A stretch of 40,379 bases of DNA from an uncultured Erysipelotrichaceae bacterium (GTDB lineage Bacteria > Bacillota_I > Bacilli_A > RFN20 > CAG-826). The translations under genes and the position numbers were made by a program. Shown in pieces: positions 1 through 40,379 of the stretch. Numbering within the stretch: the stretch's first letter is position 1; every line of letters begins with the position of its first letter. Under the pieces are notes generated by a model. It ran no database searches. It saw only the letters and a list, made by a program, of their open reading frames with translations, and had not been told where the DNA came from. The stretch is from assembly GCA_902800025.1 (NCBI GenBank), contig CADCDA010000011.1:1-40379 (forward strand). Reading direction: 5' to 3'.

Positions 1-255
1 TTAGACCTCAATAAAAAAGAGTTTACTAGTGAAGAGTTTGCTTCTTTTTTAAATGAGAAGCTAGTAACTAATGGAGCCTCTATTTCTTTTGTTATTGGAG
101 GAAGCTATGGACTTAGTGACGAGCTTAAGAAAAGAGTTAATACTTCTATCACATTATCTAAACTCACTTATCCTCACCAATTAGCGAGACTTGTTCTTCT
201 TGAACAAATATATCGAGCGTTTAAAATTATTAATAACGAGACTTATCACAAATGA
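1..255 (+). CDS. rlmH: 23S rRNA (pseudouridine1915-N3)-methyltransferase RlmH, C-terminal part
   Basis: The gene enters from the left edge, so only the last 84 residues are visible. RlmH is a small SPOUT-class methyltransferase that uses S-adenosylmethionine to methylate pseudouridine 1915 in helix 69 of 23S rRNA. The visible part holds the family hallmarks: the glycine-rich FVIGGSYGLSDELK segment that forms part of the trefoil-knot SAM site, then LTYPHQLARLVLLEQIYRAFKI and the ending NNETYHK. The C-terminal tyrosine-histidine is typical of the family and contributes to the active site. The TGA stop overlaps the ATG of the next gene (ATGA), which suggests translational coupling. The TGA stop also shows that the standard code is used here. 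The identification is secure; the start lies outside the window. Confidence 0.93.
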   Translation, partial: LDLNKKEFTSEEFASFLNEKLVTNGASISFVIGGSYGLSDELKKRVNTSITLSKLTYPHQLARLVLLEQIYRAFKIINNETYHK

Positions 256-590
256 TGTACGAAGAATTTAAACAATTTAAACAAGTTAAAGATGATAAAA
301 ACCCTTTCACACCTCATTTTGTTATTGATGAAGAAAGAGATTTTTATGTTGAACCAGTAGTGTTCACTCAACTTCATGGTTTTCAAGAAAGACACCCAGA
401 TAAATATGAATTAATCATTTCCTCAATGATTGAAAAAGTGATGGCAAATAAAAAAGTCATCTTCGTTGGAGATTTTGAAAACTACTTCACCGAAAAAGAT
501 GGTTATATATATTTAGAATTATTAGATATAACGAATCAACTCCAAATATTTGTTGAAGACAAATCGCGTGGTTCAGATTACGGAGATTAA
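252..590 (+). CDS. Small hypothetical protein downstream of rlmH
   Basis: This 112-residue soluble protein has no family I can name. It has no signal peptide and no membrane segment, is rich in acidic and aromatic residues, and has a predicted alpha/beta pattern (for example VMANKKVIFVGDFENYF near residue 65). The start overlaps the rlmH stop as ATGATGA; two adjacent ATG codons (252 and 255) are possible and no separate ribosome site is needed if translation is coupled. It is followed directly by a strong terminator, so it is the last gene of the rlmH transcript. Its role may relate to rlmH only through co-expression. I am confident it is a gene because it is a clean open frame ending at a terminator, but not about its function. 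Confidence 0.75.
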   Translation: MMYEEFKQFKQVKDDKNPFTPHFVIDEERDFYVEPVVFTQLHGFQERHPDKYELIISSMIEKVMANKKVIFVGDFENYFTEKDGYIYLELLDITNQLQIFVEDKSRGSDYGD

Positions 591-591
591 A

Positions 592-616
592 AAAAGAGCT
601 TATAGCTCTTTTAATT
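592..616. terminator. Bidirectional intrinsic terminator
   Basis: A perfect 9-bp stem (592-600 with 604-612, AAAAGAGCT/AGCTCTTTT) has a 3-base loop and A/T-rich flanks on both sides. It lies between the converging ends of the 252-590 gene and the reverse-strand 632-1729 gene and can serve both. Confidence 0.8.
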
Positions 617-631
617 TGATTTAATCAAATA

Positions 632-1729
632 TTACATAACAGGTCTAAGCTGTCTCATACTTGCCCACATAACTCTGAGTGAAACAAGCATAATGAACGC
701 CATTTGACCGATGATATTTGCTGAGAAGATAAATCCAAGGATTAATGCAAGGACTGCTGGAGTGAATCCTAAGAAGTAAGCGATCTTTTGGCAAATCCAG
801 AAGTTAAGGCTTCTAAATGGATTATTTCTTCCTCTAGTGAGTAAGAAGATCATTAATCCAAGGAAGACCATAAGTCCAGCGTACACTCCTAAATAAATAA
901 GAGTGGTTTGCCATTTGGTTTTATTCTTTTGGTTGAGATATGTTTCGTTAAATATTGATCTCCAGCCATTATAAACTTTAGCAATTTCTGCTGGCTTAGT
1001 GGCAATTTCAGCGGCGGTAGAAGAAACAATACCATCAGTTAATCTAGATAATAATTCTTGATCTTTAGGAGTGCTGCTCCAATCAAGTCCGCCATAGGTG
1101 TTACCTGCTCTAGTAGTGGAGTTTGCTTTATAAATAGCGCACGCTAGAGTGTAAGGAGTGAGAACTAAGAAATTTGGAGTGTATCTAACGATAGTTCCTT
1201 CTGGATCAGTAGTTGGATCGTATTTGTTGGTGGTATCAATAATGAATTGTTGTTCTGTAAGTAAATTAACAAAGTTTGATAAGTCACTACCAGTTTTATC
1301 GGTGTAATACATTAAGAAATTGTATTGTGTTCCGTTTGCGGTGATACGTGTATCTGAATAGATTGGATCTTCGGTAGCAGGAATTGGAGTTCCTGTTGAT
1401 AAATCTTCATAAGTTAATAATCCTTCAACAAAGTCGAATCCTTTATCATCTGCTCTTAATTGGACTGTAGCTTTAGCTAATCCAGTATCTAAACCAAATG
1501 CTCCAGATGTTAAGAAACTTGAGCCATAAGCGTTGTTCATATGCACGTGGTTTGGGATTAATGGAATAAGAACAGAGAAAAGAAGGAATAAAATAGCAAG
1601 CCACCATGGTGCTTCTTTACCATTATCCACACATGATTGGTTTGAAATAATTCCTTTAAATGAATTAACTAGAACACTCTTTGCTCTAGGGGACATACCT
1701 TTTTTACTTTTTTGTAGTTTCTTTGCCAT
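632..1729 (-). CDS. Membrane protein with large extracytoplasmic domain, function unknown
   Basis: This 365-residue protein starts with a basic cytoplasmic segment (MAKKLQKSKKGMSPRAK), followed by one membrane helix around residues 43-60. An extracytoplasmic domain of about 210 residues follows, and then three membrane helices around 277-298, 312-335 and 340-358. The layout (N-terminal helix, outside domain, C-terminal helices) resembles DUF1189-type proteins, which often sit near sugar transporters, but I cannot assign it firmly. The start is supported by AGGAAT about 9 bases upstream. A weak promoter may lie at 1766-1792 (TTTACA, 15 bases, TATAAA on the reverse strand). It is transcribed alone and ends at the shared terminator at 592-616. 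It is divergent from the secreted nuclease gene. Confidence 0.75.
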   Translation of the reverse strand: MAKKLQKSKKGMSPRAKSVLVNSFKGIISNQSCVDNGKEAPWWLAILFLLFSVLIPLIPNHVHMNNAYGSSFLTSGAFGLDTGLAKATVQLRADDKGFDFVEGLLTYEDLSTGTPIPATEDPIYSDTRITANGTQYNFLMYYTDKTGSDLSNFVNLLTEQQFIIDTTNKYDPTTDPEGTIVRYTPNFLVLTPYTLACAIYKANSTTRAGNTYGGLDWSSTPKDQELLSRLTDGIVSSTAAEIATKPAEIAKVYNGWRSIFNETYLNQKNKTKWQTTLIYLGVYAGLMVFLGLMIFLLTRGRNNPFRSLNFWICQKIAYFLGFTPAVLALILGFIFSANIIGQMAFIMLVSLRVMWASMRQLRPVM

Positions 1730-1844
1730 AGTTGATTCCTATCTAAAATAATTAGCAAGATAAAGTTTATATGGTATTTACTTTCTTGTAAAGATAAATA
1801 CAATTTTGTTTACTTTTAAGATATATTTGTTTCTTGAAAAATAT

Positions 1845-1873
1845 TTTTCAAAAATTAATATATAAAGTATAAT
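1845..1873 (+). promoter_or_regulatory. Promoter of the secreted nuclease gene
   Basis: TTTTCA (1845-1850) is followed by a 17-base spacer and a perfect TATAAT (1868-1873). The predicted start point near 1880 leaves a leader of only about 12 bases before the ATG at 1893. Only a weak GGA lies in that leader. Confidence 0.6.
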
Positions 1874-1892
1874 AAAAATCCGGACAAAAATT

Positions 1893-4800
1893 ATGAATAA
1901 AAAAATACTAGCAACATTATCTATTACTGCGCTTATTATAGGTGCAGGTGTAGTTTTAACAAACAAAAAAACAATTAACGCGGAAGCATATTCTGGTTCT
2001 TCTTTAACCAAGAATATTGACCTAAATGATAACACTCCTGAAGAGATTAGATCTTATTATTCAGACCTTAATTCTTTATCAGAAAGCGAAAGAAAGGGCA
2101 CGAATTTACTAAAAAACCTCAAACCAATCCTTTCTGATGGTCAGAAATATTACAGTTATGACACCGCCAAAGACAACATTTGGAAGATGTATGAGATCAT
2201 TGACCGTGACTGGGTCAAATCTCGTAAAGAAGATATTGTCGGATATAACCCGAGCACAAACACAATAACTAACTATTCATATAAATCTACAAATCCATAC
2301 ATTCACGCACTTTACGTAAATAGAGATGTAGAAAATCAAACTACTGCATGGGATGATCACCAACAAACCCAATGGGGCATTAACCAAGAACACATTTGGC
2401 CAAAATCTCAAGGTTTTAACCAAGAAGGCGCTGGAGGTGCGCGTGGAGACCCAATGCACTTATGGGCAGGTAATGGAAGGGTTAATGGAACAGAACATAA
2501 CAACCATCCATACGGATATGTTGATAAAACACAGAGTTACACTGATCCAGTAAAAGCAAAAGGATATAGTAATCTTTCAAAAAACTATTCTGGAACATCT
2601 TTGACTTTAGGCACTGGAACAGTTTTTGAACCACAAGATTTAGACAAAGGCGATATTGCTAGAGCGGTATTTTATATGGTTGCTCGTTACAATAACTACG
2701 CTGGTAACGATAACTCAATTGATGCTAATAATCCAAACCTTGAACTTGTTCAATCTGCTCCTGAATTAGCGAGTTATACTGCAACAAGCACAAAGACAGG
2801 TAAAATGGGTATCCTTTCTGATTTGCTTGAATGGAATGAGTTAGATCCACCAGATGCGTGGGAAATCCATAGAAATAACCTTTTATATAATAACTACACA
2901 AATAATAGAAACCCATTTATTGATTTCCCATCATGGGCAAATTATATTTGGGGCAATCAAAGTCAAAGCGCTGATCCATCAACCGACTCAATCAGTTCTT
3001 TCGATGAAGTTGAAGTTATCAGTGTTGAAAGTGTTTCCTTGCTTGCAAGTGAAACAATTGCTGTTGATTCAACAATTACATTAGTTCCAACATTCACTCC
3101 TAGTAACGCGACAAACAAAGCAGTTACATGGTCATCAAATAAGACCGGAGTCGCTACAGTAAGTAGTAGTGGTGTTGTTACCGGTGTTTCTGCTGGTGAG
3201 GCAACAATTACTGTAAGAACAAGTGATAGAAATAAAGTCGCAAGCTGTGTTGTCACTGTTCAAGAGGAAGAAGAAGATCCGAATGTTCGATCAATAATTA
3301 TTAATTATGATGATACATTTTCTCCAACTTTCCCAACTTCGTCTGGTACGGTTAATACTACCGATACATCTCACACCGATACAACCGCTGGCTTTAGTTT
3401 TAAAGAACAAGGTATATATAAAAACAGCAATTACCTTATGTTCAAAAACGGAGCAGGATTCCTTTATAATACAACCAATTTAGGAACTATTGATTCTGTA
3501 ACACTTACTTATTCCGCCGATTGTTCAAAAGATGCAAAAGTTGGCATCTATTTTGGAACAAGCGAACAAAGCACATACACAACCACAGGCAACATCAAAA
3601 ATAAAGGAAAATCACAAAGTGATAAGTTCACAAATAATGTTGAAGGAAATGGTTATTTCCAATTATCAACAAGTGTTGCGAACTGTCAAATCACAGACAT
3701 TGTTATTAAATATCACCCATACATGACTTCTATTTCTTTGACTGACCAAAAAACAGAATTCATTTTAGGTGATGAATTTGAATTTGGCGGAACAGTTACC
3801 GCTAATTACACAGATGGTAATTCATATGTCGTTACTGATGATGCAACATTCACTGGTTATGATCCTGACGAATTAGGTGAACAAACAATTACAGTTTCAT
3901 ATACAAATGAAAAGGGGACTACAGTTGAAGAACAATACACAATTGAAGTTATTGAAATTAATACTGTCGATTCTATATCTCTTTCTTCATCAAGCTTGAG
4001 ATTTGATTTGAACGAGGAAACTACCACTCATCAGCTATTTGTAGATATGGAAATTACCGGCACACACGTAGATACAAGCGTGACTTGGGAAAGCTCTGAT
4101 CCAGCAGTTGCTTCAGTATCAAATAGTGGACTTGTTACGGCGAATTCGGTCGGAAACGCAACAATTACAGCTACTTCTGTTTTTGATAATTCGATGAGCG
4201 CAAGCTGTTCTGTTACAGTCGTTGATAGTTCTATTCATACGGACGAAGTTACTGATGTTTTAACCAAAGCAACAACTGGTGTTGCTGGTTCAACGTACAC
4301 TGAGTGGAGCGGAAAAGTAGCAACATCAAGTGCGGTATATGCTGGATTTACTGCTGGTTCATATTCATCTATTCAATTAAAGAGCAAGAGCTCCAATTCT
4401 GGAATTATTAGCACCACCAGTGGTGGCAAATTAAAGAGCATATCTGTCGTTTGGAACACCAAAACAGAAAGTGGAAGAACAATTAACATTTATGGTTCAA
4501 CAACACCATATTCTGAAGTCTCTGATTTATATAGTGATTCCACTAAAGGAACGTTATTAGGAAGTATCACTTATGGAACATCTACATCTTTAGATATTTC
4601 TGGTGAGTACCAGTATATTGGTATCCGTTCATCTGTTAACGCCATTTATTTAGATGAAATATCAATTACTTGGACAGGCGAAGCTGTCATTCCGCCTGAT
4701 CCACCAGGACCAGTAGACCCACCAGTTTCTGAATCTACAAATTCACCATATGTAAATGGTGTGGCCTACAAGCTATCTTTCCACAGCACTAACGATTCTA

Positions 4801-5552
4801 ACGATTATTACTTTGCTGGTTCGATGAATGGCTATTATGGTGCTACTTCTACATCTTATGACTCTGGAACTGATGTCTATTTCGAACAAAATGGAGACGA
4901 TCAAAACTTGTACTTCATTGATGGTTCTAAAGTTAAACAATATATTTATATTGAATTATCAAATAACCACATAAACTTTAAATTTAAAAATAAAGTTCCT
5001 GAATTAACATGGCATTACGACGATGTGAATGAATGTATTTATATGAATGCTGATTCTGAAAACCCAACAGTTAAATACACAATTGGAACATATGGAACAT
5101 ATAATACATTCGGAGCATTTAACTTAACTTCTTATCCAGATAACTATAAGCCAGAGTTCAGTGATACCGCTCATACAATTGCGTATTATCTCCTTTATAA
5201 GATTACATGTGATGGTACTGGAAAGACCGGTCCAACATTTGCGGATGGCTTTGGCTGGAGCGATATTAAAGATAGATATGACGCTCTTAATGAGGTTTCG
5301 CCAACTCAAGCTGCTAAGATTCTTACAAGCGAAAAGACAATATATGTCGATGCGATTGAAAGATATGATTACTTGGTCTGGAAATATAAGTATGAGAATT
5401 TCCTCGGAAAAGAAATCTCACATAACGCATTAGACTTCAAGAACTATGTAGAAACAAGCGATAATATCATCATTTATTTAGCTATTGCACTCACTTCTAT
5501 TGGAGTGCTACTTCCACTTGTGATTCTCAAAACAAAGAAAAAAGAACAATAA
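1893..5552 (+). CDS. Large secreted, membrane-anchored endonuclease I-family nuclease with Ig-like domains
   Basis: This is a 1219-residue extracellular nuclease. A signal peptide (hydrophobic residues 5-23, likely cut near NAEA at 30-33) leads into an endonuclease I (His-Me finger) domain at about 60-350. That domain contains EHIWPKSQ with the probable general-base His167, then GDPMHLWAGNGRVN at 185-198, which supplies the metal-binding and phosphate-contacting residues. C-terminal to it are a Big_2 Ig-like domain (about 378-456), a beta-rich module (480-605), a Big_3-like domain (611-687), a second Big_2 (692-776), another beta-rich module (783-932), a proline-rich linker (934-948) and a further domain to about 1175. 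The protein ends in a membrane helix (about 1190-1212) and a KTKKKEQ tail, with no LPXTG signal. It probably degrades external DNA or RNA for nucleotide scavenging. Typical family members are about 250-600 residues, so this is unusually long. Confidence 0.9.
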   Translation: MNKKILATLSITALIIGAGVVLTNKKTINAEAYSGSSLTKNIDLNDNTPEEIRSYYSDLNSLSESERKGTNLLKNLKPILSDGQKYYSYDTAKDNIWKMYEIIDRDWVKSRKEDIVGYNPSTNTITNYSYKSTNPYIHALYVNRDVENQTTAWDDHQQTQWGINQEHIWPKSQGFNQEGAGGARGDPMHLWAGNGRVNGTEHNNHPYGYVDKTQSYTDPVKAKGYSNLSKNYSGTSLTLGTGTVFEPQDLDKGDIARAVFYMVARYNNYAGNDNSIDANNPNLELVQSAPELASYTATSTKTGKMGILSDLLEWNELDPPDAWEIHRNNLLYNNYTNNRNPFIDFPSWANYIWGNQSQSADPSTDSISSFDEVEVISVESVSLLASETIAVDSTITLVPTFTPSNATNKAVTWSSNKTGVATVSSSGVVTGVSAGEATITVRTSDRNKVASCVVTVQEEEEDPNVRSIIINYDDTFSPTFPTSSGTVNTTDTSHTDTTAGFSFKEQGIYKNSNYLMFKNGAGFLYNTTNLGTIDSVTLTYSADCSKDAKVGIYFGTSEQSTYTTTGNIKNKGKSQSDKFTNNVEGNGYFQLSTSVANCQITDIVIKYHPYMTSISLTDQKTEFILGDEFEFGGTVTANYTDGNSYVVTDDATFTGYDPDELGEQTITVSYTNEKGTTVEEQYTIEVIEINTVDSISLSSSSLRFDLNEETTTHQLFVDMEITGTHVDTSVTWESSDPAVASVSNSGLVTANSVGNATITATSVFDNSMSASCSVTVVDSSIHTDEVTDVLTKATTGVAGSTYTEWSGKVATSSAVYAGFTAGSYSSIQLKSKSSNSGIISTTSGGKLKSISVVWNTKTESGRTINIYGSTTPYSEVSDLYSDSTKGTLLGSITYGTSTSLDISGEYQYIGIRSSVNAIYLDEISITWTGEAVIPPDPPGPVDPPVSESTNSPYVNGVAYKLSFHSTNDSNDYYFAGSMNGYYGATSTSYDSGTDVYFEQNGDDQNLYFIDGSKVKQYIYIELSNNHINFKFKNKVPELTWHYDDVNECIYMNADSENPTVKYTIGTYGTYNTFGAFNLTSYPDNYKPEFSDTAHTIAYYLLYKITCDGTGKTGPTFADGFGWSDIKDRYDALNEVSPTQAAKILTSEKTIYVDAIERYDYLVWKYKYENFLGKEISHNALDFKNYVETSDNIIIYLAIALTSIGVLLPLVILKTKKKEQ

Positions 5553-5563
5553 TTTATGAAATA

Positions 5564-5594
5564 GGCTCAGAGTGTTGACTTTGAGTCTTTTCTT
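5564..5594 (+). terminator. Terminator of the nuclease gene
   Basis: A 10-bp stem with two G-U pairs (5564-5573 with 5578-5587) and a GTTG loop is followed by TTTTCTT. It overlaps the -35 box of the ssrA promoter. Confidence 0.7.
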
Positions 5595-5602
5595 ACTATA
5601 TT
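5575..5602 (+). promoter_or_regulatory. ssrA (tmRNA) promoter
   Basis: TTGACT (5575-5580), a 16-base spacer and TATATT (5597-5602) form a near-consensus vegetative promoter. The predicted start is about 5609, 25 bases before the mature tmRNA end. A 6-bp hairpin (GTCTAA/TTAGAC, 5611-5626) occupies the precursor leader. Confidence 0.65.
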
Positions 5603-5633
5603 ATTTACTGGTCTAATTTATTAGACAACATCT

Positions 5634-6022
5634 GGGGTCGTTCAGGATTCGACGGAGATGTGCAGGGCTTTATCTGCAGCGGTTGGTAACCTTAACCCAA
5701 AACAAAAATAACTGACAACAGTTATATGAGAGCTCCTAGAGCTCAATCTCTCTGCTTAGCTTAGTCTACCCGATATAGGGCCCCGGCAAAGGCCGGGACA
5801 GAGCATCTCTCAAGGTTTTAGCCTTTCACGCTTGAGTAAGGTGTCATAACAAAAGGATAGTGGCTTGGAGTTGATTAGTTACTAAGTCATGAAATTTGGT
5901 TAATCTCGCGTGATGTAGTGAGTCAATATACGAAATCACGTTAAATATAAATATTGTCTAAGCTGTAGATGATATTGTTTGGCCTTCTTCGGACGTGGCT
6001 TCGACTGCCACCGGCTCCACCA
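5634..6022 (+). ncRNA. ssrA: tmRNA (transfer-messenger RNA)
   Basis: tmRNA rescues ribosomes stalled on broken mRNAs, acting as both alanyl-tRNA and a short message with SmpB. The ends form the tRNA-like acceptor stem: GGGGTCG at 5634-5640 pairs fully (with wobbles) with CGGCTCC at 6012-6018, followed by ACCA. The conserved 5' block TTCAGGATTCGACGGAGAT and the T-arm GGCTTCGACTGCC are present. The CCA is encoded, and the 389-nt length is usual. By position against Bacillus tmRNA, the likely tag frame begins near the ATAACTGACAAC stretch (about 5708-5720) and reads T-D-N-S-Y-M-R-A-P-R-A-Q-S-L-C-L-A, ending in TAG. That tag is an inference; the RNA itself is certain. It has its own promoter just upstream. 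Confidence 0.96.
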
Positions 6023-6061
6023 AAAAGATAACTATGTATCATAGATACAAGGAGATATTTT

Positions 6062-6907
6062 ATGAAAATCTGTATTTCAGCGGAAAGCACGATTGATTTA
6101 CCACAAGAATTGCTTGATCTATATGAAATCAAGACAATTCCTTTCACTGTTACTTTAGGCGAAAAAAATGGATTAGATGGTGTTACTACACCAGAAGAGC
6201 TTTTTGAATATGTTGATAAGACTGGCGTTCTTCCAAAGACCAGCGCGGTTAATATTGGACAATTTCAAGAATATTTCTCTAATTTATTAAAAGAATATGA
6301 TGAAGTTATTCACTTCTCGTTAAGCCAAACCTTATCAAGCGCATATCAAAACGCATGCACAGTGGCTCAAGAATTAGGTCATGTACACGTTGTTGATTCT
6401 ATGAGCTTATCCACTGGCATTGCCTTATTAGCGATTTATGCATCAAAACTTGTAAAACAAGGTTTATCAGCGGATGAGATTGTAAAGAAGGTTAGCGAAA
6501 GAATTCCTCATGATCAAGCAAGCTTTGTCTTAGCTACAGTTGAATACTTATATAAAGGTGGAAGATGCTCTGCCTTAGCAATGTTAGGAGCAACACTCTT
6601 TAGAATCAGACCACAAATCCTTGTTACAAATGGAAAGATGGGTCCAGGCAAAAAATATAATGGAAAACAAGTAGAATGTGTCGCCAATTACTGTAGGGAC
6701 ACACTTGCACAATTCAATAATCCTGACTTAGAAATTGGCTTTGTAACACATAGTGGTGCAACCCAAGATATGATTGATACAGCGGTTAACGCAATGAAAG
6801 AAAGAGGCTTCAAACAAGTCTATATCACCACAGCTGGAGCAACAATTTCATCCCACTGTGGACCAAAATGTCTTGGCATTCTCTATATCAATGATGGCGG
6901 TAAATAA
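6062..6907 (+). CDS. DegV family fatty-acid-binding protein (FakB-like)
   Basis: This 281-residue protein matches the DegV/FakB fold, which binds a fatty acid and presents it to the kinase FakA so that host-derived fatty acids can enter phospholipid synthesis as acyl-phosphate. It shows the N-terminal ISAESTIDLP segment, the LPKTSAVNIGQF loop (about 57-68), the SLSQTLSSAYQNA helix (about 86-98) with the conserved serines, and the C-terminal SSHCGPKCLGILY segment with the conserved histidine, where most relatives have H-G-P-G. Length is normal. AAGGAGA lies six bases before the ATG, which fixes the start. It follows tmRNA by 39 bases without a terminator, so it may be read from the ssrA promoter. 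It ends inside a terminator hairpin. The fatty-acid role comes from the family, not from this sequence. Confidence 0.92.
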   Translation: MKICISAESTIDLPQELLDLYEIKTIPFTVTLGEKNGLDGVTTPEELFEYVDKTGVLPKTSAVNIGQFQEYFSNLLKEYDEVIHFSLSQTLSSAYQNACTVAQELGHVHVVDSMSLSTGIALLAIYASKLVKQGLSADEIVKKVSERIPHDQASFVLATVEYLYKGGRCSALAMLGATLFRIRPQILVTNGKMGPGKKYNGKQVECVANYCRDTLAQFNNPDLEIGFVTHSGATQDMIDTAVNAMKERGFKQVYITTAGATISSHCGPKCLGILYINDGGK

Positions 6908-6922
6908 ACCGCCTTTTCTTTT
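6896..6922 (+). terminator. Terminator of the DegV gene
   Basis: GGCGGT (6896-6901) and ACCGCC (6908-6913) form a 6-bp GC-rich stem followed by TTTTCTTTT. The stop codon lies in the loop. Confidence 0.85.
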
Positions 6923-7065
6923 GTTGTAGTTTAACACCAAAAAATAGCGATTTGGACATTGTCTAAAATATCAAAAATAATAGTTGTCAGACTCTTTTCT
7001 GGATGATAAATTAATGACAATGATTTACGCGTTACTATGTAAAGTGACTGAGGGGGAAATAAATC

Positions 7066-7218
7066 ATGCTCAAAATTAAAGATCCAAGATCCAAGATGCT
7101 TTCTAGTGACGAGGAAACAGTTGAGATTCTCGAAATCATTGAAGATTGCGCCGATTATTCTGACTTAGATAACGCGGAAGACACAATCTACGATTACGAT
7201 TTTGAAGAAGATTATTAA
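7066..7218 (+). CDS. Small acidic protein of 50 residues, unknown
   Basis: A short frame starts at ATG 7066 with a strong ribosome site, GAGGGGGA, about 8 bases upstream. It encodes a 50-residue protein with a basic start (MLKIKDPRSK) and a very acidic remainder that ends in YDYDFEEDY. It has no signal peptide, membrane segment or cysteine pair; one Cys is present. An intrinsic terminator follows 22 bases after the stop, and a possible promoter (TTGTCA 6984-6989, then a TAAATT-like -10 near 7007) lies upstream, so it appears to be a one-gene transcript. The ribosome site, clean frame and terminator make it very probably a real gene. I do not recognise it. Its charge would suit a protein that binds a basic partner, but that is a guess. 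Confidence 0.72.
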   Translation: MLKIKDPRSKMLSSDEETVEILEIIEDCADYSDLDNAEDTIYDYDFEEDY

Positions 7219-7240
7219 GTTCCAGTAAATCCAAAGAGAT

Positions 7241-7267
7241 AAACGAGTGCTACTCGTTTTTTCTTTT
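7241..7267 (+). terminator. Terminator after the small acidic gene
   Basis: AAACGAG (7241-7247) pairs with CTCGTTT (7253-7259), loop TGCTA, followed by TTTCTTTT. It ends just before the -10 element of the next gene. Confidence 0.85.
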
Positions 7268-7273
7268 ATGCGA

Positions 7274-7285
7274 TATAATATGCGT
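7274..7285 (+). promoter_or_regulatory. -10 element of the Wzy-like gene, predicted leaderless start
   Basis: A perfect TATAAT (7274-7279) is followed by six bases and ATG at 7286. No Shine-Dalgarno sequence is present and no good -35 is visible. The expected transcription start coincides with the ATG. Confidence 0.55.
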
Positions 7286-8680
7286 ATGCCTGAATTCAGA
7301 AAATTATCAAAGCTTCATAGATTTGGCGCTGCAATTAGCTTTTTGGCAATGGAAATCTTTGCTCTTATTGCTTTTTCTTTTGGAAGCAGTTTTGTTTTAT
7401 ATGGCGCTCTCTCATTAGCGTTACTTATATTACTTATTTTATTTAATATAAAAGAGATTAAGGTTGATGGTATTTCTTCTATTGCCTTTTTCTTCTTACC
7501 TTTATTCCTTTTTACTATTATTACTGCTTTTGGTATCTATTCAAGAAGCCATGCGTATAGAGGAGATTATTCCACTGCTGAATTAGTGTTTATTCCTTTA
7601 GGCATTTTGCCTATTAGTTTCTGCGGATACATGTTAAGAATTGATAAAACATTTAAAATATCGACTTTCCTACTTGTTATCTATTCTGCTTTAGGCGTTT
7701 TGTGTTTAATCAATTTAGGCGCTAATTTGATTAACTTTGGCCCATTTTATAACATCATATACAAAGGATATCGTATGTATTACGGTGGAATAATGAGCAG
7801 CATCACTGTTGATCAAATGGCATATGTTTTAGAAGGCTTCAAGTTTATTGAAGTGTCAATTGAGCATTATATTCTTTATCCTGTTTTATTATTAACATCT
7901 TCAGCAGCCTTATTCTTTATTTCTCCTAAGGAGAATAAAAAGCTATTTATTGTTTATTGTGCCTTTACATTTGTCGCTGCTATTTCATTGATATTTGTTC
8001 CTAAGCTTATTGGACTACTTATGGCAGTCTTAGTTGGAATTATTGATTTAGTTATTTTCTTATTAAAGAAATTTACTGGGTTACGTAAGCCTGCAAAATA
8101 TGTTTTATACGCTGGTATAATTATTGCGGGGCTTGTTTATCTTGTTATGATTCTTAATAAGCAAAGTGCGCTGCCATTTGGAAACGCTATTGCTAGCAAC
8201 GGTTTCTTAAATAAATTATTTAATACGAATGGATATGTTAATAGATACAATCCATTAATTGAGGATGTTTTCTCTGGTGACAAGTTTTTAGGATACGCAG
8301 TTAATAATTCTGTTTTCCAAGAAGAAGTCCATATGTCTGGAAGCTTCCTATTTGACTTCTTTATGACTAGTGGTGTTATTGGTGTTATTGCCTTTATCTT
8401 CGCTCTTAGTAATGGATTCTTAGGATTTAAGAAATATTTCTTAAAGTGTGATGATGATTTCTATATTAAAGCGTGCTTAATAGCCTTTGTTAGCTTCTTT
8501 ATTATTTATTCCGCAACATTTAATGACACTGAATATGGTGTGTTCTATGATATTTTTAAACCAATCTATATGACTGGTCCATTTATGCTAGTTATCTTTA
8601 TTTTCTCTTATGTCCTTGCTTCAGCAGGTCAACAAGTAGAAAAGATTGAAAAGGTTGAGGAGGTTACCACAAATGAATAA
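7286..8680 (+). CDS. Polysaccharide polymerase, Wzy/O-antigen ligase-like
   Basis: This very hydrophobic protein of 464 residues has about 11-12 membrane helices and a larger outside loop around residues 290-345. The region with FLGYAVNNSVFQEEVHMSG followed by FMTSGVIGVIAF is laid out like the Wzy/WaaL polymerases, where the loop precedes a conserved helix. Such enzymes join lipid-linked repeat units into surface polysaccharide on the outer face of the membrane. I chose ATG 7286; an earlier GTG at 7247 is inside the terminator hairpin and cannot be used, and in-frame ATGs at 7268 and 7280 lie at or upstream of the predicted transcript start. It overlaps the lipoprotein gene by 8 bases. The genes that follow (ATP-grasp, flippase, glycosyltransferases) support the polysaccharide role. 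Exact substrate is unknown. Confidence 0.7.
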   Translation: MPEFRKLSKLHRFGAAISFLAMEIFALIAFSFGSSFVLYGALSLALLILLILFNIKEIKVDGISSIAFFFLPLFLFTIITAFGIYSRSHAYRGDYSTAELVFIPLGILPISFCGYMLRIDKTFKISTFLLVIYSALGVLCLINLGANLINFGPFYNIIYKGYRMYYGGIMSSITVDQMAYVLEGFKFIEVSIEHYILYPVLLLTSSAALFFISPKENKKLFIVYCAFTFVAAISLIFVPKLIGLLMAVLVGIIDLVIFLLKKFTGLRKPAKYVLYAGIIIAGLVYLVMILNKQSALPFGNAIASNGFLNKLFNTNGYVNRYNPLIEDVFSGDKFLGYAVNNSVFQEEVHMSGSFLFDFFMTSGVIGVIAFIFALSNGFLGFKKYFLKCDDDFYIKACLIAFVSFFIIYSATFNDTEYGVFYDIFKPIYMTGPFMLVIFIFSYVLASAGQQVEKIEKVEEVTTNE

Positions 8681-9506
8681 GAAAAAACGCTTATTAATGT
8701 TATTTGTTCTCCCTGCTTTATCTAGTTGTGGTGGATTTTCCCTCAATTATATCGTTGAAGGCGATAAGTATATTTCGTATGACTTCAAAGAGAATTATTA
8801 CGAACATTGGGATAGCGAACTTAAAAACGCAGAGCATAAGGGCTCTTATGACACAACCGATAAAAGAATATTAAGTTATGACGATATTGGTCAAATTGAT
8901 AAAAACCTACTCATTGATAATCCTTACGAAGATTTAAGAAGCTACGCTAGTACGTTTAATTTGATGAGTGTTGATCAATCTTTCTACTATGGAGTTCAAT
9001 CCAAACTCTTTGATGGAGAAGCGTATTGTGATGGTTACTATCAAAGACATCGTGTTCAATCTAATGAAAGTGGATTCAGTGTTCGCTTTTCTAAAGAAAG
9101 TGATGAACTCACATATTTTGCGTTGCAATTTAAAGCAACCACAAATAATCAAATTGATTGTTATAAAGTTGGTTCTAACGAGAAGGCTAGAAACGATCAA
9201 GATATGTTCCATAATTCAGAAATCAAACTAACAGTTACATTATATGTAAAAGAAGATGCCAAGATTGTTGGATATGATTTCTATAGTAATATTGCTTTTG
9301 ATGATAACAACACAAATAATGGTAGTCATTATAAGTTTTATGCTTTTGATTTAGAGGAATACTCTTTAAGCCGTTTGGTTGGTTTCTCTGTCACATTTGA
9401 TATCTTAAGCGATGATTTAATTGAATGGAACGAAACAAAAGGCGTAGACATTGACTACGCCCTATTCCTATACGAAGTATTCTTCCCTTATACCTATTGG
9501 CATTAA
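8673..9506 (+). CDS. Lipoprotein of unknown function in the polysaccharide locus
   Basis: This 277-residue protein has a lipoprotein signal peptide (MNKKKRLLMLFVLPALSSCGG) with the lipobox LSSC and acylated Cys19. The mature part is soluble, rich in Asp, Tyr and Asn and predicted mostly beta, and I recognise no domain. GAGGAGG lies 9 bases before ATG 8673, which selects this start over an upstream TTG at 8646. The gene overlaps the end of the Wzy-like gene by 8 bases, so the two are translated together and the product may act with the polymerase at the cell surface. Its last four bases overlap the end of the oppositely oriented ATP-grasp gene, and no terminator lies between the two. Confidence 0.8.
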   Translation: MNKKKRLLMLFVLPALSSCGGFSLNYIVEGDKYISYDFKENYYEHWDSELKNAEHKGSYDTTDKRILSYDDIGQIDKNLLIDNPYEDLRSYASTFNLMSVDQSFYYGVQSKLFDGEAYCDGYYQRHRVQSNESGFSVRFSKESDELTYFALQFKATTNNQIDCYKVGSNEKARNDQDMFHNSEIKLTVTLYVKEDAKIVGYDFYSNIAFDDNNTNNGSHYKFYAFDLEEYSLSRLVGFSVTFDILSDDLIEWNETKGVDIDYALFLYEVFFPYTYWH

Positions 9507-10414
9507 TTTTTACGATATTTACTTATATCGAGCCATTCGCCCATTTCAAAGTCACATTTGTCATCATCTAAGATTAATGTTCCCTTTGCAGGAGTGAATG
9601 TCATCTCTGAAAAATAGATTGTTCCATTGATGTTATATAAGTCAACACGAACGAATGGGAATGGTGAGGCGAGCACCTCACTTATTTTTATCATTTCATC
9701 AAAATTATCGGGTTTTTGTAGAGGATAATCGGTCTTTCGCCATCCATTAAACTGTGAACCATCAAATTCTGTCCAGTCGATATAGTAGTTGTTATAACGT
9801 ATGTCAACGCCTCTAGCGGTAACGACATATAAGTTTCTTGCTTTGCCGTTAAATACATGGATTTTATATTCTGTTGGAAGTTTTCCATTATCAAGCATTA
9901 ATTTTTCAACTATGATTTGTGGTTTGATATGTGAATAGTGGAGTTCAACTGTCTTTTTACCATAGTTAGTTTTAAGCCATTTATCAAATTTCTTTTTGAG
10001 TTCTTCTTTGTTTGCTTTTGATTTATCAAAACAGATGTAATTCATCGCGCATCCGTGTGAGCATTTCATCGCAAAAGCATTTGGAAGTTTATCAAAATCA
10101 ATTTCATCAAAAGAATTGTAAACACCGTAGGTCTTAATAAGAATATCTTCTAAGCCTTTTTCTTTAACATATTCCCTAACACCGACTCGACCAGCGCATT
10201 GACTAACCTCTGGCCAATTAGGATATACATATAGTCTAAGATATTGAAGTTTTTCAGTATATCTAGATAGCTTTTTCCAGTCTAACTTGTGGTGCGTAAT
10301 ATATTTGTATTGGAAAGAAATATAGGCTTTCTTGCTTATTAATTTAACAATTCCTCTAAAAGGAACCACTAAAGCACGCTTAAATTTGTTTTCCTTTAAT
10401 CTCTCATTAAGCAT
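9503..10414 (-). CDS. TupA-like ATP-grasp protein of the polysaccharide locus
   Basis: This 303-residue protein resembles the TupA-like ATP-grasp family found in capsule and teichuronopeptide loci, where members are thought to attach amino acids or similar groups to sugars. Visible family features are the N-terminal KLQYLRLYVYP segment, the VREYVKEKGLEDILIKTYGV block, the NAFAMKCSHGCAMNYIC stretch (about 112-128) near the nucleotide site, IIVEKLML, EYKIHVFNGK and the C-terminal RVDLYNINGTIYFSEMTFTPAKG, with acidic and asparagine residues that would bind magnesium. AGGAAGAAAG upstream supports the start, which overlaps the flippase gene end by 8 bases, so it is the second gene of that transcript. 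The acceptor substrate is unknown. It is sometimes annotated as a glycosyltransferase; the ATP-grasp pattern argues against that. Confidence 0.85.
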   Translation of the reverse strand: MLNERLKENKFKRALVVPFRGIVKLISKKAYISFQYKYITHHKLDWKKLSRYTEKLQYLRLYVYPNWPEVSQCAGRVGVREYVKEKGLEDILIKTYGVYNSFDEIDFDKLPNAFAMKCSHGCAMNYICFDKSKANKEELKKKFDKWLKTNYGKKTVELHYSHIKPQIIVEKLMLDNGKLPTEYKIHVFNGKARNLYVVTARGVDIRYNNYYIDWTEFDGSQFNGWRKTDYPLQKPDNFDEMIKISEVLASPFPFVRVDLYNINGTIYFSEMTFTPAKGTLILDDDKCDFEMGEWLDISKYRKN

Positions 10415-11915
10415 TGTTTTCTTTCTTCCTTAAAAATGAATGAACTAAATCTTCTTTTAGTAATCCTAAAATGAGTAAATACACAACTGCGTCAATTAAA
10501 ACTACACCAACGAGTTCAATAATCATTGCGACAGGAGTTCCTACATTAAAGGAAATAGCGAGATTATAAATTGGATTTTTGATGAGAAGTGTTAAGCCTG
10601 TAACCACCGCAGCAGAAACTAAGATTTTTAAACTGTTAAAGTTAAAAATAGCTTTCTTAATCCATTTCCATGTTACTGATACTAAGAACACTAAAATTAG
10701 TAAGTCAGTAACAGCGGTTCCTAAAGCAACTCCGATTGCAGGTCTATCTTTAAAAACAAACGCTCCAAAAACAATTGAGAAAACGATGTTTAAGATAGTG
10801 CCACCGACCAAGGCTATTAGATAATATTTTTCTTTCTTTGTTGGAAGGAGAATTTGACCGTAGATTATATCGCTTAACGAATATGTTATCATCATAGATG
10901 ATACAATTGCTAGTACTGCTGGAGCGTCTATATATCCTAATGATTCGCTGAAGTCTGTGTTACCAGAAATTAAACCAGTGATTGGCTTAGCTAATGTAGT
11001 CATTGTTGCTACAGCTGGTAAAACAATGAATAGACAAATATTCACCGAATACTCGTTAATGCGGTGGAAATACTTTTTGTCTTCTTGCGCATAACATATA
11101 GCGGCACGTGGGATGAACACGGTTGATAAAGCAGTAATCACTCCGATAATGACATCAATTCCTTTGATACCAACAGAATATGAGGCAACTTCGTTTTTGG
11201 TTTTATCAATAAAGCCAAGAATGAAAGTATCAGTTTGATTATATAAAGAAATGATTAACGAGATGGAACATAAGACAAGTAGTGGTTTGATCAATTCCTT
11301 AAAAGAATAAGGCATTGTTTTTCTTAAAGAAATGAACTTTCTTGCGTAAATGATATTAACAACACTGGTAATTAATGTACCAGATGCAGTTAATAATGCG
11401 TAAATATATAGATCTCCAGGAGCAGTGACAAATACGATGATTAAAATAGTGGTAACCGCTAAAATCGCAATTGTTCTAACGGACATATAGAATTGCTTTT
11501 CTAAAGCAATAAATAACCATTCAAAGGAGAAGGCTCCTGAAAGGAAGTTGATTGATAATAAGAAGATAATTTCTTTCGACCCTGCTAAATCTGGGACAGA
11601 AAACACTAAAGCGCACATTAATCCAAAGGATAATACTGTTGTAACTAATTGAATTAGAAAGAATGTTTGCACTTTATTCGATAATAGTTCTTTGTCGTCT
11701 TTAACTTTTACGCATTCCCTAATAGCGAGATTAGGAATACCGATTTTCGCTAAAACCAAAAAGTACAAAACAAAAGTATTGCACCAAGTATAAATACCAA
11801 CTGAACTAGCTCCCAAATATCTACAAACCCAAGGGAATGTGATAAAAGAAAGAATAGTCATTACTAAAGTACGAGAAATGTTGATGATTACGTTAGTACG
11901 GGTTCTATCTTCCAT
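10407..11915 (-). CDS. Polysaccharide flippase, Wzx/MATE-like (oligosaccharide translocase)
   Basis: This 502-residue protein has about 14 membrane helices and belongs to the polysaccharide biosynthesis (Wzx/RfbX) branch of the MOP superfamily, which flips lipid-linked repeat units across the membrane. Characteristic stretches are NVIINISRTLVMTI followed by FPWVCRYLGASSVGIY at the N terminus, NLAIRECVK, and the central NQTDTFILGF in helix 7. I place the start at ATG 11915 (MEDRTRTN); longer versions from 11942 or TTG 11966 would run through the promoter -10. No ribosome site is visible. It precedes the TupA-like gene in one transcript and is divergent from the glycosyltransferase at 12013. 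Length is at the upper end of normal for the family. Confidence 0.9.
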   Translation of the reverse strand: MEDRTRTNVIINISRTLVMTILSFITFPWVCRYLGASSVGIYTWCNTFVLYFLVLAKIGIPNLAIRECVKVKDDKELLSNKVQTFFLIQLVTTVLSFGLMCALVFSVPDLAGSKEIIFLLSINFLSGAFSFEWLFIALEKQFYMSVRTIAILAVTTILIIVFVTAPGDLYIYALLTASGTLITSVVNIIYARKFISLRKTMPYSFKELIKPLLVLCSISLIISLYNQTDTFILGFIDKTKNEVASYSVGIKGIDVIIGVITALSTVFIPRAAICYAQEDKKYFHRINEYSVNICLFIVLPAVATMTTLAKPITGLISGNTDFSESLGYIDAPAVLAIVSSMMITYSLSDIIYGQILLPTKKEKYYLIALVGGTILNIVFSIVFGAFVFKDRPAIGVALGTAVTDLLILVFLVSVTWKWIKKAIFNFNSLKILVSAAVVTGLTLLIKNPIYNLAISFNVGTPVAMIIELVGVVLIDAVVYLLILGLLKEDLVHSFLRKKENNA

Positions 11916-11924
11916 ATAGGCAAT

Positions 11925-11953
11925 ATTATAATCTTTATACATTATTTTTTGAA
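11925..11953 (-). promoter_or_regulatory. Promoter of the flippase gene, near-leaderless
   Basis: On the reverse strand TTCAAA (11953-11948), a 17-base spacer and TATAAT (11930-11925) lie nine bases before ATG 11915. The predicted leader is three bases or less, with no ribosome site. Confidence 0.55.
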
Positions 11954-11977
11954 AACAAATTTTCAAAGCTCTTTGTA

Positions 11978-12012
11978 TTCATATTAATAACCGTTTTTGA
12001 TATCATATACCT
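11978..12012 (+). promoter_or_regulatory. Promoter of the glycosyltransferase gene at 12013, predicted leaderless
   Basis: TTCATA (11978-11983), a 17-base spacer and an extended -10, TGA-TATCAT (11998-12006), end exactly six bases before the ATG. No Shine-Dalgarno sequence is present. Confidence 0.6.
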
Positions 12013-13191
12013 ATGAAAATTCTTGTAGTGTGTCAATATTATTATCCAGAAAACTTCATCATTACACAGTTTGCAGAACAATTTGTGAAAGATGGTTATG
12101 AAGTTCATGTATTAACTGGAAAGCCAAACTATGGTTATGGTTATATTTTGCCTGCCTACAAAAATATCAACGAAGAAATTATTAATGGAGTTAATGTTCA
12201 TAGACTCAATATCTATCCGAGAAAGAAATCCAGATTGTCAATTATTCGAAACTATTTATCTTTCTGGAAACTATCAAAAAAGTGGGTTAGAAAATGCAAT
12301 ATTGAATTTGATTGTGTATACACTCTAGGACTTTCGCCAGTCACAATGTGTTCTGCAGGAAATATTTACGCTAATAAACACCATGTGCAACATATTATTC
12401 ATGTTTGTGACTTATGGCCAGAAAGTACAGTGGTCACTAACGCTGTAAAAGTTAAGTCAATTATGTATAAGGTCTTGCTTCAATGGTCGAGATCAATTTA
12501 TAAAAACGCCAGCAAAATTCTCATAACCTCTCCAAGTTTTGTTGAATATTTTAAGAATGTCCTCAAACTGCCAACTGAGAATATTTACTATGTCCCACAG
12601 GCATCAATGATTGAAGATAAAGATGTCATTCCTTATGAATATGGCGAAGGAACTCATATTCTTTATTGTGGCAATTTAGGCATTATTCAACTCATTCCTT
12701 TAATCACTGAATCAATGGACAAATTAAGAGATCAAGATATCTATTTCCACATTATTGGTATGGGACCAATGACTGATTTCCTTGTTAATGATATAAAGGA
12801 AAGAAGGTTAGGGAATAAAGTTATTTATCACGGTCCAATTATTGCTAAACATGCAGCGAGTTATTTTAAAAACGCTGATGCATTATATATATCTTTATCA
12901 GGTGATGGTGCAGTTGGAAAAACAATCCCTTCTAAACTTTTAATGTCGATGGCGTTTTCTAAACCAGTTGTTGGAGTTTTAAAAGGTGATGGTCGAGATA
13001 TCATCTCTGATTCTAGTGGTGGATTCCTTGCTGATGAAAACGCTGAATCTATTAAAAACGCCCTTATGGCGGTCCATAATCTTTCTAAGAAAGAAAAAGA
13101 ACGCTTGGGCGCTCTTAATCGTCGATATTATGAAGATCATTTCTCTTTAAGAGAAGTGACATCATTGATTGAGAAACATTTTAGCAAGTAG
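12013..13191 (+). CDS. Glycosyltransferase family 4, WbuB/WcaI-like
   Basis: This 392-residue GT-B fold enzyme begins with the family's Rossmann segment MKILVVCQYYYPE and the adjacent VHVLTGKPNYGYG loop, which are typical of WbuB-like transferases that add aminosugars to lipid-linked intermediates. The C-terminal half has HILYCGNLGIIQ (nucleotide-sugar domain start), FHIIGMGPM, VIYHGPI, and the donor-binding KTIPSKLLMSMAFSKPVVGV with the expected lysine and the GG pair in DSSGGFLADENAES. It is probably cytoplasmic and builds the repeat unit that Wzx exports. Its predicted mRNA starts at the ATG. Its 3' end overlaps the oppositely oriented glycosyltransferase gene by 30 bases. Sugar donor and acceptor cannot be read from the sequence. 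Confidence 0.88.
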   Translation: MKILVVCQYYYPENFIITQFAEQFVKDGYEVHVLTGKPNYGYGYILPAYKNINEEIINGVNVHRLNIYPRKKSRLSIIRNYLSFWKLSKKWVRKCNIEFDCVYTLGLSPVTMCSAGNIYANKHHVQHIIHVCDLWPESTVVTNAVKVKSIMYKVLLQWSRSIYKNASKILITSPSFVEYFKNVLKLPTENIYYVPQASMIEDKDVIPYEYGEGTHILYCGNLGIIQLIPLITESMDKLRDQDIYFHIIGMGPMTDFLVNDIKERRLGNKVIYHGPIIAKHAASYFKNADALYISLSGDGAVGKTIPSKLLMSMAFSKPVVGVLKGDGRDIISDSSGGFLADENAESIKNALMAVHNLSKKEKERLGALNRRYYEDHFSLREVTSLIEKHFSK

Positions 13192-14319
13192 TTCCTCGTC
13201 GATTTGATGATTTATACTTTCAAGTGATGTATATTGCATCACTTTATTTTTGCCTAAAATTGATAAAATCTCTCTATCTGTTCGTCTGATTTCTAAAGCT
13301 TTTTTCATAGCTTCATATAAATCTTCTACATCGCCAGTTTTTGCCCAAATGATGCATGGGCCATAGTGTTCTTTTAATAATTCGTTTTCAACAGTGATTG
13401 TTAAACATCCATTAGCAAGATATTCAAGAGTTTTGCTTGGGATTGAATATTGATCGATTTTTGGATCAATTGGTCGAGGATTAACGGCAAGAATTGAGTG
13501 CTTTTCTAAAGAAAGGTTTTCGGCATAACTAATAGGGCCAAGATAAATAATATTGTTATATCCATCGATTGCGGGATAAAGTCTTTCTTTTTCTAAGTGG
13601 TGACCACATATGATTAACTTTAAATCTGATCTTTCTAACTTTTTAAAGGCCTCAATTAAGTTTAAAAGCCCATATTTCTTCATTAATGAACCACCGAAGT
13701 AGATATAATCGCCATTAATTTTTGGTTCTAAGTATTTTGATGGAATCTCAGAAACACCATCGATACAAATAAATGGTTTCTTATTAACGTTATATAGTTC
13801 GTTTAATTTCTTTGTTAAAACAATATAACCATCTAATGTTTGTCCAAGTTCCACGAGTTTCTTTGTAAGTTTCTTTTTTCCAAAGGAAATATTGTATGGA
13901 GAATCTGTACAAATACCAATGATTGGCATTTTGAATTTCTTACGATATTTTATAGCGGTTCTTAATAAAGAAAAGTTCAGTACATCAACAAAAATCAAAC
14001 TGCTATCTTGCATTGTAATATCTGTTACTCTTTTAAAGAGTTTAAAATATTTGCTAATTCTATTTCTAGTTACTAGAGGATATTTCCAAAAGATATTTCC
14101 TTCTCTAATAATCTTTGCTTCTAACTTTTTATATTTATAGCGTCTATTAATAGCACGAACGGAAATAACGTCAATATCATGAGATAACGCTAAAGAACGG
14201 ATAAGCTTGTTGTGGAAATTTTGATTAGAAAGATTTGGCGAAACGCTCCATCCTTCAAGATATTCTTTGAATGAATCGTTATCCATTGCATTTGTAAAAT
14301 AGATATATTTATTTTCCAT
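13162..14319 (-). CDS. Glycosyltransferase, GT4-like
   Basis: This 385-residue protein looks like a GT-B glycosyltransferase. The N-terminal half is divergent and includes IDVISVRAINRRYKYK and MPIIGICTDSPYNI. The C-terminal half shows the nucleotide-sugar binding pattern: GDYIYFGGSLMKKYGLLNLIEAFKKL split around residues 200-225, LKLIICGHH, IIYLGPISYAE and SIPSKTLEYLANGCLTITVE with the conserved Ser/Lys/Glu positions. It has no membrane segment and probably acts on the inner face of the membrane in repeat-unit assembly. AGGAGA precedes the ATG, and its start overlaps the upstream glycosyltransferase end by 11 bases, so the two form a transcript. It ends in TGA and overlaps the convergent gene by 30 bases. 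Confidence 0.83.
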   Translation of the reverse strand: MENKYIYFTNAMDNDSFKEYLEGWSVSPNLSNQNFHNKLIRSLALSHDIDVISVRAINRRYKYKKLEAKIIREGNIFWKYPLVTRNRISKYFKLFKRVTDITMQDSSLIFVDVLNFSLLRTAIKYRKKFKMPIIGICTDSPYNISFGKKKLTKKLVELGQTLDGYIVLTKKLNELYNVNKKPFICIDGVSEIPSKYLEPKINGDYIYFGGSLMKKYGLLNLIEAFKKLERSDLKLIICGHHLEKERLYPAIDGYNNIIYLGPISYAENLSLEKHSILAVNPRPIDPKIDQYSIPSKTLEYLANGCLTITVENELLKEHYGPCIIWAKTGDVEDLYEAMKKALEIRRTDREILSILGKNKVMQYTSLESINHQIDEELLAKMFLNQ

Positions 14320-15397
14320 AAACTTCTCCTAATATTTGATAGATTGATTTTGCGCTGTTTTCAAATGTGTTACTTCTTGCGCTTTCTAAAGCATTAACAG
14401 ATAGGGAATCGCCTATTTCATCCATTTTCTTAGCAATTTCATTATTGTCTTCGAGACTAACAATATAGCCATTATAACCATCAACAATGTATTCGAGCGA
14501 ACTTATGACGTTATTGGATGAGATAACTGGTAATCCGTTTGCAAATGCCTCAAGTACAGTGTGTCCGAATATGTCTTGCTTTGACAAAGTGATATGAACA
14601 TCGCATGCTTTGTATAAGTCGAAAAGCTCTTCCTTCTTCATAAAATCAAGAACTACAACGTTATTCATACTGTTGTCTTCAATAAATTTGAGATATTTTT
14701 CTTTTTCAGGTCCTTCACCCACCAAAACAAGATAATCGTTTCTATTAGTAAATAGAGATAAAAGCTGCATATTGTTTTTTCTTTCGATGAATTGGCAGGC
14801 ATTAATAAAGATTTTTTTGTCTAATGGAAGATTGAATCTCTTTCTTAAATCAGTTTTATCTTTGATAGGAGAAGCAAGAATTTCCTTTTCGCGAAGGTTA
14901 CTATAAATATATTTATAGATGTTGTTCTTGTTTGCCCCGTAATATTCTAAATATTTACTTGCGTACCTAGATGGAGACATATAGAAGTCGGCTTTATTCA
15001 CTAGCGATGTTTTATATAACTTTTTTAAAACGCTTTCTTTTTTAACAACCCCACCGTTAATCATGAGACCGAATTTGATGTGATGCTTATGAAGATATCT
15101 AATAGCTTTAATTTCAGCAAAATGACTATAGCCATTCATAATAATGATGTCGAATTCATGGTGGTGTTCTTTAATATACTTACGAGGGCCATTAGAAATA
15201 GTACCTTCATTACCGATATAGCCATCCTTTAAAAAGATTGCATTAAACTTATATTCATTAGCGTCATAAAAAGAGTCTGGACGATCTTTAGCCTTGGTTC
15301 TTTCAAATAGAACAGTTAAGTCACAGTATTTTGATAGTTCGTTAAATGCTTTAACTTTATATGGGGCTGGATGATTAAAGATAATCAATACTCGCAT
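14309..15397 (-). CDS. Glycosyltransferase family 4
   Basis: This 362-residue GT-B glycosyltransferase is the first gene of a two-gene reverse-strand unit. The N-terminal Rossmann start MRVLIIFNHPAPYKVKAFNEL is typical of surface-polysaccharide transferases. The C-terminal domain has KIFINACQFIERKNNMQLL, DYLVLVGEGPEKEKY, NNVVVLDFMKKEELFDLY and the donor-binding segment ITLSKQDIFGHTVLEAFANGLPVISSN, in which the acidic residue and the E in VLEAFANG correspond to the EX7E motif. The ATG at 15397 follows a TATAAT by six bases and has no ribosome site, so the mRNA is predicted to be leaderless. The sugar used is unknown. Confidence 0.9.
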   Translation of the reverse strand: MRVLIIFNHPAPYKVKAFNELSKYCDLTVLFERTKAKDRPDSFYDANEYKFNAIFLKDGYIGNEGTISNGPRKYIKEHHHEFDIIIMNGYSHFAEIKAIRYLHKHHIKFGLMINGGVVKKESVLKKLYKTSLVNKADFYMSPSRYASKYLEYYGANKNNIYKYIYSNLREKEILASPIKDKTDLRKRFNLPLDKKIFINACQFIERKNNMQLLSLFTNRNDYLVLVGEGPEKEKYLKFIEDNSMNNVVVLDFMKKEELFDLYKACDVHITLSKQDIFGHTVLEAFANGLPVISSNNVISSLEYIVDGYNGYIVSLEDNNEIAKKMDEIGDSLSVNALESARSNTFENSAKSIYQILGEVYGK

Positions 15398-15409
15398 ATT
15401 GTTATTATA
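15398..15409 (-). promoter_or_regulatory. -10 element of the glycosyltransferase gene at 15397, predicted leaderless
   Basis: A perfect TATAAT (15409-15404 on the reverse strand) is followed by AACAAT and the ATG. No convincing -35 box is seen. It faces the ung promoter across a 56-base divergent region. Confidence 0.55.
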
Positions 15410-15438
15410 ACTATCTTGTTTTTACTTTTATAGTAAAA

Positions 15439-15453
15439 TGTTATTATCAAATC
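15439..15453 (+). promoter_or_regulatory. Extended -10 of ung, predicted leaderless
   Basis: TGT-TATTAT (15439-15447) is an extended -10 followed by six bases and ATG 15454. The region at the usual -35 spacing (15419-15424) is only T-rich. No ribosome site is present. Confidence 0.55.
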
Positions 15454-16113
15454 ATGACCTGGGAAGAAGTATTTAGAAATATTAAAAGCAAAGACTATGC
15501 GATACAGTTATCGCACTTTTTAGATGAAGAATACGCTAATCATAAGATTTATCCAGAAAGAAAAAATATGTTTAACGCTTTTAAGCTCACACCTTTAGAA
15601 GAAGTAAAAGTAGTGATCTTTGGTCAAGACCCATATCATGAAGAAGGTCAAGCAATGGGTCTAGCATTTTCTGTACCAGATAATATCAAGACTCCTCCAT
15701 CACTGATAAATATCTATAAAGAGATTGAAATAGAGTACAATACTCTCATAAAAAACAAAGGTGGAGACCTAACCTATTTAGCAAAACAAGGCGTCTTGCT
15801 TCTAAATACGATATTAACCGTTAGAGAACACCTTCCAATGTCGCATAATATCAAAGAATATAACTTATTTATGCAGGACATTATTGAAGTTTTGAATAAT
15901 CTAGACCAACCAATCGTCTTTCTTCTTTGGGGTGGACCTGCAAAACGTCTTGCAGTCCATTTGACAAATAAAAACCACCTAGTTCTTACGGCTACACATC
16001 CTTCTCCTCTAGGAGCGAACCAAGGTGGCTGGTTTAATAGTCAAATCTTCCGCAAAACGAACGAATTTCTCGTCAAAAACGGCGCGAATCCAATAAACTG
16101 GATCAAGATTTAA
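15454..16113 (+). CDS. ung: Uracil-DNA glycosylase
   Basis: Family 1 uracil-DNA glycosylase (219 residues, normal length) removes uracil from DNA as the first step of base-excision repair. The water-activating motif GQDPYH is at 57-62 with catalytic Asp59, followed by GQAMGLAFSVP. The uracil-binding and leucine-intercalation loop is HPSPLGANQGGWF near the C terminus, with the catalytic His. The LLLNTILTVRE and PIVFLLWGGPAKRL blocks are also typical. It appears to be a single-gene transcript with its own extended -10. Its stop overlaps the stop of the convergent thiamine transporter gene by four bases, with no terminator between them. Confidence 0.96.
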   Translation: MTWEEVFRNIKSKDYAIQLSHFLDEEYANHKIYPERKNMFNAFKLTPLEEVKVVIFGQDPYHEEGQAMGLAFSVPDNIKTPPSLINIYKEIEIEYNTLIKNKGGDLTYLAKQGVLLLNTILTVREHLPMSHNIKEYNLFMQDIIEVLNNLDQPIVFLLWGGPAKRLAVHLTNKNHLVLTATHPSPLGANQGGWFNSQIFRKTNEFLVKNGANPINWIKI

Positions 16114-17153
16114 TTCGCTAATTCAGGCTCTTCTTTGCGAAGGGTCTTTTTTAAGTATAGATATAAAACAATAAATAGCGCATTTAGCAAAATTGAGGCT
16201 GCCATCCAATACCAATATACGGAAATATCCTTTCCTTTAATTGATAATCTAATCATTCTAGCGATTGGATATACGATATTAGCGGCACTCAAGGTTAAAA
16301 ATATCAAAGTTGTTAACCTATTATTTTGTTTTTTTAGCAACGTTCTTAAGATGGAATTAATTGAGGCAAGAACAATAACGAGTCCTGTAACAAAAAGCAT
16401 TAATGCATCGCCATCAAATGAGATATCATATGTTCCTTCCCATTCTTCCATGTAGTAGCTCTTTATGTATTTTATTAAGAAGAATATAAAGAGGAACAAT
16501 CCTGATAATAACATCGCTGGATTGATTCCAAAGTCAAATAGTGGAACATTCTTTTGCTTTTCTTCGTTAATTGCGACTGGTACTTCAAGTATTTTTGGTG
16601 CTCTTAAATATAGAGGGACTAAAATCATCATTGTTAAAACTATAGAAGGACCAACCGCTGCCATATTATATGCCAAAGAATATAACCATGGCTGACCGTT
16701 AAACTCTGCCCATGTAATATAATCGGCAAAGAAGATTCCGCCAGATAGGAAATGCAAAGAGAATTTAAATAATCCACCAATTAATGTAGCAACTAATAAA
16801 ATTATAATTTTGTTAGTTTTCTTTTCTTGCTTATCAAATAACGGCTTGAAGAATCCTGCACCAGCAACGACCGCATATGGAAGGATATAATCTAGCAAAA
16901 CTTGCCAAATGTTTATGATATATGGGCCAGTTGAAAAATCTAATAAACCCATAATTAATCCAGTTGCAAAACCCGCAATCGGACCTCTTCTAAACGAGAT
17001 AATGACGACTGCAATAATTGCAAATCCGATTGAGCCACCGTTAGGGAATATTGCTTTAGCAATAGAACCCTGCAATTCATCAAAAACAAATCCTAAAGCG
17101 GCAAACAAAGCCACTTCAACGATTGTTCTTATCATGCTTGAACTTTTATTCAT
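16110..17153 (-). CDS. thiT: Thiamine ECF transporter S component ThiT with extra C-terminal membrane domain
   Basis: Residues 1 to about 185 match ThiT (YuaJ), the substrate-binding S component of an energy-coupling factor transporter for thiamine. Visible signatures are NGGSIGFAIIAVVIISFRRG, the GLIMGLLDF segment and NIWQVLLDYILPYAVVAGAG, whose Trp, Gln and Asp-Tyr match known thiamine contacts. The rest (about 186-347) adds a linker and about four further membrane helices that ThiT proteins of about 190 residues lack, and I do not recognise it. AGGAGG precedes the ATG. A TPP riboswitch with its own terminator sits in the leader, so expression should fall when thiamine pyrophosphate is plentiful. 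The ECF energising module (EcfA, EcfA', EcfT) must be elsewhere. Confidence 0.88.
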   Translation of the reverse strand: MNKSSSMIRTIVEVALFAALGFVFDELQGSIAKAIFPNGGSIGFAIIAVVIISFRRGPIAGFATGLIMGLLDFSTGPYIINIWQVLLDYILPYAVVAGAGFFKPLFDKQEKKTNKIIILLVATLIGGLFKFSLHFLSGGIFFADYITWAEFNGQPWLYSLAYNMAAVGPSIVLTMMILVPLYLRAPKILEVPVAINEEKQKNVPLFDFGINPAMLLSGLFLFIFFLIKYIKSYYMEEWEGTYDISFDGDALMLFVTGLVIVLASINSILRTLLKKQNNRLTTLIFLTLSAANIVYPIARMIRLSIKGKDISVYWYWMAASILLNALFIVLYLYLKKTLRKEEPELAN

Positions 17154-17163
17154 ATGAACCTCC

Positions 17164-17193
17164 TAAATAAAAATCTCCATCTTATGACGGAGA
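17164..17193 (-). terminator. Riboswitch-controlled terminator of thiT
   Basis: On the reverse strand an 8-bp stem (17193-17186 with 17181-17174, one G-U pair) has an ATAA loop and is followed by ATTTTTATTT. It lies between the TPP aptamer and the thiT ribosome site, as expected for a transcription-attenuating expression platform. Confidence 0.8.
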
Positions 17194-17212
17194 AAGAAGT
17201 CTAATTTAATAA

Positions 17213-17300
17213 AAAACTTCCCTCCGCTAGTATTACCTAGATCAGGTATGGTCGACCGTTCACATCGGTCCTCTCAGCCAGGTTTACCCAGCTCCCAGAA
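17213..17300 (-). promoter_or_regulatory. TPP riboswitch (THI element) controlling thiT
   Basis: The reverse strand carries the thiamine pyrophosphate aptamer: GGGAGCTGGG, then CTGGCTGAGAGG (the conserved pyrimidine-sensing CUGAGA), then ACCTGATCTAGGTAATACTAGCGGAGGGA (the conserved ACCUGAUCU and GCG..AGGGA). A 5' TTCT can pair with the final GGGAA to close helix P1. The predicted transcript starts almost at the first base of the aptamer. Regulation by thiamine agrees with the ThiT assignment of the gene it controls. Confidence 0.95.
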
Positions 17301-17303
17301 ATG

Positions 17304-17332
17304 ATTATAGTCGTTTTCCTTCTAATAATCAA
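17304..17332 (-). promoter_or_regulatory. Promoter of the TPP riboswitch-thiT unit
   Basis: On the reverse strand TTGATT (17332-17327), a 17-base spacer and a perfect TATAAT (17309-17304) place the start at about 17297, at the 5' edge of the aptamer. Confidence 0.75.
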
Positions 17333-17417
17333 AAAAATGAATATAATAAGTTCTACATAAATTGCTCTCATTTATGAGGCATTTATGTTATCATTGTTAT
17401 CGCTAGGAGTTATAAAG

Positions 17418-18431
17418 ATGGCAAAACAAAAGAAACAAAATGTCGATTCTGAAGTCGAAATCAAAATAGAAAATCCAGAAGAAGAACAAAAGAAATTAGA
17501 TAAGAGCTTGGACCTTATTCCTCTTTGTAGAGAAAAAAGCGATACTCCTTATCATGAAGAAGTCGAAAATGAACGAAAAAATATCTTTAAGGTTTATAAG
17601 AAAGCACGTACAGAAAATAACGTCATTATGGTTATTACTGTGTTAGTTTTTGTTGCCTCTATGATTTTAATGGTTACACCTGAAACAAAAAGCTGGGGAA
17701 CAATCGCCGGTGGTGTTGCTATTGGTGTAGTTATTGTCTTCTTAATTGTCCATTACATCTTAACTAGGAACTTATTTCCAAATACAACAAAGAATTATAT
17801 TCGCTATTTTATGGAACACACTGATAACTATATCTTTGATATAGAAAATGTCCATGATCAAAAATTATATTTTGAAAAAAGATATGTCGTCTCTGATGTG
17901 CTACAAGATCGTTGCTATAAAGATGTTATAGATACCGCTAGTAGAAATATTGTTTCTGGAACATATAAAGAAAAGCCATTTGAATGTGGTGAATTAGCGT
18001 TATATAAAGCTGGCGCTAAAAGATATCAAAAAGCAGTTATCTTTGTCGGAAAATATCTTACTGCTGCTAATAATCTTCATTTCCCAGAAAGATACATTAT
18101 TCAAATCAAGGCGGTTAATGAAACTGATAAGCCAAATGATATTGAAGATTTAGTGATTCTTCACGAACAAAATAACTTTGTTGTCTATGGTAAAGAAGGC
18201 GCAAATTTTGAAAAAGATTTAGGTAAAGAATTATTAGATAATTTAAAGTCCATCGAATGCACTGGCGCTTTACTTAATGTAAATATCGTCTTATGGGCAG
18301 GAAGAACTGCAGCGTATCTTTCATATGATGATTCAATTGTCGCAATTCCTTTTGATAAGGCAATTGTTCCTGAGAGCTATGCTCAACTTAAAAAGAACAT
18401 TTCAGAAGTATTAGAAATCTTGGTTGATTAA
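17418..18431 (+). CDS. Two-helix membrane protein, unknown function
   Basis: This 337-residue protein has a charged cytoplasmic N terminus of about 65 residues, two membrane helices (about 66-85 and 93-115) joined by a short loop, and a soluble domain of about 220 residues, probably cytoplasmic. The soluble part is mixed alpha/beta, with YLTAANNLHFPERYIIQIK and VNIVLWAGRTAAYLSYDDSIVAIP, and I recognise no family. AGGAG nine bases before ATG 17418 selects this start over the ATG at 17385. A TATAAT at 17342-17347 may be its promoter -10. The next ATG is one base after its stop, so it probably heads the transcript carrying the DUF402 phosphatase and t6A genes. Confidence 0.75.
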   Translation: MAKQKKQNVDSEVEIKIENPEEEQKKLDKSLDLIPLCREKSDTPYHEEVENERKNIFKVYKKARTENNVIMVITVLVFVASMILMVTPETKSWGTIAGGVAIGVVIVFLIVHYILTRNLFPNTTKNYIRYFMEHTDNYIFDIENVHDQKLYFEKRYVVSDVLQDRCYKDVIDTASRNIVSGTYKEKPFECGELALYKAGAKRYQKAVIFVGKYLTAANNLHFPERYIIQIKAVNETDKPNDIEDLVILHEQNNFVVYGKEGANFEKDLGKELLDNLKSIECTGALLNVNIVLWAGRTAAYLSYDDSIVAIPFDKAIVPESYAQLKKNISEVLEILVD

Positions 18432-18432
18432 T

Positions 18433-18969
18433 ATGGGATTATTTGGTCATTGGTTAGCGATTCAATGTTATAAACATGACGGTTCCTTACATAGGTGTTG
18501 GGATCGTGGTTTAGTGTTGGCTAATAACGATGACTATGTGGTTGTTGCTACTAAACGAGCTAAGGTTATGGAAAATAACGGTAGACGTTGGTTTACTAAA
18601 GAACCAGCAGTTACTATCTTCTCCAAAAAAGAGTGGTGGAACGTTATTTGTATGCTCAAAGAAGATGGCATTTGTTATTATTGTAACATTGCGTCTCCTG
18701 CTCTTGTTAATCATAAAATGATTAAATACATTGATTATGATTTAGATACAAAACTTTTCCCATCTGGTGATATTAGGATTTTAGATGAGAAAGAGTATTT
18801 AAGACACAAAAAGAATTATAACTACAGTGACGATTTAGATACCGTCTTAAAATATCAAACAAACGAGATTGTCAAAAAAATGGAAAACAGAGAGTGGCCA
18901 TTTGATGATGAACGCATAAAAAAATATTACGACAAATTCTTAAACACTCTTGGTAAGGATAAAGAATAA
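18433..18969 (+). CDS. DUF402 nucleoside tri-/diphosphate phosphatase (YgaC/Ntdp-like)
   Basis: This 178-residue protein closely follows the DUF402 family that includes Bacillus YgaC and staphylococcal Ntdp, which hydrolyse nucleoside tri- and diphosphates with a divalent metal. Matching blocks are IQCYKHDGSLHRCWDRG, GRRWFTKEPAVTIFSKKEWWNVICM, EDGICYYCNIASP, and the acidic IKYIDYDLDTKLFPSGDIRILDEKEY that carries the metal ligands. Length is normal. The ATG follows the previous stop by one base (TAATATG) and lacks a clear ribosome site, so translation is probably coupled. An upstream in-frame TTG at 18424 is less likely. The exact physiological substrate is not settled. Confidence 0.9.
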   Translation: MGLFGHWLAIQCYKHDGSLHRCWDRGLVLANNDDYVVVATKRAKVMENNGRRWFTKEPAVTIFSKKEWWNVICMLKEDGICYYCNIASPALVNHKMIKYIDYDLDTKLFPSGDIRILDEKEYLRHKKNYNYSDDLDTVLKYQTNEIVKKMENREWPFDDERIKKYYDKFLNTLGKDKE

Positions 18970-18971
18970 CG

Positions 18972-19421
18972 ATGGAGCATTATACATTTGAGATATTTTC
19001 TTGTGACCAAATGAATGAATTTGGTTTAAAGATCGCTAGTAGTGTCCCTAATGGCGTTGTTATTGGCTTATTAGGAGATTTAGGGGCTGGCAAAACCACA
19101 CTTGTTAGAGGCGTTGCTAGAGGATTAAATATCAAAGAAGTCGTTCAGTCTCCAACATTTAATATAATGAAATTATATTTAAAAGGAGATAGACCTCTAA
19201 TTCATATCGATGCCTATCGTTTAGCGGATTTAAACACCGATATTGGTTTAGATGAATATATTGGATATGAAACAGGAATCACAATGATTGAGTGGCCTCT
19301 TTTCATCAAAGACTTATTACCAGAAAACACATTGTGGATTGAGATTAAATCTACAGGAGAAACAAGTAGACATATTGATGTTTATAGCGAAGATAAAACA
19401 CTTGTGGAGGGGCTTAAATAA
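18972..19421 (+). CDS. tsaE: tRNA threonylcarbamoyladenosine biosynthesis ATPase TsaE
   Basis: TsaE (149 residues) is the ATPase that activates the TsaB-TsaD complex in making N6-threonylcarbamoyladenosine at position 37 of tRNAs reading ANN codons. It has the Walker A motif GDLGAGKTT with Lys41, then SPTFNIMKLY, the HIDAYRL motif and the IEWP motif (LDEYIGYETGITMIEWP), all typical of the family. The gene order tsaE-tsaB-rimI-tsaD is the same as Bacillus ydiB-ydiC-ydiD-ydiE. An AAGGAT lies about a dozen bases upstream of the start. The end overlaps the tsaB start by one base. Confidence 0.96.
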   Translation: MEHYTFEIFSCDQMNEFGLKIASSVPNGVVIGLLGDLGAGKTTLVRGVARGLNIKEVVQSPTFNIMKLYLKGDRPLIHIDAYRLADLNTDIGLDEYIGYETGITMIEWPLFIKDLLPENTLWIEIKSTGETSRHIDVYSEDKTLVEGLK

Positions 19422-20005
19422 TGGCGACATTACTACTAGATAGTTCTAACACTTCATTATCTGTTGGTTTTGAAAATAACGGGGTTCTTATAGGGTTTAC
19501 TAGTTACGAAGCCTGGCAAGTTCAAAGCGAACACATGGTTCCAGAAATTGATAAATTAATGGCTAAACTTGGCCTTAGTAGAAATGATATCGATAAAATC
19601 GTAACTTCTATTGGCCCAGGTTCATATACAGGAGTAAGGATTGCTTTAACAATTGCTAAAGTTACTTCTTTAGCGTGCTCTGCGCCTATTTACCCAGTTT
19701 CTTCTTTAAGAGTGCTCAAGGACAACGACAAACCTTCTATTTGTGTGATTAACGCGAGAAGCAATAGAAGCTATTTTGGCGTCTATGAAGGAAAAACAGT
19801 AATTATAGAAGATTGCATCAAGACCAATGACGAAGTAAAAGAATATATTGCTAGCCATACTGATTATTCAATATGTGGTGACGCAAGATATTTGGGATAT
19901 GAAAATAATGACACGAACATTTGCTTACAAATGGTGAGCCTATTAGGTGTCCTTAAAAAAGCGGAGAATGACCTATCTGTGAAGCCGGTCTACATGAAGG
20001 ATTAA
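19421..20005 (+). CDS. tsaB: tRNA threonylcarbamoyladenosine biosynthesis protein TsaB
   Basis: TsaB (194 residues) is the inactive partner of TsaD in the t6A complex and serves as a scaffold between TsaD and TsaE. The ASKHA-type N terminus (MATLLLDSSNTSLSVG), the SEHMVPEIDKLM segment and SIGPGSYTGVRIALTIAKV are characteristic. The C-terminal domain is short, as in other Firmicutes, where TsaB is about 190-240 residues. GAGGGG lies a few bases before the ATG, which shares one base with the tsaE stop. It is inside the tsaE-tsaB-rimI-tsaD operon. Confidence 0.95.
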   Translation: MATLLLDSSNTSLSVGFENNGVLIGFTSYEAWQVQSEHMVPEIDKLMAKLGLSRNDIDKIVTSIGPGSYTGVRIALTIAKVTSLACSAPIYPVSSLRVLKDNDKPSICVINARSNRSYFGVYEGKTVIIEDCIKTNDEVKEYIASHTDYSICGDARYLGYENNDTNICLQMVSLLGVLKKAENDLSVKPVYMKD

Positions 20006-20007
20006 TT

Positions 20008-20487
20008 ATGAAGTATCTTGATGTTGAAATTAGACCAATGTTAGATAGTGATCTTCCTCAAGTAATGGAGATTGAAAACTTGTGTTTTCTTCATCCGTAT
20101 AAAGAGAAAGACATATTATATGAACTCCATGAAAACCCTGTAAGCACTGTTTTAGTTATTGAATACACCGCTAAATCGTTTGGGCTCAAGCAAATTGTTG
20201 GCTTTGTTGATTATTGGATCACGTTTGATAGTGGAACTATTTGTCAAATCGCTGTTCATCCAGATATCCAAAGAGAAGGAGTTGGCTCTGAATTAATGCG
20301 AGAAGTATTAAATGATGCAAGAGCTAAAAAAGTTAACACTCTTACTTTAGAAGTAAGAGCGAGCAATGAAAAGGCTATTAATTTCTATAAGAAACATGGA
20401 TTTTATGTCGTCGTTACCAAACCTCATTATTATGATAATGGTGAAGACGCTTTATATATGATGACGGAGGTGAATAAAAATGGCTAG
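20008..20487 (+). CDS. rimI: Ribosomal protein-alanine N-acetyltransferase RimI-like
   Basis: This 159-residue GNAT acetyltransferase is predicted to acetylate the N terminus of ribosomal protein S18 or similar proteins with acetyl-CoA. The acetyl-CoA motif A is IAVHPDIQREGVGSELM, followed by LEVRASNEKAINFYKKHGFYVV, the RimI pattern of a beta-strand, asparagine and helix. Position between tsaB and tsaD is the conserved Firmicutes arrangement. AAGGA precedes the start and its 3' end overlaps tsaD by eight bases. Substrate assignment follows the family and neighbourhood; close GNAT relatives can have other substrates. Confidence 0.92.
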   Translation: MKYLDVEIRPMLDSDLPQVMEIENLCFLHPYKEKDILYELHENPVSTVLVIEYTAKSFGLKQIVGFVDYWITFDSGTICQIAVHPDIQREGVGSELMREVLNDARAKKVNTLTLEVRASNEKAINFYKKHGFYVVVTKPHYYDNGEDALYMMTEVNKNG

Positions 20488-21493
20488 AATACTTGCTGTT
20501 GAAAGCAGTTGTGATGAAACTGCTGCCTCAGTTATAGAAAACGGAAAACTTTTATCAAATATTGTTTCCACTCAAATAGATGTTCACCGTAAATATGGTG
20601 GAGTTATGCCGGAAATCGCTAGTAGATTACATGCTGAAAACATTTCTATTGTCATTAAAGAAGCAATGGAAACCGCCAATCTTCAATTTGAAGATTTGGA
20701 TGCTGTGGCAATTACTAGAGGTCCAGGTTTAATTGGAGCATTACATGTTGGCTTACAAGCAGCGAAAACCATTTCTATGCTTTATAAGATTCCACTTATT
20801 CCTGTTCACCATCTTGCAGGTCACATATATGCGAACGAATACGTTTCTGAATTCAAGTTCCCTATGTTAGCGGTTGTAGTAAGTGGTGGTAATACTGAGT
20901 TAGTGCTTATGAGAGATCATCTCGACTTTGAAATCATTGCTAAAACTAGAGATGATGCGATTGGTGAGTGCTACGACAAAGTTGCAAGAGTGTTGGGACT
21001 TCCTTATCCAGGAGGAATTCCAATTGATAAATTAGCAAAAACTGGTAAACACACATATGATCTTCCAACCCCATTAAAAGGGGAACATACGCTGGATCTG
21101 TCGTATTCTGGATTAAAAACAAACGTTATTAACCTTGTTCATAATCTCGAACAAAAAGGTGAAAAAGTTAATGTCGAGGATATGTGTAAATCATTCCAAG
21201 ATGTAGCGGTTGGTCTTGTTATTGACCGCACCATTAAAGTGATTAAAGAGCATAAAGTCAATCAAGTTATTCTCGCCGGTGGTGTTTCTGCTAATTCATA
21301 CTTAAGAGAACAGATGACTCTTGAAATGAATAAGCTAGGAGTGGAGATTAATATCCCTCCAATGTGGTGCTGTACTGATAACGCAGCAATGATTGCTAAA
21401 GTCGCAGAAAGGTTATATGACCTTAAAGTGTTTGCGCCTTTAGATATCTCGGTGGATCCAAACTGGGAAATCGATGAATGGAATAAATTTTAA
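20480..21493 (+). CDS. tsaD: tRNA N6-adenosine threonylcarbamoyltransferase TsaD
   Basis: TsaD (337 residues, normal length) transfers the threonylcarbamoyl group from threonylcarbamoyl-AMP to A37 of tRNA. The ASKHA start MARILAVESSCDETA, HAEN with His51, GPGLIGALHVG, the metal-binding VHHLAGH with His111 and His115, and the C-terminal ILAGGVSANSYLR and CTDNAAMIA motifs are all present. GGAGGT precedes the ATG, and its start overlaps rimI by eight bases. It ends the t6A gene set. A short palindrome (about 21493-21510) without a T-run follows, so read-through into asnS is possible. Confidence 0.97.
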   Translation: MARILAVESSCDETAASVIENGKLLSNIVSTQIDVHRKYGGVMPEIASRLHAENISIVIKEAMETANLQFEDLDAVAITRGPGLIGALHVGLQAAKTISMLYKIPLIPVHHLAGHIYANEYVSEFKFPMLAVVVSGGNTELVLMRDHLDFEIIAKTRDDAIGECYDKVARVLGLPYPGGIPIDKLAKTGKHTYDLPTPLKGEHTLDLSYSGLKTNVINLVHNLEQKGEKVNVEDMCKSFQDVAVGLVIDRTIKVIKEHKVNQVILAGGVSANSYLREQMTLEMNKLGVEINIPPMWCCTDNAAMIAKVAERLYDLKVFAPLDISVDPNWEIDEWNKF

Positions 21494-21521
21494 ATCTTTA
21501 GTTAAAGATTAATGGTAATAT

Positions 21522-21530
21522 TGATACAAT
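21522..21530 (+). promoter_or_regulatory. Possible extended -10 promoter of asnS
   Basis: TGA-TACAAT (21522-21530) matches an extended -10. The -35 region is weak. The predicted start is about 21537, leaving a short leader that contains the GAGAGGA ribosome site. Confidence 0.45.
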
Positions 21531-21548
21531 TACTGAGAGGACGTCAAA

Positions 21549-22946
21549 ATGGAATTATTAAAAACAACAAACTTTGAATTATATGACATCGTTTTATATG
21601 GTGATCAAGAAGAAAACGATGCTATTTTAAACTCAACCATCAATTTACAAGGCTGGGTAAGAACAAATAGAAGTAATGGACAAATTGGTTTTATCGAATT
21701 TAACGATGGAACATATTTCAAAAATGTTCAGTTGGTCTATTCCAAAGATAGTAAGGATTATGAACTTCTTGCATCATTTAGAAATGGATGCGCGATTGAA
21801 GTCACTGGTAAAGTGGTGCTTACTCCAGAAAACAAACAACCATTTGAAATATCTGTTACAGAAGCTAAGCTTCTTGGAGATTGTGATGAAGATTATCCTC
21901 TTCAAAAGAAGAGACATAGTTTTGAATTTTTAAGAGAAATCGCTCATATTAGACCAAGAGGAAATACTTTCCAGGCTGTCTTTAGAGTGAGAAGTGTCCT
22001 TTCATTTGCAATTCACCAATTCTTCCAAGAGAGAGGATTCTTATATGTCCACACTCCAGAAATTACCACAAATGATGGTGAAGGAGCAGGTAATGTTTTT
22101 GATGTTACAACTCATGACACAAAAGATCCATTCTCATTCTATGGTCGTAAAGTTAACTTAACAGTTACCGGCCAATTACACGTTGAACCATTTGCGTTAG
22201 CTTTCAGAGATGTCTATACATTTGGACCAGTCTTTAGAGCAGAACATAGTAACACAGTTAGACATGCTTCTGAATTCTGGATGATTGAACCAGAAATGGC
22301 GTTCACTGATTTAAACGGCAACATGGAAGTTATTGAAGATTGTATTAAGTACTGCATCTCTTATGTTAGAGAAGCATGCCCAGAAGAAATGAAATTCTTT
22401 AATGACATGATTGATAACACATTACTTGAAAGATTGGATCATGTTGTTAACTCTGAATTTAAGAAAATGACATATACAGAAGGGATTGAAATCCTCAAAA
22501 ACGCTGTAAGAAACGGCGTGAAATTCGAAAATAGCAATATCGAATGGGGAATGGATTTACAATCAGAACATGAAAGATATTTAACAGAGAAAGTTGTTAA
22601 CGGGCCACTTTTCTTAATTGACTATCCACGTGAAATTAAAGCATTCTATATGAAAGTCAACGAAGACCAAAAGACCGTTGCTGCATGTGATTTATTAGTT
22701 CCTGCAGTTGGTGAACTCGTTGGTGGATCTCAAAGAGAAGAAAGATATGATGTCTTAAAAGCCAAGATGGATGAAATGGGTATCACCGAGGGATTAGAGT
22801 GGTATTTAGACACCAGAAGATATGGCGGTTGTGTCCACTCTGGTTTTGGAATTGGCTTTGATAGATTACTCATGTACGTTACAGGTATGCAAAACATCCG
22901 TGATGTTCAACCATATCCACGTACAAGCAACACAATTAAATACTAG
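21549..22946 (+). CDS. asnS: Asparaginyl-tRNA synthetase
   Basis: AsnRS (465 residues) is a class IIb synthetase that charges tRNA-Asn directly. The N-terminal OB-fold anticodon-binding domain (about 1-120) contains LQGWVRTNRSNGQIGFIEFNDG. The catalytic domain has motif 2 at VFRAEHSNTVRHASEFWMIEPEM and motif 3 at GCVHSGFGIGFDRLLMY. The substitution pattern GQLHVEPFALAFRDVYTFGPVFRAE is typical of AsnRS rather than AspRS. GAGAGGA precedes the ATG. Direct asparaginylation here matters for judging what GatCAB does elsewhere in the window. Confidence 0.96.
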   Translation: MELLKTTNFELYDIVLYGDQEENDAILNSTINLQGWVRTNRSNGQIGFIEFNDGTYFKNVQLVYSKDSKDYELLASFRNGCAIEVTGKVVLTPENKQPFEISVTEAKLLGDCDEDYPLQKKRHSFEFLREIAHIRPRGNTFQAVFRVRSVLSFAIHQFFQERGFLYVHTPEITTNDGEGAGNVFDVTTHDTKDPFSFYGRKVNLTVTGQLHVEPFALAFRDVYTFGPVFRAEHSNTVRHASEFWMIEPEMAFTDLNGNMEVIEDCIKYCISYVREACPEEMKFFNDMIDNTLLERLDHVVNSEFKKMTYTEGIEILKNAVRNGVKFENSNIEWGMDLQSEHERYLTEKVVNGPLFLIDYPREIKAFYMKVNEDQKTVAACDLLVPAVGELVGGSQREERYDVLKAKMDEMGITEGLEWYLDTRRYGGCVHSGFGIGFDRLLMYVTGMQNIRDVQPYPRTSNTIKY

Positions 22947-22955
22947 TATTTAAAT

Positions 22956-23096
22956 ATGGATAGCAAAGAAGCATTAGCAATCGAAAAGAAGAAAAGAAAA
23001 GCAGTTGCGAAGAAACGCATCTGCTGGGTTTTAGCTATCCTTGATGTAGCCTTAGCAATATATATTGCTGTGCAAATAATTATTCTTCTTCAGTAG
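22956..23096 (+). CDS. Small single-helix membrane protein (46 residues)
   Basis: A 46-residue frame begins nine bases after the asnS stop. It has a charged N-terminal half (MDSKEALAIEKKKRKAVAKKR), rich in lysine and likely helical, followed by one membrane helix (CWVLAILDVALAIYIAVQIIILL). The charge pattern predicts an inside N terminus. There is no clear ribosome site, so it may be translated by coupling to asnS. Its last 17 bases overlap the end of the reverse-strand membrane protein gene. The basic-helix-plus-membrane layout looks selected rather than random, but I cannot name a family. Confidence 0.5.
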   Translation: MDSKEALAIEKKKRKAVAKKRICWVLAILDVALAIYIAVQIIILLQ

Positions 23097-23754
23097 AAGA
23101 TTCTTGCTTTGGCTTTTCAATTGGTTTAGGAGCTTCGTTTTGGTGGAAACCATCGAGGCTTTTTTCAAACACTTCTCTACTTCTCTTATATAAGAGAGCA
23201 GTTCTGCTTAATAAGCTAGAAACAGTGATTAAATACCATAATCCTCCAACTAGGAAGCATGGTCCTGCAACATATCCCGCCCAGGCTTCTGCGACTAGAT
23301 GAGGTGTATTATCTAAAGCGATAAGCTGGAATCTAATGATATCGTATTGAGATCCGCTGAATTCTCCGGTGGCTTTCCATGTCCAGAAAACAGTGCCAAA
23401 GCCATCCACTGTAGAGAATGGATTATAAGACCAATCGTTATAAACGATATTTCTAACAATAATTACGATAACTCCAACTAAGATAATCAATAGTGGAATA
23501 TATGCTTGCTTGAAGAAAAGAGCCCAGTTCTTACTTCTTCCATATCTAATAAGATGTTTTCTATCGGTGATAACGTTATAAACGACAACATCATGAATAA
23601 GGGTGTCCATCTTTTTAGATTGCCACTTCATGATTCTCACCAAAAGATATCCTAAGAATCCGATAAAGACGAGGATGACTATAACGATGATTAAAAGAGA
23701 AAAGATTAATCTTTTATCATTTTCTGACAAAGTCACTAATGTTGGTATTAGCAT
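23080..23754 (-). CDS. Membrane protein, unknown function
   Basis: This 224-residue protein has membrane helices at about 15-40, 83-102 and 158-182. A basic cytoplasmic loop lies between the first two, and a 50-residue outside segment between the last two is rich in aromatic residues (NDWSYNPF, FWTWKATGEFSG). The C-terminal tail (about 195-224) is charged and low in complexity. I recognise no family. AAGGAGG eight to ten bases before the ATG supports the start. It is the third gene of a reverse-strand membrane-protein unit starting at 25110. It may have a shared role with its two upstream neighbours, none of which I can name. Confidence 0.75.
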   Translation of the reverse strand: MLIPTLVTLSENDKRLIFSLLIIVIVILVFIGFLGYLLVRIMKWQSKKMDTLIHDVVVYNVITDRKHLIRYGRSKNWALFFKQAYIPLLIILVGVIVIIVRNIVYNDWSYNPFSTVDGFGTVFWTWKATGEFSGSQYDIIRFQLIALDNTPHLVAEAWAGYVAGPCFLVGGLWYLITVSSLLSRTALLYKRSREVFEKSLDGFHQNEAPKPIEKPKQESSTEEE

Positions 23755-23755
23755 A

Positions 23756-24187
23756 TTAAATATTTCCTCCTTCCTCGTTATCTTCGACTTCTATTTCTGG
23801 AGAAGGTTTTTCTTTAATATTGTTTTCGATTTCAATTTCTGGCTCTGGTTCTTCTTTTTTGTCAGTAAAAAGTGGAGAAGCATAACCGCTTCCATAAACG
23901 ACAGAATCAGAAGGATATAAACTTAATTGTTTATCATCTTTAGGCTCTTCTTGTTGTTGATTGTCTTCTTTCGCGTCGTCACTAGTCATCTTTGCTCTTA
24001 ATTCGATATCTTCAGGAAGATCAGAGAACAAAGTTCTACCTGTAAAGAATAGGACGATTAATTTAATAAATTGAATAAAGAAAACAACCAGTCCAAAAAC
24101 AGCATATACTGCGATTGCAACTAATAAGAATGGAAACGCAAAGAAGTATCCAACACCTTTGCCAATGTTTTTAAAAATCGATGCCAT
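23756..24187 (-). CDS. Membrane protein with acidic disordered tail, unknown function
   Basis: This 143-residue protein begins MASIFKNIGKG and has one long or two short membrane helices (about 12-50), followed by an acidic, probably disordered tail with repeated E-P and E-I-E runs (EEPEPEIEIENN, SPEIEVEDNEEGG). I chose ATG 24187 because a longer frame from 24229 would run deep into the upstream gene. No strong ribosome site is seen; the start lies nine bases downstream of the previous gene's stop. The short GRTLFSDLPEDIELRAKM motif after the helices could be an interaction site. No family is recognised. Confidence 0.7.
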   Translation of the reverse strand: MASIFKNIGKGVGYFFAFPFLLVAIAVYAVFGLVVFFIQFIKLIVLFFTGRTLFSDLPEDIELRAKMTSDDAKEDNQQQEEPKDDKQLSLYPSDSVVYGSGYASPLFTDKKEEPEPEIEIENNIKEKPSPEIEVEDNEEGGNI

Positions 24188-24195
24188 ATTCTTAA

Positions 24196-25110
24196 TTATT
24201 TTATAATCTCTGCTTTTTGTTTCAAACAATAATTAAAAATAAAATCAATTATTGTTACTAGTCCAAAGAAAACATATAGAAGAACAAGCTGACTTGGGCT
24301 GGGCACATAGTTATATAAAAATGCGAATATAAATATGCCAGCAAGGAATGAAAAGCCTAGTGCAAAATAGATAACATTGCGTTTAAGTAGCATTAAATCA
24401 AGCACTTCATAAACGACAATTGGTGCAATTAAAAGAGTCAAAATAATAGACCAATCACTGAAGTAAAACACTGATAAAATAGTGGCTAAAGCGCCTATAA
24501 AAGTGACAATATATAGTATAAATCTTGGATGGCATTCTAGGTTAAGTTCTTTTCCGATTCTACTCATTTCATATTTGACTAAGATATAAGTGATTACGAT
24601 TTGCATTTGGGCGACGATATAAGTGAAAATATTCGTCAAAACTCCTTTATATTGGAATGAACCAAGTCCAATCATTTGATAAATAGATTCAAAGAAATTG
24701 ACGTGTGAAATAACATTTTCTATAAATAAGAAGGTTAAATACGTAAGAATAAATTGAGCGATTGTATTGATTACAATTATATAGATAGCTGGGAAGTTCT
24801 TTTCGATGAGAATCCCAAATATAAAACCAGTAATTAAAGAAGGCAAAACATAAATGAAAGTATCGAATATGCTAAAGCCCGCTGTAACTGCAAAAGTTAA
24901 TGCTAGGGTAGTGATAAAGTAGACCGGGAAATAATACTTTTTGCAGTAAATGGTTACTATCACGCTTGTTAAAGGTAGAACAAAAACTAAAAGTATAAAC
25001 AAAATTGGCAATAAACTTGATATCAAAACAAAGACAACATTAACTGCTGCCATGATTCCGATATAGGCGATATTTTGTACTGGTGTCTCTCTTTTCTTTA
25101 AGAAACTCAT
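24196..25110 (-). CDS. Multi-pass membrane protein, possibly DUF2232/YybS-like
   Basis: This 304-residue protein is almost all membrane helix (about eight to nine spans). The N-terminal half, with TPVQNIAYIGIMAAVNVVFVLISS and repeated short gly/ser breaks, resembles ECF-type substrate-binding proteins and the YybS/DUF2232 family, but no diagnostic binding motif is visible, so the call is tentative. It heads a three-gene reverse-strand unit of membrane proteins. Its mRNA is predicted to be leaderless, since TATCAT ends six bases before the ATG and no ribosome site is present. It is divergent from the thioredoxin-like lipoprotein gene. Confidence 0.65.
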   Translation of the reverse strand: MSFLKKRETPVQNIAYIGIMAAVNVVFVLISSLLPILFILLVFVLPLTSVIVTIYCKKYYFPVYFITTLALTFAVTAGFSIFDTFIYVLPSLITGFIFGILIEKNFPAIYIIVINTIAQFILTYLTFLFIENVISHVNFFESIYQMIGLGSFQYKGVLTNIFTYIVAQMQIVITYILVKYEMSRIGKELNLECHPRFILYIVTFIGALATILSVFYFSDWSIILTLLIAPIVVYEVLDLMLLKRNVIYFALGFSFLAGIFIFAFLYNYVPSPSQLVLLYVFFGLVTIIDFIFNYCLKQKAEIIK

Positions 25111-25125
25111 ATAACAATGATAACA
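25111..25125 (-). promoter_or_regulatory. Extended -10 of the membrane-protein unit, predicted leaderless
   Basis: On the reverse strand TGT-TATCAT (25125-25117) is followed by TGTTAT and the ATG. No -35 consensus or ribosome site is visible. Confidence 0.55.
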
Positions 25126-25187
25126 AAATAAAAAAAGTTTTTAAAAAATTTCAATTTTTTTCCTCTTAATAATATGAGGGGACTTTT

Positions 25188-25610
25188 ATGAAAACTATTT
25201 TATTAACTCTAACATTACTATTATCAAGCTGTACATCTAGCGTTCAACAAGTAGAAAAAGAATATGATTACTCTGATGTGACAGCGTTTATTTTGTGGAA
25301 CGATATCTTTAAACAGGAAGAGAAGGAATATAGTGTTTATTTCTTCAGCCAAACTTGTGGACATTGCAAAGAATTAAAACAGGAGATTATCTGCTATTAT
25401 TTCGAAAACGTTGAGATCCTTTATTTTTTGGAAACCGATGAAGAAACGGTGTTTGGACCTCCATCGGATTTGACTGGTATTAATTTGGTTGAAGATTTCT
25501 ATATTTTCGGAACACCATTTCTTATTAATATTGAAAATGGAACAATCACAAACTATCATGCTGGAAGTTCAAAAATTAAAGAATATATCGAGTTAAAAAC
25601 ATCTACATAA
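25188..25610 (+). CDS. Thioredoxin-fold lipoprotein
   Basis: This 140-residue protein has a lipoprotein signal (MKTILLTLTLLLSSC) with acylated Cys15. The mature domain keeps a thioredoxin active site, Cys57-Gly-His-Cys60 in FFSQTCGHCKELK, and the cis-proline loop GTPFLI near residue 110, so it is probably a surface thiol-disulfide oxidoreductase. At about 115 mature residues it is a minimal thioredoxin domain. GAGGGG lies 8 bases before the ATG. It stands between the reverse-strand membrane unit and pcrA. No partner such as CcdA or DsbB is nearby, so its redox partner is unknown. Confidence 0.85.
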   Translation: MKTILLTLTLLLSSCTSSVQQVEKEYDYSDVTAFILWNDIFKQEEKEYSVYFFSQTCGHCKELKQEIICYYFENVEILYFLETDEETVFGPPSDLTGINLVEDFYIFGTPFLINIENGTITNYHAGSSKIKEYIELKTST

Positions 25611-25616
25611 TATAAA

Positions 25617-25651
25617 TTGATTACATAATATTTATATGCTAATATATTGCT
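25617..25651 (+). promoter_or_regulatory. Promoter of the pcrA operon, predicted leaderless
   Basis: TTGATT (25617-25622), a 17-base spacer and an extended -10, TGC-TAATAT (25637-25645), end six bases before ATG 25652. No ribosome site lies upstream. It is the most complete of the six predicted leaderless promoters. Confidence 0.65.
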
Positions 25652-29862
<4,211 letters not shown>

Positions 29863-29867
29863 TTAAA

Positions 29868-30164
29868 ATGAAAAAAGTTGATAAAGAAACTTTAAAATTA
29901 GCTGCTCAACATTTGATGTTTGAAATGTCGGATGAAGAGTATGAAAGTCTTTTGGCGGACTTCGATTCAATAATTTCTAAAATGAAGATTCTTGGTGAAA
30001 TTGAAGGAATCGATGATGTTGAGCCAATGACTTTTCCTTTTGATGTGACCAATTCGTATTTAAGGGAAGACATTGCAGGTGAACCTTTAACTAGAGAAGA
30101 TGCACTTAAAAATGCGAAAGACATTCATAACGGAATGATTGGACTACCGAGGGTTGTTAAATAA
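29868..30164 (+). CDS. gatC: Asp-tRNA(Asn)/Glu-tRNA(Gln) amidotransferase subunit GatC
   Basis: GatC (98 residues) is the small stabilising subunit of GatCAB and wraps around the GatA-GatB interface. Its pattern is typical: an N-terminal helix (KETLKLAAQHLMFEMSDEEYESLLADF), the DVEPMTFPFDVTNSYLREDIAGEPLTREDALKNA belt, and a short end (GMIGLPRVVK). The start is 6 bases after the ligA stop with no strong ribosome site, and its stop overlaps gatA by one base. It begins the gatCAB set. Confidence 0.93.
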   Translation: MKKVDKETLKLAAQHLMFEMSDEEYESLLADFDSIISKMKILGEIEGIDDVEPMTFPFDVTNSYLREDIAGEPLTREDALKNAKDIHNGMIGLPRVVK

Positions 30165-31618
30165 TGCGATACATGGATAAAAACTTAAGAGAGATTCATA
30201 ACGCGATTATTTCTAACAGTGTCACTCCTTTAGAATTGGTCAAAGAGGCAATTGAACTCGCTAAAAATGATGATAACAATGCTTTTGAATATATCTGTGA
30301 AAAAGAAGCCTTAGAAAAAGTAAGAAAATTAGATCCAAGCAAAAAGAATAACTTGCTTTATGGAATTCCGGTTGTTATCAAAGATAACATATCTACGAAA
30401 GATATTCCAACAACCGCTAGTAGTGACTTATTAAAAGATTATGTTCCTGTTTTTGATAGTGAAGTAGTAACTAGACTAGAGAATGAAGGTGCTATTATCA
30501 TTGGAAAAACTACAATGGATGAATTGGCGATGGGTGGAACAGGTACTTCTGGCCATTTAGGAACGACATACAATCCTTGGGATAAAACAAAAACAAGAAT
30601 CATCGGTGGTTCAAGTTCAGGAAGTGCAGCTGCTATAAGCGCTGGAGTCGTTCCAATTGCTATTGGTAGTGATACAGGTGATTCAATAAGAAAACCAGCC
30701 TCATATGCCTCATTAGTTGGCTTTAAACCGACATGGGGAAGAATATCTAGGTTTGGATTGTTCCCATTTGCGCCTTCTTTTGATCATGTCGGCTATTTTA
30801 CAAGAAATGTTTATGATAGTGCTTATCTTCTTAATATTCTTGCCGGAAGAGATGATAAAGATTCCTCTTCTTCGTTTGAACCAATTGAAGATTACACAAA
30901 ACATTTAGAAGACAAACTCGAAGGAACAAGAATAGCAGTCATTAATGGTGTTATTGATAATGTGAGTGATAAAGAAATACTTAATTCGTTTAATAAATCG
31001 ATTGAATATTTAAGACAAAACGGAGCGATAGTAGACTATGTTGATATCGATTTGATATTATTAGAAGCTATACAACCTACATATTTCATTATTTCAAGTT
31101 CAGAATCAACATCAAATAACGCTAATTTGGATGGAATAAAATTTGGAAGTAGAATTGAAGGAAAAACGCTTGAAGAAGTAATGGTTAATACGAGAACAAA
31201 TGGTTTTTCAAGGCGTATTAAAGATCGTTTTATCATCGGCAGTTATTCAATGCTTGAGGAAAATCGAAATGAGTTATTTATCAGAGCACAAAAGTGTCGA
31301 AGACTAATCGTAAACGCCTTCAATAATGTGTTTGAAAAGTATGACGCGATCTATTGTCCTGCTGCTCCGACAATTGCGCCAAAAATTAATCTAAAAGAAG
31401 ACACTGTTTTTAATAAAGTAAATATTTCAGAGCACTATATGGCGTTTGCTAATATGGGTGGATTCCCTTCAATAACTCTTCCGCTTGGATTTGAGAATTC
31501 TATGCCTTTTGGAGGAAATTTATCGTCAAAACCCTTCCAAGAGAGCAAATTGTTTAATATTGCAAATTATATAGAAAAGGGCACTGGACTATCTGATAAG
31601 GTGGCAAAAAGAGACTAA
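30164..31618 (+). CDS. gatA: Asp-tRNA(Asn)/Glu-tRNA(Gln) amidotransferase subunit GatA
   Basis: GatA (484 residues) is the glutaminase subunit, an amidase-signature enzyme. The Ser-cisSer-Lys triad is visible: Lys73 in VVIKDNI, Ser150 in GGSSSGSAAA and nucleophile Ser174 in SDTGDSIRKPAS. In most bacteria that last motif reads DTGGSIRQPAS, so the Asp173 replacing Gly and the Lys177 are deviations; as far as I recall they also occur in Mollicute GatA, which suggests either ancestry or transfer. ATG 30164 shares one base with the gatC stop and follows GAGGG; an in-frame ATG lies at 30173. Ammonia from GatA is channelled to GatB to amidate Glu-tRNA(Gln) or Asp-tRNA(Asn). Confidence 0.94.
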   Translation: MRYMDKNLREIHNAIISNSVTPLELVKEAIELAKNDDNNAFEYICEKEALEKVRKLDPSKKNNLLYGIPVVIKDNISTKDIPTTASSDLLKDYVPVFDSEVVTRLENEGAIIIGKTTMDELAMGGTGTSGHLGTTYNPWDKTKTRIIGGSSSGSAAAISAGVVPIAIGSDTGDSIRKPASYASLVGFKPTWGRISRFGLFPFAPSFDHVGYFTRNVYDSAYLLNILAGRDDKDSSSSFEPIEDYTKHLEDKLEGTRIAVINGVIDNVSDKEILNSFNKSIEYLRQNGAIVDYVDIDLILLEAIQPTYFIISSSESTSNNANLDGIKFGSRIEGKTLEEVMVNTRTNGFSRRIKDRFIIGSYSMLEENRNELFIRAQKCRRLIVNAFNNVFEKYDAIYCPAAPTIAPKINLKEDTVFNKVNISEHYMAFANMGGFPSITLPLGFENSMPFGGNLSSKPFQESKLFNIANYIEKGTGLSDKVAKRD

Positions 31619-31619
31619 T

Positions 31620-33038
31620 ATGGAACTCAGAGCAATTATTGGTTTAGAAATACACGTCGAGATGAATACTAAGTCCAAAATGTTTTCTGATGCACCAGTT
31701 AGTTTTGGTCAACTTCCTAACACTCAAGTAAGTGCTTTTGATATGTCCTTTCCAGGGACTATGCCAACTGTCAATAAACAAGCTGTTATTAACGCGATTA
31801 GAGTGTCTAATGCTCTAAATATGACTATTGATAACGTTTTGATGTTTGATCGAAAGAATTATTTTTATAGCGACCTTCCAAAAGGGTATCAAATAACACA
31901 ATATTTTAGACCGATTGGTAGAAATGGGTGTCTAACCTTCAATAGTGGTGATGAAAACATTACAATTAATATCGAAAGATTACATTTAGAAGAAGATACA
32001 TGCAAGCAATTCCATGTCGACGATTTCTCTTATCTTGACTTTAACCGCGCTGGTATTCCTGTTATCGAAATTGTTACAAAACCTGAGTTTAAATCAGGAC
32101 AAGAAGTTAGAAAATTCGTTGAGTTAATTCGCTCAATAGTTGTTTTCTTGGATGTTAGTCATGGAAAAATGGAAGAAGGAAATATACGAGTCGATTTAAA
32201 TGTTTCCCTCGAGGATGATAATAAAAGATGGAGTAAAGTAGAAATTAAAAACCTCAATTCATTGTCTAATATTGAAAAAGCGATTAACTACGAAGTAAAT
32301 AGACAAAAAGATTTAGTAATTAAAGGTAAAACAATTGGTAGAGAAACGAGAAGATATGATGAAACAAACGATCGTACAGTCATGTTGCGCATAAAAACCG
32401 ATTCAGTTGATTATCGTTATTTTACTGATCCAAACATTCCCCCAATTAAGTTGAGTGATGAATTTATTAAAAATGCAATTGATACTTCGCCAGAATTAGC
32501 ACACGTTAAGCAAAAAAAATATAAAACTTTAGGTCTTAGCGATTATGATGCGAATCTTATTACTAATAGTAAAGAAACATGTGCTTATTTTGAAAAAGGT
32601 TTAGAAACTGGATGTTCACCAAAGACGTTAGCGAACTGGATAAATATTCAAGTTCAAAAAGTTTTAAAACTGAAATGTATTTCTATAAATGAGTTTTCAA
32701 TTTCTGCTAAAGAATTAGGAGAACTAATTTTGCTTGTTGAGGAACATAAAATTAATAACAGCCAAGCTAAATCAGTATTTAATGAGGCAGTTGAAACTGG
32801 AAATAGTGTTATTGATGTCATCAATAAAAATAAAACAAACCATATATTGGATGAGAATGAAATACTTGATTTAATTAAAGAAATCATTAATTCAAATCAA
32901 AATTTAGTAAATGACTATAAGAACGGCAAAGAGAAAGTGGTAGGATATATAGTTGGGCTGGTTATGAGTAAAACACAAAGGAAAGCAGACCCATCATTAA
33001 CAAATAAACTAACAGTTGTAGAGTTGAGAAGGAGATAA
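31620..33038 (+). CDS. gatB: Asp-tRNA(Asn)/Glu-tRNA(Gln) amidotransferase subunit GatB
   Basis: GatB (472 residues, normal length) phosphorylates and amidates the misacylated tRNA using ammonia from GatA. Family blocks are IIGLEIHVEMNTKSKMFSDAP, NRKNYFYSDLPKGYQITQ (with Asp where DRKNYFYPDLPKGYQ is usual), RLHLEEDTCKQFH, DFNRAGIPVIEIVTKPEF, HGKMEEGNIRVDLNVSL and the C-terminal YqeY-like helical domain that contacts tRNA. The segment MLRIKTDSVDYRYFTDPNIPPI resembles Mollicute versions more than Bacillus ones. It follows gatA by one base. Confidence 0.94.
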   Translation: MELRAIIGLEIHVEMNTKSKMFSDAPVSFGQLPNTQVSAFDMSFPGTMPTVNKQAVINAIRVSNALNMTIDNVLMFDRKNYFYSDLPKGYQITQYFRPIGRNGCLTFNSGDENITINIERLHLEEDTCKQFHVDDFSYLDFNRAGIPVIEIVTKPEFKSGQEVRKFVELIRSIVVFLDVSHGKMEEGNIRVDLNVSLEDDNKRWSKVEIKNLNSLSNIEKAINYEVNRQKDLVIKGKTIGRETRRYDETNDRTVMLRIKTDSVDYRYFTDPNIPPIKLSDEFIKNAIDTSPELAHVKQKKYKTLGLSDYDANLITNSKETCAYFEKGLETGCSPKTLANWINIQVQKVLKLKCISINEFSISAKELGELILLVEEHKINNSQAKSVFNEAVETGNSVIDVINKNKTNHILDENEILDLIKEIINSNQNLVNDYKNGKEKVVGYIVGLVMSKTQRKADPSLTNKLTVVELRRR

Positions 33039-33040
33039 AA

Positions 33041-34060
33041 ATGGCAATTTTAGTAACAGGTGGAACAGGCTATATCGGTAGCCATACAGTGGTTGAATTA
33101 CTTAATAATGGATATGATGTCGTAATCGTCGATAATTATGTTAATTCCAAACCAGAAGTTTTGAACAGAATCGAGAAAATTACCGGCAAAAGACCAAGAT
33201 TTTACGAGATTGATGTCTGTAACGAAGACAAAATGCGTGAATTATTCAAGAAAGAAAAGATTACCGATATCATTCATTTTGCTGGATTAAAGAGCGTTGG
33301 AGAATCAACTCAAAAACCAGGACTTTACATTAGAAACAACATTGGCTCAAGTATCGTTTTATTAAACTTAATGGCAGAATTTGATGTAAGAAATATCGTT
33401 TTCTCTAGTAGTGCGACAGTTTATGGTGTCCCAGACCATGTCCCTTTAAAAGAAGATGACAAGATTGGTGGATGCACAAATCCTTATGGACAAACCAAAC
33501 TTGAAATCGAATACATGCTTAAGGATTACGCAAACGAACATCCAGAAGCTAATATTGCTATTTTAAGATATTTCAATCCGATTGGCGCTCATGAAAGTGG
33601 ACTTATTGGCGAAGATCCACAAGGTATTCCAAATAACTTAATGCCATACATTACTCAAGTTGCAGTTGGTAAAAGACCATTCTTAAATGTATTTGGTAGC
33701 GATTACAATACTCCAGATGGCACTGGTGTAAGAGATTATATCCATGTTGTCGATTTAGCAAACGGTCATTTAGCGGCTCTAAAGAAATTAGAAGAGAAAC
33801 CAGGCCTAGTCATTTATAACTTAGGAACAGGTAAAGGCACATCAGTGTTAGATTTAGTGAAAGCTTTTGAAAAAGCAAATAACATTAAAGTCCCTTACGA
33901 AATCAAAGATCGCCGTCCAGGCGATGTTGATGAAAATTATGCAGATGCATCAAAAGCATTTAAAGAAATGGGATGGAAAGCAAACCTCAGCATAGTTGAT
34001 GCATGCCGCGATTCATGGAATTGGCAGAAAAATAATCCAAAAGGATATGATGTAGACTAG
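33041..34060 (+). CDS. galE: UDP-glucose 4-epimerase
   Basis: GalE (339 residues, normal length) is an NAD-dependent short-chain dehydrogenase that interconverts UDP-glucose and UDP-galactose. It has the Rossmann motif TGGTGYIGSH (6-15), FAGLKSVGES, SSSATVYG with the catalytic Ser, the NPYGQTK Tyr-x-x-x-Lys pair, RYFNPIGAHESGLIGEDP and the C-terminal GTGKGTSVLDLV. It probably supplies UDP-galactose to the polysaccharide locus or the Leloir pathway. AAGGAG precedes the ATG, three bases after gatB. A promoter for the downstream tRNA may lie inside its 3' end. Confidence 0.95.
   Translation: MAILVTGGTGYIGSHTVVELLNNGYDVVIVDNYVNSKPEVLNRIEKITGKRPRFYEIDVCNEDKMRELFKKEKITDIIHFAGLKSVGESTQKPGLYIRNNIGSSIVLLNLMAEFDVRNIVFSSSATVYGVPDHVPLKEDDKIGGCTNPYGQTKLEIEYMLKDYANEHPEANIAILRYFNPIGAHESGLIGEDPQGIPNNLMPYITQVAVGKRPFLNVFGSDYNTPDGTGVRDYIHVVDLANGHLAALKKLEEKPGLVIYNLGTGKGTSVLDLVKAFEKANNIKVPYEIKDRRPGDVDENYADASKAFKEMGWKANLSIVDACRDSWNWQKNNPKGYDVD
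34021..34051 (+). promoter_or_regulatory. Possible tRNA-Arg promoter inside the galE 3' end
   Basis: TTGGCA (34021-34026), a 19-base spacer and TATGAT (34046-34051) lie in the last codons of galE. The predicted start (about 34058) is 15 bases before the tRNA. The spacer is longer than ideal. Confidence 0.4.
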
Positions 34061-34072
34061 TTCTACACCTTT

Positions 34073-34149
34073 GCGCTTATAGCTCAGCTGGACAGAGCAT
34101 CTCCCTCCTAAGGAGAGGGTCGGACGTTCGAATCGTCTTAAGCGCGCCA
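34073..34149 (+). tRNA. tRNA-Arg (anticodon CCT)
   Basis: A 77-base tRNA has a 7-bp acceptor stem (GCGCTTA/TAAGCGC), discriminator G, encoded CCA, D-arm AGCTCAGCTGGACAGAGC, anticodon stem TCTCC/GGAGA with loop CTCCTAA (anticodon CCT, reading AGG) and T-loop TTCGAAT. Terminator follows. Confidence 0.97.
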
Positions 34150-34161
34150 CTTAGGATTTTT

Positions 34162-34186
34162 GGCTCAGAAAAACTGAGCCTTTTTT
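34162..34186 (+). terminator. Terminator after tRNA-Arg
   Basis: GGCTCAG (34162-34168) pairs with CTGAGCC (34174-34180), loop AAAAA, followed by TTTTTT. It ends the pcrA-to-tRNA transcript. Confidence 0.92.
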
Positions 34187-34202
34187 GTTGCTTTCTTTCA
34201 TT

Positions 34203-34208
34203 TATAAT
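34203..34208 (+). promoter_or_regulatory. -10 element of the DUF362 gene
   Basis: A perfect TATAAT (34203-34208) lies 18 bases before ATG 34227; the region at -35 is the T-run of the previous terminator. The predicted start near 34215 falls at the AAGGAGG ribosome site. Confidence 0.4.
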
Positions 34209-34226
34209 AATTAAGGAGGATTATTT

Positions 34227-35110
34227 ATGACTAAATCAAAAGTATATTTTTCTCGTCAATTGACACCTGAGAGAGTTATTGATTTATATAAAGCAGTTGG
34301 ATTAGAACTCAAAGGTAATATTGGCGTTAAAGTGCATTCTGGAGAAGATGGAAATCAAAACTATTTAAGACCAGAATTCTTAAAACCAATGGTTAATTAT
34401 GTTAATGGCACTATTATTGAATGTAATACCGCATATGATGGTGCCAGAAATACAAGCGAAAAACATAAGAGATTATTTGAAAAACACGGTTGGTATAAAC
34501 ATTTCCCTGTTGATTTAATGGACGAAAATGATGATGACCTTGTTTTAGATATTCCAAATGGCAAAGTAATTAAAAAAGACTATGTTGGCAGTCATCTTGA
34601 TCGATATGATTCAATCCTCGTTTTGGTTCACTTTAAAGGACACCCTATGGGTGGATATGGTGGAGCATTAAAACAATTATCTATCGGTTTTGCTTCTAGT
34701 AGAGGAAAAGCATATATCCATTCTGCAGGAAGAACAACCGATCAATATGATTTATGGAATGATTTACCAGAACAAAATAAATTCCTTGAAGCAATGGCGG
34801 ATTCTGCTAGTGCAGTCCATAAAAATTCAAGGGCAGAATTGTTTATATTTCAATGATGTGCAACATGTCTGTTGATTGTGACTGTGTATCTAATGCAGAA
34901 GACCCATGTCTTAAAGACATTGGTATTCTTGCTTCTACCGATCCAATTGCAATAGACCAAGCTTGTCTTGATTTAGTTAATAAGTCTAACGATCCTGGTG
35001 TTAGTCATTTCTTAGAAAGAGTTAACACAAGAAATGGTGTTCACACGATAGAAGCCGCTAGTGAATTGGGCTTTGGAAATAGAGAATACGAACTAATTGA
35101 TATCGATTAA
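34227..35110 (+). pseudogene. DUF362 family protein, frameshifted
   Basis: Two adjacent frames together make one DUF362-type protein of about 294 residues. The first (34227-34856) carries the family core including GHPMGGYGGALKQLSIGFASSRGK and the HSAGRT motif. Its last 13 codons (after HKN) look unrelated. Reading one base back near 34815-34825 (CATAAAAATTCAAG) restores F-K-G-R-I-V-Y-I-S-M and leads straight into the second frame (34853-35110), which contains MSVDCDCVSNAEDPCLKDIGILASTDPIAIDQ. So one base has been lost in or next to the A5/T2 run. No standard X-XXY-YYZ slippery site is in frame, so a real mutation or an assembly error is likelier than programmed shifting. The version lacks the C-terminal ferredoxin domain of many relatives. 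Function is unknown. AAGGAGG precedes the start. Confidence 0.85.
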
Positions 35111-35140
35111 AATAAGACTCCACTTGGTGGAGTTTTATTT
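35109..35140. terminator. Bidirectional terminator
   Basis: ACTCCAC (35117-35123) pairs with GTGGAGT (35127-35133), loop TTG, with A-rich 5' and TTTATTT 3' flanks. It lies between the DUF362 gene and the convergent FAD oxidoreductase gene. Confidence 0.88.
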
Positions 35141-36580
35141 GATAAATTTAACAATCTCGTTAGCGGATAGTAAGGCAGTAGGAGTTCCACCTATCGACCT
35201 AGTCCATTGGCCGATAAGGAACATATTTTTTATTCCCTTTATCTTACCATTATTAATGTAGTATGTACTTTTATTTGTGAAGGAAAATGACTGGAAAGAG
35301 CCGTATGATGTGTTAACTCGTTTATTAAGTTCAATTGGTCCAAAACACGTAAGAAACTCGGTCTTTTCTTTAAAATGATGGTATCTTATTAGGAAAGAAT
35401 CAATCATATCTTTAATAATTCTTTCTTTTTCTTTTTTGTATGATTTCTCATCTAATGAACGATAAAACATATAGTCATTGTGGTCTTGATCAATAAATAA
35501 AGAAATAACAGTTTTTCCATCTTTAATAAAATTTGAATCGTAATAATATGGTCTCACTAACATGAAGTCAGTTTCTTTTTCTCCAACTTTTATTGGTGAA
35601 ATATGTAAACCAGTTGGGACATCAATATTACTTATATCGCCTTCAACAGTTATATAGACGTTAAAACAAGAAGAAATTGTATTCTTATCAATATTACTAT
35701 CGAGCGATTTATATAATCTTGAACTATATTTACCTTTTAATAATTTGTTATATGTGTAATAAGGATCAATCGCAGAGATAACATAATCCGCTTTTAAAGT
35801 TCCATTATTAGTTTTAACAGCATGAGCTTTTCCATCCTTAACAATTACTTCTTCTACGGTTCTATTTAGTAAAAGAGTGCCACCGAGTTCTAAGAACTTA
35901 TTCTTCATTCTTTCAACCATATATAAAGCGCCACCTTCTGGGATATCGCCGTTTCCTTTAGAAAATATTCCATATAAATCAAAAAAGAAAAACATGTTGT
36001 TATATCCAGCTTGTGAATGGGTGATTGCAAATTTTAATGCAGGAGAAACAAAGTTTTGAGCGTATTCTTCTCTTGATTGCTTCATCGACATTATTATTTG
36101 TTTAGATAGTGGTGATAACTTAATTAAGTCAATCGCTTTCGCTCTGCGACTATCTTTCGACATAGCGATATTCATCAAGTTCGCTACTGCTTTTACTGTT
36201 TCAAAGAATTGATGAATAGCCTTCTTATCAATTGGCGATATATTCATCCATTCTTCTTCTGCTTTATCTAAATCACGATGGAAAGTAATAGTGGTGCCTT
36301 CATATTCAAAAGAGCCTAACGATGGTAAAGAAATAATATTTACATCATTAGATAACGCTCCTACTTCATTCCAAAGGTCATTGATATTATTTCCTTCTTG
36401 GGTACCCATTAACCAATGTAAGCAAATATCGACATAGTGATCATTAACAAAAAAGCCAGAGCAAAGACCTCCGACATTTTCGTTTTTTTCAATTAAAAAT
36501 ACTTCATGACCTTTATTTTGTAATTTGATTGAGGCCGCTAAGCCTGCTATACCTGCTCCAATGACGATTACTTTGGCCAT
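35135..36580 (-). CDS. FAD/NAD(P)-dependent oxidoreductase, phytoene desaturase-like
   Basis: This 481-residue flavoprotein belongs to the CrtI/phytoene desaturase-related amino oxidase superfamily. The FAD-binding Rossmann motif VIVIGAGIAGLAASIKL is at the N terminus with the following acidic LIEKNENVGGLCSGF; ADYVISAIDPY and the C-terminal NMFLIGQWTRSIGGTPTALLSANEIVKF complete the flavin site. The protein lacks a signal peptide. Such proteins occur widely in Firmicutes without carotenoid genes, and none are here, so the substrate is unknown. It starts seven bases after the glnS stop with no clear ribosome site and is probably translated from the glnS transcript. Confidence 0.87.
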   Translation of the reverse strand: MAKVIVIGAGIAGLAASIKLQNKGHEVFLIEKNENVGGLCSGFFVNDHYVDICLHWLMGTQEGNNINDLWNEVGALSNDVNIISLPSLGSFEYEGTTITFHRDLDKAEEEWMNISPIDKKAIHQFFETVKAVANLMNIAMSKDSRRAKAIDLIKLSPLSKQIIMSMKQSREEYAQNFVSPALKFAITHSQAGYNNMFFFFDLYGIFSKGNGDIPEGGALYMVERMKNKFLELGGTLLLNRTVEEVIVKDGKAHAVKTNNGTLKADYVISAIDPYYTYNKLLKGKYSSRLYKSLDSNIDKNTISSCFNVYITVEGDISNIDVPTGLHISPIKVGEKETDFMLVRPYYYDSNFIKDGKTVISLFIDQDHNDYMFYRSLDEKSYKKEKERIIKDMIDSFLIRYHHFKEKTEFLTCFGPIELNKRVNTSYGSFQSFSFTNKSTYYINNGKIKGIKNMFLIGQWTRSIGGTPTALLSANEIVKFIK

Positions 36581-36587
36581 AAATAAT

Positions 36588-38243
36588 TTAGTTATTTGCA
36601 GGATTAAAAGAAGATTTTAAAGAACAGGTTCTATTAAAGATAAGATGTTCTTTGCTTGATAATTTATCAGTGCAATAATAACCAGTTCTAATGAATTGGA
36701 ATCTATCTAATGGTTTTGTATCTTTTAAAGAAGCTTCAACAAAGCCTTCTTTTTTCTCCCAAGAATTTGGATTGAGTCTTTCTAAGAAGTCTTTTCCTTT
36801 TGTTTCTTCTGTTTCATCAAAGATGAGTGGCTCAAACAAATTAAATGTCGCTGGTAAAGCAGTAGTGGCTTCAACATAATGAATTGTTCCATTTGGTTTT
36901 CTTGCTTCAAACCCGCTTCCTGATTTTGTTTCAGGATCGTATGTACAGTGGATTTCAGTGATATTACCATCAACGTCTTTAACCACACTATTGGCTTTAA
37001 TGAAATAAGCGTGCATTAATCTGACTTCATCACCCAATGATAATCTCTTCCACTTGCGATTTGGTTTTTCTTCAATGAAATCTCCTCTTTCGATATATAG
37101 ATATTTGCCAAACGCCATTTTACGGTTACCGAGTGCTTCGTTTTCCATATTATTTGGAGCGTCAACATATTCGATTTGTCCTTCAGGATAGTTGTCGATA
37201 ACAACTTTAACTGGATCTAAAACCGCCATTGGACGAGTGGCTTTCATCTTTTGTTCTTCTTTTAAGAAGAAATCGAGATTATCAGCGTTTGTAGTACTAT
37301 TGATTCTTGATAAACCGGTATAAAGGATAAAACTCTTAATGGCTTCTGGAGTGAATCCTTTTCTTTTTAAACCAACAAGTGTTGGCATTCTTGGATCGTC
37401 ATATCCAGTGACATAACCACCTTCCACTAATTGACGGAGATATCTTTTAGACATCACGGTGTTTGTGATATTGAGTCTACCCCATTCATATTGGTGTGGG
37501 ATGTGTTCCATTTCACATTTTTCAACAAACCAATCATATAAGACACGATGGTTATCATATTCTAATGAACAAAGGGAATGTGTTACCCCTTCAAAGGCAT
37601 CTTGTAATGGGTGAGCAAAATCATACATTGGGTAAATGCACCATTTATCGCCTTGGCGGTGGTGTTTAACGTGTAGGATTCGATACATAACAGGGTCACG
37701 CATATTAATATTTGGAGAAGACATATCGATTTTTGCTCTCAATGTTTTTTCTCCGTTAGCGTATTTGCCTGCTCTCATCTCTTCAAATAACTTGAGGTTT
37801 TCTTCAACGCTTCTATTTCTGCATGGAGAAGGAATTCCTGGCTCGGTTAATGTTCCACGGTATTTAGTCATTTCTTCTGGAGATAAATCATCAACGTACG
37901 CCAAACCTTTTTTAATTAAAAGGATGGCTTTTTCATAAGTCTTCTCAAAATAATCGCTTCCGAAGAAAATGTTTTTTGGTGTGTAACCAAGCCATTTTAA
38001 ATCTTCGATAATCGCGTCGACATATTCAGCACCTTCATTAACAGGATTAGTGTCATCAAATCTAAGATTTGTGTAACCACCAAAAGCTTTCGCTAATTCA
38101 AAATCATTAACGATTGCTCTCGCGTGACCGATATGTAAATAAGCATTTGGTTCAGGTGGAAAACGTGTGACGATTTGCTTTACACGGCCTTCTTCAAGGT
38201 CTTTTTCCATGATTGTTTTAATAAAATTATTGATTTCTTCCAT
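36588..38243 (-). CDS. glnS: Glutaminyl-tRNA synthetase
   Basis: GlnRS (551 residues, normal length) is a class Ic synthetase that charges tRNA-Gln directly. It has TRFPPEPNAYLHIGHARAI with the HIGH sequence at 37-40, NLRFDDTNP, PMYDFAHPLQDAFEGVTHSLCSLEY and VMSKRYL (the KMSKS-equivalent loop), then a C-terminal beta-barrel anticodon domain starting about residue 340. These details match GlnRS and not bacterial GluRS. GAGGA lies 9 bases before the ATG. The promoter is TTGAAC-16-TAAAAT. The FAD oxidoreductase follows in the same transcript. Confidence 0.96.
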   Translation of the reverse strand: MEEINNFIKTIMEKDLEEGRVKQIVTRFPPEPNAYLHIGHARAIVNDFELAKAFGGYTNLRFDDTNPVNEGAEYVDAIIEDLKWLGYTPKNIFFGSDYFEKTYEKAILLIKKGLAYVDDLSPEEMTKYRGTLTEPGIPSPCRNRSVEENLKLFEEMRAGKYANGEKTLRAKIDMSSPNINMRDPVMYRILHVKHHRQGDKWCIYPMYDFAHPLQDAFEGVTHSLCSLEYDNHRVLYDWFVEKCEMEHIPHQYEWGRLNITNTVMSKRYLRQLVEGGYVTGYDDPRMPTLVGLKRKGFTPEAIKSFILYTGLSRINSTTNADNLDFFLKEEQKMKATRPMAVLDPVKVVIDNYPEGQIEYVDAPNNMENEALGNRKMAFGKYLYIERGDFIEEKPNRKWKRLSLGDEVRLMHAYFIKANSVVKDVDGNITEIHCTYDPETKSGSGFEARKPNGTIHYVEATTALPATFNLFEPLIFDETEETKGKDFLERLNPNSWEKKEGFVEASLKDTKPLDRFQFIRTGYYCTDKLSSKEHLIFNRTCSLKSSFNPANN

Positions 38244-38261
38244 ACAAGAGTCCTCGCAATT

Positions 38262-38289
38262 ATTTTACGATTGTAAAAGCATAGTTCAA
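38262..38289 (-). promoter_or_regulatory. Promoter of glnS
   Basis: On the reverse strand TTGAAC (38289-38284), a 16-base spacer and TAAAAT (38267-38262) precede a short leader with the GAGGA ribosome site. Confidence 0.6.
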
Positions 38290-38308
38290 CAAAAAACCTA
38301 AAATATTA

Positions 38309-38338
38309 TTGAATAATTATTTTTATTTATTATACAAT
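38309..38338 (+). promoter_or_regulatory. Promoter of tRNA-Ala
   Basis: TTGAAT (38309-38314) is followed by TATACAAT, with -10 options TATACA (38331, 16-base spacer) or TACAAT (38333, 18-base spacer). The tRNA begins about nine bases after the predicted start. Confidence 0.6.
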
Positions 38339-38353
38339 CTATAAGGTCGCTTT

Positions 38354-38429
38354 GGGTCCGTAGCTCACCTGGGAGAGCGCCTCCATGGCATGGAGGAGGT
38401 AGCGAGTTCGATCCTCGTCGGATCCACCA
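38354..38429 (+). tRNA. tRNA-Ala (anticodon GGC)
   Basis: A 76-base tRNA has acceptor stem GGGTCCG/CGGATCC with a G-U pair, encoded ACCA end, D-arm GCTCACCTGGGAGAGC, anticodon stem CCTCC/GGAGG with loop ATGGCAT (anticodon GGC) and T-arm GCGAG-TTCGATC-CTCGT. Confidence 0.96.
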
Positions 38430-38436
38430 AAATGAT

Positions 38437-38494
38437 GAAAATCCCCCAAAAATTTGTACTAGTATTGTACAGAAATGGGGGGTTTTATTTTTGT
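38437..38494 (+). terminator. Terminator after tRNA-Ala
   Basis: A long hairpin pairs ATCCCCC (38441-38447) with GGGGGGT (38477-38483), with an inner TGTAC/GTACA stem. It is followed by TTTATTTTTG. Confidence 0.8.
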
Positions 38495-38555
38495 TGAAAA
38501 TATTTACTAATTGAGCCATATTAAAAAAGAATTAATATATTTATTAGATGATCAA

Positions 38556-40094
38556 ATGAAAAGATTAAGCGTTATTGGCATTTCTATTGGTGGCACTAAA
38601 ACAGCAGTGGTCCATGCTTATTTTGATGGCAACTTTACTAATATTGAAAAGAAAGTGTTTTCCTCTAGTCCAAATAATCCAAATCAAGAAATGGATGATA
38701 TCTTTAAAGCAATTAAAAGATTTGATTATCCAATCGACGTTATTTCATTAATAACTGGTGGTCCACAAGACACTCAAAAAGGATTACTACTTAAACCTCC
38801 ACATTTACCAGGATTTGATAATTATTCAATCGTAGATATCCTAAAGGATAAATATCACTGCGATGTTTATTATTTAAATGATGCTGATGCCTGTGCTTTA
38901 GCGGAATTTAAATATGGAGCAGGTCAAGGATATAAAAACATGGCCTATCTAACATTTGGCACTGGGATTGGCTCTGGTTTTATCTTAGATAACAAACTTT
39001 ATACTGGCCATAACGGTATGGCGGGAGAAATAGGTCATGTTAGATTAAGTGAAAATGGACCAATTGGATATAATAAACCTGGATCAGTAGAAGGCTATGT
39101 TGCAGGTGGCAATATTTGTGTATGGGCAAAAGACTTTATTATAAATAAAGACACTAATTTAAATAAATATAAAGAATTGACCACTAAAGATATTGCTATT
39201 GAGGCTAATAAAGGCGATAAAACAGCCTTAGAAATATTTGATGAAGTCGCTAATAGATTAGGCGAAGCAATCTCAATTTTATTAGACATTCTTAATCTAG
39301 ATATAGTAGTTATCGGTGGCATTTATCCAAGATGCCTCAATTTACTTGAAGATAAAGTTAAAAAATCAGTAAAAAAGAATGCGATTAAAAATAATTTTAA
39401 TGTCGCTAAAATATTGCCTTCTAAATTAGGTGAAAAGATTGATGATTATTCCTCATTAGTAGGAATCTTATTAGGAGAAGATATGAAAACATTTTATGAA
39501 CGTTACCCAGAATTATTACCTCAAAAAGATAATATTGAATCAGCGATTGTTATATTAACTAACTGCTATAAAAACAACGGCAAAATTTTAGTGTGCGGCA
39601 ATGGTGGTTCTAGTAGTGATTCCGCACATATAGTTGGTGAATTAATGAAGAGTTTTATGGCAAAACGACCGCTAGATGAGGGACTATTGAATAAAATTAA
39701 TCAAGAATTCGATATTGATGTCGCTAGCAAATTACAAACTGGTATCCCTTGTATTGATTTGACCGCTCAAAGCGCTTTATTGACTGCGTTTGCCAATGAT
39801 GTTGATCCTGATTTAATCTTTGCACAACAAGTTGTGGCGTATTCTTCACATAACCCAAATGATGTTGTAATTGGCTTATCAACATCAGGCAATTCTAAGA
39901 ATGTTGTTAATGCGATTAAAGTTGCTAAATCATTGGGCTTAAAAACCATCTCATTAACTGGTAAAGAAGATAGCTTATTATCTAAAGAATCGATGGTCAC
40001 TATTAAAGCGCCAGAAAAAGAAACATTTAAAGTTCAAGAATACCACTTACCAATCTATCACTATATTTGTATGGAGCTTGAAAAGCGCATCTAA
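38556..40094 (+). CDS. ROK-family sugar kinase fused to a GmhA-like SIS isomerase
   Basis: This protein (512 residues from ATG 38556) joins two enzymes. Residues 1 to about 310 are a ROK kinase: ISIGGTKTAVV (phosphate loop), NDADACALAEFKYG with the catalytic Asp, LTFGTGIGSGFILD and GMAGEIGHVRL. The usual zinc-binding CxCGxxGCxE motif is replaced by GPIGYNKPGSVEGY, so zinc is probably absent. Residues about 325-512 are a SIS domain like phosphoheptose isomerase: LVCGNGGSSSDSAHIVGELMKSF, FANDVDPDLIFAQQV, GLSTSGNSKNVVNAI and a terminal EYHLPIYHYIC helix with the catalytic His. A kinase feeding a ketose/aldose phosphate isomerase is suggested. I chose ATG 38556 over TTG 38511 because it sits at the usual distance from the ROK motif; neither has a ribosome site. 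Confidence 0.88.
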   Translation: MKRLSVIGISIGGTKTAVVHAYFDGNFTNIEKKVFSSSPNNPNQEMDDIFKAIKRFDYPIDVISLITGGPQDTQKGLLLKPPHLPGFDNYSIVDILKDKYHCDVYYLNDADACALAEFKYGAGQGYKNMAYLTFGTGIGSGFILDNKLYTGHNGMAGEIGHVRLSENGPIGYNKPGSVEGYVAGGNICVWAKDFIINKDTNLNKYKELTTKDIAIEANKGDKTALEIFDEVANRLGEAISILLDILNLDIVVIGGIYPRCLNLLEDKVKKSVKKNAIKNNFNVAKILPSKLGEKIDDYSSLVGILLGEDMKTFYERYPELLPQKDNIESAIVILTNCYKNNGKILVCGNGGSSSDSAHIVGELMKSFMAKRPLDEGLLNKINQEFDIDVASKLQTGIPCIDLTAQSALLTAFANDVDPDLIFAQQVVAYSSHNPNDVVIGLSTSGNSKNVVNAIKVAKSLGLKTISLTGKEDSLLSKESMVTIKAPEKETFKVQEYHLPIYHYICMELEKRI

Positions 40095-40140
40095 CAAAAA
40101 AGCCCAATTCGCCCGCTCCATTTGTTTGACCGCCGCGCCA

Positions 40141-40280
40141 TAATATGAATGGGTGAATTTAGGCAAAACTGAATAAGTGGAACTGTCTAACATCAGTTAC
40201 CCATAAGCCTTAACGATAAGGAAATGGGCAAGAATAGACAAAATTAAAACAAAAGAAGTCCTGATAATCAGGGCTTTTTC
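40141..40280 (+). ncRNA. Candidate structured RNA or leader with alternative helices
   Basis: No protein gene is found after 40094. The stretch folds on paper into nested helices: ATGGGT (40149-40154) with ACCCAT (40199-40204), enclosing AACTGA (40167-40172) with TCAGTT (40193-40198). The same CCCAT can instead pair with ATGGG (40224-40228), enclosing CCTTA-ACGA-TAAGG (40208-40221). A strong terminator follows at 40257. CATAAT at 40139 may be a -10. It matches no riboswitch, 6S, SRP or RNase P signature known to me. Confidence 0.4.
40257..40280. terminator. Bidirectional terminator
   Basis: AGTCCTGAT pairs with ATCAGGGCT around a short loop (one G-U pair), followed by TTTTT on the forward strand and by TTCTTTTGTTTT on the reverse strand. 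Confidence 0.8.
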
Positions 40281-40291
40281 GTTGTCTGAGC

Positions 40292-40362
40292 CATCGTGCG
40301 AACGATGAGCGAGTTAAAACCCCCAGATAGTCTGGGGTGGAGGTAAAACTTATAGTTTTGCC
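40292..40362. other. Cluster of three short hairpins at the right edge
   Basis: CATCGT-GCGA-ACGATG (40292-40307, a GNRA-type loop), CCCCAGA-TAG-TCTGGGG (40321-40337) and GGTAAAAC-TTATA-GTTTTGCC (40342-40362) follow one another. On the reverse strand the middle one is followed by GTTTTAAC, so it may terminate a gene entering from the right on that strand. No protein gene is seen in this part. Confidence 0.55.
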
Positions 40363-40379
40363 CAAAAGAAAAATCTCCT

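What the first reader, a model, noticed from the sequence alone, without database searches (positions are those of the whole stretch)
38556..40094. ROK kinase fused to a GmhA-like SIS isomerase, with the ROK zinc cysteines lost
Both domains keep their catalytic motifs, but the ROK CxCGxxGC zinc motif is replaced by a Gly/Pro-rich sequence without cysteine. A phosphoheptose-isomerase-like domain coupled to a sugar kinase could make an unusual sugar phosphate for the surface polysaccharide or salvage a sugar. I do not know of a characterised enzyme with this architecture.
Basis: partly seen in the sequence, partly recalled or inferred. Interest (0 to 1): 0.7.

Follow-up and report, generated by a model that had tools for sequence, protein, structure and literature searches.

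The report
Fused sugar kinase and sugar-phosphate isomerase
A gut/rumen bacterium carries one protein that joins a sugar kinase to a sugar-phosphate isomerase; its relatives sit beside mannose-releasing enzymes, so it probably carries mannose into glycolysis in two steps, a new combination of familiar parts that has not been tested in the laboratory.

Summary
Window 38556-40094 (+) is one intact 512-aa frame: ROK kinase (residues 6-293) followed by a GmhA-type SIS isomerase (about 310-512). It is no frameshift or missed stop. The fusion recurs full length in five other genomes, and both domains and the linker are under purifying selection. Some relatives carry the two halves as adjacent genes, twice in frame and split by a single stop codon.

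The zinc-cysteine loss is real but is not special to the fusion: all 16 members of this ROK clade lack the cysteines, and other zinc-less ROK kinases are known.

The surface-polysaccharide reading is not supported. Related stand-alone SIS genes do sit in heptose clusters, but ROK-SIS loci look catabolic: many lie beside GH38 alpha-mannosidases, GH2 beta-mannosidases, a GH130 mannoside phosphorylase or a monosaccharide ABC transporter. In a congener the clade's ROK stands alone, beside a type I mannose-6-phosphate isomerase.

Best explanation (about 0.55): a bifunctional mannokinase / mannose-6-phosphate isomerase, mannose to Man6P to Fru6P. The substrate is inferred, not shown. The window's genome also keeps a ManA, and the locus itself has no mannosidase neighbour. 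No published ROK-SIS enzyme was found. Novelty: new variant of a known kind.

The parts
38556..40094 (+). ROK-SIS fusion protein, 512 aa, ATG to TAA
   Evidence: recurs in L004, L015, L016, L017, L092; purifying selection
38571..39434 (+). ROK sugar-kinase domain (residues 6-293), probable mannokinase
   Evidence: PF00480 E 6e-46; fold match to ROK kinases; in a 16-member ROK clade, support 100/100
38880..38882 (+). D109, predicted catalytic base of the kinase (NDA motif)
   Evidence: alignment with E. coli ROK kinases
39057..39110 (+). Gly-rich loop (residues 168-185, GPIGYNKPGSVEGYVAGG) in place of the ROK zinc motif
   Evidence: alignment; no zinc cysteines in any of the 16 clade members
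39473..39485 (+). AGGAG and ATG (Met310) at the start of the SIS half: probable relic ribosome-binding site and start codon of a once separate gene, possibly still used
   Evidence: same arrangement in fusions L015 and L016, weaker in L004; unfused relatives G436, G154, G249, G442 carry a purine-rich Shine-Dalgarno-like site at the same point
39483..40091 (+). GmhA-type SIS isomerase domain (residues 310-512), probable mannose-6-phosphate isomerase
   Evidence: PF13580 E 2.7e-21; best solved relatives are phosphoheptose isomerases; all four zinc ligands kept

Best explanation
A bifunctional catabolic enzyme. The N-terminal ROK domain phosphorylates free mannose with ATP to mannose 6-phosphate, and the C-terminal zinc-dependent GmhA-type SIS domain isomerises it to fructose 6-phosphate, which enters glycolysis. 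The mannose would come from intracellular breakdown of mannosides (GH38, GH2, GH130 partners) or from monosaccharide uptake. The fusion arose when the stop codon between two adjacent, co-translated genes was lost. Shown: domain content, intact catalytic residues, recurrence, selection, gene neighbourhoods, the unfused arrangement in relatives. Inferred: both activities, the substrate, and the direction of flux.
For: (1) Neighbours of ROK-SIS pairs or fusions: GH78-GH38-fusion (L017, L092); GH38 directly after ROK-SIS (G436), where both GH38 genes of the genome lie within 5 kb; GH38 about 6 kb away plus GH78 (G154); GH2 whose best function-named solved relatives are beta-mannosidases (G442, G448), and a similar GH2 by Pfam (G449); GH112 then GH130 (G015), that GH130 being closest among function-named chains to beta-1,4-mannooligosaccharide phosphorylase. 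GH38 or GH130 within 5 kb: 4 seen, 0.29 expected (P 2e-4; 3e-3 without a near-copy), a post hoc test. (2) In the window's own genus, G004 has the same-clade ROK without SIS, directly behind a type I mannose-6-phosphate isomerase; its ROK is sister to the ROK of G249, which is paired with SIS (98/95). ManA seems to stand where SIS stands. (3) ROK plus ManA is a known pair: B. subtilis gmuE-gmuF in the glucomannan operon (PMC11669640; that GmuE is a ROK protein is from general knowledge). (4) G373 pairs ROK-SIS with an RbsABC-like transporter, as expected for a free monosaccharide. (5) GmhA makes a manno-configured aldose phosphate from a ketose phosphate; Man6P is the one-carbon-shorter analogue (established chemistry). 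(6) All six Clostridial ROK-SIS genomes lack type I ManA; five of them have GH38 and the sixth, G442, has the beta-mannosidase-like GH2.
Against: No activity is known for any member. The window locus has no mannosidase neighbour (tRNA-Ala before it, contig end after it), and none was seen at G009 or L015. The window's genome, G009, G249, G154 and G418 also encode a type I ManA elsewhere. Lack of ManA is also common in genomes without ROK-SIS, so it is not diagnostic. The SIS halves are not one clade: they intermingle with SIS proteins of heptose clusters, and no residue was found that separates hexose from heptose use. GH78, GH112, RhaB and RhaD nearby fit a broader diet than mannose. In G249 the first zinc-ligand His of SIS is Pro.
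Confidence: 0.55

Rival explanations
1. Same catabolic kinase-isomerase logic, but on another aldose (for example glucose, allose, talose, or an N-acetylhexosamine) rather than mannose.
For: ROK kinases vary in substrate; the best NCBIfam match is the glucokinase family, far below its cut-off; loci also hold GH78, GH112, GH29, GH43 and GH3; G373 has only a general monosaccharide transporter.
Against: The enzymes seen repeatedly beside it, and ManA beside the G004 ROK, point to mannose. No AlsE, NagA, NagB or NanE was recognised in the inspected loci (translations read by eye; Pfam run on a subset).
Confidence: 0.22
2. Heptose salvage: ROK phosphorylates free D-glycero-D-manno-heptose at O7 and the SIS domain runs the GmhA reaction backwards to sedoheptulose 7-phosphate for the pentose phosphate pathway.
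For: The SIS domain keeps all GmhA zinc ligands and shares its inserted loop with SIS proteins in HddA-type heptose clusters.
Against: No heptosidase or heptose transporter is recognisable; GH38 and GH130 neighbours are mannoside enzymes; G004 pairs the same kinase with ManA, which has no heptose role known to me.
Confidence: 0.12
3. SIS half is not an isomerase but a lyase or dehydratase like MurQ or NagS, or a regulator.
For: SIS domains include etherases and the GlcNAc-6P dehydratase NagS (PMC12680351).
Against: MurQ models score far lower than GmhA models; GmhA zinc ligands intact; NagS is MurQ-related and reported only from Streptomycetaceae.
Confidence: 0.06
4. Biosynthetic: the SIS domain makes heptose 7-phosphate for a surface polysaccharide and the kinase modifies it.
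For: GmhA-type SIS; polysaccharide genes elsewhere in the window.
Against: No HddA hit in the window's genome and only partial nucleotidyltransferase hits to an HddC-like query; kinase of the wrong kind (ROK, not GHMP or PfkB); no GmhB, HddA or HddC recognised beside any ROK-SIS locus read.
Confidence: 0.05

Closest known systems
GmhA, sedoheptulose 7-phosphate isomerase (TIGR00441, PF13580)
   Same: SIS family, zinc ligands H358/E362/Q494/H502, phosphate loop
   Different: Fused to a kinase, extra loop of about 25 residues (shared with heptose-cluster SIS of Bacillota), catabolic setting, no heptose genes recognised at ROK-SIS loci; below the equivalog cut-off
ROK sugar kinases (PF00480): glucokinase, Mak, NanK, NagK, GmuE
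   Same: ATP-binding GGTK, catalytic Asp, ExGH motif, fold
   Different: No zinc cysteines; separate 16-member clade; fused to an isomerase in six sampled genomes
B. subtilis gmuE-gmuF (fructokinase plus mannose-6-phosphate isomerase)
   Same: Sugar kinase and aldose-phosphate isomerase encoded together in a mannan-utilisation operon
   Different: Isomerase is a type I mannose-6-phosphate isomerase, not SIS; two separate proteins
SIS-type phosphomannose isomerases (archaeal PGI/PMI; DmPMI of Dehalococcoides, PMC4720418)
   Same: SIS-family enzymes that act on mannose 6-phosphate
   Different: Closest to archaeal PGI/PMI, another branch of the SIS superfamily; no kinase domain
Fusobacterium nucleatum NanK (PMC5458393)
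   Same: ROK kinase without the zinc motif, other signature motifs kept
   Different: Single domain, assigned to N-acetylmannosamine

Membership tests
ROK sugar kinase family | PF00480 match above gathering score | tested here: met
   157.7 bits against 22.9
ROK sugar kinase family | GGTK loop, catalytic Asp, ExGH motif | tested here: met
   residues 12-15, D109, E158-H161
ROK sugar kinase family | CxCGxxGCx(E/D) zinc motif | tested here: not met
   GYNKPGSVE; absent in all 16 clade members. Known to be absent in some ROK kinases (PMC5458393), so not required for membership
GmhA-type SIS | PF13580 match and four zinc ligands | tested here: met
   76.5 bits against 27; H358, E362, Q494, H502
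GmhA, sedoheptulose 7-phosphate isomerase (equivalog) | TIGR00441 equivalog cut-off | tested here: not met
   129.7 bits against 209.45
GmhA, sedoheptulose 7-phosphate isomerase (equivalog) | heptose pathway partners (HddA, HldE, GmhB, HddC) | tested here: inconclusive
   HddA not found in the window's genome; an HddC-like query gave only partial nucleotidyltransferase hits; HldE and GmhB not searched
Mannokinase / mannose-6-phosphate isomerase | activity on mannose and Man6P | not testable with these tools
   inferred from gene neighbourhoods only
Type I mannose-6-phosphate isomerase (ManA) | PF20511 catalytic domain | tested here: not met
   absent from the Pfam hits of the fusion; the proposal is functional analogy, not membership
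NagS / MurQ lyases | MurQ-type model above cut-off | tested here: not met
   37.7 bits against 255

The most novel reading that the evidence does not exclude
A new class of mannose-6-phosphate isomerase, evolved from the GmhA branch of SIS proteins and fused to a zinc-free ROK mannokinase, gives a one-protein mannose-to-fructose-6-phosphate route in rumen and gut Bacillota, and the gene may also make free isomerase from an internal start at Met310.
Probability: 0.4. Interest if true: 0.55.

Novelty: new variant of a known kind. Interest (0 to 1): 0.42.

Why it matters
Many Bacillota carry GmhA-like genes that automatic annotation is likely to call phosphoheptose isomerase. If those paired with ROK kinases are mannose-6-phosphate isomerases, it would explain how mannoside-degrading Clostridia without ManA use mannose, correct many annotations, and give a compact two-step enzyme. 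The series from adjacent genes, to in-frame genes split by one stop, to a fusion is also a clean example of how a bifunctional enzyme forms.

Tried and rejected
Frameshift, missed stop or assembly chimera: rejected (six genomes, low dN/dS). Zinc loss as a peculiarity of this fusion: rejected (whole clade). The inserted SIS loop as a mark of ROK pairing: rejected, heptose-cluster SIS proteins have it too. Lack of ManA as proof: rejected, it is as common in genomes without ROK-SIS, and five ROK-SIS genomes have ManA. One origin of the ROK-linked SIS: not supported by the tree. NagS-type dehydratase: unlikely (PMC12680351). The structure prediction was weak (mean pLDDT 64.9, much of the SIS half under 60) because only four sequences were used; it confirmed the ROK fold only, so the zinc sites were judged from alignments. 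Literature searches found no ROK-SIS enzyme, in an open-access library only. Note: an earlier count gave wrong coordinates for the internal start; the right ones are AGGAG 39473-39477 and ATG 39483-39485 (Met310).

Full report
Observation. Window 38556-40094 (+) reads as a single 512-aa frame with an ATG start and a TAA stop. Pfam assigns ROK (PF00480, residues 6-293, E 6e-46) and SIS_2 (PF13580, E 2.7e-21). The nearest solved sequences are phosphoheptose isomerases for the C-terminal half and ROK glucokinases and ManNAc kinases for the N-terminal half. The GmhA zinc ligands reported for Burkholderia (H64, E68, Q175, H183; PMC5705639) align with H358, E362, Q494 and H502; the STSGNS phosphate loop is present. 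ROK motifs GGTK, ND and ExGH are present, and the zinc motif reads GYNKPGS.

Not an artefact. Full-length fusions occur in G009 (L004, 72%), L015 (77%), G015 (L005/L016, 67%), G417 (L017, 42%) and G445 (L092). Whole-protein dN/dS against the three nearest is 0.07-0.18; the domains and the linker region give 0.05-0.26, with dS near saturation.

How the fusion formed. Five relatives carry ROK and SIS as adjacent intact genes on one strand: G249, G154, G373, G436 and G442. G448 does too, with a small overlap, and G449 has a broken ROK frame followed by SIS. In G154 and G436 the two genes are in the same frame with one stop between them. In the fusions of the window, L015 and L016 the sequence TTAGGAGA followed by ATG survives at the start of the SIS half (window AGGAG 39473-39477, ATG 39483-39485, Met310), matching the Shine-Dalgarno-like sites and start codons of unfused relatives. 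The fusion is therefore best read as loss of a stop between translationally coupled genes. Internal initiation may persist; that is untested.

Zinc loss. In the ROK tree all SIS-linked ROKs plus four single ROKs form one clade (100/100). None of its 16 members has the zinc cysteines; most read GYGKxGSxEG. Zinc loss thus goes with the clade, not the fusion. Fusobacterium NanK also lacks the motif while its functional structural features are reported as uncompromised (PMC5458393).

SIS half. Stand-alone SIS relatives with the same inserted loop sit in heptose clusters: next to HddA-like GHMP kinases and HddC-like nucleotidyltransferases in G310, G111, G329, G298, G356 and G013, and next to HldE and GmhB in G005 (gene names from reading translations). 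In the SIS tree the ROK-linked members intermingle with these. Descent from a GmhA-like pool is clear; whether the fused forms keep heptose activity is open.

Context of ROK-SIS loci. GH38 directly beside (L017, L092, G436); GH38 about 6 kb away plus GH78 (G154); GH2 beside (G442, G448, G449; for G442 and G448 the best function-named solved relatives are beta-mannosidases); GH112 then GH130 (G015); RbsABC-like transporter (G373); ABC transporter, GH3 and SGNH hydrolase (G249); GH29, RhaB, RhaD and a SASA-type esterase (G009); SASA esterase (L015). GH38 or GH130 within 5 kb was seen 4 times against 0.29 expected; this test was framed after seeing the loci. In the window's genus, G004 has the same-clade ROK (50% identical) with ManA directly upstream and no SIS beside it. 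Type I ManA is absent from all six Clostridial ROK-SIS genomes, but also from 24 of the other 25 genomes of that order, and it is present in the window's genome.

Mechanism. Most likely: mannose + ATP to Man6P (ROK), Man6P to Fru6P (SIS). The kinase-isomerase pair of the B. subtilis glucomannan operon, gmuE-gmuF (PMC11669640), shows that such pairing in mannan use is known; S. pneumoniae also has a ROK gene among mannosidase genes (PMC5215778). SIS-type phosphomannose isomerases exist in another branch (PMC4720418), so a GmhA-branch one is plausible but would be new. Confidence 0.55. Rivals: other aldose (0.22), heptose salvage (0.12), lyase or regulator (0.06), heptose biosynthesis (0.05).

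Limits. The window locus itself has no informative neighbours: GlnS and a CrtI-like protein on the other strand, tRNA-Ala 38354-38429 upstream, contig end 285 bases after the stop codon. Many neighbour functions rest on reading translations, with Pfam run on a subset. The structure model was weak in the SIS half. HldE and GmhB were not searched in the window's genome. The relatives whose record titles are shown are mostly metagenome assemblies.

Verdict. Real and intact; a new variant of a known kind, with a testable mannose hypothesis. Moderate interest.

Noticed in passing
window 39473-39485: AGGAG five bases before an in-frame ATG (Met310) at the start of the SIS half, matching the start region of unfused relatives; possible internal translation start.
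   Followed up: partly
L046 (G249) 7538-8158: The SIS protein paired with ROK has Pro in place of the first zinc-ligand His (ASDSSPLVGEL); it may be altered or inactive.
   Followed up: no
L053 (G134) 8058-9524: A 488-aa HAD-like phosphatase fused to a GmhA-type SIS domain, beside a PfkB/HldE-like kinase: another unusual SIS fusion.
   Followed up: no
L101, L102 (G438, G437): GmhA-like SIS gene next to a rhamnulokinase-like gene in genomes that carry the ROK alone elsewhere.
   Followed up: no
L073, L074, L070 (G002, G012, G249): A different ROK subfamily, with zinc cysteines, directly follows ManA in the same genus and family.
   Followed up: partly
window 1893-5552: 1219-aa protein with an Endonuclease I domain and several bacterial Ig-like domains, probably a surface or secreted nuclease.
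   Followed up: no
window 9503-15397: Surface-polysaccharide genes: TupA-like ATP-grasp, flippase, three glycosyltransferases.
   Followed up: no
window 30164-38243: GatA and GatB and a glutamine-tRNA ligase (GlnS) in one window: both routes to Gln-tRNA seem to be present, GatAB perhaps serving Asn-tRNA.
   Followed up: no
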